A stretch of DNA of 64,000 bases, taken from positions 2,976,001 through 3,040,000 of the forward strand of contig NZ_CP080377.1 of the NCBI RefSeq assembly GCF_019443505.1. The letters run 5' to 3'. The DNA is from Janthinobacterium sp. PAMC25594. GTDB taxonomy: Bacteria; Pseudomonadota; Gammaproteobacteria; Burkholderiales; Burkholderiaceae_D. The translations under genes and the position numbers were made by a program. How positions within the stretch are numbered: position 1 is the first letter of the stretch; each line of letters opens with the position of its first letter. Below, piece by piece: positions 1 to 64,000 of this stretch. The notes under the pieces were generated by a model, which made no database searches, was not told the DNA's origin, and worked only from the letters and a program-made list of their open reading frames with translations.

Positions 1-1656
1 GCCGCCATAGTGGGCCGGGCCGGTCGGTTCATCGATCATCACGGCAATGATGAAGCGCGGCGCCGACATCGGCACCATGCCCACGAAAGAGCCGATGTAT
101 TTGCGCGGCATCGCATAGCGGCCGTTTTCCACTTTATAAGCGGTACCCGTCTTGCCGCCCACGCGGTAGCCGGCGACCTGGGCGCGCTTGGCCGAGCCGT
201 GCGCGCCGGAGACCACCAGTTCCAGCATGGCGCGCATTTCGGCGGCCGTCTTCGGCTTGATCACCTGCTGGCCCACGGGCAGCTCATTGACCTTCTGGAA
301 TGACAGGGGGATCGTGTCGCCATCACGCGCGAACATCATGTAGGAGCGCGCCAGCTGGATCAGCGACACGGAAATGCCGTTACCGTAGCTCATGGTGGCC
401 TGCTCCACCGGGCGCCACGATTTATACGGACGCACGCGGCCGGCCACGGCGCCGGGGAAGCCCCATTTCGGCTGCTGGCCGAAGCCCACCTTGGTAAACA
501 TTTCCCACATTTCCTGCGACGGCATGCCCAGCGCGATTTTCGAGGTGCCGATGTTCGACGACATCTCGATGATTTCGGAGACACTGATCACGCCGTGCGG
601 CTTGGTGTCGGTAATGGTGCGGTCGGCGATGGTGTAGCGGCCCGGGCCCGTGTCGATCAGGGTGGTCGGCTTGACCCGGCCCGTGTCGAGCGCCAGCGAG
701 ACGGTGATCGGCTTCAGGGTCGAACCGGGTTCAAAGGTGTCGGTCATGACGCGGTTGCGCAGCTGCTGGCCCGTGAGCTTGCGGCGGTCGTTCGGGTCGT
801 AGCTCGGGTAGTTGGCCAGGGCCAGCACTTCGCCCGTGTGCACGTCGAGCACCACGGCGCCGCCGGCCTTGGCATTGAATTTTTCCACCGCTTCCTTCAA
901 CTGCGTGAAGGCGATGTACTGGATCTTGCTGTCGACGGACAGGGTCAGGTCCTTGCCGTCATGCGGTTCGTGGATGAAGCCGATGTCTTCGACGATGTGG
1001 CCCAGGCGGTCCTTGATCACGCGGCGGCTGCCGGTGGTGCCGACGAGGGTTTTCTGCTGCGCCAGTTCCATGCTTTCCTGGCCCACGTCTTCCACGTTGG
1101 TAAAGCCCACCACGTGGGTCATCACTTCGCCCTGTGGATAGAAGCGCTTGTATTCCTTGCGCTCGTCGATGCCATCGATGCCCAGCTTGGAGATCTTGTC
1201 GGCCACGTCCATCTCGACCTGGCGTTTCAGGTAAACGAAGCTGCGGTCCGAATCGAGCTTCTTGCGCAATTCGTTGACGTTCATTTCCAGCAGGCCGGCC
1301 AGCGCGTTGATTTTCTCGGGCGACGCCTGCAGCACGTCGTCGGGAATGGCCCAGATGGCTTTCACGGGCACGGACGATGCCAGCACCTGGCCGTTGCGGT
1401 CGGTGATCTTGCCGCGCGTGGCCGGCAGTTCCAGCGTGCGCTCGTAGCGCGCCTTGCCCTGCTTTTGCAAAAACTGCGTCGACACGCCCTGCAGCCACAG
1501 GGCGCGCGCGCCCAGGCCGGCGAAAGCGAAGAACAGCAGGAACAGCACGACGCGCGAACGCCAGACGGGCAGACGCACTGCCAGAACAGGGTTCTTCGAG
1601 AATGGCACGCCTTTCGATGCCGCCACCCGGCCGTTGCTGTTACCGCCCAACTTCAT
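1..1656 (-). CDS. ftsI: Peptidoglycan D,D-transpeptidase FtsI (PBP3), 3' end beyond window
   Basis: Septal class B penicillin-binding protein that crosslinks peptidoglycan at the division site together with FtsW. The window holds 552 codons from the ATG at 1656; the stop lies beyond position 1. A cytoplasmic tail is followed by one membrane segment near residues 32-52. All three transpeptidase motifs are readable on the minus strand: STLK within EPGSTLKP (near 711-730), SYGN (near 383-396) and KTGTA (near 140-160). The family is usually 570-600 residues, so only a few tens of residues should be missing. The ATG overlaps the ftsL stop (TAATG), which implies translational coupling in the dcw operon. 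Identification is certain from the motifs and gene order. Confidence 0.96.
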   Translation of the reverse strand, partial: MKLGGNSNGRVAASKGVPFSKNPVLAVRLPVWRSRVVLFLLFFAFAGLGARALWLQGVSTQFLQKQGKARYERTLELPATRGKITDRNGQVLASSVPVKAIWAIPDDVLQASPEKINALAGLLEMNVNELRKKLDSDRSFVYLKRQVEMDVADKISKLGIDGIDERKEYKRFYPQGEVMTHVVGFTNVEDVGQESMELAQQKTLVGTTGSRRVIKDRLGHIVEDIGFIHEPHDGKDLTLSVDSKIQYIAFTQLKEAVEKFNAKAGGAVVLDVHTGEVLALANYPSYDPNDRRKLTGQQLRNRVMTDTFEPGSTLKPITVSLALDTGRVKPTTLIDTGPGRYTIADRTITDTKPHGVISVSEIIEMSSNIGTSKIALGMPSQEMWEMFTKVGFGQQPKWGFPGAVAGRVRPYKSWRPVEQATMSYGNGISVSLIQLARSYMMFARDGDTIPLSFQKVNELPVGQQVIKPKTAAEMRAMLELVVSGAHGSAKRAQVAGYRVGGKTGTAYKVENGRYAMPRKYIGSFVGMVPMSAPRFIIAVMIDEPTGPAHYGG

Positions 1657-1925
1657 TATTCGCCCTCCGTCAGGTATTGCGTACGCGCCGCCGTCAGCGG
1701 CGTCATGCTCAGGTCGCGCCGTGCGATCGATTCGATGCGTTCATGCTTGCCCAAAGTGGACTGATCCAGCTGCAGCTGCGCCCAGTCGATGTCGAGCTGG
1801 CGCGACAGCGCTTGCGCGCGCTCCAGGTCGATCAGCAGGTGGCGCGACTGGTACTGCGCGTTCACCAGCGACAGGCCGCAGCACACCAGCAGCGCCGACA
1901 GCACGACACACAGCTTGCCAGTCAT
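1656..1925 (-). CDS. ftsL: Cell division protein FtsL
   Basis: Small bitopic protein of the divisome that forms a complex with FtsB and FtsQ. The 89-residue product has one membrane segment at about residues 4-22 and then a helical periplasmic part rich in Leu, Gln and Arg that suits a coiled coil ([20 protein letters not shown]). Sequence conservation in this family is weak, so the call rests on size, topology and position. It overlaps rsmH by four bases upstream (ATGA) and ftsI downstream by one base. It belongs to the mra/dcw operon read from the promoter near 3426-3454. Confidence 0.93.
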
Positions 1926-2893
1926 CGGACGCCGCCACTGACTGGAATGGGCAAACGCTGCGCCACGCGCATCACGGCCGAACGCGAACGCGGGTTGCCC
2001 TCGATTTCGGCATCGGACGGCTTCATCTTCAATATCAGCTTCATTTCCGGCTGCGGCAAGTCGACCGCGCGGATCGGCAGACGGCGGTCAGGCTGCTCCA
2101 CGTTCGCCTTCGAGGCGAAGAAGCGCTTGACCATGCGGTCTTCCAGCGAATGAAAACTGATCACGGCCATGCGCGCGCCGGGCGCCAGGCAGGCATACGC
2201 CTGGTTCAGACCGATCTCGAGATCCTCGAGCTCTTTGTTAATGAAAATGCGGATTGCCTGAAAGGTGCGGGTAGCGGGGTCCTTACCCTTCTCGCGGGTC
2301 TTGACGGCGCCTGCCACGATGCCGGCAAGCTGTCGTGTGCTTGAAATTGGCTGGACTGCCCGGCCAGCAACAATCGCCTTTGCAATCTGAAAAGCAAACC
2401 GTTCTTCCCCATAATCGCGTATCACTTTCTCTAAATTCTGCTCGGTTTCCACCGCCAGCCATTCGGCCGCGGAGATGCCGCGCGTCGTATCCATGCGCAT
2501 GTCCAGCGGTCCGTCGTTGCGGAAGCTGAAACCGCGCGCCGCGTCGTCGACCTGCGGCGACGAGATGCCCAGGTCGAGCAAGATGCCGTCCACCTGCTGC
2601 ACGCCACGCGCGGCCAGGCTGGCCGTCATGGTGGCAAAGCTGTCATGGACAATTTCAAAGCGGGGGTCGCCGATCTGTTCGGCCGTGGCGATGGCTTGCA
2701 AATCCTTGTCGAAGCCGATCAGGCGCGCATCAGCGGCCAGGCGCGACAAAATCAATCGGCTATGCCCGCCGCGGCCAAACGTGCCATCGACGTAAATACC
2801 GTGCGCGCGGTCGCCCGACAGGTCGAGCGCATCGACCGCTTCATCGAGCAGCACCGTGCGATGCTGAAATTCCGGCACCGTGAGTTGTGTCAT
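1922..2893 (-). CDS. rsmH: 16S rRNA (cytosine(1402)-N(4))-methyltransferase RsmH
   Basis: SAM-dependent methyltransferase that modifies C1402 of 16S rRNA; formerly called MraW. It has 323 residues, normal for the family. The N-terminus carries the SAM-binding stretch [12 protein letters not shown] near residues 35-46, followed by [13 protein letters not shown] and the conserved [16 protein letters not shown] block. The start is the ATG at 2893, nine bases after the mraZ stop. It overlaps ftsL by four bases. Second gene of the mraZ-rsmH-ftsL-ftsI operon. Confidence 0.97.
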
Positions 2894-2902
2894 TACGGAG
2901 CC

Positions 2903-3331
2903 TTAGAAAGAAAAATTGGAAAGTACATCGGGGGTGCCGGCATCGATCGCCTGCTGTTCTTTGTCGGCCAACCTGGCGGCATCCCATATTTCAAAGTGGC
3001 TGCCCATGCCGATCATCATGACTTCGCGCGACAGCCCCACGGCGTTGCGCAATTCGGGCGAGATCAGCACGCGGCCGGCCGAGTCCAGCTCGACGTCGAC
3101 GGCGTTGCCGAGGAAGATGCGCTGCCAGGCGCGCGCCGACATGGGCCAGGCGGCGATTTGCTGGCGGTGGCTTTCCCACACGGGACGGGGGAAAAACAGC
3201 AGGCAGCCATCGGGGTGCTTGGTCAGGGTCAGACGGCCTTCGCATTGAATCGCCAGCGCGTCACGGTGCTTGGCAGGGATAGACATCCTGCCTTTGGCAT
3301 CGAGATTGATTGCGGACGCGCCTTGAAACAC
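2903..3331 (-). CDS. mraZ: Transcriptional regulator MraZ
   Basis: DNA-binding protein of the SpoVT/AbrB type that represses its own dcw operon. The 142-residue product has two copies of the fold: the first around [16 protein letters not shown] near residues 9-24, the second around [18 protein letters not shown] in the second half. Translation starts with GTG at 3331; the N-terminus [15 protein letters not shown] matches the family and no in-frame ATG fits. Four ten-base-spaced GTGGG/GTGTG boxes lie 62-96 bases upstream of the start codon, as expected for autoregulation. Confidence 0.96.
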
Positions 3332-3392
3332 GGAAGACCTTTTTTGAGCTTGGGTTGCGACGCTTGCGCATCATGATGAAAAGGGGAAATTT

Positions 3393-3427
3393 CCCACAAA
3401 AACACACTTTTTCACACAGTTGCCCAC
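3393..3427 (-). promoter_or_regulatory. MraZ operator: four boxes at ten-base spacing
   Basis: On the minus strand the pentamers read GTGGG (3423-3427), GTGTG (3413-3417), GTGTG (3403-3407) and GTGGG (3393-3397), each separated by exactly five bases. MraZ of other bacteria binds TGGG-type direct repeats with about ten-base periodicity just downstream of its promoter. The first box overlaps the -10 hexamer proposed at 3426-3431, consistent with repression. The two inner boxes deviate from the outer ones by one base. Confidence 0.8.
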
Positions 3428-3454
3428 TTTAGAGTAAGCAAAGATAGTGGTCAA
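3426..3454 (-). promoter_or_regulatory. Sigma-70 promoter of the mraZ/dcw operon
   Basis: Minus strand: -35 TTGACC at 3449-3454, a 17-base spacer, and -10 TAAAGT at 3426-3431. Five of six and four of six bases match the consensus. Transcription would start near 3419, inside the row of MraZ boxes, leaving a leader of about 90 bases before the GTG of mraZ. Confidence 0.6.
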
Positions 3455-3897
3455 GCGGTTTCCGATTGGCAAAACAGGAATTTTATTAATGAAATTAAGG
3501 ACTTAGCGCATATCGTTGAAGCAGTCTCAAATAAAAATATATCGATAAATTAGATACTTATGAAAGATAGTGAATGTGCTACCTCATATGCACACATGTG
3601 TTTTCCTACCGTAAACATCGAAAAAGACGAAATGTAAAAATTGAATTTTTTACAGTTAGTTGACACATGACAATACTTTCGCTATCCAGGCACAACAGCA
3701 AGCAGCCACAGCAAAAGACTTGGTTTAAGGCAAAAAAATGGCGCCCTTGCCGCGTACCGGCCCTGTTTTCAGGGGTTGGCCTGATGCGGGTCAACTATTT
3801 TTGCAATGCAGCAATTAATTGGATCGAAGAAACTTTAACCAATTGTCCACTTTAGTTGTATATACAACTTTATCTTGAGTGCACTATTTTTAGAAAC
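3455..3897. other. AT-rich intergenic region between mraZ promoter and rnpB terminator
   Basis: This stretch is clearly more AT-rich than its surroundings and I find no gene in it. Short open frames exist (for example 3667-3855 plus and 3606-3794 minus) but have unnatural composition and no recognisable domain. A possible plus-strand sigma-70 promoter is TTGACA at 3660-3665 with TATCCA 17 bases later at 3683-3688, with no evident gene behind it. A perfect palindrome lies at 3854-3869. The region could hide a small RNA, but nothing specific supports one. Confidence 0.5.
3854..3869. promoter_or_regulatory. Perfect 16-base palindrome, possible operator
   Basis: AGTTGTATATACAACT is a perfect inverted repeat in the AT-rich gap upstream of the rnpB terminator. 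The core TTGTATATACAA has the shape of operators used by GntR-type regulators, but no such regulator gene is nearby and no gene start is close to it. The role is unknown. Confidence 0.35.
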
Positions 3898-3925
3898 AAA
3901 AAAAGCCCCTTCGCGGGGGCTTTTT
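3898..3925 (-). terminator. Intrinsic terminator of rnpB
   Basis: On the minus strand AGCCCC and GGGGCT pair around a CGCGAA loop and are followed by seven T residues. It sits about 70 bases past the 3' end of the RNase P RNA, the right place and orientation to end that transcript. A run of T on the other strand means it could also stop plus-strand transcripts. Confidence 0.85.
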
Positions 3926-3992
3926 GGCGGCGCGCAGCAAGCAAACCGCTGCGGCCGATACACTCCCCGGCAGACCAGGGAGCACGAATTCA

Positions 3993-4354
3993 AGTGAAGC
4001 AGGCCGGTAGGCCGGATTTTGTTACGGCGCCTTCCCTTGCAGGTTGGCGCTATGACAGTCATTCCTCTAGGCGCCAGATTACTCGGGCGCTCAAGCTTTC
4101 TACCCGCACGCTCCGCGAGCAGCATCATCGCGTGCCTATTTGAAATTGCACCAGGTGGAGGTTACCGCGTTTCACCGTAACTTAATACGCTCGTCTCTGT
4201 GGCCCTATTCCTCGCCTTATACTCCCCCGGCATACAAGTACGCCGGGTCGGCTTTCAGCGGACGGCCGTTAACCGTCACCCCGCTCTATGGAGTCCGGAC
4301 CTTCCTCCCGCCAGCGCATTGCTGCGCCGGCCAGCGACTGTCTGGCCTGCTTCA
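3993..4354 (-). ncRNA. rnpB: RNase P RNA (class A)
   Basis: Catalytic RNA of RNase P, which removes 5' leaders from tRNA precursors. The two ends form helix P1 exactly: minus-strand GAAGCAGGCC (4344-4353) pairs with GGCCTGCTTC (3996-4005). Conserved class A elements are all present on the minus strand: AGACAGTCGC close to the 5' end, GGAGGAAGGTCCGGACTCCA (near 4288-4312), the central GGTAACCTCCACC and GCAATTTCAAATAGG, and GGAATGACTGTCATAG near the 3' end. The length of about 360 bases is slightly below the E. coli RNA (377). A sigma-70 promoter ends seven bases before the 5' end and a strong terminator follows. Confidence 0.96.
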
Positions 4355-4360
4355 CCCGCC

Positions 4361-4390
4361 ATTGTACCGCGCCGCAGCATGTTTCTGCAA
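4361..4390 (-). promoter_or_regulatory. Sigma-70 promoter of rnpB
   Basis: Minus strand: -35 TTGCAG (4385-4390), an 18-base spacer, -10 TACAAT (4361-4366, five of six matches). The predicted start at about 4354 coincides with the 5' end of the folded RNase P RNA, which strongly supports the assignment. Confidence 0.8.
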
Positions 4391-4578
4391 AAAGGCCTGT
4401 GCCGGAACGACACCGCTCGCCGGGCCCCGGCCCGGGGGATTGTGTAATTCGGTGTCGCCATTTCAAAAGCCGGGCCAAATCGGCTCACATAGAATGAGGC
4501 AAGCTGCTTGCATGCGAGCGCATGCGCACCGCTTGCCCGATTTTCTTTGCCACCCCACTAGAATATAAAGAGCCGAAC

Positions 4579-6282
4579 ATGACGCAACAATCCCGTACCG
4601 GCGGCCAGATCCTGGTCGATGCCCTGCAGATCCATGGTGTCGACACCGCTTTTGGCGTGCCTGGCGAAAGCTACCTGGACGTGCTCGACGCCCTGCACGA
4701 TTCGGGCATCCGCTTCATCATCAACCGCCAGGAAGGCGGCGCCGCCTTCATGGCCGAAGCCTACGGCAAGCTGACGGGCAAGCCGGGCATCTGCTTCGTC
4801 ACGCGCGGACCGGGTGCCACCAACGCCTCGATCGGCGTGCACACGGCCTACCAGGATTCCACGCCGATGATCCTGTTCATCGGCCAGGTGGGCAATGATT
4901 TCGTCGACCGCGAAGCGTTCCAGGAAATCGACTACCGCCGCATGTACGGCCAGATGGCCAAGTGGGTGGCGCAGATCGACCGCGCCGAGCGCATCCCCGA
5001 ATACCTGGCGCGCGCCTTCCAGGTCGCCACCAGCGGGCGCCCCGGCCCTGTCGTGCTGGCCTTGCCGGAAGACATGCTCATTTCCATGGCGACTGTCGCC
5101 GACACGCGCGCCTACCAGAGCGTGCAGGCATCGCCATCAGCACAGCAACTGCTGCAATTGCGCGCCATGCTGGCCGAGGCGCAGCGTCCGCTGGTCTTGC
5201 TGGGCGGCACCACCTGGACGCCGCAGGCGTGCGCCGACCTGCAGCAGTTCGCGGAAAGCAACCACCTGCCCGTCGCCTGCGCTTTCCGCTTCCAGGACTT
5301 GCTCGACAATGCCCACCCCAACTACATCGGCGACGTGGGCATCGGCATCAACCCGAAACTGGCCGCGCGCGTGAAAAATGCCGACCTGGTCATCGCCATC
5401 GGCCCGCGCCTCGGTGAAATGACGACGGGCGGCTATACCCTGTTCGACTCGCCCGTGCCGCGCCAGCGCCTGGTGCACATCCATACGGACGCCGAGGAGC
5501 TGGGCAGCGTTTACCAGGCCGAACTGATGATCAACAGCGGCATGCCGCAGGTCTGCGCCATGCTGGCCGCCATGCCCCCCGTCGACGCTTCCGCATGGAA
5601 ACATACGCCGGGCGAAGCCAAGGCCGAGCTGGCCGCCTACCAGGAGCGCCCGCCCATCTTCCAGGATGGCCAGGCAGCGCTGGACCTGTGGCAAGTGACG
5701 CAGGAGATCATGGCGCAGGCCCCCCTTGATACCATCGTGACGAACGGCGCCGGCAATTACGCCTCGTGGGCGCACCGTTTTTATCGCTACGGCGGCATGC
5801 GCACGCAACTGGCGCCGACGAACGGCGCCATGGGCTACGGCGTACCGTCCGGCGTGGCGGCGAAGATCGTGCATCCGGAGCGCACCGTCATTACCTTTGC
5901 CGGCGATGGCGAATACATGATGAATGGCCAGGAACTGGCCACCGCCGTGCAATACCAGGCGGGCGTGGTCATCATCGTCTTCAATAACCAGATGTTCGGC
6001 ACCATCCGCATGCACCAGGAACGCGATTACCCGGGCCGCGTGTCGGGCACGACCCTGCACAACCCGGATTTTGCGGCGCTGGCGCAGGCGTATGGCGCGC
6101 ACGGCGAAGTGGTGACTACGACAGAAGAGTTCGCTCCCGCCCTGCAGCGGGCGCTGGCGCACGCCAGGGCGCACAACTTGCCGGCCTTGATCGAGCTGCG
6201 CTATGACGGCAACCTGATCACGCCGAACGCGACGCTCGCCACCATCCGCGCCACGGCGGAAAAGGCGCAGGCGGCCAAATAA
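4579..6282 (+). CDS. Thiamine-diphosphate-dependent enzyme, acetolactate-synthase-like
   Basis: The 567-residue protein has the three-domain layout of the pyruvate oxidase/acetolactate synthase family. The N-terminal pyrimidine-binding domain contains the catalytic Glu in NRQEGGAAFMAEAY and then GPGATN. The C-terminal domain has the ThDP/Mg motif starting GDGEYMMNGQELA and ending in FNN about 30 residues later. The start chosen is the ATG at 4579, which fits the family N-terminus; the frame is open further upstream. No small regulatory subunit gene is adjacent, as would be expected next to a biosynthetic IlvB, so the substrate is unknown. It stands alone between rnpB and a bidirectional terminator. 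Confidence 0.88.
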   Translation: MTQQSRTGGQILVDALQIHGVDTAFGVPGESYLDVLDALHDSGIRFIINRQEGGAAFMAEAYGKLTGKPGICFVTRGPGATNASIGVHTAYQDSTPMILFIGQVGNDFVDREAFQEIDYRRMYGQMAKWVAQIDRAERIPEYLARAFQVATSGRPGPVVLALPEDMLISMATVADTRAYQSVQASPSAQQLLQLRAMLAEAQRPLVLLGGTTWTPQACADLQQFAESNHLPVACAFRFQDLLDNAHPNYIGDVGIGINPKLAARVKNADLVIAIGPRLGEMTTGGYTLFDSPVPRQRLVHIHTDAEELGSVYQAELMINSGMPQVCAMLAAMPPVDASAWKHTPGEAKAELAAYQERPPIFQDGQAALDLWQVTQEIMAQAPLDTIVTNGAGNYASWAHRFYRYGGMRTQLAPTNGAMGYGVPSGVAAKIVHPERTVITFAGDGEYMMNGQELATAVQYQAGVVIIVFNNQMFGTIRMHQERDYPGRVSGTTLHNPDFAALAQAYGAHGEVVTTTEEFAPALQRALAHARAHNLPALIELRYDGNLITPNATLATIRATAEKAQAAK

Positions 6283-6306
6283 GCCCGTTTCAGCGCTAAA
6301 AACAAC

Positions 6307-6340
6307 AAAGGCCCGGTCGATACCGGGCCTTTTTCTTTTT
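6307..6340. terminator. Bidirectional intrinsic terminator
   Basis: Perfect stem AGGCCCGG/CCGGGCCT (6309-6316 and 6323-6330) with a six-base loop, A residues before and TTTTTCTTTTT after. It lies between two convergent genes (4579-6282 plus, 6356-6883 minus) and can serve both. Confidence 0.88.
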
Positions 6341-6355
6341 GACAGCGGCAATCGC

Positions 6356-6883
6356 TCAGGCAGCGGGTACTGGCGCGCTTTCCTCGGCAGGCGTTTCCGG
6401 CACCGGCGGGCATGGCGTGCAATTTTTCAAGGGACGGCCGAAATCGCGCACGCGGCTCAGTTTCATCGGCATGCGCACATTGCCGCCGCAGTAATCGCCT
6501 TCCAGGGTCAGGGTTTGCCCGTCTTTGGAAAACTTGCCGACGATGGTGCGCTCTTCGCTGTCGGCGCCGGCGATGGTGAAATCGAAGGCGCCCGTGGCGG
6601 CGTCCAGGTTGACGTCATTGGCGACGATAGGCCAGCTCAGGGCGCCCGCCGTGAATTCGTAGATGACGGAGTCGGCCTCGGCAAAGCGGTGCAGGGTCAC
6701 GCGCTGGCCGCCGATTTCGCCGCTATCCTTTTGCAGGCACAGGTCCGAGTAGACGGCCACGCCGTAGCGCTCCAGTCCGGCCGGCTTCTTGCCCTTGGCG
6801 GCGGCGACAGCGGTGCCCGTGGCACCGGCAAGCAGCAGCGCGGCCAGCATGACAGCCAGGCGCGGCGAGGTGAATGAATACAT
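6356..6883 (-). CDS. Exported protein of unknown function
   Basis: The 175-residue product begins with a clear cleavable signal peptide (about residues 1-28, ending VAAAKG) and is therefore predicted periplasmic. The mature part has a beta-rich look, with Cys residues at SDLCLQK and GDYCGG that could pair, and a C-terminal tail rich in Pro and Cys (NCTPCPPVPETPAEE). I do not recognise a family. It lies alone, convergent with the ThDP enzyme and tandem with the downstream-of-porin region. Nothing in the context suggests a role. Confidence 0.72.
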   Translation of the reverse strand: MYSFTSPRLAVMLAALLLAGATGTAVAAAKGKKPAGLERYGVAVYSDLCLQKDSGEIGGQRVTLHRFAEADSVIYEFTAGALSWPIVANDVNLDAATGAFDFTIAGADSEERTIVGKFSKDGQTLTLEGDYCGGNVRMPMKLSRVRDFGRPLKNCTPCPPVPETPAEESAPVPAA

Positions 6884-6983
6884 GGCATTCCTTTACTTGA
6901 GTAACAACGGCATTATAACTGGCGCCGCCCATGCAAAAACGCGCCGCCAGGCCGAAGCCAGACAGCGCGTTTCTTTGCTTGCA

Positions 6984-7001
6984 GCATCCCCGAAGGGATG
7001 C
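6984..7001 (-). terminator. Stable hairpin after the porin gene
   Basis: GCATCCC and GGGATGC pair perfectly around a four-base loop; on the minus strand the loop reads TTCG closed by C-G, an exceptionally stable tetraloop. It is 33 bases beyond the porin stop. There is no T-run, so it may protect the 3' end or act with Rho rather than being a classic intrinsic terminator. Confidence 0.5.
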
Positions 7002-7033
7002 CTCAGCGGTACTAAGCTTCGCTTGCGCGAATA

Positions 7034-8131
7034 TTAGAACGAGTGACGAACACCAACGTTGAAGGCTTTGTCGCCCGTACCAACATTGCTGTTGTTACCA
7101 ACGGTGTAGCCAGCGTTGTTTTTGTTCTTGATTTTAGCGTACGAAGCGTAGGTGCTGGTGCGCTTCGACAGAGCGTACGAGTAGCCCACTGCCCATTGAT
7201 CAGCATCAGCGTTCGTACGAGCTTTGTCGTTCGTGCGGATGAACGAAGCCATCACGGTGCCAGCTGGGCCAACAGGTACGGTTGCGCCAACCAGGATGTT
7301 GTTGCTGTCGTTGCTGTAAGCAGCGGTGTTGTAGTTGAACGAGTTGACAGTCGAGAACGTGCCGTCAGCGTTTTCCTTGGCGTTGTTAGCTACAGCGCTG
7401 TTGTTACCTTTGTTGGAACCATATGCGATGTAAGCTTTAGCAACTGCGAAGTCGTAGTTAGCTGCAGCCAACCAGTTACGTGCGCTACCAGCTTCGGTGT
7501 TTGCGGTGTCGTTGCTGGTGGTGTTGTAAGCCACACGTGCGTTCAGAGGACCGTTCGAGTAGCCAACCGACGCGCCGATTTGACGACCGATTTTGTTCGA
7601 TTCAGCTTTTTCGCCGAAGGTGTAAGCAACGTCAGCGTCAAAACCGTTGAAGTTTGGCGAGGTGTACAGCACGGTGTTGCTGGTGCGGGTCAGTGCTTTC
7701 GATGGGAACAGGTTCTTGGCGGAACCAGCGTAGCCCACTGCGAATGGATCAGCAACTTTCGACAGGGTGTTGTACCAAGGCGTGTATTGACGACCCAGGG
7801 TCAGCGTACCAGCCGTTTTGCTGCTCAGACCGATGTACGATTGACGATTGAAGATCGAACCAGCTTTGTCTTGCGTACCGTTGTCAACGCCAAAGCCCGA
7901 TTCCAGAACGAACAGTGCCGACAGGCCGCTGCCCAGATCTTCGGTGCCTTTGAAGCCGATACGGGAAGCCGAAGCAACGCCGCTGTCCAGCTTGTTAACA
8001 TTGCCGTTAACGCCGCCGCGCTCGCTGACGAAACCAGCGTCAACGGTACCGTAGATAACAACGCTCGATTGAGCTTGGGCTACGCCGGTGGCTGCTGCCA
8101 GGACTGCCAGGGTGATCAGAGTTTTTTTCAT
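7034..8131 (-). CDS. Gram-negative trimeric porin (Burkholderia/Neisseria type)
   Basis: General diffusion porin of the outer membrane. The 365-residue protein starts MKKTLITLAVLAAATGVAQA, a signal peptide of about 20 residues, followed by the family start QSSVVIYGTVDAGF. It ends GVRHSF with the C-terminal Phe that the BAM machinery recognises. Alternating polar and hydrophobic strands and GRQYTPWYN support a 16-strand barrel. The ATG at 8131 is preceded by AAAGGAAA; the frame is open further upstream, but that part has no signal sequence. Base composition is lower in GC than the neighbours, which is common for highly expressed porins. A leader of over 200 bases contains a hairpin (8188-8204). 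Confidence 0.95.
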   Translation of the reverse strand: MKKTLITLAVLAAATGVAQAQSSVVIYGTVDAGFVSERGGVNGNVNKLDSGVASASRIGFKGTEDLGSGLSALFVLESGFGVDNGTQDKAGSIFNRQSYIGLSSKTAGTLTLGRQYTPWYNTLSKVADPFAVGYAGSAKNLFPSKALTRTSNTVLYTSPNFNGFDADVAYTFGEKAESNKIGRQIGASVGYSNGPLNARVAYNTTSNDTANTEAGSARNWLAAANYDFAVAKAYIAYGSNKGNNSAVANNAKENADGTFSTVNSFNYNTAAYSNDSNNILVGATVPVGPAGTVMASFIRTNDKARTNADADQWAVGYSYALSKRTSTYASYAKIKNKNNAGYTVGNNSNVGTGDKAFNVGVRHSF

Positions 8132-8187
8132 TGCGATTTCCTTTAATTTTTGAAGCAAAAAGTAATACAGCCTATGCATCTCGAGCT

Positions 8188-8209
8188 GCGCTCTAGCAGA
8201 GCGCTTTTT
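8188..8209 (+). terminator. Terminator-like hairpin in the porin leader
   Basis: GCGCTCT (8188-8194) and AGAGCGC (8198-8204) form a perfect seven-base stem with a three-base loop, followed on the plus strand by TTTTTA. Read on the plus strand it is a textbook intrinsic terminator, but no plus-strand gene precedes it. Read on the minus strand it is a stem in the 5' leader of the porin mRNA, about 57 bases before the start codon. Confidence 0.55.
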
Positions 8210-8365
8210 ATGAGTGTGGGCAAGGTCTCCACCTGCCACATTGCTGTTCCGGTCAGAGGAACATTCATATCGGTATCGGCACGCTATTGCACCGATAAGC
8301 TTGAAGGCTGCATAACGACCGTCATTCGTGCGCCGGTTCGGTGCTCAAACGGCACCGGAAGCGGC

Positions 8366-8394
8366 ACTATAACGACCGTTTCACATTCCATCAA
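8366..8394 (-). promoter_or_regulatory. Probable sigma-70 promoter of the porin gene
   Basis: Minus strand: TTGATG (8389-8394), a 17-base spacer, TATAGT (8366-8371). Transcription from about 8359 would give a 5' leader near 228 bases that includes the hairpin at 8188-8204. It is the best match I could find in this region, but long AT-rich stretches offer alternatives. Confidence 0.45.
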
Positions 8395-8985
8395 GTTCCA
8401 ACATGTTACTTCCGGTACCAGGCCGGGGGCTTTTTCAGGCATCCCGACCATCGCCAACCGTACTACGCGACAGAGCCAGTGCCCCTTGCCAACCAATGCA
8501 TGGGCCTGATTGACCATTCCATCATAGCGCATGGCTTGCCGGTACCCGTTGTATTAGTGCAACAGTATCAGGCGAGTGATTAAAACGTCAACATGCTTTA
8601 CCCATCATTTGCCCTCCAAGACTTACGCGACAAAGCACGCAATTTGTCAGGCGATAATGGATAAACGGAACGAAGCATACACGGCATCGCCGATGTTTGC
8701 TGCCAGATGCCCAAAAACGGGAAATAATGCGCCCTGTTTTGGTGCGTTGCCGCATTATTCAGGGGCGTAGACGCCAATTCGCGCGTCGGCGTACGCGTCC
8801 AAAAAATGGCCAGAGTGATAATGAAATTACTGACTTTCCGGTAATTTAAATTGCTCACATATAAATGTTTTCCATGTTTACCAGCGCCTGCGCCAGCTAC
8901 CCGCCAAGAACGCATGAGGACGACTCTTGCTTGCAAATTTCGCATCAATTGAAACAATTTCTTACAATGTTGCCTTCTCAATATT

Positions 8986-9003
8986 TTGACAAATTTGTGT
9001 CAA
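8986..9003. promoter_or_regulatory. Inverted repeat TTGACA-N6-TGTCAA
   Basis: The six-base arms TTGACA (8986-8991) and TGTCAA (8998-9003) are perfectly complementary. The element lies 12 bases from the FNR-type box at 9016-9029, in an AT-rich part of the porin upstream region. It could be an operator or simply two divergent -35-like hexamers. The binding factor is unknown. Confidence 0.3.
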
Positions 9004-9015
9004 AAAAACGACACA

Positions 9016-9029
9016 TTGATCGCGATCAA
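9016..9029. promoter_or_regulatory. Perfect FNR/ANR-type box
   Basis: TTGATCGCGATCAA matches the FNR consensus TTGAT-N4-ATCAA at all ten defined positions and is itself a full palindrome. It lies 884 bases upstream of the porin start and just beyond the stop of the gene at 9106-9543. No annotated gene begins at the usual distance, so the target may be an unannotated transcript or the porin from a distal site. Confidence 0.6.
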
Positions 9030-9105
9030 GTTTTTCCCAGCCCGATTTCACACAATTTACTTTTTCTTTTTTTGATTTTTTGCTTAAGAGCATCAAGAAA
9101 CAAGC

Positions 9106-9543
9106 TTAACGCTGGCTTGCGCGTCGGAGCATGCGCATGAAACCGCCCAGCAAAGGCAACTTTTCATACAATTCTTCCGCGGCGTCCCAATAATCGCGGT
9201 GCAAGACCACCCGTCCCTGCGCATCGAAGCGCACATGGGTGGCGCCACGAATACATTGTTCGCCAGATACCAGACGTTTCATGCGGAAATGAAACTCCCA
9301 CGTCAGGAAGGCTTGCGTCCCCTGCCCCAGGCTTTCCAGCACGACAAACCGCGGCGCATCGACTTGCACGAACATGTGCTCGAAGATGGCCAGGATGGCG
9401 GCATGCCCCTGCACCTCGTTGAACGGGTCCTTGAAATGGGCGTCCGGCGCGTACACGGCGCCCAGCTGCGCCAGGCTTTCGATGCGCAGGTGCTCGTAAA
9501 ACGCCACCAGGCGCACCAGCGGGTCGTCCATGCTTGCGTTCAT
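9106..9543 (-). CDS. SnoaL/NTF2-like protein
   Basis: The 145-residue product has the small cone-shaped NTF2-like fold: VRLVAFYEHL, then LGAVYAPDAHFKDPFNEVQG, which is typical of SnoaL-type proteins. Members bind or convert small hydrophobic molecules, but the substrate cannot be read from sequence. It is the last gene of the eight-gene lipid operon; its ATG overlaps the stop of the SDR gene by four bases (ATGA). A homologue is commonly found with SDR, DUF3833 and CFA-like genes in other proteobacteria (from memory). Confidence 0.85.
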   Translation of the reverse strand: MNASMDDPLVRLVAFYEHLRIESLAQLGAVYAPDAHFKDPFNEVQGHAAILAIFEHMFVQVDAPRFVVLESLGQGTQAFLTWEFHFRMKRLVSGEQCIRGATHVRFDAQGRVVLHRDYWDAAEELYEKLPLLGGFMRMLRRASQR

Positions 9544-10307
9544 AGTCCCGTCACCTTGCGGATCAGCCAGAAATAGGCGCGGTACGGCAACAGCCGCGCC
9601 AGGCGCAGGGTATTCGTGAAGCGCTTGGGAAAGTGGATGTGGAACTGGCCCCGCTCGATGCCGTCGAGCATGGCGGCGGCAGCGTCGTGCGCCGTCATCA
9701 GGGCAGGCATGGTGAAATCATTGTCCGCCGTCAGCGGCGTGGCGACGAAGCCGGGATTGATTTGATACACATCAATGCCACGCCCATGCAAATCCAGGTA
9801 CAGCGACTCCGTCAGGTTGATCAGCGCCGCCTTGCTGGCACCATACGCGAGCGCCTTGGGCAAGCCGCCATAACCGGCCACCGAGGCGACGATGCCGATG
9901 CCGCCGCTGCCCTGGCGTAACAGCCACGGCAAGGCCTGCTCCAGGCAATTGAAGACGCCACCCACATTCAGGGCCAGCAAGCCCTGGGCCGCCTCAAGGT
10001 CAAAGCTATCGGCGCGCATGGCCTGATAGCCGCCGGCGACCACCAGTATCAGGTCGATATGCGTCCACTGCTGCTGCAATTGCGCGCAGACGGCCCGCAG
10101 CTGCGCAGGCTCGGTGATATCGAGCGGCAAGGCCTGTGCCAGCGGCCGCCCCTGGCACAACAGCTCCAGGCTGGCGCGATGACGGGCCGACAAGGCCACG
10201 CACGCGCCCTGCTCCAGCAGCAAGGTGGCGCAGGCGGCGCCGATGCCGCTGGAAGCGCCGATGACCCACACGCGCTTGCCAGCCCAGCTGCTGATCTTGC
10301 GATTCAT
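9540..10307 (-). CDS. Short-chain dehydrogenase/reductase
   Basis: NAD(P)-dependent oxidoreductase of 255 residues with a Rossmann fold. The cofactor motif is VIGASSGIGAACA near residues 15-27, the structural NAG motif is replaced by VAGGYQAM, and the catalytic YxxxK is YGASKAALINL. A membrane-proximal hydrophobic C-terminus (RLLPYRAYFWLIRKVTGL) suggests a lipid or membrane-associated substrate. It overlaps both neighbours by four bases, so it is translated as part of the operon. The substrate is unknown; a carbonyl or hydroxyl intermediate of fatty acid modification is a guess from context. Confidence 0.9.
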   Translation of the reverse strand: MNRKISSWAGKRVWVIGASSGIGAACATLLLEQGACVALSARHRASLELLCQGRPLAQALPLDITEPAQLRAVCAQLQQQWTHIDLILVVAGGYQAMRADSFDLEAAQGLLALNVGGVFNCLEQALPWLLRQGSGGIGIVASVAGYGGLPKALAYGASKAALINLTESLYLDLHGRGIDVYQINPGFVATPLTADNDFTMPALMTAHDAAAAMLDGIERGQFHIHFPKRFTNTLRLARLLPYRAYFWLIRKVTGL

Positions 10308-10858
10308 GGGGCCGCCTTTGATGGACGCTTGCTGAACGATAAAGTGACGGCGCCCAGGCTGAAGCCGAATTTGCTCATGGCGGCGCGGTTGAGCATGACC
10401 TTGTCATCCATCAGGAACATCCAGTCCTCGAAATCGACGTGGTAAACCGTGCCATCGACGGGCAGCGCCAGCACGTATTGCCAGCGCAGCGCATTGCCGG
10501 CCACTTCGCCGATGGCCTCGCCGACCACGTCGGGCGCCGTGCCGATGAAGCGCCCGGGCGCCGTCTTGCGCAGGGTCCACACACGGCGTTGTTTGCTGCC
10601 GTCCGAATACGTAAAATCCTCGTCCAGGATGCCCGTCTCGCCCACCCAGCTGGCCCGCATCACCACCGTGAAGCGTTTCACGACCTTGCCCGAGCGGTCC
10701 TGGAAGATGCCATGGGCGTCGAGCGTGCCGTTGAAGTACTGTTGCAGATCCAGTACGGGCAATTCCTGCGCGTACGTGGCCGGTGTGGGCGGCGTGGAAC
10801 AGGCGGCCAGCGCCAGCAGCAAGGCGGCGGCCGTCATGCCGCGCCGGCAGTGTTTCAT
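10304..10858 (-). CDS. DUF3833 family lipoprotein
   Basis: The 184-residue product starts MKHCRRGMTAAALLLALAAC, a lipoprotein signal with Cys at residue 20, so it should be anchored to a membrane facing the periplasm. The body (LQQYFNGTLDAHGIFQDRSGK, WTLRKTAPGRFIGTAPDVVG) matches DUF3833. I chose the ATG at 10858 because it overlaps the preceding stop by four bases as elsewhere in this operon; an ATG at 10867 adds three residues. Function is unknown, but this family regularly accompanies SDR and CFA-like genes. Confidence 0.88.
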   Translation of the reverse strand: MKHCRRGMTAAALLLALAACSTPPTPATYAQELPVLDLQQYFNGTLDAHGIFQDRSGKVVKRFTVVMRASWVGETGILDEDFTYSDGSKQRRVWTLRKTAPGRFIGTAPDVVGEAIGEVAGNALRWQYVLALPVDGTVYHVDFEDWMFLMDDKVMLNRAAMSKFGFSLGAVTLSFSKRPSKAAP

Positions 10859-12135
10859 GAGGTGCATGGTCGATTCTCCAGGTGGTCGCTATATATATGT
10901 TGTAGAGGCGCACGCCACAGCAGCAGCGCCGCCAGCAGTTTCAAGGCGCAGGGCAGCAAGGCGTAAGCGGCGGACAGGGCCGGCAAGCCTTTGCTGCTGC
11001 CCGGCACATAGCCGAGCCAGGCCAGCAGGGGCAAGGCGATGCCGGCCGCCAGCGCCAGGCTCATTTGCACGCCCCAGTTCCACCAGCCGAAATATGCCGC
11101 TTCGTGCCGCCCGGCATGGCCGGCCGCGCCGATCAGCCCTGCCAGCAAGGCCGGCGGCAAGGCCAGGTCGGCGCCCAGTGCCAGGCCCGACAGCAGGCAG
11201 ATGGTGGCAAAGCCCCCGGCGGCGCCCGCGCCCAGGCCATACGCCCAGACAAACACGGTCGCGGCCAGCAGCATGGCGCCGCCCCAGGCACGCGCTTCGC
11301 CAAAGCGGCGCGCCAGCGCCACCCACACGGGCATCGAGGCGGCCGCCGCGCAAAAGTAGACGATCAGGAACGGCCCCGCGTAATGGCCCAGACCCAAATA
11401 ATCGCCGGCAAAGAACAGGAACAGGGTGGCGGGGATGGCGGCGGCCACGCCATTGACGAGCAAGACGGCAAACAGCCAGCGAAACGCGCGCTGGCGCAAC
11501 GGGACTTTCCAACCGCGGTCGGCGACCGCGTCCCCGGCGCTGCGCAAGGCGGGACGCGGCGCGCGCGCCAGCAACAGCGCGCCCGTCGCCAGCAGGCAGA
11601 CGGCGAAGGCCAGCGACAAGCCGTCATAGCCGAGCACGGAGGTCAGTCCCGCCGCCAGGATCACGCCGAGCAAGCCGCAGCCTTCGCGCACGGCCGCCAC
11701 GCGCGCCCGCTGCGTGGGCGCATGGCTCAAGGCCGCGCCCCAGCTCTGGTGCGCGATGCCGGCCAGGCCATAGGCGGTGTAGACGAGCAGCAAGGCGGCC
11801 AGGAACCACGCCAAGGTGGCCCCATGCGACAGGGACGGCGGATGGAACAGGGCGCCAAAGCCCAGCAGCAGCAACGGCAGCGCGGCGCCGACATACGCGG
11901 CATAGCTGCGCCCGCCGCGCGCCATCCAGGCACCGAGGGCCGGATCGATGAAGGCGGCGGCGATGCGGGCCGCCAGCAGCACGGCGCCGATTTGCGCCAG
12001 ATCAAGGCTGCTGCGCTGCGCATAAAACGGCGCCACATAGATATAGATGGGCAGCGCCAGCATGGCCAGCGGCAAGCCGAACAAGCCATAACTGAACAGG
12101 GCCGGCAAGGTCAAAGCGCTGGCCCCGCTACTCAT
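10855..12135 (-). CDS. MFS/GPH-type membrane transporter
   Basis: Integral membrane protein of 426 residues with about 12 hydrophobic segments, of the major facilitator superfamily and probably in the branch related to sugar:cation symporters (MelB-like). The N-terminus LPALFSYGLFGLPLAMLALPIYIYVAPFYAQ is typical of this branch. The substrate cannot be predicted; as part of a lipid-modification operon it might move lipid or pigment precursors. Overlaps the genes on both sides by four bases. Confidence 0.85.
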   Translation of the reverse strand: MSSGASALTLPALFSYGLFGLPLAMLALPIYIYVAPFYAQRSSLDLAQIGAVLLAARIAAAFIDPALGAWMARGGRSYAAYVGAALPLLLLGFGALFHPPSLSHGATLAWFLAALLLVYTAYGLAGIAHQSWGAALSHAPTQRARVAAVREGCGLLGVILAAGLTSVLGYDGLSLAFAVCLLATGALLLARAPRPALRSAGDAVADRGWKVPLRQRAFRWLFAVLLVNGVAAAIPATLFLFFAGDYLGLGHYAGPFLIVYFCAAAASMPVWVALARRFGEARAWGGAMLLAATVFVWAYGLGAGAAGGFATICLLSGLALGADLALPPALLAGLIGAAGHAGRHEAAYFGWWNWGVQMSLALAAGIALPLLAWLGYVPGSSKGLPALSAAYALLPCALKLLAALLLWRAPLQHIYSDHLENRPCTS

Positions 12136-12680
12136 GGCAGTGGCGCCGCGCTCTGCAGCAGGGCCGCGCGCAGCGTCGGCGCCGTCGACCCGGGCGACAG
12201 CCAGATGGCGAAAAAGGCGCGTGCGAAGTCGCCATCGCTCACGTCGGCCAGCACCTTGCCATCGAGATAAAAGCGCACGCCGGGCGCGATGCCGGCCCGG
12301 TAGGCGCCCGCGATGCGCTGGTCTTCCTTGACGTCAGGAAAGATGCGCTGCATGGTGGCCAGCCACGCCAGGCGCTGCTCCGGCGTGCCGGCGCCAATTT
12401 TCTGCATCTGTTCATAACTGGCCTCGGCGATCTTCTTGCCGTCGAGCCCACGCGCGTAGCGCAATTCCAGCACGAAAGGCGCCGTAGCCGACGCCGCGCC
12501 CTGGTAACCGTTCGCGCCCACCCACAGTTGTGCCCGATAAATACGCATGCCGAACCACGTATAGTCGCCCTCCCCCGCCAGGCGGGCTTCAGGCACGTCG
12601 GCAGCAATAAAGGCAGGCGGCGCGGCCGCGGCGCCCAACATGGTCAAGGACAGCACAACAGTGGCAAGCAGGCGGCGCAT
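12132..12680 (-). CDS. Chalcone-isomerase-fold exported protein
   Basis: The 182-residue protein has a cleavable signal peptide (residues 1-20, MRRLLATVVLSLTMLGAAAA). The mature part resembles bacterial chalcone-isomerase-like proteins: YTWFGMRIYRAQLWV, FVLELRYARGLDGKKIAEAS, and GVRFYLDGKVLADVSDGDFARAFFAIWL at the C-terminus. In plants and fungi this fold is also used by fatty-acid-binding proteins, which fits a lipid operon. The start at 12680 lies two bases after the stop of the CFA-like gene; AAGGAG lies within that gene's end. The frame is open far upstream, but that part is out of frame with the real cfa gene and is not coding. Confidence 0.85.
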   Translation of the reverse strand: MRRLLATVVLSLTMLGAAAAPPAFIAADVPEARLAGEGDYTWFGMRIYRAQLWVGANGYQGAASATAPFVLELRYARGLDGKKIAEASYEQMQKIGAGTPEQRLAWLATMQRIFPDVKEDQRIAGAYRAGIAPGVRFYLDGKVLADVSDGDFARAFFAIWLSPGSTAPTLRAALLQSAAPLP

Positions 12681-12682
12681 GG

Positions 12683-13915
12683 TCACTCCTTGATCAGGGT
12701 AAATTGCATCACATCCGTGTTGTGCGCCTGGAAGGCGGCCTCGCAATACGCGAGGTAAAACTCCCAGGTCAGCAGGAAACGGCCATCGAAACCCTGCTTT
12801 TCCAGCGCCGTGCGCCGGGCCAGGAAACTGGCGCGCCACTGGCGCAGGGTTTCCGCGTAATCGAGGCCAAAGCTGAAGGCGTCCACCACGCGCAAGCCCT
12901 GCGCCTCGGCGGCGCGGCGAAATTCCATTGGCGAAGGCAACATGCCGCCCGGGAAGATGTACTGTTGAATGAAATCCGTACTCTTGCTGTAGCGCTCGAA
13001 CAATGCGTCGGCGATGACGATGGTCTGGATGCAGGCGCGTCCGCCCCGCTTCAGGTTGCGCGCCACGCATTCGAAATAGCCGGGCCAGTAGCTTTGTCCC
13101 ACGGCTTCGAACATCTCGATCGAGGCGATGGCGTCGTACTGGCCATGGCTGTCGCGGTAGTCGCACAGTTGCAGATCGGCCTGCTGAGCCAGCCCCGCGT
13201 CCTGCAGGCGCTGGCGTGCATAGGCCAGCTGTTCGGTCGACAAGGTCAGGCCCGTCACATGGGCGCCGTGGTCGCGCGCCACCGTTTCCGCAAAGCCGCC
13301 CCAGCCGCAGCCGATTTCCAGCACGCGCTGACCCGGCTGCAGTTGCAGCTGATCGGCGATGCGGCGGTATTTCGCACCTTGCGCCTGCTCCAGGCTGGCG
13401 CCTTCGGTAAACAGGGCGCTCGAATACGTCATCGACGGGTCCAGCCACAGCTGATAAAAGGCGTTGCCGATGTCGTAATGGGCGTGGATATTTTTCTTGC
13501 TGCCGGCGCGCGAATTGCGATTGAGCAAATGCCGCACCTTGTACAGCAGGTTGCCCCACCAGTTGCCGTAGATCAGGGACTCGACCTGCGCACGGTTGCG
13601 TATCATCAATTCGATCAAGCCCGGCAAATTGTCCGTGCGCCAGTCGCCGGCGATAAACGTTTCCGCAAAGCCGATATCGCCCGAGCGCAACACGGCCGCA
13701 CACAGGCGCCAGTTGTGCAAGTCCAGGGTGACGGGCTGGCCGCCATCACCGTACAGCAAGATACTGCCGTCAGGCGTGCGCAGGCGCAGGGCGCCATATT
13801 GCAATTTTTCCAGCAGACGCACGATCATGCGCGCGGCGGCGGGCATGTCCAGATGCGCGGGGGGACATGCGCTGCTGCGCGCCTGCAAGCCGGTCGGCAG
13901 GGATTCGGAGCTCAT
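12683..13915 (-). CDS. Cyclopropane-fatty-acyl-phospholipid synthase-like methyltransferase
   Basis: SAM-dependent methyltransferase of 410 residues acting on unsaturated acyl chains of membrane phospholipids. The C-terminal domain has the SAM motif VLEIGCGWGGFAE, then the family blocks SIEMFEAVGQSYWPGYF and QQYIFPGGMLPS. The N-terminal part carries HNWRLCAAVLRSGDIGFAETF, the helical acyl-chain domain. Product may be a cyclopropane ring or, as in the UfaM-type enzymes described in other proteobacteria, a methylated precursor of furan fatty acids; sequence alone does not decide. The ATG at 13915 overlaps the DUF1365 stop by four bases. Confidence 0.93.
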   Translation of the reverse strand: MSSESLPTGLQARSSACPPAHLDMPAAARMIVRLLEKLQYGALRLRTPDGSILLYGDGGQPVTLDLHNWRLCAAVLRSGDIGFAETFIAGDWRTDNLPGLIELMIRNRAQVESLIYGNWWGNLLYKVRHLLNRNSRAGSKKNIHAHYDIGNAFYQLWLDPSMTYSSALFTEGASLEQAQGAKYRRIADQLQLQPGQRVLEIGCGWGGFAETVARDHGAHVTGLTLSTEQLAYARQRLQDAGLAQQADLQLCDYRDSHGQYDAIASIEMFEAVGQSYWPGYFECVARNLKRGGRACIQTIVIADALFERYSKSTDFIQQYIFPGGMLPSPMEFRRAAEAQGLRVVDAFSFGLDYAETLRQWRASFLARRTALEKQGFDGRFLLTWEFYLAYCEAAFQAHNTDVMQFTLIKE

Positions 13916-14709
13916 CGGGACACCTTTTCTTGTGGGGGGTGGGGTTTGCTGAAAAACGGCACGCGGCGCAGCCACAGGCGCAAGGCTTGCCAATGGATGC
14001 GCGCCATCACGCCAAACGTCATCAGGGGATAGCGCAGCAAGGCCCAGGCGATGGCGCCATCGCGCAGCGGCCGCGCCGTGCCGGACAAGCTCGTCTGCAA
14101 AATAGGACCGTCGAGGTCGTCGTAATCGACGCGGGCCAGGTGGCGCTCGCCATCCTTGTCGTGGTTGCGCAGGAAACGAAAACGATAATTGCCTTCCACC
14201 TTGCAAAACGGCGACACATGGAAAATCTTACTGGCGCGCAACTCGCTGCCATACGCGATGGCGCCGCCCTGCTCGAGCAAGTACAGGTGGCGCTCGCCAA
14301 AGGTATTGCGCACGTCGCAGACCACGGCGCGCAGCGCGCCATCCGGGCGATGGCAAAACCAGAAGCTGACAGGGTTGAAGACATAGCCGAACAGGCGCGG
14401 CATGGTTTGCAGCCAGACTTCACCGCCCGCATCCAACACGCCATGCTGGCGCAGCAAGCCATCGATCCACTCCAGCAGCGGCGTCGCGCCATCGCCATGG
14501 TCGCTGTCGCGGAAGGACAGCACGTTGGCGCCATTGCGCGAGATCAGGCGAGCGGGAAAATCCTGCCTCCCCATGCTGCGCAAGGGCAGGCGCAGATAAA
14601 ACATGCCGTAAGCAAAGGCATGCGCACGCGGACGCAGCCGCGCATGGCGCACCCGTCCCAGGCACAGCTGGGGCTGCGACGGCACGGGCGGCGATGGATC
14701 ACGCGGCAT
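13912..14709 (-). CDS. DUF1365 family protein
   Basis: The 265-residue protein matches DUF1365: LCLGRVRHARLRPRAHAFAYGMFYL at the start, then FNPVSFWFCHRPDGALRAVVCDVRNTFGERH, and FCKVEGNYRFRF. The family is found almost always between an FAD-dependent amine-oxidase-like gene and a CFA-like gene, as here. The biochemical role is not established; a step in fatty acid modification is inferred from linkage. It overlaps the FAD gene by 11 bases and cfa by four. Confidence 0.9.
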   Translation of the reverse strand: MPRDPSPPVPSQPQLCLGRVRHARLRPRAHAFAYGMFYLRLPLRSMGRQDFPARLISRNGANVLSFRDSDHGDGATPLLEWIDGLLRQHGVLDAGGEVWLQTMPRLFGYVFNPVSFWFCHRPDGALRAVVCDVRNTFGERHLYLLEQGGAIAYGSELRASKIFHVSPFCKVEGNYRFRFLRNHDKDGERHLARVDYDDLDGPILQTSLSGTARPLRDGAIAWALLRYPLMTFGVMARIHWQALRLWLRRVPFFSKPHPPQEKVSR

Positions 14710-16012
14710 GGCCGAGCTCCTCCGACGCCATGCCGTTCAGCGCTTGCGCCACCGCCAGGCCCGACTTCAAGCCGTCTTCATGAAAGCCGTAGCCCGTCCA
14801 GGCGCCCGCGAACCACGTGTGCTGCGCGCCCTGGAAGCCGGCCAGGCGCGCCTGGGCGGCAATGGCCGCGCCATCGAACACGGGGTGCGCGTAGGAAAAC
14901 TCGTCGATGACCTTGGCCGGATCGGGCTCGTCGAGCGGATTGAGCGAGACGATGACGGGCGTGCTGAAGGGCAAAGGCTGCAACTGGTTCAGCAAGTAAT
15001 GCACGCATACCTGCGGCGCCTCGCCTTCCTCCACTGCCGGCCGGCCCTGGTAATTCCAGGCCGACCAGGCGCGGCGGTGCTGCGGCAGGCAGGACGCATC
15101 CGTGTGCAGCACAGCGCGATTGGGCTGGTAGCGCACGGCTTCGAGCACGCAGCGCTCGTCGTCGCGGATATCTCCCAGCAAGGCCAGCGACTGGTCGCTG
15201 TGGCAAGCGAGCACGACGTGATCGACATGCTCGACGCCGGCGGCCGTGTGCAGCTCGACCATGCGCGCGCCGCCGTGCGGCTGGCGACGCACGGCCAGCA
15301 CGGGGCAAGCCAGGCGCCGCTGCGGGATGCCGTCCAGCAGTTTTTCCACGTACACGCGGGAACCGCCGCGCACCGTGCGCCATTGCGGCCGGTTGCTCAC
15401 TTGCAGCAAACCATGGTTGTGGCAGAAACGGATGAAGGTAGCCAGCGGAAAGGCCAGCATCTGGCGCGCCGGGCACGACCAGATGCAGGCGGCCATCGGC
15501 AGCAGGTACCAGTGGCGGAACTCGGCGCCGTAGCCATGCAGGTCGAGAAACTCGCCCAGCGACATGGCCGGCGCCGGCAAGCTGGCCGTGGCCAGGGCGC
15601 TGGCTTGCCGGTTGAAACGCACGATATCGCGCAGCATGCGCAGGAAGGCCGGGCGCAGCAGATTGCTGCGCTGGGTGAACACGGTATCGAAATTGGCGCC
15701 CGCCCATTCCAGCACGCGGTCATTCGCGGCAGTGCCCAGCGGCATCTTCACGGAAAACGACATATCGCTGTCGGCCGCCTCGACACCGAGTTCGTCAAAC
15801 AGTTGCACCAGGTTCGGGTAGGTGGCATGGTTAAACACGAGAAAACCCGTGTCGACGCCATGCATGACGCCATCGAGCGTGACATCCACCGTATGGCTGT
15901 GACCGCCAAAATAGTCGCCCGCCTCGTACAAGGTGACGTCCTGGCCCGCTTGCGCCAAGCCATAGGCACACGACAAACCGGCAATTCCCGCTCCGACGAC
16001 AGCAATTTTCAT
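14699..16012 (-). CDS. FAD-dependent amine-oxidase-like oxidoreductase
   Basis: Flavoprotein of 437 residues. The N-terminus is an FAD-binding Rossmann motif, AVVGAGIAGLSCAYGLAQAG, followed by ADRATED-type residues through YEAGDYFGGHSHTVDV, where GGHSHTV corresponds to the GG motif. The C-terminus has WTGYGFHEDGLKSGLAVAQAL, the second FAD contact. The family includes desaturases and amine oxidases. Linked to CFA and DUF1365 genes, an acyl-chain desaturase role such as that proposed for UfaD is possible, but this is inference. It is the first gene of the operon; a promoter and a palindrome lie within 70 bases upstream. Confidence 0.92.
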   Translation of the reverse strand: MKIAVVGAGIAGLSCAYGLAQAGQDVTLYEAGDYFGGHSHTVDVTLDGVMHGVDTGFLVFNHATYPNLVQLFDELGVEAADSDMSFSVKMPLGTAANDRVLEWAGANFDTVFTQRSNLLRPAFLRMLRDIVRFNRQASALATASLPAPAMSLGEFLDLHGYGAEFRHWYLLPMAACIWSCPARQMLAFPLATFIRFCHNHGLLQVSNRPQWRTVRGGSRVYVEKLLDGIPQRRLACPVLAVRRQPHGGARMVELHTAAGVEHVDHVVLACHSDQSLALLGDIRDDERCVLEAVRYQPNRAVLHTDASCLPQHRRAWSAWNYQGRPAVEEGEAPQVCVHYLLNQLQPLPFSTPVIVSLNPLDEPDPAKVIDEFSYAHPVFDGAAIAAQARLAGFQGAQHTWFAGAWTGYGFHEDGLKSGLAVAQALNGMASEELGHAA

Positions 16013-16030
16013 AACAGTATCCGTATCAAG

Positions 16031-16045
16031 TTTGTCCAGGACAAA
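16031..16045. promoter_or_regulatory. Palindrome at the lipid-operon start, candidate CarH operator
   Basis: TTTGTCCAGGACAAA is a perfect inverted repeat (seven-base arms around one base) located between the proposed -10 hexamer (16050-16055) and the FAD oxidase start at 16012. It would cover the transcription start, a good place for a repressor. The nearest regulator gene is the divergent CarH-like protein, so that is the natural candidate. Confidence 0.5.
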
Positions 16046-16049
16046 TCAA

Positions 16050-16078
16050 ATAATCGATTAAATATTGATTTATGTCAA
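16050..16078 (-). promoter_or_regulatory. Sigma-70 promoter of the lipid operon
   Basis: Minus strand: -35 TTGACA (16073-16078, six of six), a 17-base spacer, -10 GATTAT (16050-16055, four of six). The start would fall near 16043, within the palindrome at 16031-16045 and about 30 bases before the first codon of the operon. The perfect -35 suggests a strong promoter kept silent by a repressor. The stretch 16065-16078 also resembles an FNR box with one mismatch. Confidence 0.6.
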
Positions 16079-16204
16079 TGAGGACGCGAGCCGCTCATAA
16101 ACTTATACGCAGGCAATTTCCAATCGGATTCAGCTATTTGGTCCGGAGCGGCGGAAGGCGTAAAATGCATCCCACGTTCTTTTGGCATGCGAGCAAGCCC
16201 GTGT

Positions 16205-17146
16205 ATGGATACTGACCTGCAACCCCCTTCCGCTTTCAGCATCAGCGACGTCGAGCGCGATACGGGGCTGGCCAAGGAAACCTTGCGTGTGTGGGAGCGC
16301 CGCTACGCCTTTCCCCAGCCCCAGCGCGACGCCTTTGGCGAGCGCAGCTATCCGGCCGAGCAAGTGCAGAAGTTGCGCATGGTCAAGCGCCTGCTGGACC
16401 TCGGATTTCGTCCGGGCAAAATCATGCAACACAGCACCTTGCAACTGCAGCAGCTGGCCAGCGCCGGCAGTGCGGCGCCATCCACGCCGGCCCCCCAACT
16501 CGAACACTACCTGGCCCTGTGCCGCAGCCACCAGATGGCGGAATTGGGCGACGCGCTGCGCCAGGCCCTGGCCGTGCTGGGCTTGAAAGCGTTCACCATC
16601 GACGTCATCGCGCCTCTGACGGGCCTGGTCGGCGAAGCGTGGGCCTGCGGCGACCTGGCCGTGTATGAAGAGCATCTGTATAGCGAAACCTTGCAAACGG
16701 TGATGCGCCATGCCATTTTTTCCCTGCCGCAGGCAAGCAGCCCGTCCATGCGCACGCCGCGTATCGTCCTCAGTACCTTGCCGCAGGAGCGGCATGGCCT
16801 GGGGCTGCTGATGGCCGAGGCGCTATGCGCGGCGGCCGGCGCCCATTGCATGTCGCTGGGGGTGGAAACGCCGCTGGCGGACATCGTCGCGGCCGCCCGC
16901 GCGCAGCGGGCCGACATCGTGGCACTGTCGTTTTCCAGCGCCAGCAAGCAACGGCAGACGCGCGACAGCCTGCAGCAGTTGCATGCAAGCTTGCCGCCAG
17001 ACATGGAATTGTGGGCTGGCGGACGCAGTCCCGTGCTGTACAAGCAGCCGCCGGCGTTCGTGCATGTGCTGGACTTGCGGCAAGTCGAGGAAAGCATCGC
17101 CGACTGGCGCCGCCGCCATCAGGCGCTGGCCCTGCAAACCCACTGA
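16205..17146 (+). CDS. MerR-family B12-dependent photoreceptor regulator, CarH/LitR type
   Basis: Light-responsive repressor family that uses adenosylcobalamin. The 313-residue protein has a MerR winged helix (FSISDVERDTGLAKETLRVW, residues 11-30), a helical B12 cap and a Rossmann B12-binding domain. The cap has the photoreceptor signature W-x9-EH: W146, E156, H157. The B12 motif E-x-H-xx-G is E195, H197, G200, with H197 as the expected cobalt ligand. The residue after W146 is Ala, where the Thermus protein has His as I recall. I chose the ATG at 16205 because it matches the family N-terminus; one at 16187 adds six residues. It is divergent from the lipid operon and probably controls it. Confidence 0.88.
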   Translation: MDTDLQPPSAFSISDVERDTGLAKETLRVWERRYAFPQPQRDAFGERSYPAEQVQKLRMVKRLLDLGFRPGKIMQHSTLQLQQLASAGSAAPSTPAPQLEHYLALCRSHQMAELGDALRQALAVLGLKAFTIDVIAPLTGLVGEAWACGDLAVYEEHLYSETLQTVMRHAIFSLPQASSPSMRTPRIVLSTLPQERHGLGLLMAEALCAAAGAHCMSLGVETPLADIVAAARAQRADIVALSFSSASKQRQTRDSLQQLHASLPPDMELWAGGRSPVLYKQPPAFVHVLDLRQVEESIADWRRRHQALALQTH

Positions 17147-17310
17147 ACCGGCTGGAAAGCGCGGCAACTGCGGCGATCTCCGTGGATAGCCGCGCAATGT
17201 TGCCAATCGAACAGTAAAGCATGAAGGGCCGGGCGCGCTCTGGTAGAATAGCCCGTAACACAGTGTCCGGCGCCGCCGGGCCTTAGGTCAGCACCCGCCA
17301 CCACACATCC

Positions 17311-18369
17311 ATGTTTAGTTTCTTCAAGAAAAAACCCATCGCTCCCGAGGCTGCGCCAGCCGAGCCCCTCGTCCTTCCCGCCGCCACGCCGCCCGCACCG
17401 CAGCCTGCCGCTACGCCCCTGAGCGGCGCGCCGGCCGAGCTCGTGCCCGTGATCGTGGCCGCCGAACCCGAGAAAAAATCGTGGATGACGCGCCTGAAGG
17501 CGGGCCTGTCGAAAACCTCGAATACCTTGTCCGTGCTGTTCGTCGGCGCGAAGATCGACGACGCCCTGTACGAAGAGCTGGAGGCGGCGCTGCTGATGTC
17601 CGACGCGGGCATCGACGCCACGGAATTCCTGCTCACGGAATTGAAGAAAAAGGTCAAGGAAGACAAGCTGCTCGACGCCGCCGCCGTCAAGGCCGCGCTG
17701 AAGGTACTGCTGATCGACCTGCTCTCGCCGCTGGAAAAGCGCTTCGAGCTGGGCCGCTACAAGCCGCTGGTGATGATGATTTCCGGCGTGAATGGCGCCG
17801 GCAAGACCACCACCATCGGCAAGCTGGCCAAGCACATGCAGTCGAACAACCAGTCCGTGCTGCTGGCCGCGGGCGACACCTTCCGCGCCGCCGCGCGCGA
17901 GCAACTGATGGTCTGGGGCGAGCGCAACAACGTCAGCGTGATTTCGCAGGAATCGGGCGACCCGGCCGCCGTGGCCTACGACTCCGTGCAATCGGCGAAG
18001 GCGCGCGGCATCGACGTGGTCATGGTCGACACGGCCGGCCGCTTGCCGACGCAGTTGCACCTGATGGAAGAGTTGAAGAAAATCAAGCGCGTGATCGGCA
18101 AGGGCATGGAGGGCGCGCCGCATGAAACCCTGCTCGTCATCGACGGCAACACGGGCCAGAATGCCCTCACGCAAGTGAAAGCGTTTGACGATGCCTTGCA
18201 GTTGAGCGGCCTGGTGATCACCAAGCTCGATGGTACCGCCAAGGGCGGCGTGCTGGCGGCGATTGCCCGCGTACGCCCCGTGCCCGTGTATTTCATCGGC
18301 ATCGGTGAAAAAATTGAAGACTTGCAGCCTTTCGTGGCTGCCGAATTTGTCGAAGCGCTGCTCGGATAA
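17311..18369 (+). CDS. ftsY: Signal recognition particle receptor FtsY
   Basis: GTPase that receives ribosome-SRP complexes at the inner membrane. The 352-residue product starts with a short A domain rich in Ala and Pro (about residues 1-50), then the helical N domain and the G domain. GTPase motifs seen: GVNGAGKTTTIGKLA (G1), DTFRAAAREQL, DTAGR and TKLDGTAKGG. The A domain is much shorter than in E. coli, which is usual outside enterics. First gene of ftsY-ftsE-ftsX, with ftsE starting nine bases after its stop. Confidence 0.97.
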   Translation: MFSFFKKKPIAPEAAPAEPLVLPAATPPAPQPAATPLSGAPAELVPVIVAAEPEKKSWMTRLKAGLSKTSNTLSVLFVGAKIDDALYEELEAALLMSDAGIDATEFLLTELKKKVKEDKLLDAAAVKAALKVLLIDLLSPLEKRFELGRYKPLVMMISGVNGAGKTTTIGKLAKHMQSNNQSVLLAAGDTFRAAAREQLMVWGERNNVSVISQESGDPAAVAYDSVQSAKARGIDVVMVDTAGRLPTQLHLMEELKKIKRVIGKGMEGAPHETLLVIDGNTGQNALTQVKAFDDALQLSGLVITKLDGTAKGGVLAAIARVRPVPVYFIGIGEKIEDLQPFVAAEFVEALLG

Positions 18370-18377
18370 GCCCATAC

Positions 18378-19121
18378 ATGATTGAATTTCAGCACGTCTC
18401 CAAGCAATACTCCTCCGATGCCGTGGCCCTCAGCGACATTTCGCTGAGCATTGCCAAAGGCGAGCTGGTCTTTCTGGCCGGCCCGTCCGGCGCCGGCAAG
18501 TCCACCCTGCTGAAAATGATCGCCGCCATGGAACGCCCCAGCTCGGGCAAGCTGATCGTCAATGGCCAGGACATGGCAAAGATCAAGCCGGCCGGCGTGC
18601 CGTTTTTGCGCCGTAACATGGGCCTGATCTTCCAGCAGCAAAAATTACTGAACGACCGCTCCATCCTGGCCAACGTCATGCTGCCGCTGCTCGTCGTCGG
18701 CGCGCATAAAGTTGCGGCGGAGCAGCGCGCGCGCGCCGCACTCGACAAGGTGGGCCTGCTGGACCGCGCCATGGCGCGTCCGCTGTCGCTGTCGGGCGGC
18801 GAACAGCAGCGCGTGTCGATCGCGCGCGCCATCGTCAACCGGCCGCAGATCATCCTGGCCGACGAACCGACGGCCAACCTGGACCGCGCCAGCGCCAACA
18901 AGGTGCTCGATGCCCTCAAAGCATTCCATTCGGTGGGCGTGACCTGCCTCATTTCCAGCCATGACGAACAGATGCTCGACGCCGCCGCCCGCGTGATCCA
19001 CCTGAAGAACGGCCAGCTGGTCGCCATCGACAAGGCCACGCAGGCGCCCGTCTTCGCGCCGCCCGACCCCGATTTTGCGCCCGCCCCCGACCCGGACGAC
19101 GCGCAGGGAGAACAGGCATGA
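18378..19121 (+). CDS. ftsE: Cell division ATP-binding protein FtsE
   Basis: Cytoplasmic ATPase of the FtsEX complex that regulates septal peptidoglycan hydrolases. The 247-residue protein has Walker A GPSGAGKST, Q-loop region FQQQKLLNDRS, signature LSGGEQQR and Walker B ILADEPTANLD, then the switch His in SSHDEQ. The C-terminal tail is rich in Pro and Asp and longer than in E. coli FtsE. It overlaps ftsX by four bases. Confidence 0.96.
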   Translation: MIEFQHVSKQYSSDAVALSDISLSIAKGELVFLAGPSGAGKSTLLKMIAAMERPSSGKLIVNGQDMAKIKPAGVPFLRRNMGLIFQQQKLLNDRSILANVMLPLLVVGAHKVAAEQRARAALDKVGLLDRAMARPLSLSGGEQQRVSIARAIVNRPQIILADEPTANLDRASANKVLDALKAFHSVGVTCLISSHDEQMLDAAARVIHLKNGQLVAIDKATQAPVFAPPDPDFAPAPDPDDAQGEQA

Positions 19122-20038
19122 GAGGCTGGTTCCGTCAACACCGCTTCGCGCTGGGCTCGGCGCTGATTCATTTACGCAAGTCGCCGGGCGGCTTTTTACT
19201 GAACGTGCTCGTCGTCGCCATCGCCCTGTCGCTGCCGTTCGCCGGCTTGACCATGCTCGACAATGTGCGTCCCATGTCGGAACAGATGTCGGTCGACCCG
19301 GAAATCAGCGTTTTCCTGAAGATCGACACGCCGCGCGAGCAAGCCGTGGCCCTGGCGAGCGCCATGCGCAACATTGTCGGCGCGCAAAAGGCGAAGATCG
19401 TCTTCATCCCGCGCGAAGAGGCGCTCGATACCCTGAAGAACAAGAACGGCCTGGCCGACGTGCTCAGTACCCTGGGCGACAATCCCCTGCCCGACAGCTA
19501 TGTGCTGAAACTCGACGCCTTCAGCAGCGCCAGCGAAGCGCAGGATGTCGATGCGGTGGCGGAACAGTTGCGCCATCTGCCCGGCGTGGAATCGGCGCAA
19601 GTCGATTCGGCCTGGGTCAAGCGTCTGGCGGCCCTGCTGGGCGTGCTGCGCCTGGTGCTGCTGCTGCTGGCCATCACCCTGGGCGTGGCCGTCATCGCCG
19701 TGGTCTTCAATACCATCCGCCTGCAGGTGATGCAGCAGCGCGATGAAATCAGCATCTCGAAACTGATCGGCGCGACGGATACCTTCATCCACCGCCCCTT
19801 CTATTACACGGGCGCCCTGCTGGGCCTGTGCGCGGGCGCGCTGGCCCTGGGCGCCGTGGCGCTGGCCTTGCAGCCGCTCAATACCGCGATTGCCGAGTTT
19901 GCCCGCCTGTATGCGTCCGAATTCCAGCTGGTGCCGCTGGCGCCGCTGCCGATGGCCGGCTTGCTGGCCGTCAGCGCCGGCCTGGGCCTGATCGGCGCCT
20001 TCCTCTGCGTACAGCGCCACCTGGCGCGCCTGAACTGA
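19118..20038 (+). CDS. ftsX: Cell division protein FtsX
   Basis: Membrane partner of FtsE; its large periplasmic loop activates amidase regulators such as EnvC-type proteins. The 306-residue protein has a membrane segment near residues 22-45, a periplasmic domain of about 110 residues, and three more segments in the C-terminal half beginning at LLGVLRLVLLLLAITLGVAV. ATG overlaps the ftsE stop (ATGA). Ends 20 bases before a strong hairpin. Confidence 0.96.
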   Translation: MRGWFRQHRFALGSALIHLRKSPGGFLLNVLVVAIALSLPFAGLTMLDNVRPMSEQMSVDPEISVFLKIDTPREQAVALASAMRNIVGAQKAKIVFIPREEALDTLKNKNGLADVLSTLGDNPLPDSYVLKLDAFSSASEAQDVDAVAEQLRHLPGVESAQVDSAWVKRLAALLGVLRLVLLLLAITLGVAVIAVVFNTIRLQVMQQRDEISISKLIGATDTFIHRPFYYTGALLGLCAGALALGAVALALQPLNTAIAEFARLYASEFQLVPLAPLPMAGLLAVSAGLGLIGAFLCVQRHLARLN

Positions 20039-20052
20039 CCTTGCCTCGCTCC

Positions 20053-20079
20053 CATGGCGGCGCCCCAGGCGCCGCCATG
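20053..20079 (+). terminator. GC-rich hairpin after ftsX
   Basis: Twelve-base perfect arms CATGGCGGCGCC (20053-20064) and GGCGCCGCCATG (20068-20079) with a three-base loop lie 14 bases after the ftsX stop. There is no clear T-run, so it may be a Rho-assisted terminator or a 3'-end stabiliser. Confidence 0.5.
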
Positions 20080-20258
20080 CGCCTCCCTCCCCATCTGCTG
20101 TTATCTTGATATTTAGCAAGTATTCTTAAGGCTCGCTTCAGCCAGAGGCCGTAGACTGGCTACGTTGTCGTCAAGCGCTATATCGCGCTGTTCAGAGATA
20201 TATATCAAGCATTAAATCATCATAGTATTTAAGCTATCAGGACGATTAAATGTGCTGA

Positions 20259-20285
20259 TTGGCACTCTCAAGCAGAGAGTGCTAA
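20259..20285 (+). promoter_or_regulatory. CIRCE element (HrcA operator) overlapping the rpoH promoter
   Basis: TTGGCACTC (20259-20267), nine bases, GAGTGCTAA (20277-20285). The consensus is TTAGCACTC-N9-GAGTGCTAA, so 17 of 18 arm positions match. A sigma-70 promoter sits inside it: TTGGCA at 20259-20264 and TAATAT at 20283-20288 with an 18-base spacer. Repression by HrcA of the gene for sigma-32 would link the two heat-shock systems. Confidence 0.88.
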
Positions 20286-20442
20286 TATAGGGACATACCA
20301 ACAGCAGAACCGCCATGGACGCCAGATGAAGATGGTGCCGCGATCTGCAAGTGCAAGACCGCATACGCAAAACGAACAGACAATCGGGCCACGTCGCGTG
20401 ACATGGCCAACTGGAACAAAGCAAGACTACGAGGGAGAAAAC

Positions 20443-21342
20443 ATGACTATGATGTCCGCTACATCCGCATTGGTTCCGACCAAAAGTAATGCGCTGGGCC
20501 TCGGATTCACTGGCAATCTGGGCAATATCGACGCCTATATCTCGGCCGTGAACCGCCTGCCCATGTTGACCCACGATGAAGAAATTTCGCTGGCGAAACG
20601 CCTGCGTGAAAAAAATGACCTGGCCGCCGCGCAAGAACTGGTACTGTCGCACCTGCGCCTGGTGGTCTCGATTGCCCGCGGCTACCTGGGCTATGGCTTG
20701 CCGCACGCCGACCTGATTCAGGAAGGCAATATCGGCTTGATGAAAGCCGTGAAACGCTTCGATCCGGACCAGGGCGTGCGCCTGGTGTCGTACGCCATGC
20801 ACTGGGTGAAAGCCGAGATGCATGAGTACATCCTGAAAAACTGGCGCCTGGTCAAGGTCGCGACGACGAAGGCACAGCGCAAGCTGTTCTTCAACCTGCG
20901 CAGCCACAAGACGGGCCTCGATGCGATGACGCCGAAGCAGATCGATGCGCTGGCCAAGCTGCTCGACGTGAAACGCGAAGAAGTGATCGAAATGGAAACG
21001 CGTTTGAGCGGCCGCGACATTGCACTGGAATCGCCGGCCGATGATGAAGACGACAAGTTTTCGCCGATCGCCTACCTGTCGTCCGAGCAAAGCGAACCGA
21101 CCAAGGTGCTGGAAGCGGAACAAGTGACGCGCCTGCAATCGGAAGGCCTGGAAACGGCCTTGAGCAAGCTCGACGCCCGTTCGCGCCGCATCATCGAAGC
21201 GCGCTGGCTGGCCAACGACGACGGTTCCGGCGCCACCCTGCATGCTTTGGCAGAAGAGTTCGGCGTATCGGCCGAACGCATCCGCCAGATCGAAGTGGCG
21301 GCGCTGAAAAAAATGAAAGGCGCGCTGGCCGCCTGGGTGTAA
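20443..21342 (+). CDS. rpoH: RNA polymerase heat-shock sigma factor RpoH (sigma-32)
   Basis: Sigma factor for heat-shock promoters. The 299-residue protein has region 2 (HADLIQEGNIGLMKAVKRFDP), the RpoH box RKLFFNLR that is diagnostic for sigma-32, and region 4 (FGVSAERIRQIEVAALKKMK). The start is the ATG at 20443, preceded by GAGGGAG. It follows ftsYEX as in many proteobacteria but has its own CIRCE-controlled promoter. A perfect terminator follows 21 bases after the stop. Confidence 0.97.
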   Translation: MTMMSATSALVPTKSNALGLGFTGNLGNIDAYISAVNRLPMLTHDEEISLAKRLREKNDLAAAQELVLSHLRLVVSIARGYLGYGLPHADLIQEGNIGLMKAVKRFDPDQGVRLVSYAMHWVKAEMHEYILKNWRLVKVATTKAQRKLFFNLRSHKTGLDAMTPKQIDALAKLLDVKREEVIEMETRLSGRDIALESPADDEDDKFSPIAYLSSEQSEPTKVLEAEQVTRLQSEGLETALSKLDARSRRIIEARWLANDDGSGATLHALAEEFGVSAERIRQIEVAALKKMKGALAAWV

Positions 21343-21363
21343 TCGAAAACAATGCCGCAATGC

Positions 21364-21390
21364 AAAAGGCGCCGCAAGGCGCCTTTTAGT
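21364..21390. terminator. Intrinsic terminator after rpoH
   Basis: AAAAGGCGCC (21364-21373), GCAA loop, GGCGCCTTTT (21378-21387), then AGTTTT. Arms are fully complementary, and because A and T runs flank it on both strands it can also end the convergent gene at 21432-21698. Confidence 0.88.
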
Positions 21391-21431
21391 TTTACAAATG
21401 ATATTTATCAACAGATAAACATTGTCAGCCC

Positions 21432-21698
21432 TTATGCTGCAGCCAAGCCCTTGGTGATCAGCTCGGCGACCAATTCATTCAGATCCGCATCGCGCTCCTT
21501 GGCCAGGGTCTGCAATTGCAACACCAGATCGCTGTTCAGCTTGACGGCGAATGGCACCAGGCCCAGCGCCTGATCGCGCTTGCGCTGCTCGCGGCGGTCG
21601 ACGACCACCGCTTCCTTACCGAATGCACCGGCGCCGGGAACATTCATCTTTCCCATCAGTTTCTTGGCATCGCTTTTCGCCAGGGCAGTTTTTTTCAT
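21432..21698 (-). CDS. Small conserved protein, possible ribbon-helix-helix
   Basis: The 88-residue product is basic at its N-terminus (MKKTALAKSDAKKLMGKMNV) and ends in a segment with a strand then two helices, VPFAVKLNSDLVLQLQTLAK and NELVAELITKGLAA, which resembles a ribbon-helix-helix DNA-binding fold. It has a good ribosome site (AGGAAAC). No toxin gene is adjacent, so an antitoxin role is not supported. I do not recognise a named family. Confidence 0.65.
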   Translation of the reverse strand: MKKTALAKSDAKKLMGKMNVPGAGAFGKEAVVVDRREQRKRDQALGLVPFAVKLNSDLVLQLQTLAKERDADLNELVAELITKGLAAA

Positions 21699-21876
21699 GG
21701 TTGTTTCCTGATTTTCAAAACAGCCATTCTACGCAGTAATCGGCGCGCCGCGTGGCCGGCGCATCAATTCCTCGGCAGCGCGCCAATAGTGCGCCGAAAA
21801 AATATCATTTTGTTACCATCATTTTATCCCACGCACGAACAAGCACGCCCGGGACGTTCTACCTGAAAGGAAAAAC

Positions 21877-22332
21877 ATGTCTACTCTGAACCACTCTTGT
21901 CGTACCCTGCTGTTGCCCCTGCTCATCGCCTGCCTGGCCGTGCTGGCTGGCTGCGGCGCGGCCGGCAGCGCCGGCGACGCGGAAAACACGCCGCGCAGCG
22001 TCACCCACGTGCTGTCGCCGGGCGAACAGGTCGCCATCACGGCCACCGATACCCTGAAACTGGAGCGTGTCAACGACAGCCGCTGCCGCAAGGGCGCCGT
22101 ATGCGTGTGGAAAGGCTACGTCAGCTACAGTTTCAGTTTGCTCAACAGCGCGGGCGCCACCGACATCGTCTTGTCCGAGTCCATGCCCGGCGCGTCCAGT
22201 TCCGTCAGCGTCAACCATTTGACGTTCACACTGCTCGACGTCGACCCGGCCACGCCACCCGCCCTCAACGCGGCCGCGCCCGCCTACCGGGTCAAGGTCA
22301 AGATTACGCAGGGCCCGCTGGAACGCCAATAA
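21877..22332 (+). CDS. Lipoprotein of unknown function
   Basis: The 151-residue product has a lipoprotein signal ending LAGC, with Cys near residue 26, and a strong ribosome site (AAAGG). The mature part contains DSRCRKGAVCVWKGY, a short Cys-x5-Cys-x-Trp motif seen in a group of small bacterial exported proteins of unknown role. The rest looks like a beta sandwich. It precedes the ABC exporter genes by 63 bases but may be independent. Confidence 0.72.
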   Translation: MSTLNHSCRTLLLPLLIACLAVLAGCGAAGSAGDAENTPRSVTHVLSPGEQVAITATDTLKLERVNDSRCRKGAVCVWKGYVSYSFSLLNSAGATDIVLSESMPGASSSVSVNHLTFTLLDVDPATPPALNAAAPAYRVKVKITQGPLERQ

Positions 22333-22395
22333 ATCGACGAGACCCGGGCAGCACGCTATCATCTTGCCATTGTTAACATTCTTGCAGGGCACACG

Positions 22396-23127
22396 ATGAT
22401 CGCATTCCAGGGTTTGTCCAAACGCTACGGCACCTTCGACGCCGTCCACCCGCTCACCTTGCAGGTGGGGAAGGGGGAAGTCTTCGGCTTCCTGGGACCG
22501 AATGGCGCCGGCAAGACCACCACCATCCGCATGCTGATGGGCATCCTGGTTCCCAGCAGCGGCCGCGTGCTGGTCGATGGCCTCGATTGCCACCGTGATG
22601 GCGCCGCCGTCAAGCGCAAGGTGGGCTACCTGCCCGACACCCCGATCTTTTACGATTATTTGCGGGGCCGCGAAATCCTGCAATTCGTCGCCGAAATGCA
22701 TGGCTATGCGCGCGCGGAAGCGGCCGACCGCACGGCGCGTCTGTTGACGGAATTCGGTCTGGACGAAGCGGGCGAGGATTTCGCCGTCAATTACTCGCTG
22801 GGCATGAAGAAAAAACTGGGCCTGGCCTGCGCGCTGATCCACGATCCGGCCGTGCTGATCCTCGATGAACCGATCAACGGCCTGGACCCGCGTGCCTCGC
22901 GCGAAGTACAGGAACGGCTGCTGCGCATCGCCGCCGCCGGCACCACCATCTTCGTTTCCACGCATTTGCTCGACATGGCGCAAAAGCTGTGCAGCCGCGT
23001 GGCCATCATCCACCGCGGCGCGCTGGCGGCCACGGGCAGCCTGGACGAGATTCGCCGGCAGCTGTCCAGCGACGGCAGCCTGGAAGAACTCTTCCTGCAG
23101 CTTACCGATGAAACGGCCGCCGCATGA
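22396..23127 (+). CDS. ABC transporter ATP-binding protein
   Basis: ATPase of 243 residues from the ABC-2/export branch. Motifs: Walker A GPNGAGKTTTIRML, signature SLGMKKKLGLA (the usual LSGG is replaced by SLGM, as in many ABC-2 exporters), Walker B VLILDEPINGLDP, switch His in VSTHLLDMA. It overlaps the next gene by four bases, which encodes the permease. Substrate unknown. Confidence 0.93.
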   Translation: MIAFQGLSKRYGTFDAVHPLTLQVGKGEVFGFLGPNGAGKTTTIRMLMGILVPSSGRVLVDGLDCHRDGAAVKRKVGYLPDTPIFYDYLRGREILQFVAEMHGYARAEAADRTARLLTEFGLDEAGEDFAVNYSLGMKKKLGLACALIHDPAVLILDEPINGLDPRASREVQERLLRIAAAGTTIFVSTHLLDMAQKLCSRVAIIHRGALAATGSLDEIRRQLSSDGSLEELFLQLTDETAAA

Positions 23128-25466
23128 CTCCGGCGCCGCTCACCACCTGGCGCGCCATCTGGCTGCTGACCCGCTTGCGTCTGCAACGCCTGCTCAACGT
23201 CAGCGGCCGCGGACTGGCCTTCAAGAAGACCCGGCAGGGCCGCCCCGCCACGCCGGGCAAGAAACGGGGCCGCTGGCTGCTGGGCGTGCTGCTGTTCCTG
23301 CCCATGTTGTTTTCCTTCGGCACTATCGCGCGCCATGGCGTACTCAACATGCACTGCCTGCTCGACCAGGTGGCGGCCTGCCAGGCGCAAGGCAGCATGC
23401 AGGCGGGCGAACGCCTGCTGGCGCCCGTCATCGCCGAATTGATCGGGCACCCGTTCAGTACGGCGCTGGCAGGCGGCCTGGCCCTGCAATTGATGCTGCT
23501 GTGGCTGGTCAGCGTGTTGTTGCCACTAGGCATGGGCGAGCTGTCGAAACCGGACTGGGACCTGGAATGGCTGGTCACCTTGCCGGTCGACAAAGCCACG
23601 CTGCTGTGGGCGCGCGTGCTCGAACGCACGGTCGTCAATCCGGCCGGCCTGCTGGCCTTGTGGCCCAGCATCACCATGATCGCCTGGTATTCGGGCCAGG
23701 GCTGGCTTTCTCCGCTGTCCGGGCTGGCGGCCAGCCTGCTCCTGCTGGCCCTGGCGGCCATGCTGCGCACCCTGGTCGATACGGGCTTGCGCCTGTCGCT
23801 CAGTCCGGCCCGACTGGGCAACCTGCAAGCGCTGCTGTCGGTGGCCGGCCTGTTTCCCATGTATATGGGCATGTCCTTTGGCATGGGCGCGGGCGGCTTT
23901 GCCCATGGCTGGGCCGCAGCCATGCCCGCCTGGAGCAGCTGGACGCCGCCCGGCCTGCTGGTGCGCGTGCTCAATGCCGCCAGCCCGGCGACCGCGCTGC
24001 TGCCGGCCGGCCTGCTGCTGGCGCAAGTGCTGCTGTTGATGTGGCTGGGCATGGCGATGCTGCGCCGCCAGTTGCGCCACGGCGTCGTGGGCGCGGGCCA
24101 GCGCGAAGCGAGCCGCAAGCGTTCCCCGGCGGCGCTGCCCGCTGGCCAGTGGCGCGCCCGCATCGGCACGGTGATCCAGCGCCGCGAATTGATCCTGCTG
24201 ATGCGCGATCGTAATTTCATGGTGCAAACCCTGCTGATGCCGCTGCTGATCCTCGGCGGCCAGGCTCTTTTTTCGGGCCAGGCGCGCGACCTGCATGCGC
24301 TGCTAGCCAGCCCCGCCCTGCTGGCATCGACCGGCTTTTTCCTCGGCAGCTATGTGCTGATGATGTCGGCCTTCCAGACCCTGAACAAGGAAGGCGGCGC
24401 GCTGTGGCTGCTGTACACGTTTCCCGTTTCCGTTGAGCAGGCGCTGCGGCAAAAGGCGCAATTGTGGGCCGTGCTGGCCCTGCTGTATCCACTCATCCTG
24501 TTTGGCGCGGCGCTGGCCTGGCTGCCCGCATGGCGCTGGGACATGGCGGGACTGATGCTGCTGGCCCTGGCCGGCATTCCCCTGTATTCGATGATCGCCG
24601 TGGCGCTGGGGGTGTTTGCCAGCGATCCGCTGGCCACCGAAGCGACGGCGAAGATACGTCCCACCTATATGTACCTGTATTTGCTGCTGACCAGCTTGTA
24701 CCTCGCCGCGCTGGCGGCCGGCAGCATGGCGCAGCAACTGGTGTTTGTCGTGCTGACGGTCGCGCTGGCCCTGGCACTGTGGCAAAAGGCGCGCGACGAG
24801 CTGCCGTACCTGCTCGATCCGGCCGCCTCGCCGCCGGCCAGGGTCTCGGCGGCGGACGGCTTGATCGCCGCCATGCTGTTTTTCACCCTGCAGACACTGG
24901 CCTTGATCCTGCTCAAGGATACGGCCGGTGCAACGCTGGCGCACGTGGCCATCGCCTTCGGCGCGGCCGGCGCGCTTACGTATGTGCTGGTGCGCCTCGT
25001 CTACTGGCGCAGCAAGACGGCAGGCGTGCCGCGCATCGGGCCGGGCCGGCAAGCGTGGCGTCGGGGCGCGGCAGCCGCGCTGCTGGCGGCCCTCTTCGGC
25101 ATCGGCTACCTGGCCATCGTGCAAGCCTGCGGCTGGTCACCCGCGCGCGCGCCGCTGGCGGCCGGGGCGGGCTGGGACGGGATATGGCTGGCAGGACTGA
25201 TGCTGCTGGCTGCGCCCCTGTGCGAGGAATTCATTTTCCGTGGCCTGATCCAGGGCGGCCTGCGCCGCTCGCTACCCGCCTGGCAGGCGATCGGCATCGG
25301 CGCGGCCATCTTTGCCATCGTGCATCCGCCTGTCTCCATGCTGCCCGTCTTCGTGCTGGGCCTGTGTGCGGGCACCGCCTATGAACGCAGCCGTTCGCTG
25401 CTGGCGCCCATGCTCACGCACGCGCTCTACAACGCGGCCATCCTCGCGGTGCAACTCTATGCATGA
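23124..25466 (+). CDS. ABC exporter permease fused to a CPBP intramembrane protease
   Basis: The 780-residue protein has two parts. About residues 1-600 are an ABC-2-type permease with many hydrophobic segments, paired with the upstream ATPase. About residues 630-780 are a CPBP (CAAX protease/Abi) domain with all three signatures: EE-x3-R in CEEFIFRG (E701, E702), F-x3-H in FAIVHPP, and H-x3-N in HALYNAA. These are the metal-binding and catalytic residues of glutamic-type intramembrane proteases such as Rce1. The fusion suggests export coupled to processing of a peptide or lipidated substrate. No bacteriocin gene is visible nearby. Confidence 0.85.
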   Translation: MTPAPLTTWRAIWLLTRLRLQRLLNVSGRGLAFKKTRQGRPATPGKKRGRWLLGVLLFLPMLFSFGTIARHGVLNMHCLLDQVAACQAQGSMQAGERLLAPVIAELIGHPFSTALAGGLALQLMLLWLVSVLLPLGMGELSKPDWDLEWLVTLPVDKATLLWARVLERTVVNPAGLLALWPSITMIAWYSGQGWLSPLSGLAASLLLLALAAMLRTLVDTGLRLSLSPARLGNLQALLSVAGLFPMYMGMSFGMGAGGFAHGWAAAMPAWSSWTPPGLLVRVLNAASPATALLPAGLLLAQVLLLMWLGMAMLRRQLRHGVVGAGQREASRKRSPAALPAGQWRARIGTVIQRRELILLMRDRNFMVQTLLMPLLILGGQALFSGQARDLHALLASPALLASTGFFLGSYVLMMSAFQTLNKEGGALWLLYTFPVSVEQALRQKAQLWAVLALLYPLILFGAALAWLPAWRWDMAGLMLLALAGIPLYSMIAVALGVFASDPLATEATAKIRPTYMYLYLLLTSLYLAALAAGSMAQQLVFVVLTVALALALWQKARDELPYLLDPAASPPARVSAADGLIAAMLFFTLQTLALILLKDTAGATLAHVAIAFGAAGALTYVLVRLVYWRSKTAGVPRIGPGRQAWRRGAAAALLAALFGIGYLAIVQACGWSPARAPLAAGAGWDGIWLAGLMLLAAPLCEEFIFRGLIQGGLRRSLPAWQAIGIGAAIFAIVHPPVSMLPVFVLGLCAGTAYERSRSLLAPMLTHALYNAAILAVQLYA

Positions 25467-25538
25467 GCATGGGCAAGTTTGTTAGAATCGCACACGTTTC
25501 CGTCCGTATCCCAACCCCTGACTACGCACAGATCCCGC

Positions 25539-27191
25539 ATGCATCCACGCTTGTTCGCACCCTTTGTCCTCGTTGCACTGCTGAGCGGCTGCACGGTACT
25601 CGCCCTGCGCCCCAACAGCGGCGTCGAAAACCGTACGTTTGCCGTGCAGGAAACCCCGCGCCTGCGCATCGACGCGCCCAAGGCGCGCATCCAGAATCCC
25701 ATGCCCAGCGACCACTTCATCGGCATCGCCCTGTCCGGCAGTGGCAGCCGCGCCGCCAATTTCTCGGCCGCCTCGCTGGAGCAGTTGGAAGAGTTCGGTC
25801 TCGTCAGCGGCGCCTCCGCCATCTCCGGCGTCTCGGGCGGCGCCATCGCGGGCGGCTACTATGCGCTGCATGGCAAGCAAACGGACTGGCCCTTGCTGCG
25901 CAGCAAACTGAAAACGGATTTCTTCGGCCAGACCATTCTGAAACCCGCCAACCTGACGACGATGTTGCTGACGAATAAGACGCGCACCTCGTTCCTGTCC
26001 GACGTGCTGGACGATGTGCTGTACGACAAAAAAACCTACCAGGACTTGCCGCACGACGGCCCCATCTTCCTGGCCAACGCGACGGACGCCACCGATGGCG
26101 GCAAGCGCGTGGTGTTTTCCTATGAGTATTTTTATAACACCCTGCATTCGCCGATCCAGGATATCCGCCTGGCCACGGCCGTGGCCACCTCGGCCGCCTT
26201 TCCCGGCGTGTTCGATTCCGTCACCTTCGAGCGTTTCCGCCCGAAAAACAGTTTCGTGCCGGAACTCGGTTCCGAATCGCGCGAATCGCCGTCCTACGTG
26301 CACCTGTTCGACGGCGGCGCGGCCGACAACCTGGGCGTGGAAACCCTGTGGGACGTGGCCCTGACGCAGCTGTACGGCAACGACATGGCCGTCGTGCCGC
26401 CGCGCCTGAACAGCAAGCCCTTCATCCTCATTGCCATCGATGCCAACGCGCCCAATTCCAGCGCCGTGTTCGAAAAGATGTCGGACGAGCGCCAGCCGCT
26501 GGACCGCATCTTCAACAAGAATATCTACGATGCCGTCGACGCCCTGTTTTCGCGCCAGCGCAAGGAAAACCTCGTCAAGATGGGCTTTGGGCAAGCCCGC
26601 TTCGATACCATCACGCATGAAAACTTTGGCGACCTGAGCCAGAAATTCGTCAAGGGCAAGCGCACCTCGGCCTTTGCCATTCCCGTGCTGTGCCGGCCCC
26701 ATCTGGGCCAGTACCGCTGCGAAGTCGATGCGGCCGATCCCCTGCCGGGCCAGATCCGCACGCGGCTGGAAGGCTTTGCCTGGCATATTTCCATCGACCA
26801 GATCGCCTCGCTGGCGCTGCGCCTGTCCAGCGGCGATGCGCAAATCGATGGCGCGCGCAAGGAAGAGCGCGCCGCCCTCGTCAAGCTGCAGCGCCTGGCC
26901 ACGCAGACGAAAACCCATCTGAAGCTGACGGGCCCGGAAAATTGCAGCCCGGACGTCCTGCAATCGGCCCTGTACAGCGCCGCGCGCGTGCTGATCCTCG
27001 ACGACGAGGAATCGCGCTTCGCCCTGTGCGACTACATGCTGGCGGGCCAGCTGATCAATGACGACACCGTCTGCAAGCAGCGCTACGTGCACGCCGTGCC
27101 CCGCTTCGCCATCGAAAGCGAAGACTTGCAGTACCGTAACCTGAGTTCGGACGGCAATTCCGTGAACGTGCCGATACGCTGCAAGAAGTGA
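25539..27191 (+). CDS. Patatin-like phospholipase lipoprotein
   Basis: The 550-residue product begins MHPRLFAPFVLVALLSGC, a lipoprotein signal with Cys18. The patatin core has the oxyanion stretch ALSGSGSRAANF, the nucleophile elbow GVSGG (Ser99) and the dyad Asp in LFDGGAADNLG. This is a Ser-Asp lipid hydrolase exposed to the periplasm or outer membrane. The long C-terminal region (after about residue 300) has several Cys residues and no familiar domain. I chose the ATG at 25539 because it starts directly at the signal peptide; an in-frame start at 25479 would precede it with a non-signal sequence. Confidence 0.88.
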   Translation: MHPRLFAPFVLVALLSGCTVLALRPNSGVENRTFAVQETPRLRIDAPKARIQNPMPSDHFIGIALSGSGSRAANFSAASLEQLEEFGLVSGASAISGVSGGAIAGGYYALHGKQTDWPLLRSKLKTDFFGQTILKPANLTTMLLTNKTRTSFLSDVLDDVLYDKKTYQDLPHDGPIFLANATDATDGGKRVVFSYEYFYNTLHSPIQDIRLATAVATSAAFPGVFDSVTFERFRPKNSFVPELGSESRESPSYVHLFDGGAADNLGVETLWDVALTQLYGNDMAVVPPRLNSKPFILIAIDANAPNSSAVFEKMSDERQPLDRIFNKNIYDAVDALFSRQRKENLVKMGFGQARFDTITHENFGDLSQKFVKGKRTSAFAIPVLCRPHLGQYRCEVDAADPLPGQIRTRLEGFAWHISIDQIASLALRLSSGDAQIDGARKEERAALVKLQRLATQTKTHLKLTGPENCSPDVLQSALYSAARVLILDDEESRFALCDYMLAGQLINDDTVCKQRYVHAVPRFAIESEDLQYRNLSSDGNSVNVPIRCKK

Positions 27192-27217
27192 GCTGCCTGT
27201 CACGACAAGGGTAACTC

Positions 27218-27231
27218 TTGATTGTAATCAA
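27218..27231 (+). promoter_or_regulatory. FNR/ANR box upstream of the zinc-ribbon membrane protein
   Basis: TTGATTGTAATCAA is a perfect match to TTGAT-N4-ATCAA. Its centre (27224.5) is 41.5 bases before a predicted start at 27266, and AAGAAT lies exactly at -12 to -7 (27254-27259). That spacing is the classic class II FNR-activated promoter, and the gene starts at 27341. Confidence 0.75.
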
Positions 27232-27340
27232 GACAGCCATGACGTCGAAGAAGAAGAATGCACTGTACGGCTGTTGCGGTGAATAAACCCATGCACCGCA
27301 GCCGCCTGGCCACCATTCCATTCATCGTGAAGGATAGCCC

Positions 27341-27838
27341 ATGTTTTGCACGGCATGCGGGACGCAGCAAGCGGAAGGCAAGACGCACTTTTGCGCCAAC
27401 TGTGGCGCGCGCAGTGACGCCGCCGAGGCACTGCCTGCCGGTGTGGCTGGCTGGAGTTGGGGCGCCTTCCTGCTGAACTGGATATGGGCGATCGGCAACC
27501 GCACGTGGATAGGCTTACTCGCACTGATCCCCTACGTTGGCATCGGGGTTGCCATCTGGCTGGGCATCAAAGGCCGTGAGATGGCCTGGAAAAATGGAAA
27601 ATGGCAAAGTGTTGAACACTTCAACCTGGTACAACGAAAGTGGTCGCAATGGGGCATCGGTCTTTCGCTTGTCATCGGCGTGATCAGCCTGTTGCTGTCT
27701 TTCGCCTTACTCGTATCGTGGTCGAAAGACATGAAGCGCGTTGACGCCAGCACCGTCGACACCCTCCTGGCGGCAGCGGAAACGTCCTCGCAAGAGGCCG
27801 CACAAGCGGCAATATGCCCCGCCGAAAGCGATGAGTAG
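27341..27838 (+). CDS. Zinc-ribbon membrane protein
   Basis: The 165-residue protein starts with a zinc ribbon: Cys3, Cys6 (FCTACG) and Cys18, Cys21 (FCANCG). It continues with hydrophobic segments around residues 45-75 and 105-128 and an acidic tail. A short WGAFLLNWIWAIGN stretch is typical of bacterial membrane proteins with an N-terminal zinc ribbon. ATG has AAGGA seven bases before it. The FNR box upstream predicts induction when oxygen is low. The function is unknown. Confidence 0.82.
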   Translation: MFCTACGTQQAEGKTHFCANCGARSDAAEALPAGVAGWSWGAFLLNWIWAIGNRTWIGLLALIPYVGIGVAIWLGIKGREMAWKNGKWQSVEHFNLVQRKWSQWGIGLSLVIGVISLLLSFALLVSWSKDMKRVDASTVDTLLAAAETSSQEAAQAAICPAESDE

Positions 27839-27857
27839 CGCCTCGCACGCGCGCAAA

Positions 27858-27887
27858 AAAGCCCGCATGATCGCTCGTGCGGGCTTT
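27858..27887. terminator. Bidirectional intrinsic terminator
   Basis: AAAGCCCGCA (27858-27867) and TGCGGGCTTT (27878-27887) pair around a ten-base loop. A run of six A residues precedes it, so it ends minus-strand transcripts (TTTTTT) as well as plus-strand ones. It lies between convergent genes. Confidence 0.85.
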
Positions 27888-27908
27888 AGCGCAAGGATTC
27901 CTGGCGCC

Positions 27909-27928
27909 CGGTTGATTTAAATCAACCG
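27909..27928. promoter_or_regulatory. 20-base palindrome containing an FNR-type box
   Basis: A perfect 20-base palindrome with the core TTGATTTAAATCAA (27912-27925), a perfect TTGAT-N4-ATCAA match. It overlaps the last codons of the YqaE-like gene (stop at 27917-27919). No promoter arrangement is evident, so it may be a stop-codon-embedded hairpin or a chance match; see findings. Confidence 0.4.
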
Positions 27929-28138
27929 ACTACGCCTGCGCATGTAGCTGCGGCTTAACGCACCTTCCAGTTCCTGCTCCGTTTTATGCTGGTTCACCGT
28001 GTACAGGGCCCACAGGGCCGCCGGCGCCCAGCCGATCACAGTGCACTGCAAGATCAAGGCGGCGGCACCGGCCAGCGGGCGCCCCAGCATGAAAAACGTG
28101 AGACACGGAAGTAGCAAGGCTATCAGCAATCGCATCAC
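27917..28138 (-). CDS. Small membrane protein, YqaE/Pmp3-like
   Basis: The 73-residue product has two hydrophobic segments (MMRLLIALLLPCLTFFML and AALILQCTVIGWAPAALWAL) and a basic C-terminus, the pattern of the YqaE/Pmp3 family: LLP near the start and a GW/GY-x-P-x-x-x-HALY-like block (GWAPAALWALYTV). Such proteins are linked with membrane stress tolerance. It follows the TerD-type genes on the same strand at about 90 bases. Confidence 0.75.
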   Translation of the reverse strand: MMRLLIALLLPCLTFFMLGRPLAGAAALILQCTVIGWAPAALWALYTVNQHKTEQELEGALSRSYMRRRSRLI

Positions 28139-28228
28139 GACATACTCTCCTTCAAAATAGAGCAGCGGACAAGGGCCGGTATCCGGTCCGTCCCCCGCCC
28201 GCTGCGTACTGCTCCTTACAACTACAAT

Positions 28229-28810
28229 TTATAGATGCACGGCAATCTGCGGCATCAGGTCGTCAAACGTGCGACCGTTGCCGTTTTCTCCGATGGCGTG
28301 CATCTTCCATTCGCCGTTATGGCGGTACAGCCTGGCCATGATCTGTGCCGTGTGGGTACCTTGCACAGACAGGTTGAAACGCGCGACTTCCTGGTTATTG
28401 CTGGCATTCAAGATGCGGCAATAGGCGTTTTCCACCTGCGAGAAGTTCTGGCCTGTAAAGCTGTTGACGGTGAAGACCAGGCTTTTCACGTTCGCCGGCA
28501 CTTTCGACAGATCGACATTGATCTGTTCGTCGTCGCCATCGCCCGCGCCCGTACGGTTGTCGCCCGTGTGAACGATGCTGCCGTCCTTGCTTTTCAGCTG
28601 GCGGAACCAGACGATGTCGGACGTGCTCTTGTTTTCATCGAACATGACGCACGACGCGTCCAGGTCGACGGCTTCCGTCTTCGAACCGAAACCGAGGAAA
28701 CCCTTGGTCTTGGCCGCATCCCAGCCCAGGCCCATGGTGATACGGGTCAGGGTGGCACCAGCTTCTTTGTCCAGAGAAATCTTCTGGCCTTTGCTCAAAT
28801 TGACAGACAT
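28229..28810 (-). CDS. TerD family protein
   Basis: Calcium-binding stress protein of the tellurite-resistance family, 193 residues. It starts MSVNLSKGQKISLDKEAG and has the Ca-binding block HTGDNRTGAGDGDDEQI, as well as DLDASCVMFDE. The ATG at 28810 has AGGAG nine bases before it; another ATG two codons earlier is too close to that site. Cytoplasmic. It is one of two TerD paralogues in the cluster. The exact function of TerD proteins is not settled; they are tied to tellurite, phage and envelope stress. Confidence 0.93.
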   Translation of the reverse strand: MSVNLSKGQKISLDKEAGATLTRITMGLGWDAAKTKGFLGFGSKTEAVDLDASCVMFDENKSTSDIVWFRQLKSKDGSIVHTGDNRTGAGDGDDEQINVDLSKVPANVKSLVFTVNSFTGQNFSQVENAYCRILNASNNQEVARFNLSVQGTHTAQIMARLYRHNGEWKMHAIGENGNGRTFDDLMPQIAVHL

Positions 28811-28848
28811 ACGCATTGCTCCTGTTTGGTTGGTTGCATTAACTGCTC

Positions 28849-29556
28849 TTACGCCGGCTTGCTTTGCGTCCAGGCGAGGAAGGCCGCGCGGTTGCGCGAG
28901 CACACGAGGATTTTTCCCGTGCCTGAAAATTTCAGCACTACGCCCTCGCCGCTGGTCTGGCTATTGATCAAATTGCCCAGAAAGCCGCCGCTGCTGCCGG
29001 TCGTCATGGAAATTTCGTATTGCAGGCGGTTATCCCAGCACACGACGTGCGAGTTATCGATCACCACGTCCTTGCCAGGCGTCACTTCCAGTATCGACAT
29101 CGCGCCAAAACCGGAGACCGCCAACTGGCCGCTGCCTGCCGTCTCGGTGATGAAAAACCCACCGCTCTGGGCAAACAGCGCATTGCCAAGGCTTTGCGTG
29201 CGCACCTTCAATTCCACGCCAGCACTGGCCGCCACGAAGGCGCCGTCGCTGATCATGTATTGCTGGGCGCCAATCTCATTGCCCACATCCAGCACCCGCA
29301 TCGCGCCGGGCAAGGTGGGCGACAGCAGACAATCGCCGTCGCCCCGCATGGCCTCGATATGCTGCTGAAAGAACGATTCCCCGTTGGCAAAGGTGCGCAT
29401 CAACGCCGCACCTATGCCGCCAGTCATCTTGCCTTTCAGCTCAAGATTGGTTTCCATCATCACCATCGCGTTGGATTCGCAATAAATCTTCTCGCCCTTG
29501 GCCAGCGACACATGCAGGAACGGGTCGACATCCCCGGTAATAGTAAAAACTGGCAT
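28849..29556 (-). CDS. TIGR00266/AIM24-like protein
   Basis: The 235-residue product consists of beta-rich repeats with many Gly residues: MPVFTITGDVDPFLHVSLAKG, then GGIGAALMRTFANGESFF, and GAMSILEVTPGKDVVIDN. This matches the TIGR00266/AIM24 family, trimeric beta-prism-like proteins that often sit inside ter clusters. It lies between two terD genes on the same strand, with gaps of 38 and 73 bases. Confidence 0.88.
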   Translation of the reverse strand: MPVFTITGDVDPFLHVSLAKGEKIYCESNAMVMMETNLELKGKMTGGIGAALMRTFANGESFFQQHIEAMRGDGDCLLSPTLPGAMRVLDVGNEIGAQQYMISDGAFVAASAGVELKVRTQSLGNALFAQSGGFFITETAGSGQLAVSGFGAMSILEVTPGKDVVIDNSHVVCWDNRLQYEISMTTGSSGGFLGNLINSQTSGEGVVLKFSGTGKILVCSRNRAAFLAWTQSKPA

Positions 29557-29629
29557 TCAACTGTTCCTTCCTTGACGATGATGCTGATGGCGGCGGCCCG
29601 CACCGCGGACCGCCTTTGCTATTGACGAC

Positions 29630-30205
29630 TTAGACGCCGACGCCGAACGAGGCAGCCAAAGGGCCTAAACCGCCCTTGTAACCCTGGCCGATGGCCTTGA
29701 ATTTCCAATCGGCGCCATTGCGGTAGATTTCACCGAAGACCATCGCCGTTTCCGCCGAACCGTCTTCCGACAGGTCGAAGCGGGCGATTTCCGTGTTGCC
29801 GTTGGCGTTGACGCAACGCACGTAGGCCTTCGATACCATACCAAAGTTTTGCTTGCGCGCTTCGGCATCGTGAATCGTGACGCAGACGGCGATCTTGTCG
29901 ATCTCGGCTGGCACCGTGGCCAGGTCGACGATGACGGTTTCATCATCGCCATCACCGGCGCCGGTGGTGTTGTCGCCCGAGTGGGTGACGGAACCGTCGC
30001 TCGACTTCAGGTTGTTGTAAAAAATCATGTCGACGTCGGCGCGAACCTTGCCGTCGGCCTTCAGCAGGAAGATCGAACCGTCGATGTCGAATGCGGCGCC
30101 GTCGGTGGCGCGGGCATCCCAGCCCAGGCCGATGATCATCTTCGAAATGCCGGGGGCTTCCTTGCTCAGGTTGACGTTGCCGCCTTTTTGCAGACTGATT
30201 GCCAT
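29630..30205 (-). CDS. TerD family protein
   Basis: Second TerD paralogue, 191 residues, starting MAISLQKGGNVNLSKEAPG. It has the Ca-binding block HSGDNTTGAGDGDDETV and CVTIHDAEARKQNFG, which is closer to the TerD/TerE subgroup than the other copy. The ATG is preceded by AGGAGAAA. It lies between the DUF475 gene and the TIGR00266 gene. Confidence 0.93.
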   Translation of the reverse strand: MAISLQKGGNVNLSKEAPGISKMIIGLGWDARATDGAAFDIDGSIFLLKADGKVRADVDMIFYNNLKSSDGSVTHSGDNTTGAGDGDDETVIVDLATVPAEIDKIAVCVTIHDAEARKQNFGMVSKAYVRCVNANGNTEIARFDLSEDGSAETAMVFGEIYRNGADWKFKAIGQGYKGGLGPLAASFGVGV

Positions 30206-30336
30206 GATGTATTTCTCCTATGTGGGTTGTGTATGACCAAACACCTGGCGCCCTCCACCGGCCTGACTCCCCAGGCCGGCGGCGACGCTTGCTACAACTT
30301 GCCGACAAACGGGTGTAGTCGTTTGTCGCGCATTCT

Positions 30337-31410
30337 TTACACTGCCTTGACCGGCTCCAGCGCTTGCGTCTGGCCTTCTTCGAGGGCCATCCTGCGCTTG
30401 TGGCGGATCGACGACCACAGCGAGGCGAGAATGAAGGCCACCCCGATCAGACCCGTGAAGATCTCGGGAATGTGGAACTTCATGCTGACCAACATGATCA
30501 CGGCCAGGATACCGATCGCATAGTGCGCGCCGTGCTCCAGATAAACGAACTCGTCGAGCGTGCCCTTGCGCACCAGGAACACCGTCATCGAACGCACAAA
30601 CATCGCGCCGATTGCCAGGCCCAGCATGATGATCACGACATCCTTGGTGATGGCAAACGCGCCGATCACACCGTCAAAGCTGAACGAGGCGTCGAGCACT
30701 TCCAGGTACAGGAAGCCGCCGATACCGCCGCGCTTGATGATGTCGCCCATGTTGCCGTCGCCGTTATCGCCTTCCAGCAAGCCGCTGATCACATCGACGC
30801 CCACGTAGGTCAAAATACCCCACAGACCGGCCGTCAGGACCACCAGTTTCTGGCCTTCGTCGATCATCGACAGGCTGGCCATCAGGGTGCCCAGCGCGAT
30901 CATCACGGAAATCGACGAGATCTTGCCCAGCGCGCCCAGTTTTTCTTCAATACGGCCCAGCCAGTGCGTTTCTTTCTCCGAGTCCAGCAGGAAGTTCAGG
31001 AACACCAGCAGCAGGAAAATGCCGCCGAAAGCCGCCACTTCCGCGTGGTGATTCGTCAGGTGCATCGAATACTGTTCCGGATTGCTCAGGGCCAGATTCC
31101 ATACTTCCAGCAAGCCCAGGTCCGCCGCTTGCGCCACGATGACCAGCGGGAACAGCAGACGCATGCCGAAGACGGCGATGATGATGCCCACGCCCAGGAA
31201 CAGGTTCTGCCAGAACTTGTCCCAGTTCTTCAACACCGAGGCATTGACCACCGCGTTATCAAACGACAGCGAGACTTCCATCACGCTCAGGATCACCGCT
31301 ATGCCCAATGCCGACAGCATGGTCGACACGCCACCGTGCGTGTAACCCCACCAGGCGGAAATACCCAGGCAGATAAATGTCACTAGAAATGACACTCTGA
31401 AATGTTTCAT
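30337..31410 (-). CDS. DUF475/TerC-like integral membrane protein
   Basis: The 357-residue membrane protein has about nine hydrophobic segments. Acidic motifs in membrane segments, SVMEVSLSFDNAVVNA and EVLDASFSFDGVIGAF, mark it as a TerC-superfamily member of the DUF475 type. TerC proteins are implicated in metal (manganese, calcium) export or membrane insertion. Start is the ATG at 31410, preceded by AAGGGGA; the open frame continues upstream without a ribosome site. It is the first gene of the ter cluster and divergent from a NhaR-like regulator 115 bases away. Confidence 0.9.
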   Translation of the reverse strand: MKHFRVSFLVTFICLGISAWWGYTHGGVSTMLSALGIAVILSVMEVSLSFDNAVVNASVLKNWDKFWQNLFLGVGIIIAVFGMRLLFPLVIVAQAADLGLLEVWNLALSNPEQYSMHLTNHHAEVAAFGGIFLLLVFLNFLLDSEKETHWLGRIEEKLGALGKISSISVMIALGTLMASLSMIDEGQKLVVLTAGLWGILTYVGVDVISGLLEGDNGDGNMGDIIKRGGIGGFLYLEVLDASFSFDGVIGAFAITKDVVIIMLGLAIGAMFVRSMTVFLVRKGTLDEFVYLEHGAHYAIGILAVIMLVSMKFHIPEIFTGLIGVAFILASLWSSIRHKRRMALEEGQTQALEPVKAV

Positions 31411-31525
31411 CGATAGTTCCCCTTTATCCAAATTCAATGGAACGTAGTATAAGGACATGTGACACATTTAAAAATAGAAGATAATGGAAGCATTACTTCG
31501 TAAAAACAGAAGATAGGACCATGCG

Positions 31526-32440
31526 ATGAAAACTACCGGTTTCAATTACCGCCATTTGTACTTCTTTTGGGTGGTCGCCAAGGAAGGCGGCGTGACGCGC
31601 GCGGCCGAGCGGCTGGGACTGGCCGTGCAAACCATCAGCACCCAGCTGGCCCTGCTGGAAAAGGAACTGGGCAAGTCGCTGCTGCAGCCGCAGGGACGGC
31701 GCCTGGTGCCGACGGAAGCGGGCCGGCTGGCGCTCGGCTATGCCGACCAGATTTTTTTGCTGGGTGAACAGATGCAGGAAGCGCTGGCCGACACGGACGC
31801 GGAAAAGATGCGCCTGACGGTGGGCATTTCCGATTCCCTGCCGAAACTGATGGCGTATCGCATGCTCGACGCCACGCGCAGCCTGAACAAGCCCGTCAAG
31901 CTCGTCTGCCTGGAAGATGAATTCGAGTCCCTGCTGGCCGACCTGGCCCTGCACAAGCTGGACCTGGTGCTGACGGACCGCGCCGTGCCGGCCGGCGCCA
32001 GCCTGCGCGTCTCCAGCCACCTGTGGGGAGAGAGCGCGATGAAGCTGTTCGCCATCCCCGCGCTGGCGGAACAATACCGCGACAATTTCCCGCACAGCCT
32101 GCACGGCGCCCCATTTTTACTGCCCGCGCGCAATAACGCGCTGCGCGGGCGCATCGACGAATGGATGGTGCAGCAGGGCGTGCGTCCCGACGTGGTCGGC
32201 GAATTCGAGGACAACGCCATGCTCAACGCGTTTGGCCGCAAGGGCCTGGGCCTGTTCTTCGCCCCGGCCAGCCTGGCCGGCGAGATCGAGGAGCAATTCG
32301 GCGCCGTGCTGGTGGGCGACGCCTCGTCCCTGCGCGAACAGTTTTATGTGATTTCGAACGAGCGCAAGATCATGCACCCGGCGCTGGACGTGATTCTGGC
32401 CGCCATTCAGAGTCACCCGAAGATTCACAAGGAAACCTGA
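31526..32440 (+). CDS. LysR-family regulator, NhaR-like
   Basis: The 304-residue DNA-binding regulator begins FNYRHLYFFWVVAKEGGVTR, which resembles NhaR of enterics, and has the LysR helix-turn-helix AAERLGLAVQTISTQLALLE. C-terminal blocks FLLPARNNALRGRIDEWM and VVGEFEDNAMLNAFG are also NhaR-like. NhaR activates sodium/proton antiporters and stress genes in E. coli. Here the divergent target is probably the DUF475/ter operon, with a shared 115-base promoter region. Confidence 0.88.
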   Translation: MKTTGFNYRHLYFFWVVAKEGGVTRAAERLGLAVQTISTQLALLEKELGKSLLQPQGRRLVPTEAGRLALGYADQIFLLGEQMQEALADTDAEKMRLTVGISDSLPKLMAYRMLDATRSLNKPVKLVCLEDEFESLLADLALHKLDLVLTDRAVPAGASLRVSSHLWGESAMKLFAIPALAEQYRDNFPHSLHGAPFLLPARNNALRGRIDEWMVQQGVRPDVVGEFEDNAMLNAFGRKGLGLFFAPASLAGEIEEQFGAVLVGDASSLREQFYVISNERKIMHPALDVILAAIQSHPKIHKET

Positions 32441-32564
32441 TAAATCCATTCGAAAATAACGTTTGAATAATCAATCAAAAACGATTGTAATGAAGCCTGA
32501 GACAAACACGCGCCTGTCCCTCGCCGGAAGGGCGCGACCATCATAAAAAAACAGGAGCGGCACC

Positions 32565-33899
32565 ATGTCCACGGCAGGCAAGACGATCGATATTCCCGAT
32601 CTCATCAATAACAACAAGATCGGCTCCTTCCAGATCGGCATGCTGATCCTGTGCGGGCTATGCGTCATCATGGATGGCTTCGATGTACAGGCGATGGGTT
32701 ATGTGGCACCCGCCATCATTGCCGACTGGCATGTCAGCAAGGCCAACCTGGGCCCCGTGTTTGGCGCGGGCTTGCTGGGCATGCTGGTCGGCTCGCTCGT
32801 CTTCAGCATCACGGCCGACAAGTTCGGCCGCCGTCCCGTGCTGATCGGCTCGACCATCTTCTTTTCGCTGTGCATGCTGGTCACGCCGCTGGCGACGACC
32901 ATCGAGCAATTGCAGCTGATCCGTTTTATTACCGGACTGGGCCTGGGCGCCGTGATGCCGAACGCCATGGCGCTGGCCGGCGAATACAGCCCCCTGCGCA
33001 AGAAAGTCACGCTGATGATGCTGGTCTCGTGCGGCTTTACGCTGGGCGCCGTGCTGGGCGGATTATTGTCCGCCGCGCTGATTCCCGCCTTCGGCTGGCA
33101 ATCCGTGTTTTACGTGGGCGGCGTGGTGCCGCTCGTCATCGGCGTGCTGATGTTCTTCCTGCTGCCGGAATCGATGCAATTCCTGGTGCTCAAGCAACGC
33201 AAGCTGGATAAAGTCGCCAAGTGGCTCAAACGCATCGATCCTACCGTCAACATCACGACCGACACGCAATACGTCGTGCATGAAAAGGCCCACAAGGGCG
33301 CGCCCGTGCTGCAACTGTTTACGGACGGCCGCGCGAAGATGACGATTTTGTTGTGGGTCATCAACTTCATGAACTTGCTGAACTTGTATTTCCTGTCGAA
33401 CTGGCTACCCACGATCGCCAAGGAAGCGGGCCTGTCCACGGCCAACGCCGTGCTGGCCGGCACGGCCCTGCAAGTGGGCGGCACCATCGGCACCCTCGTC
33501 ATGGGCCAGCTGATCGACCGTTCCAGCTTCCGCCGCATCCTGCTGCCATGCTTTTTGGTCGCCGCCGTCGCCATTGCCCTGATCGGCCGTCCCGACGTGT
33601 CGCTGGCCTTCCTGTTCATCACCATCTTCATCGCCGGCTTTTGCGTGGTGGGCGGCCAGCCGGCCGTCAACGCCCTGGCGGCCAGCTACTACCCGACCAC
33701 CTTGCGCTCGACGGGCATCGGCTGGAGCCTGGGCATCGGGCGCATCGGCTCCATCATCGGCCCTGTGCTCGGTGGCGAGCTGATCCGCCTGAACTGGCCC
33801 AACAGCACGATTTTCCTCGTCGTCGCCATCCCCGCCATCGTCTCGGCCGTCATGGTGTTTGCCATGCGCGGCGGGCCGCAAACGGCGGCCAAGGGCTGA
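32565..33899 (+). CDS. MFS transporter, aromatic acid:proton symporter type
   Basis: Integral membrane protein of 444 residues with 12 predicted segments. MDGFDVQAMGYVAPAII near residues 37-53 is the signature of the AAHS branch (PcaK/BenK type), and ADKFGRRPVLIG is the MFS loop 2-3 motif. Likely substrates are hydroxybenzoates or related aromatic acids, but no catabolic genes are nearby. It follows the NhaR-like gene by 124 bases. Confidence 0.88.
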   Translation: MSTAGKTIDIPDLINNNKIGSFQIGMLILCGLCVIMDGFDVQAMGYVAPAIIADWHVSKANLGPVFGAGLLGMLVGSLVFSITADKFGRRPVLIGSTIFFSLCMLVTPLATTIEQLQLIRFITGLGLGAVMPNAMALAGEYSPLRKKVTLMMLVSCGFTLGAVLGGLLSAALIPAFGWQSVFYVGGVVPLVIGVLMFFLLPESMQFLVLKQRKLDKVAKWLKRIDPTVNITTDTQYVVHEKAHKGAPVLQLFTDGRAKMTILLWVINFMNLLNLYFLSNWLPTIAKEAGLSTANAVLAGTALQVGGTIGTLVMGQLIDRSSFRRILLPCFLVAAVAIALIGRPDVSLAFLFITIFIAGFCVVGGQPAVNALAASYYPTTLRSTGIGWSLGIGRIGSIIGPVLGGELIRLNWPNSTIFLVVAIPAIVSAVMVFAMRGGPQTAAKG

Positions 33900-33925
33900 A
33901 AATCGCTGAAAAACGTGAAAAACCT

Positions 33926-33962
33926 GCCGCGCGCGCCCGCCTGCACGGGCGGCGTGCGCGGC
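33926..33962 (+). terminator. GC-rich stem-loop after the MFS gene
   Basis: GCCGCGC (33926-33932) pairs with GCGCGGC (33956-33962), extended by inner pairs around GCCCG/CGGGC. It is followed by TAAATTAGG with no T-run, so termination efficiency is uncertain. Confidence 0.35.
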
Positions 33963-34029
33963 TAAATTAGGCTATGCCGGCCTTCGTCGTTTAAGATGAC
34001 GTTTTTACAGCCCATCTTTTTGCGCCCCC

Positions 34030-35370
34030 ATGCACAATGTCTTGCTAGTCCTGCTCGCCCTCTTCCTGGTCGCGCTGAACGGTTTTTTTGTTGCCGCCGA
34101 ATTTGGCATCGTCACCTTGCGGCGCACGCGCATCCGCGCCATCGCCAGGACACAGGGACTGCGGGGCCGCATCCTGGCCAAGGTGCATGGCCAGCTGGAC
34201 GCCTACCTGTCCGCCTGCCAGCTGGGCATCACGCTGGCGTCGCTGGGCCTGGGCTGGGTCGGCGAACCGGCGTTCGCCGGCCTGCTCGAACCGCTGTTTA
34301 GCGCCATCGGCGTCACCTCGCAAGAGCTGATCCACGGCATTTCCTTCGTCCTCGCCTTCAGCGTCATTTCCTTCCTGCACATTGTGGTGGGTGAACTGGC
34401 CCCCAAATCGATGGCCATCCGCAATCCGGAAGCCGTCGGCCTGTGGAGCGCGATTCCCCTGTACGGCTTTTACTGGGCCATGTATCCGGCCATTTACTTG
34501 CTCAACGCCAGCGCCAACTGGGTGCTGCGCATGGCGGGCCTGTCCGGCAAGGGCGGCCACGATGCGCATTACTCGTCCGAAGAATTGAAACTGATCCTGC
34601 GCACCAGCCAGCCGGGCGAAAAATTTACGCGCGACGAGCGCAACATCCTGGCCCAGTCGCTCGACTTCGAACAGATGACGGTGTCGGACCTGATGCGCCC
34701 GATCAATGAAGTGATCGCCCTGTACGCCTCGAATACGCTGGAAGAAAACCTCGACACGGTGCTGCGCAACCGCTTCAGCCGCTACCCGTATTTCGACACG
34801 AATGAAGACGACGTACTGGGCGTGGTGCACTTGAAGGATCTGTTCTTTGCCCAGCAAGCAGGTAAACCAATCACCTCGCTCACGCCGTTTTTGCGTCCCG
34901 TGGACATCATTTCCGCGCGCACGCCGGCACTCGAACTGTTCCGCCGCTTCCGCGACGGCGCGCCGCACTTCGCCCTGATCGGAGAGAAGGGCAAGCGCCC
35001 GCTGGGTTTCATCACCCTGGATAACTTGCTCGGCGCCATGGTGGGTGAAATCCGCGACGAATTCCGCCGCAATGAAAACGACTGGCTCAAGCAAAGCGAC
35101 GGCACCCTGATCGGCAAGGCCAGCCTGCCGATCTTCTCGCTCGAACGCATCCTCGGCATCGATATCGAAAACGAGGAACTGGGGCTGGACGACGTGGAAT
35201 CGGTGGGCGGCTTGATCATGGTCAAGCTGGGGGATATTCCGAAGCAGGGCCAGCGCATCACCTTTGTCGACTTCGACATCGTCGTCAAGAAGATGAACGG
35301 ACCCCGCATCGTGCTGATCAAAGTGATTCCGAAGCAGGAACGGGATCTGGATGCCGATTTAAGGGATTAA
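34030..35370 (+). CDS. CNNM/CorC family transporter with CBS domains
   Basis: HlyC/CorC-type membrane protein of 446 residues. The N-terminal CNNM (DUF21) domain has about four segments, beginning LLVLLALFLVALNGFFVAAEF. Two CBS domains follow (around DLMRPINEVIALYAS and ARTPALELFRRFRDG), then a C-terminal CorC/HlyC domain ending near residue 435. Members are implicated in magnesium or cobalt efflux. A REP-like hairpin follows the stop. Confidence 0.92.
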   Translation: MHNVLLVLLALFLVALNGFFVAAEFGIVTLRRTRIRAIARTQGLRGRILAKVHGQLDAYLSACQLGITLASLGLGWVGEPAFAGLLEPLFSAIGVTSQELIHGISFVLAFSVISFLHIVVGELAPKSMAIRNPEAVGLWSAIPLYGFYWAMYPAIYLLNASANWVLRMAGLSGKGGHDAHYSSEELKLILRTSQPGEKFTRDERNILAQSLDFEQMTVSDLMRPINEVIALYASNTLEENLDTVLRNRFSRYPYFDTNEDDVLGVVHLKDLFFAQQAGKPITSLTPFLRPVDIISARTPALELFRRFRDGAPHFALIGEKGKRPLGFITLDNLLGAMVGEIRDEFRRNENDWLKQSDGTLIGKASLPIFSLERILGIDIENEELGLDDVESVGGLIMVKLGDIPKQGQRITFVDFDIVVKKMNGPRIVLIKVIPKQERDLDADLRD

Positions 35371-35381
35371 GCAAGACGTAC

Positions 35382-35441
35382 CCCAACGGCGAAAGGCCGG
35401 GGTCGGACCCTGAGGGTCCGACCCCAGTCCTTGCCGTTGGG
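35382..35441. repeat. Nested inverted repeat, REP-like
   Basis: Outer arms CCCAACGGC (35382-35390) and GCCGTTGGG (35433-35441) enclose inner arms GGGGTCGGACCC (35399-35410) and GGGTCCGACCCC (35414-35425), which meet around a three-base loop. It separates two convergent genes and may terminate both. The GTCGGA core recurs at 48381-48484. Confidence 0.7.
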
Positions 35442-35472
35442 TTATACAAGGCGCGCAGACATGCGCGACTGA

Positions 35473-36549
35473 TTACTTCTTCAACGTCAGCGTATCTTTG
35501 CCCTGCGGCACGGTGGTCTCGCCCACCGTCCACGTCTGGAGCAGGCTGTACAGCACCGCCAGCAGGGTCGGGCCGATAAAGATGCCGACGAAGCCGAAGG
35601 CCAGCACGCCGCCCAGCACACCGAGCAGCACCAGCAGGAACGGCAGGCTGCTGCCGCGGCTGATCAGCATGGGTTTGACCACGTTATCCACGCCGCTGAT
35701 CAGCAGCGCGCCCCACACCAGCATGAAGATGCCCCAGCCCGTCTGGCCGTCGGAAAACAGCCAGATGGCGGCGCCGCCCCAGATCAGGGGCGGGCCGACG
35801 GGGATCAGCGAAAAGATGAAGGTGGCCACGCCCAAGAGCGCGACGGCGGGCACGCCGGCGATCAGAAAGCCGATCACGGCCACCAGCGCCTGCGCCAGCG
35901 CCGTGCCCAGCAAGCCGTACATGACGCCGCGCACGGTGCGGCTGATGGTCAGGCCCACGCCGGGCGCGCTGTCGCCGATGATGCGGCCCGCGCCCGTCAT
36001 CAAGGCACGGCTCAGTTGCTGGCCGTCGCGGTAAAGGAAGAAGCTGACGAACACGGCCAGGCTGGTCTGCGCCAGGCCCGTGCCCAGCAAAATGCCGCCG
36101 GAAGCGAGGAAATGGCGCGCCGGCTCCAGCATGGTCTTGCCCAAATTCAGTAATTCCTCGCGATCGGCCAGCAGGCGCTCCACGTAGCCGGCGATGGTTT
36201 CGCCCACCACGGGAATGCTGGCGAGCCAGGCAGGTGGATGCAGGCCGCCCGATTCCAGCGCGGCGCGGATCTGGTCATAGATGCGCGAGACATTGTCGGC
36301 CAGGTTGTAGGTGACGAGGGCCAGCGGCAGCACGATGACGAGGATCAGCGACACGGTCATGATGGCGGCGGCCCAGTTGCGGCGGCCTTTCAGGCGTTCC
36401 AGCAGCAGGATATACAGGGGCCAGCTGGAAATGCCCACACAGGCGGCAAACAGCATGGCGGCGAGGAAGGGCCGCAAGACGAAAAAGCAGCCGATCAGCA
36501 AGAAGATGATGGCTGCCAGGCGGGCGTGCGGCTCGAAACGTTTGTCCAT
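35473..36549 (-). CDS. AI-2E family transporter
   Basis: Membrane protein of 358 residues with about eight segments, belonging to the AI-2E (TqsA/YdiK/PerM) family: PFLAAMLFAACVGISSWPLY near the start and FGFVGIFIGPTLLAVLYSLL near the end. Members export varied small molecules or ions, so a link to autoinducer-2 should not be assumed. The start is the ATG at 36549; a TTG three codons upstream is also in frame but less well placed relative to AGGA. Confidence 0.88.
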   Translation of the reverse strand: MDKRFEPHARLAAIIFLLIGCFFVLRPFLAAMLFAACVGISSWPLYILLLERLKGRRNWAAAIMTVSLILVIVLPLALVTYNLADNVSRIYDQIRAALESGGLHPPAWLASIPVVGETIAGYVERLLADREELLNLGKTMLEPARHFLASGGILLGTGLAQTSLAVFVSFFLYRDGQQLSRALMTGAGRIIGDSAPGVGLTISRTVRGVMYGLLGTALAQALVAVIGFLIAGVPAVALLGVATFIFSLIPVGPPLIWGGAAIWLFSDGQTGWGIFMLVWGALLISGVDNVVKPMLISRGSSLPFLLVLLGVLGGVLAFGFVGIFIGPTLLAVLYSLLQTWTVGETTVPQGKDTLTLKK

Positions 36550-36591
36550 GTACTGCAAATCCTGAAGATGGCGCCTGGTGGCGCGACCGGG

Positions 36592-37185
36592 TCAGGATAG
36601 CAGAAGTTTAAGATCGTGCGCGATGGCGGCAGGTTTTTCGCCGTGACGCACGAACAGGCGGATCTTGCCTTCGCGGTCGAACACATAGGTGCCGGCCGTA
36701 TGGTCGACCGTGTAGCTGCTATCGGTTTCGCCCTCGACCTTGGCGTAATACACCTTGAATTCCTTGGCTACCTTGGCCGTCGCGGCCGCATCGCCATACA
36801 GGCCGACGAAGCGCTTGTCGAAGGCGGGCACGTACTGCGCCAGCAAGGCTTGCGTGTCGCGCTCGGGGTCGACGGTGACGAACAGCACTTGCACCTGGTC
36901 CGCCTGCGGGCCCATTTCCCGCATCACTTGCGCCATGTCGGCCATGGTGGTGGGGCACACATCCGGGCATTGCGTGTAGCCGAAGAACATCAGCACCAGC
37001 TTGCCCTTGTAGTCGGCCAGGGTGCGCGGGTGGCCCGTGTGGTCCGTCAGCGCGAACTCGCGCGCGTAGCCGAGGCCCGTCACGTCCGTATTCTTGAATT
37101 CCAGCTTCGGTGCGGCAGGCTTGCCGCAGCCGGCGAGGACGGCGACCAGGGCGGCCGCCAACAACAGGGTCAGGGTTTTTTTCAT
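36592..37185 (-). CDS. SCO-type copper chaperone for cytochrome oxidase
   Basis: Membrane-anchored thioredoxin-fold protein that delivers copper to the CuA site. The 197-residue product has a lipoprotein signal (VAVLAGC), copper ligands in CPDVC within [18 protein letters not shown] and the distal His in TVDHTAG. The ATG at 37185 overlaps the ctaB stop. The frame remains open upstream through ctaB but is not coding there. Last gene of the heme/assembly operon. Confidence 0.92.
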
Positions 37186-38081
37186 GTTCCGAGGGGAATA
37201 TAGTGGTCGACCAGCAAGGCCGCGAACAGCAATGCCAGGTAAATGATGGAAAAAGTAAACGCTTTGCGCGCGATCAAGTCCGTGTAGTGGCGGTACATCT
37301 TCCACGCGTAATACAGGAAGCCGGCATTGAGCACGACGGCGGAAGCCAGGTAGATCAGGCCGCTCATCCGCACGGCAAACGGCAGCAAGGTGGTGGCGGC
37401 CAGCGCGATCGAATACAGCCAGACGTGGAATTGCGTAAATTGCATGCCGTGCGTGACGGGCAGCATGGGCAGGCCCGAACGCGCGTAATCGTCGCGCCGG
37501 TACATGGCCAGCGCCCAGAAATGCGGCGGCGTCCAGACGAAAATGATCAGGACCAGCAGCCAGGCCTGCATCGGCACGTCGTTGGCCACGGCGGCCCAGC
37601 CCAGCGCGGGCGGCATGGCGCCGGACAGGCCGCCGATGACGATGTTTTGCGGCGTGGCCGGTTTGAGCACCATGGTGTAGATCAGGGCATAGCCGACAAA
37701 GGTGACGAACGTCAGCCACATGGTCAGCGGATTGACGAGGTTGTACAAAATCGCCATGCCCAGGCCGCCGATCACCAGCGCGAACACCACCGTCTGTTTC
37801 ACCGTGATGTCGCCCATGGCCATGGGGCGGCGCGCCGTGCGGGCCATGCGCGCATCGATTTCGCGCTCGGCCAGGCAGTTGACGGCAAACGCGGCGCCGG
37901 CCAGCAGCCAGATGCCGATGGTGCCGAACACCACCGCGCGCCAGTCCGGCAACTCCTCGCTGGCCAGGAACATGCCGATGACGGCGCAAAACACGGCCAG
38001 TTGCGTCACGCGGGGCTTGGTCAGCGCCCAGTACTGGGCGATGCGGGGGGATGGTTTACGGCTGATGGTCTGAGTAGTCAT
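37182..38081 (-). CDS. ctaB: Protoheme IX farnesyltransferase
   Basis: Membrane enzyme (also called CyoE) that makes heme O from heme B. The 299-residue protein has about eight segments and the prenyltransferase motif [19 protein letters not shown] near residue 69. It directly follows ctaA and overlaps the SCO gene by four bases, the standard heme A order. Confidence 0.95.
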
Positions 38082-39266
38082 TTATGCGGTACGGGAAGGA
38101 CTGGCTGGTGCCGTGGGCACTGGCGCGGAGGCGCAAGCGCGCTGAACATTGCGCGCAACATCGAGTTGGAATTTAGCCTTGTAGTTTAACATGGTCAGCA
38201 ACAACACGAGCAGCGCCGCCCCGCCGTTATGCAGCACGGCGATCGACAAGGGCCAGCTCAGGTAAATCGTCGCCAGGCCCGTGGCCGCCTGCAGGGCCAG
38301 CACCAGCGCCACCCAGCGTGCCGTGCCGCGCAGGGACGGCAGTTTCCACGCGCGCAACACCGTGTAGCCGACACCGGCCAGCACGATGAAGGCGAAATTG
38401 CGGTGCACCCAGTGGATGGCCGTCAGTGCGGAAAACGGCAAATAGTGGCCGGCGGCCGTCTTGCCCAGCTCGCGCCACAAATGGAAACCGTGTTCAAAAT
38501 CCATCTCCGGAATGACCTTGCCGCCGCACAGGGGGAAATCCGTGCAGGCCAGGGTGGCGTAGTTGGTGCTCACCCAGCCGCCCAGCGCGATCTGCACCGT
38601 CAGCAGCACGAGCGACATGACGGCCAGCGCGCGCACGGGGCGCAGCACGGCAGCATCCGCATCGGCGCGCAGCAAGGGTTTCACCGCATGATCCTGGCGC
38701 CCGCCCAGCCACGTCAGCATGGCCAGCAGCCCCATGCCCAGCAACAAGTGGATGGTGACGATCACCGGCTGCAGTTTCAAGGTCACGGTCCAGGCGCCGA
38801 ACGCGCCCTGCAAACAGACGAACAAAAACAGCGCCGTCGGCAGCGCCGGGGCGAATTCCGCCCGGCGGCTTTTGCGCCACTGGCGCCACGCCTGCGCCAT
38901 CATCGCCACGATCAAGACGCCAATGGCCATGGCCAGGTAGCGGTGCGTCATTTCGATCCACGCTTTCACCACCGTCACGGGCCCCGTCGGCATCAGGGTT
39001 TCCGCCGCGACGATGTGCTCGTGCGCCAGGAAAGGATTGGCCGAGCCATAGCAGCCGGGCCAGTCCGGGCAGCCGAGGCCGGAATCGGACAGGCGCGTAA
39101 AACCGCCAAACATGATCAGGTCGACCGTCAAAAAGACGGCGATCCACACGAGCTTGCGGTATTTATTGGCGTCCGCGGACACCCAGACCATGGTCAAAGG
39201 CAGCAGCGCCACCAGCAGGCCCGTCAAGCCCAGCTGGGCCAGCGCGGAGAGATGCATCGTCGGCAT
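38082..39266 (-). CDS. ctaA: Heme A synthase
   Basis: COX15/CtaA membrane enzyme that oxidises heme O to heme A. The 394 residues form eight segments with His ligands, for example in MTHRYLA and IHLLLGMG and in IHWVHRNFAF. DSGLGCPDWPGCYG carries the conserved loop Cys pair. ATG at 39266 is preceded by GGAGT. Stop at 38082 lies directly before the ctaB start. Confidence 0.95.
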   Translation of the reverse strand: MPTMHLSALAQLGLTGLLVALLPLTMVWVSADANKYRKLVWIAVFLTVDLIMFGGFTRLSDSGLGCPDWPGCYGSANPFLAHEHIVAAETLMPTGPVTVVKAWIEMTHRYLAMAIGVLIVAMMAQAWRQWRKSRRAEFAPALPTALFLFVCLQGAFGAWTVTLKLQPVIVTIHLLLGMGLLAMLTWLGGRQDHAVKPLLRADADAAVLRPVRALAVMSLVLLTVQIALGGWVSTNYATLACTDFPLCGGKVIPEMDFEHGFHLWRELGKTAAGHYLPFSALTAIHWVHRNFAFIVLAGVGYTVLRAWKLPSLRGTARWVALVLALQAATGLATIYLSWPLSIAVLHNGGAALLVLLLTMLNYKAKFQLDVARNVQRACASAPVPTAPASPSRTA

Positions 39267-39275
39267 GCAGACTCC

Positions 39276-39905
39276 TTAACCGATCGCCGAAGCTTTGAGC
39301 AGCTTGGCGATGTCTTTCTTGATCTTGTTCGGGTCCGCGTCTTTCGGGAAGCGCATCATCAGGTTGCCCAGCGGATCGATCAAATACAAATGGTCGCTGG
39401 TCTTGCCGCCCGGCTCCACGGGCAGCCACGCTTTCAAGGCGTCGCCATTCACGCGCAGCATGCTGGTGCCGTCGAATTCGCGCATCACCAGCGTGTCGAG
39501 CGGCTGGGCATCCGTCACCAGCCAGACCCGTTCCAGGCGTTCGCGCTCCTTGCCTTGCATGAGGCGCAGTTGTTGCATGTCAAACAATTGCTTCTTGCAG
39601 GCTTCCTGGCAGTCGGACGGGCCCGTTTGCAGCAGCACCCACTTGCCCTTGAACTGGGCCAGCGGCGACGCCTTGCCATCGAGTTGCGTCACGTGCAATT
39701 GTTCTTCGGGAATCGGGTGCAAACGCGGATCGATCAGGGCGCCGTAGTTGTTGCGGCCCGTGGGCTTGATGATGTAATACGTGAAATACGAAGCGATGAT
39801 GGGAAAGGCGCACACGGCCACCACGGCCAGCAGTTTCCAGCGTCCGTTGTTCTGCGTCTGTTTCTCGGGGCTATCTTGCGTTGCTTCAGGGCTGTTTGTT
39901 TGCAC
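39276..39905 (-). CDS. Cytochrome oxidase assembly-associated membrane protein
   Basis: The 209-residue protein has one membrane segment near residues 25-45 and a thioredoxin-like periplasmic domain (FKGKWVLLQTGPSDCQEACKKQL). CQEAC is a Cys-x3-Cys arrangement as in SCO proteins. I choose the GTG at 39905, which has AGGA eight bases before it and overlaps the SURF1 stop; a TTG at 39926 would extend it. It is regularly found between surf1 and ctaA in beta-proteobacteria. Confidence 0.82.
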   Translation of the reverse strand: MQTNSPEATQDSPEKQTQNNGRWKLLAVVAVCAFPIIASYFTYYIIKPTGRNNYGALIDPRLHPIPEEQLHVTQLDGKASPLAQFKGKWVLLQTGPSDCQEACKKQLFDMQQLRLMQGKERERLERVWLVTDAQPLDTLVMREFDGTSMLRVNGDALKAWLPVEPGGKTSDHLYLIDPLGNLMMRFPKDADPNKIKKDIAKLLKASAIG

Positions 39906-40632
39906 GTCGAAATCCTGTAAAGACAAAAAATAAAAAAGCCATCAGTGCCAGTGCATACCACTGGAAGGCATAGCCGCGGTGCTTGTCCACGCCCAGGTCG
40001 GGCGCCGGCCAGTCGCGCACGGGAAGCTGGCCAGATGCTGGCGGATCAACTGGGTCGACCGTTTGTTCGAGAATAAATGGCTGCAAGGCCAGGCCGCTGG
40101 CCCTGGCCAGCTGGCCGATATCGGCATTTTGCACGATGGCGTGCGGCGCCAGGGCGGGCGCCGTGCCCAGTTCCATCACATGGCCCGCGTTCAGGCGCGC
40201 GATGCCGGTAATCGTCACCGTGCCGGCCGGCGTGGCGTAATCGGGAATGCGCGTGCGCTCGGCATTGTTGCGCGGCAGCCAGCCTTGCGCCACCAGCACG
40301 TGCATAGGGGAACCGTCTATTTGAAATGGCGTGAGCACGTGGAAACCGGCCTGGCCCTTGTAGGGGCGGTTGTCCAGGTACACCGTCCAGGCGGGCACGA
40401 AGCTGCCCGTGACGGTAACGCGGCGGTACTCGATCGCTTGCGCATCGGCCGGCAGCAGGGGCACGGCCGTCAATGCCAGCGGCGCGGCCTGGTTGCCCGC
40501 TTCGAGCCGGGCGGCGCGGGCGACTTTCTCATCGCCACGGCGCTGCTGCCATTGCGCCAGCGACACGCCCAAGGCCACCAGTAGCAGCATTGCAACAAAT
40601 GGAATCCATCTAAAATGGAAGCGGATACGCAT
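39886..40632 (-). CDS. SURF1 family protein
   Basis: Assembly factor for cytochrome c oxidase, likely in heme A insertion. The 248 residues include an N-terminal segment (PFVAMLLLVALGVSLAQWQ), the conserved GSFVPAWTVYLDNRPYKGQ and a C-terminal segment (WYALALMAFLFFVF). It overlaps the next gene by 20 bases. Only 36 bases separate its start from the divergent DUF2909 gene. Confidence 0.92.
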   Translation of the reverse strand: MRIRFHFRWIPFVAMLLLVALGVSLAQWQQRRGDEKVARAARLEAGNQAAPLALTAVPLLPADAQAIEYRRVTVTGSFVPAWTVYLDNRPYKGQAGFHVLTPFQIDGSPMHVLVAQGWLPRNNAERTRIPDYATPAGTVTITGIARLNAGHVMELGTAPALAPHAIVQNADIGQLARASGLALQPFILEQTVDPVDPPASGQLPVRDWPAPDLGVDKHRGYAFQWYALALMAFLFFVFTGFRRANKQP

Positions 40633-40668
40633 TACAATGAAACCTCCTCAAGCCTGGCGCTACCATCC

Positions 40669-40869
40669 ATGAAAATCCTCGTTGCCATCGCCTTCATCCT
40701 GATCCTGGGCAGCCTGGGCTCGGCCCTGTTCTTCCTCATGCGCGACAAGGGCAAGAGCAACCGCACCGTGCAGGCACTGGCCTTGCGCGTGGGGCTGTCG
40801 ATCACCCTGTTTTTACTGATCCTGCTGGCGCATCATCTGGGCTACATCCAGCCGACGGGGATACATTAA
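40669..40869 (+). CDS. DUF2909 twin transmembrane protein
   Basis: The 66-residue product has two hydrophobic segments (MKILVAIAFILILGSLGSAL and GLSITLFLLILLAHHLGYI), matching DUF2909, a family tied to cytochrome oxidase loci in beta-proteobacteria. The ATG at 40669 is the first codon of the hydrophobic segment; the upstream part of the frame is antisense to SURF1. Its promoter must overlap that of SURF1. Confidence 0.82.
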   Translation: MKILVAIAFILILGSLGSALFFLMRDKGKSNRTVQALALRVGLSITLFLLILLAHHLGYIQPTGIH

Positions 40870-40906
40870 GCTTCTTCTTGCCTGATTGGCAAATTCTTCA
40901 CACTAA

Positions 40907-40947
40907 GAAAAAAGCCGTACCCAGGATCTCCCGGTACGGCTTTTTTT
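40907..40947. terminator. Bidirectional intrinsic terminator
   Basis: AAAGCCGTACC and GGTACGGCTTT pair around a short loop, flanked by A residues before and TTTTTTT after. It separates the DUF2909 gene from the convergent ctaE and can serve both. Confidence 0.88.
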
Positions 40948-40991
40948 ATGGTGCAGGCGCACCCTTCAACAACGCGCGCCCTGCCCCGCCA

Positions 40992-41852
40992 TTATAACCA
41001 ATACACGACCACGTACAGGCCCAGCCAGACGACGTCGACAAAGTGCCAGTACCAGGCGGCGCCTTCGAAGCCGAAGTGGTGGTCGGGCGTAAAGTGGCCT
41101 TTCAGCACGCGGTACAGGATGACGGACAGCATGATGGCGCCCAGGGTCACGTGGAAGCCGTGGAAGCCCGTCAGCATGAAGAAGGTGGCGCCGTAGATGC
41201 CGGACGTCAGTTTCAAGTTCAGTTCGCTGTAGGCGTGCATGTATTCATACACCTGGAAGCCCATGAAGATGGCGCCCAGCAAGATCGTGGCAAACAGGAA
41301 CAATGCCGTCATGGCGCGGTGGCCGGCGCGCAGCGCGTGGTGGGAAATCGTCAGGGTGACGCCCGACGTCAGCAGCAAGGCCGTATTGATGGTCGGAATC
41401 CAGAACGGCGTCATGGTGGTAAATTCCTGCACCGTGCCCGCCGGGCCCGTATTGCCCCAGTGGGCGGCGAAATCGGGCCAGATCACCTTGTGGTCGAGGT
41501 CGGCCAGCCACGGCATCGAGATGCTGCGCGCATAGAACAGGGCGCCGAAGAAGGCGGCGAAGAACATGACTTCCGAAAAGATGAACCAGCTCATGCTCCA
41601 GCGGAAGGAGTGGTCGATGCGCTCGCTGTACAGGCCCTGCTCCGATTCGCTGATGGCGTCGCCGAACCAGAAATACAGCACCAGCAGGATGCCGGCGATG
41701 CCCAGGTAATTTACGTACGGACCCCAGGAGACGTCGTTGACCCAGGCCGAGGCGCCGATCATGGTCAGCAGCAGGCTGGCGCCGCCCAGCATGGGCCAGC
41801 GCGACGGGCCGGGCACGAAATAATAAGGTACGGCGGCGTGGTTGGAACTCAT
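40992..41852 (-). CDS. ctaE: Cytochrome c oxidase subunit III
   Basis: Membrane subunit III of the aa3/caa3 oxidase, 286 residues with seven predicted segments. Typical blocks are FFAAFFGALFYARS, HHALRAGHRAM and MLTGFHGFHVTLGAIML. Three ATGs follow each other; I use the third (41852) because GAGGAG is then six bases away. Last gene of the oxidase structural operon, followed by a terminator. Confidence 0.94.
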   Translation of the reverse strand: MSSNHAAVPYYFVPGPSRWPMLGGASLLLTMIGASAWVNDVSWGPYVNYLGIAGILLVLYFWFGDAISESEQGLYSERIDHSFRWSMSWFIFSEVMFFAAFFGALFYARSISMPWLADLDHKVIWPDFAAHWGNTGPAGTVQEFTTMTPFWIPTINTALLLTSGVTLTISHHALRAGHRAMTALFLFATILLGAIFMGFQVYEYMHAYSELNLKLTSGIYGATFFMLTGFHGFHVTLGAIMLSVILYRVLKGHFTPDHHFGFEGAAWYWHFVDVVWLGLYVVVYWL

Positions 41853-41893
41853 CATCATCTCCTCAAAAACTTGTAGGGTGGTTTTTTTATAAT

Positions 41894-42100
41894 TTATAAA
41901 ACGACGAATTTAACAATTGAAATCAGGATGCCGATCAGGCAAGCCACCACCAGGAAGCCGGCGATGACGATGTGCACGGGATTGATCTTGGCCGAATCCG
42001 TGTCGAAATCGCTCTTGCGGCGCAGTCCCGTGAATGACCACACGACGGCGCGCAGCGAATACAGGAACGACGCTTTTTCAGGCTGCTTGGATTCGCCCAT
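41894..42100 (-). CDS. DUF2970 membrane protein
   Basis: The 68-residue product has one C-terminal segment (VHIVIAGFLVVACLIGILIS) after the family start SLRAVVWSFTGLRRKSDF. DUF2970 is found between ctaG and ctaE in beta-proteobacteria, as here. Its role in oxidase assembly is inferred from position. Confidence 0.85.
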   Translation of the reverse strand: MGESKQPEKASFLYSLRAVVWSFTGLRRKSDFDTDSAKINPVHIVIAGFLVVACLIGILISIVKFVVL

Positions 42101-42109
42101 GGCACTCTC

Positions 42110-42682
42110 CTATTGGACGGCCGGCGTCTGAGCCTGGCTCAGACCGGCAATCTCGAAAAACGTGTACGACAGGGTGATGGTCTTCACCTCTTTCGGCAGG
42201 GCCGGATCGAGGAAGAACACCACCGGCATCTGCCGCGCTTCGTGCGGTTTCAAGGTCTGCTGCTTGAAGCAGAAGCACTCGACCTTCTTGAAATGCGGCG
42301 TGGCGCTCTGCGGCGCGTAGCTGGGAATCGCTTGTGCATTGACGACGCGGTTTTGCGTATTGACCACTTCATACAGGACGGTCACCAGCTCGCCCGGATG
42401 CACCTGCATGCTCGAGACGGTCGGGCGGAAGCGCCATGGCCCCTGGGCATTGCCGTCGAACTCGACGGTGATGCTGCGCGTGGTGTCGACCTGCGTATTG
42501 TTGTCGTAGGCCACCGTGCCATCTTTTTGCGTCAGCACGTTGATGCCCATCACTTCGCAAATCTGCTTGTAGACGGGAATCAGGGCATAGCCAAAGCCGA
42601 ACATCAGCACGGCAATGACCAGCAGCTTGCCCAGCATCTTGCGGTTCAGGCCGCGTGTTTCCTGTTGGTGGGGCGTCGTCAC
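42110..42682 (-). CDS. ctaG: Cytochrome c oxidase assembly protein CtaG (Cox11)
   Basis: Copper chaperone for the CuB site. The 190-residue protein has one membrane segment (LLVIAVLMFGFGYALIPVY) and the copper motif CFCF in FKKVECFCFKQQTL. Translation begins with GTG at 42682, one base after the stop of the 38-residue gene. Confidence 0.94.
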   Translation of the reverse strand: MTTPHQQETRGLNRKMLGKLLVIAVLMFGFGYALIPVYKQICEVMGINVLTQKDGTVAYDNNTQVDTTRSITVEFDGNAQGPWRFRPTVSSMQVHPGELVTVLYEVVNTQNRVVNAQAIPSYAPQSATPHFKKVECFCFKQQTLKPHEARQMPVVFFLDPALPKEVKTITLSYTFFEIAGLSQAQTPAVQ

Positions 42683-42683
42683 G

Positions 42684-42800
42684 TCAGAGCCACATGCGCT
42701 TGACGAATACGGACAGGAAGAAGAAGGCCGCCAGGGCGGCCAGGATCAGCCCGGTACGCAGGTTATTCGGTTTTTTACGCTCAGTTTTCACTTCGGTCAT
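42684..42800 (-). CDS. Cytochrome oxidase small assembly protein (38 residues)
   Basis: A short gene on the minus strand from the ATG at 42800 to the TGA at 42684-42686. The product reads MTEVKTERKKPNNLRT and then a single membrane segment (GLILAALAAFFFLSVFVKRM). Size, topology and position between ctaD and ctaG match the small assembly proteins annotated in oxidase loci of beta-proteobacteria. Being very short it is easily missed by gene finders. Confidence 0.78.
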   Translation of the reverse strand: MTEVKTERKKPNNLRTGLILAALAAFFFLSVFVKRMWL

Positions 42801-42851
42801 GACAGGCACTTTATTCAAGACGGGCCGCGCAACACGCCGGCCCGGGATACC

Positions 42852-44450
42852 TCATTTCACGGTCGGCGGCGTTTCAAACGTGTGGAACGGCGCCGGGCTC
42901 GGCACGGTCCATTCCAGGCCTTCCGCGCCTTCCCATGGTTTCGCTGGCGCAGCCTTGCCGCCGCGGATGGTCGGCAAGACCACGAAGAACAGGAAGTACA
43001 CCTGCATCAGGCCAAAACCGAAGCCGCCGATCGAGGCGATCATATTAAAGTCCGTGAACTGCGCCGGATAATCGGCGTAGCGGCGCGGCATGCCGGCCAG
43101 GCCCAGGAAGTGCATCGGGAAGAAGGTCACGTTGAAGGTGATCAGCGACAGCCAGAAGTGGATCTTGCCGCGCGTCTCGTTGTACATATGGCCCGTCCAT
43201 TTCGGCGACCAGTAGTAGAAGCCGGCGAACAGGGCGAACAGCGAACCGGCCACCAGCACGTAGTGGAAGTGCGCCACCACATAATAGGTATCCTGCAACT
43301 GGATGTCGATCGGCGTGACGGCCAGGATCAGGCCCGTGAAGCCGCCCATGGTGAAGACGAAGATGAAGCCCACCGAGAACAGCATCGGCGTTTCGAACGT
43401 CATCGAGCCCTTCCACATGGTGGCGATCCAGTTGAACACTTTCACGCCCGTCGGCACGGCGATCAGCATGGTCGCGTACATGAAGAACAGCTGGCTGGTG
43501 ACCGGCATGCCGGTGGTAAACATATGGTGCGCCCAGACGATGAAGGACAGAATCGCGATGGAAGCGGTAGCGTAGACCATCGAGGCGTAGCCGAACAATG
43601 GCTTGCGGGCAAACGCCGGCAGGATCTGCGAGACGATGCCGAAGGCCGGCAAGATCATGATGTATACCTCGGGATGGCCGAAGAACCAGAAGATGTGCTG
43701 GTACATGACGGGGTCGCCGCCGCCTGCCGCATTAAAGAAGGACGTGCCGAAATGGCGGTCCGTCAGGGTCATGGTGATGGCGCCGGCCAGCACGGGCATG
43801 ACGGCGATCAGCAGATACGCGGTAATGAGCCAGGTCCAGCAGAACATCGGCATTTTCATCAGGGTCATGCCCGGTGCGCGCATGTTGAGGATGGTGACGA
43901 TGATGTTGATCGAACCCATGATGGACGAGGCGCCCATCAGGTGCATGGCAAAAATCGCCATGTCCATGCCGGGGCCCATCTGCGTCGACAGCGGCGCATA
44001 CAGGGTCCAGCCGGCAGCCGTGGCGCCGCCCGGCACGAGGAAGGACGTGGCCAGCAGCAGCGCTGCCGGCGGCAGCAGCCAGAACGAGAAATTGTTCATG
44101 CGGGCAAACGCCATGTCGGATGCGCCCACTTGCAGCGGGATCATCCAGTTGGCGTAGCCGACGAAGGCCGGCATGATGGCGCCAAACACCATCACCAGGC
44201 CGTGCATGGTGGTCAGTTGATTGAAGAATTCAGGGTGGAAGAATTGCAAGCCTGGATGAAACAGTTCCGTACGGATCATCAGGGCCAGCACGCCGCCCGA
44301 CAGCAGCATGATGAACGAGAACCACAGGTACAGGGTACCGATATCCTTGTGGTTGGTGGCAAACAGCCAGCGGCGGTAGCCGGTCGGGTGGTCGTGGGCA
44401 TGGTCGTGGTCGTGACCGGCGTGGTCCAAGGTGCTCGTGCTCGTACTCAT
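42852..44450 (-). CDS. ctaD: Cytochrome c oxidase subunit I
   Basis: Catalytic subunit with heme a, heme a3 and CuB; 532 residues and 12 segments. Heme a3/CuB motif [17 protein letters not shown] contains the cross-linked His-Tyr pair, followed by HHMFT (CuB ligands) and [21 protein letters not shown] near the start carries a heme a ligand. ATG at 44450 has AGGAG close before it. Second gene after ctaC. Confidence 0.97.
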
Positions 44451-44463
44451 ATGCGGCTCCTAA

Positions 44464-45672
44464 TTACTTGCGTGCAGCCACGACTTCGGCTGGTTGAACG
44501 ATGTTCTCTGCGGCCTTGTTCGACCAGGAATTGCGCGTGTAAGTGATCACTGCGGCGATTTCCGTGTCGGACAGCTGTTTCCATGCTGGCATTTCAGCGG
44601 GATACTTGCCGCTCTTTTGCCCGTTCAGCAAGACGTGGATCTGATCGGCTTTCGGGCCGTTCACCACGGCCGAGCCGTCCAGCGGCGCAAATGCCCCTGG
44701 CACGCCCTTGCCGGTCGCCTGGTGGCAGACCACGCAGTTGGCCGTATATACTTTCTCGCCCTTGACCTTCAATTCGTCGATGGTCCACACCTTGCTTGGA
44801 TCATCAGCCAATGCCGCCATTTCCTTTTGTTTTACATCAACCCAGGTCTTGTAGTCATCGGCTGAGACGACCTTGACGACGATGGGCATGAACGCGTGTT
44901 CCTTGCCGCACAGCTCGGCGCAATTGCCGCGGAAGGTGCCGATATGGTCGGCCTTGAACCAGGTGTCGCGCACGAAACCGGGAATCGCATCCTGCTTGAC
45001 GCCGAAGGCGGGCACGGACCAGGCGTGGATGACGTCGTTGGCCGTCAGCACCACGCGGATCTTCTTGTTGACCGGCACGACGACTTCGTTGTCGACTTCG
45101 ATCAGGTAGTTTTCACCGCGTTTTTCCGTCGGCGGCACGCCAGGCGCGCCCACTTGCGAGCGCGGCGTGGCCAGGTTGGAGAGGAAGGAAATGCCTTCGC
45201 CCTCGCCTTTCAGGTAGTCATAGCCCCATTTCCACTGCATGCCGGTGGCCTTGATGGTGATGTCGGCGTTCGAGGTGTCTTTCATGCCCACCACGGTGCG
45301 CGTGGCAGGCAGGGCCATGCCGATGACGATCAGGAAAGGCACGACGGTCCAGGCGATCTCGACGGTGGTGCTTTCGTGGAAAGTGGCCGGCTTGTGGCCC
45401 AGGGACTTGCGGTGCTTGAAGATGGAATAGAACATGACGCCGAACACGGCCACGAAGATCACCAGGCAGATGATCATCATCAGGGTGTGCAAATCGTAGA
45501 TTTCATGGGCGATCTGCGTCGCCGGCGGTTGCAGATTCATTTCGAACGGCACGGGACCGCCGGTGCCGGGATAGGTGCCGGCAGCCGGTGCCGCCGTGGC
45601 CCATCGCCCGATGCCAAACGCTGTCAAAGACAGCCCGAGCAGCAACGATTGAAGTCGCTTTGCATGTGTCAT
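44464..45672 (-). CDS. ctaC: Cytochrome c oxidase subunit II, caa3 type
   Basis: Subunit II with a fused cytochrome c. The 402-residue protein has a signal peptide (residues 1-27), two membrane segments (LHTLMMIICLVIFVAVFGVM and the next), the CuA site CAELCGKEHAFM and a C-terminal cytochrome c domain with CVVCH. The fusion makes this a caa3 oxidase. I use the ATG at 45672 with GGGGAAAAA before it; the frame extends upstream but without a signal sequence. Confidence 0.95.
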   Translation of the reverse strand: MTHAKRLQSLLLGLSLTAFGIGRWATAAPAAGTYPGTGGPVPFEMNLQPPATQIAHEIYDLHTLMMIICLVIFVAVFGVMFYSIFKHRKSLGHKPATFHESTTVEIAWTVVPFLIVIGMALPATRTVVGMKDTSNADITIKATGMQWKWGYDYLKGEGEGISFLSNLATPRSQVGAPGVPPTEKRGENYLIEVDNEVVVPVNKKIRVVLTANDVIHAWSVPAFGVKQDAIPGFVRDTWFKADHIGTFRGNCAELCGKEHAFMPIVVKVVSADDYKTWVDVKQKEMAALADDPSKVWTIDELKVKGEKVYTANCVVCHQATGKGVPGAFAPLDGSAVVNGPKADQIHVLLNGQKSGKYPAEMPAWKQLSDTEIAAVITYTRNSWSNKAAENIVQPAEVVAARK

Positions 45673-46137
45673 TTTTTCCCCAACCACCCAAAAATAATGA
45701 TATTTTAAACGGCTGCGGATTTCTCCGTACTGGACCGCTGCCGCTCCTCCATGAAAGCAACACGGCCGGAATACGGCCATGTGCGTCAAGCACCAGCGAA
45801 TTCCATGCTGGCTGCGGCAGCAAAAACGACGACGCGCAACCATGCTGGAACCCTGTTTTTCTTCCCCACCTTGAAATGGCCTCGTGTGGAAGATGGTTAC
45901 TATACTAATGCAGTAACTTCGAATAAGTCTTGCTTTGTTTTTTTTATTTTGTATGCAGCCCTTGTTTTTCAGGCTTAGCAAGCTGACAAACAGTCAACGA
46001 TTATAGTCAAGTAAACTTGAATCCATCAAGCAATAATCGGCTTTGTGCGCGCCCTTCTCCCGGCCGCCGCGCGCTTTGCAACGCTTGCGGCAACATCCAT
46101 GCGCGGATGGCGACCAAGTGTCGGTTTCTTTCCCCTT
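45673..46137. other. Intergenic region upstream of the cytochrome oxidase operon
   Basis: 465 bases with no supported gene. It should hold the promoter of ctaC. A TATAGT hexamer on the minus strand (45899-45904) lies inside an inverted repeat GTTACT-N10-AGTAAC (45896-45917), but no good -35 goes with it. The segment 45920-46020 is AT-rich. A leader above 200 bases would follow from that start. Confidence 0.4.
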
Positions 46138-47034
46138 TTATTGAGGCTTGCGCGGCAGATCGAAGCGGATGATCGCCTCGCCGTTGCGCGTCACGCGCGG
46201 TGCGGGACGGAAGGCGTGGCCATAGATCACCTCGAAACTCAGGCCCAGCTTGCCGTCGGGACGGCGCATCTTTTCCAGCGCGGCCAGCATGCGCTGCCAG
46301 GCCGCCTTGCCCATCAGGCCGCGCCGGCGCGTGGTGAGCGGGTTGCCGCCAAAGGCGCGCACGTCCGCCAGCAGCTTTTCCGCCGTGTCGTAGGTCACCG
46401 TAATGATTTCCATGTCCAGCACGGGCGTGGAAAAACCCGTCTCGACCAGCATGTCGCCAAAGTCGTGCATGTCGACAAAAGGCAAGGCGTGCGGATACAA
46501 ATCCGCTTCGGCAAACGCGTCGCGCACTTCGCGCAAGGTGTCGGGACCGAAACAGGAAAACATCAGCAAGCCATCGAGGCGCAGCGCGCGCCGCCATTCG
46601 GCAAACACGCGGTCGGGCTGGGCATGCCAGTGCAGCGCCAGGTTGGACCAGACCAGGTCGACGCTGCCGGCGGCCAGCGGCAGGTCGCCGAGGTCGCCGC
46701 ACAGCAAATCCACGCCCGCCTTGGCCGGCAGCAATTTGCTGAGGAACTGGTTCAGGCTGGCCAGTTTCGACGCGGGCGCGCGCGCCGCCTGCATCATCGC
46801 TTGCGCTGCATCGAGACCGATAATCTGCGCGGCGGGATAATCCTTGTGCAGCTGCGCCAGGTCCGCGCCCGGGCCGCAGCCGGCGTCGAGCACGCGCAAG
46901 GGCGTGATTTTCACCAGCTCCAGGCGCTCGTGCATGCGTGCCGACACTTCGCGGCGCAGGAAATCCGACGCCGCGACGCGCGCGGGACGGGAAAAGAAAT
47001 CGCGTACTTGCACCGCATCGATGGGCGCACTCAT
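46138..47034 (-). CDS. SAM-dependent methyltransferase, BioC-like
   Basis: Class I methyltransferase of 298 residues. SAM motif VLDAGCGPGADLAQL near residues 45-59, then IIGLDAAQAMM and LVWSNLALHWHAQPDRVF, which resemble BioC, the malonyl-ACP methyltransferase of biotin synthesis. No other biotin gene is nearby, so the assignment to biotin is uncertain. I use the ATG at 47034; one at 47061 adds nine residues. Divergent from comF across a short gap. Confidence 0.82.
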   Translation of the reverse strand: MSAPIDAVQVRDFFSRPARVAASDFLRREVSARMHERLELVKITPLRVLDAGCGPGADLAQLHKDYPAAQIIGLDAAQAMMQAARAPASKLASLNQFLSKLLPAKAGVDLLCGDLGDLPLAAGSVDLVWSNLALHWHAQPDRVFAEWRRALRLDGLLMFSCFGPDTLREVRDAFAEADLYPHALPFVDMHDFGDMLVETGFSTPVLDMEIITVTYDTAEKLLADVRAFGGNPLTTRRRGLMGKAAWQRMLAALEKMRRPDGKLGLSFEVIYGHAFRPAPRVTRNGEAIIRFDLPRKPQ

Positions 47035-47118
47035 TTTGGGTGGATTGGCGGGAACTGGCATGTTGAAACCGGTGAGGTGAGATAATGTCGGCAGTGTACA
47101 TGGAACGACACCATCGCG

Positions 47119-47874
47119 ATGCGGACCGCCACCCAGCCCCGCCTTGATGCCGCCTGGCAGGCGCTGCGCCAGTGGCTGGGCGCCACCGTGCTGCCGGCGC
47201 AATGCGCGCTGTGCGGCATCGGCTGCCCGGAGGTGCTGTGTTCGCCCTGCCGCGCGCAGTATCTTGGACACAGTCGTCCCCGCTGCCACCAGTGCGCCAA
47301 TCCGCTCGCGGACATCGAGGTGGCGCTGCTGTGCGGACGCTGTTTGCGCCAGCGGCCCGCGTATGACGCCACCGTCACGGCGTTTGATTATGCGGCGCCC
47401 GTCGACCAGTTGCTGCTGCAACTGAAATTCGGCGCGCGCCTGGCACTGGCGCCCCTGCTGGCGGAACTGCTGTATGTTGCCATTCAGCAACCATCTGACT
47501 GGGACGCGCCGCAACTGCTGTGCCCCGTGCCGCTGGGCCCGGCCCGGCTGGCCCAGCGGGGCTTTAACCAGGCGCTGGAAATTGCGCGTCCGCTGGCGCG
47601 CCTGCTGGACGTCCCTTTGCAGCCCCGCCTGGCGCTGCGCGTGCGCGAAACGCGGGCGCAAAGCGGCGTAGCGCCGCAGGAACGGCGAGCCAACCTGGCG
47701 CATGCGTTCGCCATCGCGCCGGACCATGCGCCGTTATTGCCAGGATGCCATGTGGGCATCGTCGACGACGTGATGAGCAGCGGCCATACCGTCAACGCGC
47801 TGGCCGCCGCCTGCAAGCACGCGGGGGCGGCAAAAGTCAGCATATTGGTGGCGGCGCGCACGCCGCCGCATTAA
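47119..47874 (+). CDS. ComF family protein
   Basis: Phosphoribosyltransferase-fold protein of 251 residues linked to DNA uptake in competent bacteria. The N-terminus has a zinc finger with CALCGIGCPEVLCSPC and CHQC; the C-terminus has the PRPP-binding motif VGIVDDVMSSGHTVN. Enzymatic activity has not been shown for most members. Confidence 0.92.
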   Translation: MRTATQPRLDAAWQALRQWLGATVLPAQCALCGIGCPEVLCSPCRAQYLGHSRPRCHQCANPLADIEVALLCGRCLRQRPAYDATVTAFDYAAPVDQLLLQLKFGARLALAPLLAELLYVAIQQPSDWDAPQLLCPVPLGPARLAQRGFNQALEIARPLARLLDVPLQPRLALRVRETRAQSGVAPQERRANLAHAFAIAPDHAPLLPGCHVGIVDDVMSSGHTVNALAAACKHAGAAKVSILVAARTPPH

Positions 47875-47913
47875 ATTAGCTGTATATATGAGAGATAGAC
47901 CAAGGAGAGCATT

Positions 47914-48384
47914 TTGTTTCACGTTGTTTTGGTAGAACCTGAAATCCCGCCCAACACGGGCAACGTCATCCGCCTGTGCGCGAACACGGGCGCGCAGCTG
48001 CACCTGGTCGAACCGCTGGGCTTTCCGCTCGACGATGCCAAGATGAAGCGCGCCGGCCTCGATTACCACGATTACGCCAAGATGAAGGTGCACAAGAATT
48101 GGGCAGCGTTCCTGGCCGACACCCAGCCGGACCCATCCCGCATGTTCGCCATGACCACGCGCGGCTCGCGCCCGTTTGGCGACGTGGTCTTCCTGCCAGG
48201 CGACGTGTTCGTGTTCGGCTCGGAGACAAAAGGCCTGGATCCCGCCCTGCGCGACGGCTTTCCGGCAGAGCAACGCATCCGCCTGCCCATGCGCCCGGAC
48301 AACCGCAGTTTGAATTTATCGAACACGGTGGCCGTCGTCGTGTATGAAGCGTGGCGCCAGCACGGGTACCAGGGCGGCGCGTAG
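47914..48384 (+). CDS. trmL: tRNA (cytidine(34)-2'-O)-methyltransferase
   Basis: SPOUT methyltransferase acting on the wobble base of leucine tRNAs. The 156-residue protein has [13 protein letters not shown] near the start and the knot motif [18 protein letters not shown] at the end. Translation starts with TTG at 47914, six bases after AAGGAG; no ATG fits the family start. The stop codon lies at the edge of a REP-like repeat. Confidence 0.93.
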
Positions 48385-48484
48385 GTCGGATTAGGCCCAA
48401 GGGGCCATAATCCGACAACATTGTTGGCGTTAGTGGTGTTGTCGGACTACGCGGGGCTTTACCCCCGTTAATCCGACCCACGCG
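48381..48484. repeat. REP-like compound inverted repeat
   Basis: GTCGGATTA (48385-48393) and its inverse TAATCCGAC flank a GGCCC/GGGCC stem, followed by a second unit with GTCGGACTA and TTAATCCGACCCACG to 48484. The outer ends are also inverted copies. It begins at the trmL stop and ends just before the lipoprotein gene, so it may end both transcripts. It shares the GTCGGA core with the repeat at 35382-35441. Confidence 0.65.
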
Positions 48485-48498
48485 TTTGCATACGGCAA

Positions 48499-49248
48499 TC
48501 AGCGCAGCGCCAGCTGCGCGTCAACGCCCGTATCCACATCCAGCATCACCAGCTGCGTGTGCAGGTCGCGCGTGGCGGCCAGCTTGCCGTTGACATATAA
48601 ATTCGTCTTGACGCCATACACGCCCTGCGACACGCCGGCCGGCAAGGTCAGCTCGAACGAGTTCTCGAAGCGCCCGCCCGATTTATTGCTGCTGGCCAGG
48701 GCCTTCGAGCCGGACTTGAATGGCTGGCCTTGCGGATCGAGCACCACCAGTTCTTCGCGCACGTCGTTGACGCTTTGCGCGCTGCCATTGACCAGCTCCA
48801 CCACCGAATGCACCTTGAACGGCTGACCGCGCTTGACGGTCGACGCGCTCAGCTGCGGCGTGTACGACACCACTTGCGGTTCGCGCGGCAGCGCGCCGCG
48901 TGCGCGGATGTAGTCGCGGTCCGCCTGCGCCGCCGTCTTGGTCTGGCGCGAATTGACATTGATCGCCAGGCAACCGGCCGCCGCCAGGCCGCCGCCGATG
49001 GCCGCGCCCTTCAGCGCGCCATTCTTGCCGCCCGCCAGCGCGCCCAGCAGCGCCCCCACGGCCGCGCCGGCCGCCGCCGACGTGCCCACGCTGCACGGAT
49101 CTTCATCCGTGGCCGCCTGGGTGGCGCCTTGCGGATAGGAATTGTCCTGGCGCACGCCGTTCGGATTCATCGGCGCCGTGGCGCAGCCGGCCAGCATGGC
49201 GGCGATGGTCAGTGCGGCGGTGGCGCGCGAGGTGGCGTGATACAGCAT
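48499..49248 (-). CDS. Glycine-zipper lipoprotein of the tubulin-like operon
   Basis: The 249-residue protein has a lipoprotein signal (MLAGC, Cys22). Residues about 55-95 form a glycine zipper (GAAVGALLGALAGG, AAIGGGLAAAG) of the kind that packs into membranes. The C-terminal half is a beta-rich domain with VLDPQGQPFKSG and GVYGVKTNLYVNGK, similar in style to envelope accessory proteins. It is the last gene of the six-gene operon, 14 bases after the adaptor gene. I know no named family for the whole protein. Confidence 0.75.
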   Translation of the reverse strand: MLYHATSRATAALTIAAMLAGCATAPMNPNGVRQDNSYPQGATQAATDEDPCSVGTSAAAGAAVGALLGALAGGKNGALKGAAIGGGLAAAGCLAINVNSRQTKTAAQADRDYIRARGALPREPQVVSYTPQLSASTVKRGQPFKVHSVVELVNGSAQSVNDVREELVVLDPQGQPFKSGSKALASSNKSGGRFENSFELTLPAGVSQGVYGVKTNLYVNGKLAATRDLHTQLVMLDVDTGVDAQLALR

Positions 49249-49262
49249 GGTGCTCCCGATGA

Positions 49263-50474
49263 CTAATTGATCGTTGTTTCCGTCTGCAGCACTTGCCGCT
49301 CGCGTTCGCGGATGCGGCGCGACAGATTGTCGATGCGCGCATTGCCGGGATCGACGCGGCGTGCGCTTTCCAGATACGTCTTGGCCGCATCGAACTTGCC
49401 TTCCAACAAAGAACGCTCGGCGTCGCGCAGGAACGATTGCGCCATCTCGCTGCGCATGGCCGCGCCGCTATCGACGGGCGACGTTTCCAGCGGACGGCGT
49501 TCCGTCACCGCTGGACGTTCGACCGCGCGCACGGGCGCCGGTTCCGTCGACACGCTGCGGGCCGGTGCCGTTTCCAGCGATCCCGGTGCTGAAACGGGCG
49601 CAGGCGCCGACAACGCTTGCACATCGACCTGCAACTGCGGCAATTCCACCGCTTCGCGGTCGATCGCTTCCAGCCGGGCGATGCCATTGCGTGCCGCCGC
49701 CGCATCCTTGCCATCGAGCGCCTGGCGTACCCCCACCAGCACGGACGCGGCTGCCGCCTGTTGGCGCGCCAGCTGCTTGCGCAAGGAATCCACGCTGGAT
49801 GCGCCCGCGCAATCGGCGTCGAGCGCGGCGATGCCGCTGGCCGCGCTTTGCAATTGATGGCCGTCAATGTTGCGCTCGATGGCGCGCACGCCGCGCTGGC
49901 AACTGCCCGATGCGGCGCCCGCCTTGCCGATCGCCGCCTGCAAATCGTCGGCCTTGGCGCTGGACTTGCCCGTGCACACATTTTTCGCCGTTGCCAGCTT
50001 CTGGCGGGCGCCGTCCAGGCTGCCATTCGCCACCAGTTTCAAGCCGCTGTCGATGGCGTCGTTGCAGGCCGATTCACTCTTGCCGCCAGGCTTGCCGTTC
50101 ATGTAGACGATGACCGCCGCCAGCACGACGGCGCCGCCCAGCCAGCGCAGCCACTTGCGCGGCGGTGACGGCGGCAGCGGTGCGGCCGGGGCTGGCGCCG
50201 GTGCCGGTACAGGCTTCGGCGCGGCTTGCGGCTGCGGCTGGGCCGGTTTCGGCGGTGGTTTCGGCGGTGGTTTCGGCGCAGGCGCCGGAGCTACCGGCTG
50301 GGGCTGCGGCTTGGGCGCCACGGGCGGCGCTACTGGCATAGGCGCGGGCATGGGCGGCAGCGGTGGCGGCACGGCCGCAGCTGGCCGGGCAGCACCCGCC
50401 ACGGCGTGACCGCAGTACGGACAATGGCTGACAGCACTGAACAAGCCGCCCTTGCATTTGATGCAGATATCCAA
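49263..50474 (-). CDS. Zinc-ribbon, proline-rich membrane adaptor with Cys-paired helical repeats
   Basis: The 403-residue protein has four parts. Residues 1-22 are a zinc ribbon (Cys4, Cys7, Cys18, Cys21). Residues 30-105 are a Pro/Ala/Lys linker. Residues 108-126 are a membrane segment (WLRWLGGAVVLAAVIVYM). Residues 130-403 are periplasmic helical repeats: Cys137-Cys167 and Cys192-Cys222 are each 30 residues apart, and the two units repeat at exactly 55 residues, suggesting disulfide-locked helical hairpins; a TPR-like end follows (EGKFDAAKTYLESARRVDPG). It starts with TTG at 50474 with AAGGA six bases before. It may connect the cytoplasmic tubulin-like protein to the envelope. Confidence 0.78.
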   Translation of the reverse strand: MDICIKCKGGLFSAVSHCPYCGHAVAGAARPAAAVPPPLPPMPAPMPVAPPVAPKPQPQPVAPAPAPKPPPKPPPKPAQPQPQAAPKPVPAPAPAPAAPLPPSPPRKWLRWLGGAVVLAAVIVYMNGKPGGKSESACNDAIDSGLKLVANGSLDGARQKLATAKNVCTGKSSAKADDLQAAIGKAGAASGSCQRGVRAIERNIDGHQLQSAASGIAALDADCAGASSVDSLRKQLARQQAAAASVLVGVRQALDGKDAAAARNGIARLEAIDREAVELPQLQVDVQALSAPAPVSAPGSLETAPARSVSTEPAPVRAVERPAVTERRPLETSPVDSGAAMRSEMAQSFLRDAERSLLEGKFDAAKTYLESARRVDPGNARIDNLSRRIRERERQVLQTETTIN

Positions 50475-50507
50475 AACTAATCCTTCATTCCAACGTCATT
50501 CCAGCGT

Positions 50508-53500
50508 TCACAGGGGCGGCGGCATCAACGGTGGCGGCGCGCTGAGGAACAAGGGGGCCAACTCGGGGAACTGGGCCAGCTCGGCCCAGGCCGGCATGCC
50601 GGCGCGCCACACCTTGGTGGTGCCAGGTGCGACTTGCCCCGCCTGCACGTACTGCACGATCTGCTGGGCCGTGAACGGTCCCTGCTGCTGGCCGTTTATG
50701 CCCAGGAAATACTGGTATTCCACCAAAGGCGGCGGCATGCCGCCCAGCGGTGGCGGCGCCATGCCAAAGGCGGGGGCCGCAGCGGCCGCCATTCCGGCCG
50801 GGCGCAGCAATTGCTCCAGGCGCCCCGCTTCCAGCATTTCCCCCTTGATCGCGTATTTCAACCGGGGCTGGCCATCCGCTTCCGGCTCGCGCACTTCCCA
50901 GTCGTAGGCATCGCTGTCGGAGTCGCCGATGACGTTCGCCCATTCCTTCAGGCGGCCCAGCAGGGCTTGCACCGTACGGTCGAGCTCATCGCTGGCCATG
51001 CCCTTGCGGCGCGCCGACTCGCGCAGGCGCGCACCCACCTCGGCGGAAATGGCGCTGCCAAAGCCGATATACGGCAGCTGCGAGCCATCGGCCTGCGCCA
51101 CCAGCTTGGGCGCATACACGCCCCGTTCATAGTATTTTGCCAGCGCCGCCAGGGCCGCCGTCTGCACGGCGTCAAGCGCCGCCAATTTTTCCTCGATGCG
51201 CAGGGCGATATTTTTCTCGTACGAAGCGGGCATGCCGTTCTGGCGGATGGCCCGTTCGTTGCCGATGCGGCGCAGGTCGCCCGGCTCGACGGCAAACTGG
51301 TACTGGCCCGGCGGCACGACGCGACCCGTGTGGCGCGTCAGTATGCCCAGCATGATGGCTTGCAGGAATTCGCCGAAGTCTTCCGCCAGGCGCTTCATCT
51401 CGTCCGTGTTCGGCGCGATCGGGTGCGTGAATTGCGTCGGATCGATGTGCGTATGGGTCGGCGCCTTGTCGTTGTCGCCTTCCTTGCGGTAACTGGTGCG
51501 CCAGCCTTCCAGGCCGCGCAGCACCGTCATCGGCACGCCGGCCAGCTCGCAATAGCAGACGGCGCGCCCGCGAATGCCCGTCTCGACGATTTCCAGCTGG
51601 CTCACCGTGATGCCCACCTGGGTCGGCACGCACGATTCGAGCTCGGCGCCGAACTTCGCATTGAAGGCGGCCGCGTTGGCCACGCCGATCACGCACTTGA
51701 ACTGGTCCGACACGACCGTGAAGTCGCCCGCCATGTTGGCGTCGATCCACGGCATGGAGCAGGCCAGAAGCTTGCGGAAGCGGTCCAGACGTTCGGACAC
51801 GTCCATCTGTTCCAGCGCCTCGAACAGGGGGTCGGACGTGCTCGTCGCCCCTTCCACCAGGCCCGCCGTGGCGATCATATTCTCGGCCATACGCGTGACC
51901 TTGGCCAGGATCAAGCCCCGTTGCGCCGGTTCGGCCAGCATGGGGAACAGCGCTTTCGAGCCGCCCATGTCCTTGAACGCTTCATCGGCCCACTGGCGCA
52001 AGGTGGCCGCCGATGGCAGCGCAATGTCTTTTTCCGTGACGGGAATGACGATCAGGGTCGCGTGTTCCTTGTCCAGGTCTTTTTGCAGGATGGTATTGGC
52101 CGTTTTGAGTTCCGCCAGCATGGCCAGCACGCCTTCGCGGCCCGTTTGCAGCTCGCCCACCAGACCATTCCACTGGGCGCGGCCTTGCGCATCGACGCCA
52201 ACCCGGTTGCCCAGCCAGCGCGACAGCTCGCCCAGCAGGATGACGGACTCGTCCGCCGCCTTGGCGCGCAGGTGAAATTTCAGCGCATTCGCCATTTCCG
52301 TGCGCAAATGATCCATCACCACGCCGGCCTGCTTTTCGCCATTGCTGAGGAAACCGAAGGTGCTGCGCGTCTGTTCCAGGTTGTTCAGCAGACGCTCGTA
52401 TTCGCGCGAACGCACGGCTTCCTTGATCTCGCGGTAGCGCTCGGCATTGTTGCCAATCTGCGCCGTCAAGCCGCTGCCCGGCGCCTCGATGCGGTCCTTG
52501 ATCTGTTCCACCAGCGACAGCACGTATTCCAGGCCGCCGAACTCTTTATTATCCAGATAGCCATACAGCTGGTCGCGCACGACTTTCTTGACGTCGTCGA
52601 GCACTTCGCGGCGGCGCTTGCTGATGCGGTCTTCCGTCGTGTCGGCCGTGGAGTCCTGGTCGCGCACGGCGTCGCGTTCCAGGTGTTTCATGGCGTCGCG
52701 CACCTGCGCCGGCCATTCGCTGCGGTCAAAGCCCGTGCGGATATCGTTGATGCGCGTGTTGACCCGGTTTTCCACGCCGGCCAGCAAGTGGCCGTGGCGG
52801 TCTTCCAGCAATTCGTCGACGATGCGGAAATCGATGAAGTCGCCGCTGGAGCGCTTCAGTTCGATGCTCTTGTCGGAAAACTCGGGGAAATCGCTGAACG
52901 GCGCGCCCTTCAGGAACATATTGGCGGCGAGGAAATTATCGCGCTGCGTATCGGTGGCGCGGTTGGCGCCCGCATCCGTGCCGCCCACGCCGAAGAACGC
53001 TTGCAGCATGGCGCCGGCCCAGCGGTGAGCCCGCTCGTCGCGCGCCGCTTCCTGGCGCGTATCGAGCACGGCCATGCCGAACGAGGAAAAGCGCTTCGAG
53101 AAATACAGGCGCATGTCGCCGAAACGGTCTTGCGGCACGGGTGCGTTGTACAGCGAGTTCTTGTGCTGCGCCTGGTTGACGGCGATCGAACGCTTGGCGC
53201 GCGCGAAGTCGGCCGAAGCGAAATCCTCGAACAGCGAGTCGGCCACCATGTGGTAGACGTCGCTGACATCCTTGGTGTGCTGCTGGGCAAGGTTGCCCGA
53301 ATCGATCAGGTACACCTCGCTGTACGGTTCGCGCGTCAGTTCCGGGCGGTCGTAGGCATCCCAGCGGCCCACATAGCCCTTGTTGCCCATCATCGCCGAT
53401 TCCAGCTCCATCAGCGCCGCATAACCGTTGGCCTCGACCCGGTCCTTGTTGGCCTTGGTGTAGCCGGTCGGCAAGAACAGCATCAGCTCGACGTCGGCCG

Positions 53501-54203
53501 CGCCCACTTCGCTGCGCGCCAGCCAGCGCGCCAGCAAACCCATGTCGAGGAAGGAACCGGACCCCGTGCCGCCGGCCACGGAGCCGACGATGACGATGCG
53601 GAAACGGTTCGTTTCCATGCGTAAACCCAGTTCGGCCAGCTGGCGCTCGTGCGACAGGCCCGCCTTCAAGGCTTTCAGTTTCAAGCGGATCTTGTCGCGG
53701 ATCTTCGCGTATTTGTCGAAGAAATACAGGCGCGAGACGGCGCGGATCTGCCCGGCGCCGCTGCTCATGTCGAAACGCAGCTCGCGGATGCGCTGCGGCG
53801 TCAGCGGCAGCCATTCCTTGATGTGCGGATATTTCTCCAGAGAATCTTCATCGCGGCTGTACTTGTCCATGTCGAACGATTCGACCACCTTGTCGTCATC
53901 CGTGAACTTCACCTGGTCGAACTGCAAGTCCTTCGCCTGCGACTCGCCGCTTTCGATCACGGCGCCATTGTCGAGGTCGAAATGGATGAATTGCGCGATG
54001 GGAAAGTCGGCCAGGCCCTCGATGCGCGTGCGGTGGCCCGCGCCGCCCCACAGGGTGTTGAGGATGCGCCGGCGCACGCGCATCAGCACCTGCATGCCCG
54101 TGCCGCCGATGCCGATGAACAGGGTCGGGCGCAGTTCGATGATCTTGTCCTGCTTGCGCTCGCTGGCGCCGCCGGTGATGGTTTGGTTCAGGTTCTCTGC
54201 CAT
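50508..54203 (-). CDS. Tubulin/FtsZ-superfamily protein (Tubulin_2 type) with C-terminal GYF-like domain
   Basis: A 1231-residue cytoplasmic protein. The N-terminal 350 residues carry tubulin-superfamily GTP-binding features: FIGIGGTGMQVL (residues 29-40), QFIHFDLDN (71-79), GAGQIRAVSRLYFF (149-162) and the tubulin signature GGTGSGS (211-217) within GSVAGGTGSGSFLD. An Asn/Arg-rich contact, KANKDRVEANGYAALMELE, follows. The middle 700 residues are mostly helical with charged coiled-coil-like stretches and no domain I know. Residues about 1163-1215 look like a GYF_2 domain (GPFTAQQIVQYVQAG, TKVWRAGMPAWAEL), followed by a Pro tail. It has AAGGA before its ATG. This resembles the FtsZ-like families proposed to act in membrane remodelling; no function is established. 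Confidence 0.85.
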   Translation of the reverse strand: MAENLNQTITGGASERKQDKIIELRPTLFIGIGGTGMQVLMRVRRRILNTLWGGAGHRTRIEGLADFPIAQFIHFDLDNGAVIESGESQAKDLQFDQVKFTDDDKVVESFDMDKYSRDEDSLEKYPHIKEWLPLTPQRIRELRFDMSSGAGQIRAVSRLYFFDKYAKIRDKIRLKLKALKAGLSHERQLAELGLRMETNRFRIVIVGSVAGGTGSGSFLDMGLLARWLARSEVGAADVELMLFLPTGYTKANKDRVEANGYAALMELESAMMGNKGYVGRWDAYDRPELTREPYSEVYLIDSGNLAQQHTKDVSDVYHMVADSLFEDFASADFARAKRSIAVNQAQHKNSLYNAPVPQDRFGDMRLYFSKRFSSFGMAVLDTRQEAARDERAHRWAGAMLQAFFGVGGTDAGANRATDTQRDNFLAANMFLKGAPFSDFPEFSDKSIELKRSSGDFIDFRIVDELLEDRHGHLLAGVENRVNTRINDIRTGFDRSEWPAQVRDAMKHLERDAVRDQDSTADTTEDRISKRRREVLDDVKKVVRDQLYGYLDNKEFGGLEYVLSLVEQIKDRIEAPGSGLTAQIGNNAERYREIKEAVRSREYERLLNNLEQTRSTFGFLSNGEKQAGVVMDHLRTEMANALKFHLRAKAADESVILLGELSRWLGNRVGVDAQGRAQWNGLVGELQTGREGVLAMLAELKTANTILQKDLDKEHATLIVIPVTEKDIALPSAATLRQWADEAFKDMGGSKALFPMLAEPAQRGLILAKVTRMAENMIATAGLVEGATSTSDPLFEALEQMDVSERLDRFRKLLACSMPWIDANMAGDFTVVSDQFKCVIGVANAAAFNAKFGAELESCVPTQVGITVSQLEIVETGIRGRAVCYCELAGVPMTVLRGLEGWRTSYRKEGDNDKAPTHTHIDPTQFTHPIAPNTDEMKRLAEDFGEFLQAIMLGILTRHTGRVVPPGQYQFAVEPGDLRRIGNERAIRQNGMPASYEKNIALRIEEKLAALDAVQTAALAALAKYYERGVYAPKLVAQADGSQLPYIGFGSAISAEVGARLRESARRKGMASDELDRTVQALLGRLKEWANVIGDSDSDAYDWEVREPEADGQPRLKYAIKGEMLEAGRLEQLLRPAGMAAAAAPAFGMAPPPLGGMPPPLVEYQYFLGINGQQQGPFTAQQIVQYVQAGQVAPGTTKVWRAGMPAWAELAQFPELAPLFLSAPPPLMPPPL

Positions 54204-54240
54204 GGTGATTCCTTCGATGATGCGTACGACGGCGTGCGGC

Positions 54241-54678
54241 TTAGCGGCGGCTCGATGTAAAGGTCAACAGTAACGCGACCAGGCCCACCAGCACCAGCGG
54301 TCCCATGAACAGTGGCGCGAGGAATTTATGCGCGTTCACGGCGGCCAGCACGACACCGGTGGCCAGGCTGGCCAGGAAGATGAACAACCACCAGCCCGAG
54401 GCATTGGCCTTGTTCGGGGGCACGCGCTTGGCCACCAGGCCATTCGCATAGGCATTCTTGGCAAAGAAAAAGGCGATGAACAGCAGCAATAGCACCACGC
54501 CGCCGACCAGGGTGTCGCGCGACGAGGTGTCGGTCGTGCTGGCAGGGTCGAGCGCGGGCGCCGGCTCGGTGGTCGCCGTGGTGGTGCTGGCCGCAGTGGA
54601 TGCATCGGCTGCCGGCGGCGCGGATGCGGGGGCCGGCAGGGTAAAACCGCTGTTGTCTTTTGGAGTCTCTTGCGCCAT
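54241..54678 (-). CDS. Small membrane protein of the tubulin-like operon
   Basis: The 145-residue product has a low-complexity Ala/Thr/Pro N-terminus (about 50 residues) and then three hydrophobic segments at about residues 55-72, 96-114 and 119-140, ending in SSRR. No conserved motif is recognisable. The gene lies between the vWA-like gene and the tubulin-like gene, with 44 and 37 bases on either side, so it is part of the operon. Confidence 0.72.
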   Translation of the reverse strand: MAQETPKDNSGFTLPAPASAPPAADASTAASTTTATTEPAPALDPASTTDTSSRDTLVGGVVLLLLFIAFFFAKNAYANGLVAKRVPPNKANASGWWLFIFLASLATGVVLAAVNAHKFLAPLFMGPLVLVGLVALLLTFTSSRR

Positions 54679-54722
54679 GGTATGCCTCAGTTGAATAGAA
54701 GGTTTTTTTAAAGAATGGTTGC

Positions 54723-56192
54723 TCAGGCCAGGCTCAGGGTATGCCCTTCGGCCACGCGCGCGATGGCAGGCTTGCCCAGTCCACGCTTGAGTTCGCCGAT
54801 ATCGCGGCCGTCATCATCGCGGATCTGCACGCTCTTGAACGGTTTGAGCAGTACTTGCCGCTGCACGCCGTCAGCCATCACCTTGTAGCGCGTGGCGCGC
54901 GTGCCAAGCAAACCCAGCGCCAGCAAGCCCAGCACGAGCGCCAGCACGCCGCCGAGGATCACCAGCACGGGCAAGAGCGGATACTGGATGCGCACCAGCA
55001 GCGGGATCGTCGCCTGCGACGCGCGCACGCTGTCGGGCGGCGTGAACATGCCCGAGATCGGGTCGCCGGGGAACAGTTCCTGCAAATCCTTGCCGAAGCT
55101 GGACGCCAGCGCCAGCCGCTGTTCCCACAGGCCCACCTGCGCCTGCATGGGCAGCATCACCTGCTTGCCCATGGCGGCGATCGCCTGCGCCGACCACGGC
55201 GAGGGAATCTGCGCCATCGGCAACGCGAACTGTACCTGCACGGCCTGGCTGGCGCCCGGCTGCAGCTGGCGGATTTGATCCGGCGCAACGTGCAGCGGCG
55301 CGTTCTGGCCCGCCAGGCTGGCGTGCACTTTGGCGCTATCGATCACGTACGGGAAAAACATGTTTTGCAGCGACGCCTGCAGCACCACTTGCGGCACCAG
55401 GTTCGCCGCATCGACGTCGAGCACGATGGTGCGCCCGTCGCGGCCCAGGCTGGCGTGCACGTTGGCACTGTTCTTGACGGACTGGGGCACGATGCGCACG
55501 GCATCCTGGTCCACCGGTTTCAAGCGCGCGGGCGGGCGCGTCAGCACTTGCGACAGCCGCCCTTCGGCCAGGATGCGGGTCAACGCCTCGGACGCGGGCT
55601 GGCCATACGCGAGCGCATACACCATCAAGCCTTTGGCGCTGTACAGCTTGCCCTGTACAGGCATGCGCAGCGGAAACACCAAGGTCTTGGTGATCGACGG
55701 TTCCAGATGCAGCAGGCGATAAAAGTCGCGGTTGCGTTCGGCCGTCTGGCTGTCGTTGTTCGGGCTGTTCTTGTTATTCGTAAAGATCCACACGATGCCG
55801 GAAGCGGACTGGAACGGCCCCGTGATGGTCTTGGTCACGGCTTCCTGGAAATCCGTGTCGGCCAGCGCGCCGCCGGCGCTCTTGCGCGCCAGGCCCAGGC
55901 TGGCCAGCTGGCCCGCCACGCCGGCGCCACCCTGCCCTTGCCCGATCAGTGCGGGCGACACATTGCTGCCGCTGCTCTGGCTGAAGGCCAGCGTGTAGAC
56001 TTTGTCGGACGGGCTCGTGGCGGCCTGCGCCACGGCGCCCACCAGGGCTTTCAGTTGCGAATGTTCATCCGTATAAAACGGCTCCATCCAGCCCGAATTT
56101 TGCACCAGAAACGCTTGCTGGATGCCGGCCGCGTGCGCGGCGGCAGCGCTGAACAACGCGGCGCAGGCCACCGTCAGTAAGCGCGCCTTCAT
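54723..56192 (-). CDS. Exported, membrane-anchored protein with a degenerate vWA-like start
   Basis: The 489-residue protein has a signal peptide (residues 1-21). It then reads AFLVQNSGWMEPFYTDE, which has the place and shape of a von Willebrand A domain DxSxS start but with Gln31-Asn-Ser-Gly-Trp, so the metal site is probably lost. GIVWIFTNNKNSP later fits a vWA central strand. Near residues 415-440 a membrane segment (LLPVLVILGGVLALVLGLLAL) leads to a cytoplasmic tail of about 60 residues. It overlaps the preceding gene by four bases. The vWA reading is my inference. Confidence 0.72.
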   Translation of the reverse strand: MKARLLTVACAALFSAAAAHAAGIQQAFLVQNSGWMEPFYTDEHSQLKALVGAVAQAATSPSDKVYTLAFSQSSGSNVSPALIGQGQGGAGVAGQLASLGLARKSAGGALADTDFQEAVTKTITGPFQSASGIVWIFTNNKNSPNNDSQTAERNRDFYRLLHLEPSITKTLVFPLRMPVQGKLYSAKGLMVYALAYGQPASEALTRILAEGRLSQVLTRPPARLKPVDQDAVRIVPQSVKNSANVHASLGRDGRTIVLDVDAANLVPQVVLQASLQNMFFPYVIDSAKVHASLAGQNAPLHVAPDQIRQLQPGASQAVQVQFALPMAQIPSPWSAQAIAAMGKQVMLPMQAQVGLWEQRLALASSFGKDLQELFPGDPISGMFTPPDSVRASQATIPLLVRIQYPLLPVLVILGGVLALVLGLLALGLLGTRATRYKVMADGVQRQVLLKPFKSVQIRDDDGRDIGELKRGLGKPAIARVAEGHTLSLA

Positions 56193-57673
56193 GCCTGCAA
56201 GGCCCAGCCATCGATGCGCGACAGCAGCGGGTGGTAGGCCCACAGCGTGCCTTCATGGACAAACAGGCGCACGCGCCACGGCTCGCTGACGGCAAAGGTA
56301 TGAAACACGGTTTCGCGCAATTCATCGTCCTGCACCAGCTGGGCCGCCAGGCGCTCGTTCGAGCGCAGCACGCTGGACAGGCCGGCGCTGGTGGCAAACT
56401 TCACGCCAAAGACGCTGTTGCCCCCGCCCGATTCCAGCAGCGGCATGACGGCCTGGTTCTTGCCGCCATCGTCGCCGTGTTCCGGCTCTTCCCACGGCGC
56501 CGTTTTCAGCTTGGTGGCGAAGCGGTAATTGAAGCTGCCCGAACACAGGCGCGGCGCCAGCGCGTCGGCCTTCTCGACCTGGGCGCCCAGTTTCACATAG
56601 ACATACGTGCCGCGCCGGCTTTCAAAGCACAGTTGCCACAGGCCGCCGTCGCGCGACAGGTAGGGGCTGCCGAATTCGAAGTGCGGCACCAGCCCTTCGG
56701 GCCAGGGCGTGAACGAGGCGGCCACATTGCCATCCGGCTGCAGCTGCAAGCGCAGCTGGCCGTTGGCGCAAGGCCACACGGCCATGCGGTTGTAGGCCAC
56801 GGGCGCGCCGACGGCACCCAGATCCATCATGCCGTCGAGCAGCACATCGCTGCCCGACTTTTCTTGCGCGTCAAGGTTGACGAAGCGGATGCGGCCATCG
56901 TCGTCGCGCAAGGGCGCCCACAGGCGATTCTGGAACCAGACGGGGCCCGCCACGCACGGCGCGCCGCCCACATGCTCGACCACGTAAGTGAGCGAAGGCA
57001 CGTCGGGACGGATGCAGGCGAGGCCATGGCTGGTCGGCAAGACCAGCACGCTGTTGAACTCCGGCACCAGCTCGGCGCGCCAGGCGCCGTGGGCCAGGTC
57101 CGATTCGGCCAGCAAGCCGCCATGGTCGGGGTCCAGCGCCAGCCAGCGTTTCGAGGCGGGCAGCCAGGCGTGCAAGACGGCCTTGCGCGGATCGAGCGCC
57201 AGCAGCGCGGGCGCGCTGGTGCCGAACTGGGCGGAAAAGAATTCGTATTCGCCCGGTGGCGGCATGGGCAGCGAGGCGTCGGCCTGCGCATGCTCTTCGC
57301 GCACGCGCTGGTCCGCCAGCTTCAAGGGCACGCTGGCCTGGCGCAAGGCGGCCGCGCCAGCCGGTGGCACGTCGCTGACGGGCTGCGCGCCGAAAGGCGG
57401 AACCCAGGGCAGGGTAAGCGCCGTGCCAGGCGGCACCTGCAAGGCCGCGCCCGAGGCGGGGTCGAACGAGAATTCGGGCGGAAACAGCCGCACGGGCGCG
57501 TCGGCGGCAGCCGGCAGGCGCCGCGCGTGCATCAGCTTGCCGATATCGGCCTGGCTCAGCAGGGGCGAGACGTTCTGGCCATCCGCGCTGCGCTGCATGC
57601 TCCACGCGCCATCGTCGTCGACGTACCAGACGCCGGAGGGCACGGCCCAATCCCCAGAAGTTTTAAGATCCAT
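56189..57673 (-). CDS. Large protein of unknown function, first gene of the tubulin-like operon
   Basis: The 494-residue protein has no signal peptide or membrane segment, so it is predicted cytoplasmic. It is rich in Trp, Gly and Pro and has many short beta-like stretches (RLWAPLRDDDGRIRFVNLD, LRLQLQPDGNVAASF), which could form a beta-propeller; I cannot assign a family. I use the ATG at 57673 (MDLKTSGDWAVPSGVWYVDD); an ATG at 57760 would add an Arg-rich segment. It overlaps the vWA-like gene by four bases. It lies 129 bases downstream of the hldE-type gene, with no clear promoter visible. Confidence 0.68.
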   Translation of the reverse strand: MDLKTSGDWAVPSGVWYVDDDGAWSMQRSADGQNVSPLLSQADIGKLMHARRLPAAADAPVRLFPPEFSFDPASGAALQVPPGTALTLPWVPPFGAQPVSDVPPAGAAALRQASVPLKLADQRVREEHAQADASLPMPPPGEYEFFSAQFGTSAPALLALDPRKAVLHAWLPASKRWLALDPDHGGLLAESDLAHGAWRAELVPEFNSVLVLPTSHGLACIRPDVPSLTYVVEHVGGAPCVAGPVWFQNRLWAPLRDDDGRIRFVNLDAQEKSGSDVLLDGMMDLGAVGAPVAYNRMAVWPCANGQLRLQLQPDGNVAASFTPWPEGLVPHFEFGSPYLSRDGGLWQLCFESRRGTYVYVKLGAQVEKADALAPRLCSGSFNYRFATKLKTAPWEEPEHGDDGGKNQAVMPLLESGGGNSVFGVKFATSAGLSSVLRSNERLAAQLVQDDELRETVFHTFAVSEPWRVRLFVHEGTLWAYHPLLSRIDGWALQA

Positions 57674-57802
57674 GTATTTTCTATGACTAGCAATGCATAT
57701 CAGGCGGTGTAACGGGTGCTGGGGCTGACGCAACGAGGTCGCAACCCTGGCAGTTCTCATAGTAACGTCTTTTTATCTGTATGAAAACATTGACGGCGTT
57801 CC

Positions 57803-58285
57803 TCAGCCCTGCTGCGTCCGCACTTTCGTCAGCAGCTTGGTGGTCGAGCGGTCGTGCGCGAAATCGATGGCCACGGCCTGGCCGCCATACGCCAGCACGG
57901 CCTTGCCTTCAGGGATGGCCGCCATGTCGTAGTCGCCGCCCTTGGCATAGATTTCCGGTTCGATTTCCTGCACCACTTCCAGGGCGCTGTCTTCCGAGAA
58001 CGGCACCACCAGGCTCACCGCTTCCAGCGCGGCCAGCACGGCCATGCGGTCTTCGCAACTGTTCAGGGGACGGTCGTCGCCCTTGCCCAGGCGTTTCACC
58101 GATGCATCGGTATTCACGGCCACCACCAGCGAGGCGCCCAGCGCGCGCGCCTGCGCCAGGTACGTCACGTGGCCGCGGTGCAGAATGTCGAACACGCCGT
58201 TCGTCACCACCACCGGTTTCGGCAGGGCCGCGGCGCGGGCGCGCAGTTCGTCACGGTCGCACAGTTTGTTTTCAAAATCAGGCAT
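57803..58285 (-). CDS. D-glycero-beta-D-manno-heptose-1-phosphate adenylyltransferase
   Basis: Nucleotidyltransferase domain corresponding to the C-terminal half of HldE (RfaE), making ADP-heptose for lipopolysaccharide core. The 160-residue protein has the HxGH motif in VTNGVFDILHRGHVTYL and a C-terminal STTKLLTKV. In this group of bacteria the kinase and adenylyltransferase are separate genes; the kinase is not in the window. ATG at 58285 has AAGAGA before it. Confidence 0.92.
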   Translation of the reverse strand: MPDFENKLCDRDELRARAAALPKPVVVTNGVFDILHRGHVTYLAQARALGASLVVAVNTDASVKRLGKGDDRPLNSCEDRMAVLAALEAVSLVVPFSEDSALEVVQEIEPEIYAKGGDYDMAAIPEGKAVLAYGGQAVAIDFAHDRSTTKLLTKVRTQQG

Positions 58286-58496
58286 GGATATCTCTTGTTG
58301 GGTTAAATAGGGGCACGCTATGGTCAAGCTCAGGCGTGGCTATCGCCTTGCATGCCGCCTGCAGCCCTCTCCCTTCGCTGCCCGCTCCCGCATTATAGGG
58401 GGCGATCCGCTACAATACGCCACCGGTGCCACAGTTTCACGTGCGCGCCACCTTTCATTCATTGCAAGTGAGCACTTCCTGTGTTTCAATCAAACT

Positions 58497-59429
58497 ATGA
58501 CACTGACTGAACTGAAATATATCGTTGCAGTCGCGCGAGCGAAGCACTTCGGCCATGCCGCCGAAGCCTGTTTCGTTGCGCAGCCCACCCTGTCAGTGGC
58601 CATCAAGAAACTCGAAGACGAATTGGGCGTGGTCCTGTTCGAACGGGGCGGCGCGGAAATCTCCGTCACGCCCCTGGGCGCGCAGATCATCGCGCAAGCC
58701 GAACGCGTGCTGGAACAGACGGCCGCCATCAAGGAACTCGCCAAGCAGAACAAGGACCCGCTGGCCGGCCCCCTGCGCCTGGGCGTGATCTACACGATCG
58801 GCCCCTACCTGCTGCCGCCCCTGGTCAAGGCCATGATAGACCAGGTGCCGCAGATGCCTTTGATTTTGCAGGAAAACTTCACGGTTCGCCTGCTCGAATT
58901 GCTGCGCCAGGGCGAACTGGACGTGGCCATCATGGCCCTGCCCCTGCCCGACCACGGCATGGCCATGCAAGAACTGTATGACGAACCGTTCGTCGTGGCC
59001 ATGCCGCGCCAGCATCCGTGGACAGCGCGTGAACAAATTGCCGCGCAAGACTTGAAATCGGAAACCATGCTGCTGCTGGGCAATGGCCACTGCTTCCGCG
59101 ACCAGGTGCTGGAAGTGTGCCCCGAAATGGCGCGTTTTTCCTCGCCCGGCAACGGCATGCAGCGCACGTTCGAAGGTTCCTCGCTGGAAACCATCCGCCA
59201 CATGGTGGCCAGCGGCATCGGCCTGACGGTCTTGCCGCGTGCCTCTGTGTCGAATATGCACGCCACCGAGGGCATGCTCGAATACCGGCCCTTCGCCGCA
59301 CCCGTGCCATCGCGCAGGGTGGTGATGCTGTGGCGCAAGAGTTTTACGCGCAAGGCCGCCATCGATGCCCTGTGCGCGGCCATCGCCAGCTGCGACTTGC
59401 CCGGCATTACACCACTCTGCGAGGAGTAG
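58497..59429 (+). CDS. oxyR: Hydrogen-peroxide sensor regulator OxyR
   Basis: LysR-type regulator of 310 residues. The helix-turn-helix is AAEACFVAQPTLSVAIKKLE near residues 21-40. The redox cysteines are Cys199 and Cys208 (GNGHCFRDQVLEVCPE), the same numbers as in E. coli, which form a disulfide on peroxide exposure. I use the ATG at 58497, which gives the family start MTLTELKYIVAVARAKHFG; the frame is open further upstream. Divergent from the hldE-type gene. Confidence 0.96.
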   Translation: MTLTELKYIVAVARAKHFGHAAEACFVAQPTLSVAIKKLEDELGVVLFERGGAEISVTPLGAQIIAQAERVLEQTAAIKELAKQNKDPLAGPLRLGVIYTIGPYLLPPLVKAMIDQVPQMPLILQENFTVRLLELLRQGELDVAIMALPLPDHGMAMQELYDEPFVVAMPRQHPWTAREQIAAQDLKSETMLLLGNGHCFRDQVLEVCPEMARFSSPGNGMQRTFEGSSLETIRHMVASGIGLTVLPRASVSNMHATEGMLEYRPFAAPVPSRRVVMLWRKSFTRKAAIDALCAAIASCDLPGITPLCEE

Positions 59430-59440
59430 GTCGAGGACAT

Positions 59441-59466
59441 CAAATAGTACATTTGCATACTATTTG
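59441..59466. promoter_or_regulatory. Perfect inverted repeat between oxyR and ubiA
   Basis: CAAATAGTA (59441-59449) and TACTATTTG (59458-59466) are perfect nine-base inverted arms around an eight-base loop. It lies just before a -10-like GATAAT (59468-59473) ahead of ubiA, in operator position. It does not fit the OxyR consensus spacing, so the binding factor is unknown. Confidence 0.4.
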
Positions 59467-59505
59467 CGATAATCGACCTTTCTCTTTAACAAGATCGAGT
59501 CTTCC

Positions 59506-60360
59506 ATGAACAAGCTGGCGCTGTATTTCCGCCTGATACGGCTGGACAAGCCTATCGGTACCGTATTGCTGCTGTGGCCTACCCTGTGCGCGCTGTGGCT
59601 GGCGCAGCAGGGTGTGCCGGACTGGCGGCTGCTGCTCATTTTTACGCTTGGCACTTTCCTGATGCGCTCGGCCGGCTGCGCCATCAACGACTACGCCGAC
59701 CAGGATATCGACAAATTCGTCAAGCGCACGGTGGACCGTCCCATCACCAGCGGGCGCATCAGCGGCAAGGAAGCGCTGGCCGTGGCCGGCGTGCTGACCG
59801 TGCTGGCCTTTTGCCTGATCCTGCCCCTGAATGCGCTCACCAAGCAATTGTCGGTGGCCGCCGTCATCATCGCCGGCACCTATCCCTACTTCAAGCGTTT
59901 CTTTGCGATTCCGCAAGCCTACCTGGGCATCGCCTTCGGCTTCGGTATCCCCATGGGCTTTGCCGCCATCACGGATTCCGTGCCCGTCGTCGCCTGGCTG
60001 CTGCTGCTGGGTAATGTCTTCTGGGCCGTGGCCTACGATACGGAATACGCGATGGTCGACCGCGACGACGACTTAAAGATCGGCATCAAGACCTCGGCCA
60101 TCACCTTTGGCCGCTACGACGTGGCCATCATCATGCTGTGCTACGCCGCTTTCCTGCTGTTGTGGCTGGTCTGCGGCTGGCACCTGGGCTTGCGCTACTG
60201 GTATGTGGCGGGCTTGCTGGTGGCGGCCGCTTGCGCCGTTTACCACTACACCCTGATCCGCGCACGCGAGCGCATGCCGTGTTTTGCGGCGTTCCGGCAT
60301 AATAACTGGCTAGGAGCAGCGGTGTTTGCGGGCGTGGTGCTGGACTTTGCTTTCCGTTAA
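59506..60360 (+). CDS. ubiA: 4-hydroxybenzoate octaprenyltransferase
   Basis: Inner-membrane prenyltransferase of ubiquinone synthesis. The 284-residue protein has about eight segments and both Asp-rich motifs: [19 protein letters not shown] near residues 62-80 and [17 protein letters not shown] near 176-192. Family length and start fit well. Confidence 0.95.
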
Positions 60361-60467
60361 GCAATGATCCTTGCGCCGCGGCAGCCCTTGAGGCGGCGCA
60401 AGACACACTGGCCGCTGTTGCCTACACTGGTATTTCACTGTGCAGTTTCACTTCCATGAGGTAATAC

Positions 60468-60824
60468 ATGAGCTCGATACATACCGGAAAATCCAGCAGC
60501 GACAGCATCCTCGCCGACGCCGACAAGGCCCGCGACAAACTGGTCGGCGACCTGAAAACCGTCATCAATGAAGCGGAAGGCTGGCTCGATGGCGCCAAGG
60601 ATCAGACGGGCGAGAATGTCAAAGCCGTCAAGGACAAGTTCATCGCCACCCTGGAAACGGCCAGGAAAGACTTGATCAAGCTGGAAGAAGACTTGCTCGA
60701 ACGTACCAAGAAGGCGGCCAAGGCCACCGACGAGTACGTGCAGGACAATCCCTGGAAAGCCGTGGGCGCGGGCGCCGTCGTGGGCGTGCTGTTCGGCCTG
60801 CTGCTTTCCTCGTCACGCCGCTAG
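60468..60824 (+). CDS. DUF883 family protein, YqjD/ElaB-like
   Basis: The 118-residue product is a long charged helix followed by a C-terminal membrane segment (PWKAVGAGAVVGVLFGLLLSSSRR), the typical YqjD/ElaB tail-anchored design. In E. coli such proteins bind stationary-phase ribosomes at the membrane. First gene of the yqjD-yqjE-yqjK-like set. Confidence 0.92.
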   Translation: MSSIHTGKSSSDSILADADKARDKLVGDLKTVINEAEGWLDGAKDQTGENVKAVKDKFIATLETARKDLIKLEEDLLERTKKAAKATDEYVQDNPWKAVGAGAVVGVLFGLLLSSSRR

Positions 60825-60874
60825 TAGTAGGAGTAGCGACGGCATTCGCCGTCTCCTGACGCGAAAGGCAGCAT

Positions 60875-61261
60875 ATGGCTATCGTGCACCATGTCGCCCA
60901 AGTCGCAGCGACTCTCGCCGCCATCGTCCAGACCCGTCTGGCCCTGGCGGCAGTGGAAATGGAAGAAGAGTCGCTGCGCTTCCTGTCCTATCTGGCGCTG
61001 GCCATGCTGGCACTGCTGTGCCTGTTTGTCGGCCTGGTGCTGCTGGTCTTCCTCGTCATCGTGCTGTTCTGGGACACGCACCGCATCGCCGCCATCGCCG
61101 TCACGGCCGCCGTCTTCATCGCTGCCGCCCTCGCCACCCTGCTGGGTGTGCGCGCCAGTTTCCGCAGCAAGCCGAAACTGCTGTCCTTCACACTTTCCGA
61201 ACTGAACAAAGACCTGGACGAGCTGCAATTGCTGGCGCGCCGGGGAGCGGAGCGGCCATGA
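60875..61261 (+). CDS. Phage-holin-family protein, YqjE-like
   Basis: The 128-residue product has two hydrophobic segments (LSYLALAMLALLCLFVGLVLL and AAIAVTAAVFIAAALATLLG) and matches the YqjE family, in which the holin name is historical. Overlaps the next gene by four bases. Confidence 0.88.
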   Translation: MAIVHHVAQVAATLAAIVQTRLALAAVEMEEESLRFLSYLALAMLALLCLFVGLVLLVFLVIVLFWDTHRIAAIAVTAAVFIAAALATLLGVRASFRSKPKLLSFTLSELNKDLDELQLLARRGAERP

Positions 61262-61605
61262 CCACGCATCCCACCAAGTTGTCGCATGTGCACACGGCCG
61301 CCAGTCTGGCGCGGCGGCGCGACGCCCTGCTGGCCGAATGCGCGCTGCAGCGCCTGGCCCTGGGCGTGCAGACGCGCCAATTGCTGGAACCTTTGACGGG
61401 CGGCAATCTGCGCCACACCCTGGCCACGCGTTTTAAAGTTCCCCTGATGATAGGGGGAGCCGTGCTGGGCCTGCTGCTGGTGCGTCCGCGCCGCTTCCTG
61501 CCGCTGCTGCGGGCCAGCGGCGCGCTGCTCAAGCACGCCAGCACCGCCATGCCCGTCGTGCTGGCGCTGGCGCAGCGTTTCAGCAAGAAAGACACGCCGC
61601 CTTAA
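61258..61605 (+). CDS. YqjK-like protein
   Basis: The 115-residue product has Arg/Leu-rich N-terminal helices (SLARRRDALLAECALQRLAL) and one hydrophobic segment (LMIGGAVLGLLLV). Position after yqjD and yqjE genes with an ATGA overlap supports the name. The frame continues upstream within yqjE but is not coding there. Confidence 0.75.
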   Translation: MTTHPTKLSHVHTAASLARRRDALLAECALQRLALGVQTRQLLEPLTGGNLRHTLATRFKVPLMIGGAVLGLLLVRPRRFLPLLRASGALLKHASTAMPVVLALAQRFSKKDTPP

Positions 61606-61694
61606 AATATTTTTACCTGGCTGCATCCAAATGGCAGACCCATGCGTAGTAATCGTATCAACCAGCCGGTTGAGCCAACTACCAGGAGCTTGCC

Positions 61695-62252
61695 ATGCAT
61701 GCCATCACCGCCCCACGCCATACCGCCCCTACACTCACCGTCCTGTGCGCCGCCCTGCTCGTGGCCGCCTGCGCACCAATGAGTGCGCGCTATTCGCAGG
61801 AACAATTGCCGAACGCCGTCAAGGTGCCCGATGGCCACCAGGTCGCCATGCAGACGGTGGGCGTGGGCAAGATCGCCTACGAATGCAAGGCCAAGAAGGA
61901 CATGACGGGGCATGAATGGGTCTTCGTGGGACCGGACGCGGCCCTGAATGACCGCGGCGGCATGCAAGTGGGCACGTATGTCGGTCCTCCTGCCACCTGG
62001 GCCAACTTGGACGGCTCGAAAGTGACGGCGACGCAAGTGGCCGTGGCGCCGGCCGGCGCGGGCAACATCCCGTATCAGCTGGTCAAAGCCAACCCGGCCA
62101 CGGGCAGCGGCGCCATGCAGGGCGTCAGCTACATCCAGCGCGTGGCCACCAGCGGCGGCGTGGCGCCAAGCAGCCCCTGCGGCATGGACACCGTTGGCAT
62201 CAAGCAATGGGTGCCCTACCAGGCCGACTACATCTTCTGGAAAGCCGCATAA
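61695..62252 (+). CDS. DUF3455 family lipoprotein
   Basis: The 185-residue protein has a lipoprotein signal ending LVAAC (Cys near 26). The body (YECKAKKDMTGHEWVFVGPDA, NIPYQLVKANPATGSGAMQG, YIQRVATSGG, YQADYIFWKA) matches DUF3455, exported proteins of unknown role found in soil bacteria and fungi. It stands alone before a repeat and the ECF sigma pair. Confidence 0.88.
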   Translation: MHAITAPRHTAPTLTVLCAALLVAACAPMSARYSQEQLPNAVKVPDGHQVAMQTVGVGKIAYECKAKKDMTGHEWVFVGPDAALNDRGGMQVGTYVGPPATWANLDGSKVTATQVAVAPAGAGNIPYQLVKANPATGSGAMQGVSYIQRVATSGGVAPSSPCGMDTVGIKQWVPYQADYIFWKAA

Positions 62253-62302
62253 AACACCTATCAAAACCTACTGCGCGTCGGGATAGGCGGCCTGCGATGC
62301 TC

Positions 62303-62320
62303 ACCGTACTAGAGTACGGT
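62303..62320. repeat. Hairpin in a repeat-like intergenic segment
   Basis: ACCGTACT (62303-62310) and AGTACGGT (62313-62320) pair around two bases. It lies in a stretch (about 62270-62370) whose style is that of dispersed intergenic repeats in this group, but there is no second copy in the window to confirm it. The sequence from there to the ECF sigma start (62468) should hold that gene's promoter, for example CCTATACT near 62412. Confidence 0.4.
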
Positions 62321-62467
62321 TGCGCTTCTTAGCCACCTCTCCCTTCCGCTCGCTACGGTTTTGTTAGGCGTTGTGAAACAGGAAAACAACGGTAGAAATT
62401 CGGGTTTCTGGCCTATACTCGGCACTGAAAACTTGCTAACCGTCAACTCCAAACGATTGCGCCGACC

Positions 62468-63025
62468 TTGCCAGCCACAGCCGCCCCTTACGATTACGAT
62501 GCCGCCCTGCGCGCCTGCGCCAGGGGCGAGCAGCAGGCATTGCACGGCCTGTACCAGCAGGAAAGCCGCTACCTGCTGGGGGTGGCCTTGCGCATCGTAC
62601 GTCAGCGGGCCTTGGCCGAAGACGTGCTGCACGATGCCTTCCTGAATATCTGGCGCCGTGCCGGCAGCTTCGACGCCACGCGCGGCAGCGGCAAGGGCTG
62701 GATCTATGTGGTGGTGCGGCACCAGGCACTGAACGTGGCGCGCGCCCGCGCCCATGAAGTATCGGCCGACGAGGATAGCGTGGAAACCCTGCTGCACCAA
62801 CGCCAAGACGATGACGCCGGTGATGCCTACGCCCTGCAGGCGAACATGGGCAAGCTGCACGATTGCCTCGGTCATCTGGACGAACCCAAACGCAATAGCA
62901 TTCTGTACGCCTACGTCGATGGCTGTACCCACAGCGAAATCGCGCAGCGCCTGCAAGCGCCGCTGGGAACCGTCAAGGCCTGGGTCAAGCGGGGCCTGGC
63001 CGCCTTGCGGGAGTGCATGGGATGA
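62468..63025 (+). CDS. ECF-type RNA polymerase sigma factor
   Basis: Alternative sigma factor of 185 residues with regions 2 (AEDVLHDAFLNIWRRAGSF) and 4 (HSEIAQRLQAPLGTVKAWVK). I find no in-frame ATG before the conserved part, so TTG at 62468 is the likely start; confidence in this codon is moderate. Overlaps the anti-sigma gene by four bases (ATGA), the standard ECF/anti-sigma arrangement. Similar to SigK-type factors paired with RskA. Confidence 0.9.
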   Translation: MPATAAPYDYDAALRACARGEQQALHGLYQQESRYLLGVALRIVRQRALAEDVLHDAFLNIWRRAGSFDATRGSGKGWIYVVVRHQALNVARARAHEVSADEDSVETLLHQRQDDDAGDAYALQANMGKLHDCLGHLDEPKRNSILYAYVDGCTHSEIAQRLQAPLGTVKAWVKRGLAALRECMG

Positions 63026-63738
63026 TCGACAGCGATGAGCAATTACAACGGCTGGCCGGCGAATATGTACTGGGCACATTGGCGCTGGCCGAGCGCGCGG
63101 AAGTGGAACAGCGCTTGCCGCGCGACGCCGCCCTACGCGACGCCGTTGCTGCCTGGGAACAGCGCTTGCTGCCATTGACGACTTTGGCGCCGCCCGAAAC
63201 GCCCTCGGCGCAACTGTGGCCGCGCATCAGCGCCAGCCTGTTTACGCCGAACACAGTGCGGCAAGCGGGCGGCTGGCAGGCATGGTGGAACAGCCTGGCG
63301 TTCTGGAGGCTGCTGGCCGGCGGCGGTCTGGTGGCCACGGCCGCGCTGGCCGTGCTCGTTGCCGTGCAACTGCAAGCACCAGCCGGACCCGGCTACCTGG
63401 TCGTCCTGGTGGCGCCACAGGATAAATCGCCGGGCTGGATCGTGCAGGCGGGCGGACGCGGCGGCAAGAACCGCGACCTGAGCCTGATCCCGCTGGGACC
63501 AACCAATGTGCCGCAGCAAAAAGCCCTGCAATTCTGGACCAAAGGCAAGGATTGGGGCGCGCCTGTCTCGCTGGGTCTGGTCAAACCGGGGCAAAGCCTC
63601 AAGTTGACGTTGGACAAACTGCCGCCGCTGCAGCCGGAGCAACTGTTTGAAATCACGCTGGAACCGGCTACGGGTTCGCCCACGGGCAGGCCGACGGGGC
63701 CGGTGCTCTACATCGGCCGGGCCGTCAAGGTGATCTAG
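63022..63738 (+). CDS. Anti-sigma factor, RskA-like
   Basis: The 238-residue protein has an N-terminal anti-sigma segment (LQRLAGEYVLGTLALAERAEVEQRL), a membrane segment near residues 97-116 (LVATAALAVLVAVQL) and an extracytoplasmic RskA domain (GYLVVLVAPQDKSPGWIVQ, KALQFWTKGKDWG, LFEITLEPATGSPTGRPTG). It holds the ECF factor inactive until an envelope signal triggers proteolysis. ATG at 63022 overlaps the sigma stop. Confidence 0.92.
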   Translation: MIDSDEQLQRLAGEYVLGTLALAERAEVEQRLPRDAALRDAVAAWEQRLLPLTTLAPPETPSAQLWPRISASLFTPNTVRQAGGWQAWWNSLAFWRLLAGGGLVATAALAVLVAVQLQAPAGPGYLVVLVAPQDKSPGWIVQAGGRGGKNRDLSLIPLGPTNVPQQKALQFWTKGKDWGAPVSLGLVKPGQSLKLTLDKLPPLQPEQLFEITLEPATGSPTGRPTGPVLYIGRAVKVI

Positions 63739-64000
63739 TTACTTGGACAGCTCATCCCCCATCTCGCGCCCGCGCTGCGCGGCCGCCTTGATGCCCTTGA
63801 CGATGGCCGCCTTCACGCCGCTCTCTTCCATGCTGGTGAGTGCCGCATACGTCGTGCCGCCCTTCGACGTGACGCGCTCGCGCAGCAAGGACACGGGTTC
63901 GCTGGAGTTGGCCGCCAGCTGCGCCGCCCCCGTAAACGTGGCGATCGCCAGCTGCGTGCCCTGCTCGGGCGTGAGACCCAGTTCGGCGGCCGCCTGCTGC
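63739..64000 (-). CDS. proC: Pyrroline-5-carboxylate reductase, C-terminal part
   Basis: Last enzyme of proline synthesis. The window holds the final 86 codons, ending at the TAA at 63739-63741; the start lies beyond 64000. The visible end includes AAELGLTPEQGTQLAIATFTGAA, the ERVTSKGGTTYAAL motif that is diagnostic of ProC, and a C-terminal helix. Convergent with the anti-sigma gene, adjacent stop codons. Confidence 0.93.
   Translation of the reverse strand, partial: QQAAAELGLTPEQGTQLAIATFTGAAQLAANSSEPVSLLRERVTSKGGTTYAALTSMEESGVKAAIVKGIKAAAQRGREMGDELSK

Follow-up and report, generated by a model that had tools for sequence, protein, structure and literature searches.

Operons that pair FtsZ-like proteins of the FtsZl1 type with vWA proteins were described in 2010 (Makarova and Koonin; PMC2875224). 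A vWA partner was reported for most, not all, FtsZl1 loci, the MIDAS of these neighbouring vWA domains is mostly intact, and a betaproteobacterium (Polaromonas) was already part of the FtsZl1 set (Makarova and Koonin; PMC2875224). Tubulin-vWA systems of biological conflict (GAP1-N2, GTPase-centric) were described by Kaur et al. (2020).

With this in mind, we analyzed a window of 64,000 nucleotides from the soil bacterium Janthinobacterium sp. PAMC25594, in which six minus-strand genes, A to F, span positions 57673 to 48499 according to the open reading frame list and the sequence. The locus shares with FtsZl1 loci the protein family, the GTP loops, the vWA neighbor and a predicted membrane role; as judged from the predicted fold, the gene of a vWA partner is part of the operon. 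It differs from them in that no kinase, P-loop GTPase or OmpA family is found among the six proteins (Pfam), in the degenerate metal motif of the vWA protein B, and in added parts: a GYF domain on D, the propeller A, the three-segment protein C with a fixed peptide and the zinc-ribbon protein E. With GAP1-N2 systems it has in common a tubulin-domain protein with a C-terminal extension, an extracellular vWA with membrane helices, zinc ribbons and GYF/FGS/PEGA modules, and their pairing of a tubulin-domain protein with a membrane-anchored extracellular vWA is found here with predicted topology. An apparent difference, at the level of sequence, is that a Pfam search at E 0.1 lists neither GAP1 nor a zinc-ribbon P-loop GTPase nor FNIII for the six proteins. 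Altogether, the GYF/zinc-ribbon branch is a variant distinct from both the FtsZl1-vWA operons of 2010 and the tubulin-vWA conflict systems of 2020.

Layout and inheritance of the gene unit

The intergenic distances A/B, B/C, C/D, D/E and E/F are -4, 44, 37, 33 and 14 bases, in agreement with the initial annotation, made from the sequence alone, of a six-gene minus-strand cluster with overlaps or gaps of at most 44 bases. A scan of 48200-58500 for sigma-70-like promoters was uninformative (0 found, 1.5 expected). The same annotation had joined all six proteins in one envelope machine. An envelope-associated complex is indeed the natural reading, since an inner-membrane location is predicted for B and C and, on less clear grounds, for E, and since F is a predicted lipoprotein. 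The constant core, however, is A-B-C-D-E, and F is clade-limited (35 of 63 loci).

We compared 80 named loci, the best 80 of 153 relatives of D. A, B and C adjoin D in all 71 with 4 kb of upstream sequence, the order A-B-C-D holds in 73/73 loci with these four genes, and the zinc-ribbon gene E comes after D in 62 of 63. These counts are of loci, not of independent events, as the named set includes many nearly identical genomes of Janthinobacterium or Massilia. Since gene set and order recur in every one of the 73 loci, the unit is not due to chance. Genes flanking A-E recur far less than A-E themselves; the sets used for these flank counts and for the motif and segment counts of B and C include further regions beside the named loci, and in them at least seven contigs, as judged by equal length, were entered twice (L033/L088, L034/L077, L040/L112, L042/L121, L044/L115, L045/L128 and L060/L122). 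In trees of A, B and D from the named loci plus the window (46 rows), all 21 well-supported splits of the D tree were recovered in the B and A trees, with no supported conflict. Furthermore, A-E are kept together in order as far as another class (L152) and, in a metagenome bin, another phylum (L106). Inheritance of A-B-C-D-E as a unit is thus supported by computation: neighbors do not vary freely across genomes, so that the gene-neighborhood comparison proposed in the initial annotation does not refute the cluster as a unit.

The distribution is patchy, with 7 carriers among 300 genomes of the order and 5 among 369 of the class, each count including the own genome; within the genus, Tubulin_2 occurs in 13 genomes (carriers only listed). 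Scans for B gave 1/369 genomes in the class, the own genome only, and 3/398 in the phylum. Five distant Tubulin_2 loci (L058, L059, L146, L147 and L148) have no match to A, B, C, E or F, and a sub-cut-off fragment (L050) has none to any unit protein.

Predicted architecture of the six proteins

D (50508..54203, minus strand, 1231 aa) matches Pfam Tubulin_2 (PF13809) over residues 28-399 with 5e-61 and 207 bits against a cut-off of 27, which bears out the kinship that the initial annotation had suggested checking by this search. It also ends in a GYF_2 domain (PF14237, 51 bits, residues 1165-1215), absent from that annotation, and carries a PPPL tail of its own. All 27 aligned relatives match PF13809 at E 0.001, and the GYF domain is present in 27/27; here and below, the alignments (A2 to A7) hold 17 to 27 chosen members of the 95 to 104 available, and that of F 17 of 43. 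The GTP loops T1 and T4 read GxGGTG (31-36) and AGGTGSG (210-216), the latter including the GGTGSG annotated at 211-216. Among the 27 aligned proteins, G33, G34 and G36 of the first loop are found in all, T35 in 26 and G31 in 24, while A210, G211, G212, T213, G214 and G216 of the second are each found in 27/27.

Similar to the components of the FtsZ ring, D is expected to adopt the tubulin superfamily fold. It is three times longer than FtsZ, however, and PF00091, the canonical FtsZ/tubulin family, is not among its Pfam matches at E 0.1; the sole PF00091 match in the genome is a separate canonical ftsZ, beside which an ORF reads as FtsA. When the profile of D was compared directly with this FtsZ, no significant match resulted, so that the evidence for a tubulin kinship of D consists of Tubulin_2, the GTP-loop motifs and published work. 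The assignment of D as a Tubulin_2/FtsZ-like protein is supported. Searching D against the PDB by sequence returned only the GYF domain of AglX and two chance-level rows. FtsZ is recruited by membrane partners through its tail, a possible parallel to D. The annotation's statement that no member is functionally characterized agrees with our finding no functional study among the open-licence literature matches listed.

A (56189..57673, minus strand, 494 aa) is predicted to fold as a beta-propeller over residues about 114-494, and it is probably cytoplasmic, because it has neither a signal nor a membrane segment. The propeller comes from the fold; a repeat search within A was not significant. In other clades the N-terminal part holds a cysteine ribbon motif, which is absent in the window's A.

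B (54723..56192, minus strand) has 489 aa from an ATG that leaves an overlap of 4 bases with A, or 506 aa from an upstream GTG. Hydropathy marks a signal-like segment at the N terminus and a single further one near 406-424, and the predicted model comprises a vWA fold (22-221), an Ig-like sandwich (226-405), a membrane helix (407-431) and a small C-terminal beta domain, which we infer to be cytoplasmic. The exported, membrane-anchored vWA-like protein of the initial annotation is therefore recovered in its signal-like segment, its single membrane segment and its predicted fold, but Pfam gives B no vWA family. VWA families appear in 2/26 B proteins at Pfam E up to 10, the best at 0.068; in the B protein of L099 the match is colinear over residues 26-217 (E 0.093). 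With hhalign, B showed no significant similarity to three vWA proteins of L097, a protein search for a deep vWA set returned only near copies (at least 74% identity save one at 59%), and sequence searches of A and B against the PDB gave nothing credible. The first Foldseek list for B held mostly beta-sandwich and other rows, with no vWA among its 50 except integrin ectodomains. The assignment is decided by the predicted fold. The metal-site motif is degenerate yet fixed: QNSGWM is found in 97 of 99 proteins, the other two being cut off at a contig edge before the motif. The DxSxS motif and the second conserved Asp of a standard MIDAS are absent from B, and in our reading, made together with the predicted fold, N139-N140 stand at the expected position of that Asp.

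C (54241..54678, minus strand, 145 aa) has three hydrophobic segments by hydropathy, as initially annotated, and so do its relatives (101/101). Its variable N-terminal tail, for which the charge pattern suggests a periplasmic location, carries GFx[LIV]P in 99 of 101 proteins. Start codons in relatives were assigned by script, and two C and two E proteins without the motif have doubtful starts.

E (49263..50474, minus strand, 403 aa from a TTG start) begins with a Cys4 zinc ribbon, followed by a proline-rich linker, a membrane segment (109-127) and a region with a weak TPR match. The annotated zinc-ribbon/membrane adaptor stands as to the ribbon, but the membrane segment is borderline (peak 1.5 over 19 residues, 1.9 over 17). 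Between lineages E keeps the ribbon and swaps its output (TPR, PEGA, TerD); it is a modular adaptor. The ribbons of E and A gave only a weak match as one family (23 columns, hhalign probability 17). Finally, F (48499..49248, minus strand, 249 aa) is lipoprotein-like, as proposed, with a lipobox-like C22 invariant in 17/17 aligned proteins and a C-terminal domain; the glycine zipper also attributed to it is a weak stretch below the Pfam cut-off.

The Ter link and a proposed mechanism

An E-type ribbon is fused to TerD in L097, L099 and L102, the only loci among those fetched with TerD within the stretch. TerD thus occurs in 3/27 E proteins scanned, the L099 and L102 fusions having been added on purpose. 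In L097 the unit is followed by TerD, vWA, TerY_C and PP2C genes. Furthermore, among Oxalobacteraceae genomes, 40 of the 46 that carry Tubulin_2 also have TerD, against 14 of the 149 that lack Tubulin_2, as raw counts with no control family. The unit resembles Ter stress systems (TerD, TerY) in the fusions of three loci, the gene neighbors in L097 and this genome-level co-occurrence; the window's six proteins have no TerD domain (Pfam).

We propose, with a probability of about 0.45, that the six genes encode one inner-membrane-centered complex coupling the periplasm to a cytoplasmic tubulin-like GTPase. Outside the membrane, the vWA domain of B would sense or grip a ligand in the periplasm; a candidate for this ligand, or for a latch, is the conserved GFx[LIV]P tail of C. 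The membrane would be crossed by a signal reflecting the state of B and C, so that GTP-loaded D may assemble beneath it on the propeller A. The GYF domain of D could grip proline-rich segments, in the E linker and in its own PPPL tail, and so recruit E, whose swapped output would set what is delivered, and in some lineages F may tether the whole to the outer membrane. Most likely, such a complex would alter or repair the envelope in response to stress, beside the TerD system.

Alternative readings and meaning

A first alternative is a biological-conflict system, immune or self-sacrificing, of the type of Kaur et al. (2020), in which the tubulin-like protein, vWA and adaptor would make up a threshold switch, the effector being the part of E that is swapped. 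Published GAP1-N2 neighborhoods indeed join tubulin-domain proteins, extracellular vWA, zinc ribbons, GYF, FGS and PEGA, and of two other Tubulin_2 genes found here, one lies beside caspase and CHAT (L058) and one is fused to a STAND-type NTPase adjoining TIR (L147); the patchy distribution and the output swapping of E point the same way. Yet none of the six proteins has a Pfam match to a nuclease, protease, TIR or pore-effector family, PADLOC gives 0 matches for them at E 0.1, Tubulin_2 recurs within the genus as given above, and the constancy of A-D with agreeing trees is unexpected for a fast-diversifying conflict system. We consider this reading unlikely, if by no means negligible.

Rather unlikely, too, is that D is a non-polymerizing, GTP-switched scaffold, a G-protein-like hub of a trans-envelope receptor or transporter-like signaling complex. 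Makarova and Koonin, unable to identify T6-H7 in FtsZl1, allowed for a filament-less FtsZl1, and a reviewer of their paper proposed transport or signaling; moreover, the vWA, the propeller, the zinc ribbon and GYF each belong to the interaction modules. All characterized members of the superfamily form filaments, however (Makarova and Koonin), and no transporter domain is found among the six proteins (Pfam).

Doubtful in our view is a bolder version of the proposed mechanism, a trans-envelope signaling cytoskeleton in which a periplasmic, metal-independent vWA receptor latched by the C peptide would control assembly of the tubulin-like GTPase, and in which GYF would read proline-rich tails and load interchangeable zinc-ribbon effectors (TPR, PEGA, TerD), a cytoskeleton that would give the Ter stress response of proteobacteria its structural arm.

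In Myxococcus focal-adhesion gliding, a GYF/zinc-ribbon inner-membrane protein joins a cytoplasmic GTPase to periplasmic and outer-membrane parts. That the locus encodes a comparable surface-motility or secretion machine is improbable: the profile of D matches the solved GYF domain of AglX (7z3c, E 2.3e-8), and the NCBIfam GltJ model also matches D with a score far short of its cut-off, but the match is limited to GYF, a common module, and for the other five proteins no gliding or secretion family scores above its cut-off. There is next to no chance that the six genes are merely adjacent and reflect a shared chromosomal position, for although some flanking genes also recur within Janthinobacterium and within a Massilia-like clade, the cross-genus gene order refutes this for A-E, which persist up to another class and phylum while their flanks differ.

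In summary, the branch provides a small and constant set of parts in a genus amenable to laboratory culture, and specific contacts are predicted between vWA and the GFx[LIV]P tail, between GYF and proline-rich tails, and between zinc ribbon and output. It offers a lead to the equally ill-understood TerD proteins and lets the role of an FtsZ-like protein outside cell division be tested directly.

Layout and conservation of the gene cluster

The six minus-strand open reading frames (ORFs) A–F span positions 57673–48499 and encode a predicted beta-propeller (A), a membrane protein with a predicted vWA fold (B), a protein with three hydrophobic segments (C), a 1231-residue Tubulin_2 protein (D), a zinc-ribbon adaptor (E) and a lipoprotein-like protein (F). 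ORF calls and sequence give intergenic gaps of -4, 44, 37, 33 and 14 bases, which bears out the tight packing described in the initial annotation and confirms its observation of a six-gene operon. Upstream of A, with 129 bases between its end and A, lies a gene matching a heptose-1-phosphate adenylyltransferase model. The gene cluster at its position, probably heptose-1-phosphate adenylyltransferase-like, recurs in 14 of 81 loci, all from Janthinobacterium, and hence the gene does not belong to the unit elsewhere. The window also holds a class A bacterial RNase P RNA (3992–4353, minus strand); no tRNA was found in it.

Relatives of D were collected by using a 20-sequence alignment to scan contigs of named genomes, and the best 80 of 153 were used. 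Among these, wherever the sequence upstream of D extends to 4 kb or more, A, B and C are all present (71/71 loci), and the 73 loci holding A–D share one order and one strand without exception (73/73). Median gaps for A–B, B–C, C–D and D–E are -4, 42, 30 and 17 bases (73, 73, 73 and 69 pairs). E is found in 62 of the 63 loci with 2.5 kb downstream, the 63rd, L075, having a matching ORF with no assigned start; F is found in 35 of the 63. The earlier proposal that the six genes form one unit withstands the neighbourhood check, with A–E as the constant core and F limited to part of the loci.

Flanking regions were compared by rough gene clusters in 81 loci spanning 18 kb or more, duplicate contigs included. 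In these loci, picked by similarity to D, the cluster of D occurs in 79, B in 76, A in 71, C in 67, E in 66 and F in 37. An ABC-transporter-like cluster (our reading) follows with 40 loci at scattered positions, and the next flanking clusters (33, 32 and 24 loci) have all their members within a Massilia-like clade. When five more distant Tubulin_2 loci were searched, none had a match to any of A, B, C, E and F. In 24 of the 81 loci, all of the Massilia-like clade, a lipoprotein-like protein of ~119 residues follows E on the same strand (e.g. L123, 18077–18436); it is possibly a stand-in for F, which this clade mostly lacks. In L107 a second zinc-ribbon protein with twelve Sel1 repeats lies right after E (14923–16842), suggesting duplicated adaptors. 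Upstream of the unit in L099, a zinc-ribbon protein is fused to a formylglycine-generating-enzyme-like domain (93–1172).

The tubulin-like protein and its GYF domain

D (50508–54203) is 98% identical to Janthinobacterium proteins, which marks the window as part of a Janthinobacterium-like genome. The HMM search upheld its assignment as tubulin/FtsZ-like, with Pfam Tubulin_2 (PF13809) matching residues 28–399 at 5.2e-61, and a C-terminal GYF_2 domain was detected at 1.3e-13. Both domains are present in 27/27 relatives of a chosen set. Across the 27 aligned sequences, the only variation in the second GTP loop, AGGTG[SA]G, is at the serine/alanine position; the first loop has G33, G34 and G36 in every sequence, T35 in 26 and G31 in 24. 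Apart from this single Tubulin_2 gene, the genome carries one ordinary FtsZ, adjacent to an ORF reading as FtsA. Direct profile comparison of D with this FtsZ was not significant, the sole aligned stretch being the GGTGSG loop; the case for kinship between D and tubulin is therefore made by the Pfam family, the motifs and published HHpred work on the Tubulin_2/FtsZl1 family (PMC2875224).

Within this Tubulin_2 branch the GYF domain is constant in the 27 proteins examined, and none was seen in the Tubulin_2 proteins of two other loci, L058 and L147. GYF domains bind proline-rich peptides. In the window's clade, the linker of E and D's own PPPL tail are the obvious candidate ligands; the proline-rich linker is absent from E of L103. 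We infer that A–F would work through successive steps of sensing, assembly and delivery.

Phylogeny, distribution and the Ter connection

Trees of D, B and A (46 rows each) show no supported conflict: each of the 21 well-supported D splits is recovered in the B and in the A tree, and the D tree contains 19/22 well-supported B splits and 22/25 well-supported A splits. When all splits are counted, 27 to 33 of 43 are common to the trees. Among the best 80 of 153 relatives, unit members come from Burkholderiales, Rhodocyclales, Lysobacterales, Moraxellales, Oceanospirillales, Chromatiales and Methylococcales. A Desulfovibrionales metagenome bin carries one on a long branch, and L152 is a member from another class of the phylum; near the L152 unit, an ORF at 18664–20000 resembles, by our reading, the N-terminal part of Cas9. 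Distribution is patchy: with the own genome always included, Tubulin_2 occurs in 46/195 genomes of the family, 7/300 of the order and 5/369 of the class, with all but one of the matches exceeding the cut-off in the family (45) and in the class (4), and B occurs in 3/398 of the phylum. Oxalobacteraceae hold two separate clades, both of which occur in one genome (L082 and L119).

L097, L099 and L102 carry fusions of an E-type zinc ribbon to a TerD domain, and no TerD homologue was found in the other loci of the set searched. The fusion in L097 is followed by genes for TerD, vWA, TerD, vWA, a TerY_C-type vWA and PP2C, and further on by a kinase-like ORF (our reading) and two more TerD-like ORFs. 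In the family scan, whose counts are confounded by kinship, TerD is present in 40/46 genomes with Tubulin_2 versus 14/149 without (odds ratio 64), in 27/33 versus 14/149 when the own genus is excluded, and in 5/7 versus 4/37 at genus level (p 0.002). The window itself carries a Ter gene group (27341–31467), with two TerD genes by Pfam (28229–28903 and 29630–30205) ~18 kb from F, a protein between them (28849–29556) and, by our reading, a TerC-like membrane protein (30337–31467) and a zinc-ribbon membrane protein (27341–27838). Of the 13 Janthinobacterium genomes, 9 have a TerD and the tubulin-like gene on one contig, and in these 9 the two are ~23–25 kb apart.

Relation to described systems

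Operons linking FtsZl1 and vWA proteins were described by Makarova and Koonin, who proposed membrane remodelling, and found the metal-binding MIDAS motif intact in the majority of FtsZl1-linked vWA proteins (PMC2875224). Kaur et al. 2020 class tubulin-containing GAP1-N2 systems as conflict systems, and name an extracellular vWA along with zinc ribbons, GYF, FGS and PEGA among their parts (PMC7159879). The six proteins of the window show no GAP1, P-loop GTPase or effector family according to Pfam. Two other Tubulin_2 loci, L058 and L147, fit the conflict-system picture. In L058 (2856–12090) a different Tubulin_2 protein adjoins zinc-ribbon-like membrane proteins (our reading), a caspase-like peptidase and a CHAT protein; in L147 (6388–14851) Tubulin_2 is fused to a STAND-type NTPase, with a TPR-S protein before and an AAA + TIR gene after. 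Among the matches listed in open-licence literature, by titles and abstract starts, there was neither functional work on Tubulin_2/FtsZl1 nor a study of a GYF–tubulin or Ter–tubulin pairing.

Altogether, the interpretation put forward in the initial annotation was right in outline and is here sharpened in detail: the A–F unit is a distinct variant with clear boundaries within the FtsZl1/Tubulin_2 kind, which is known but functionally uncharacterised.
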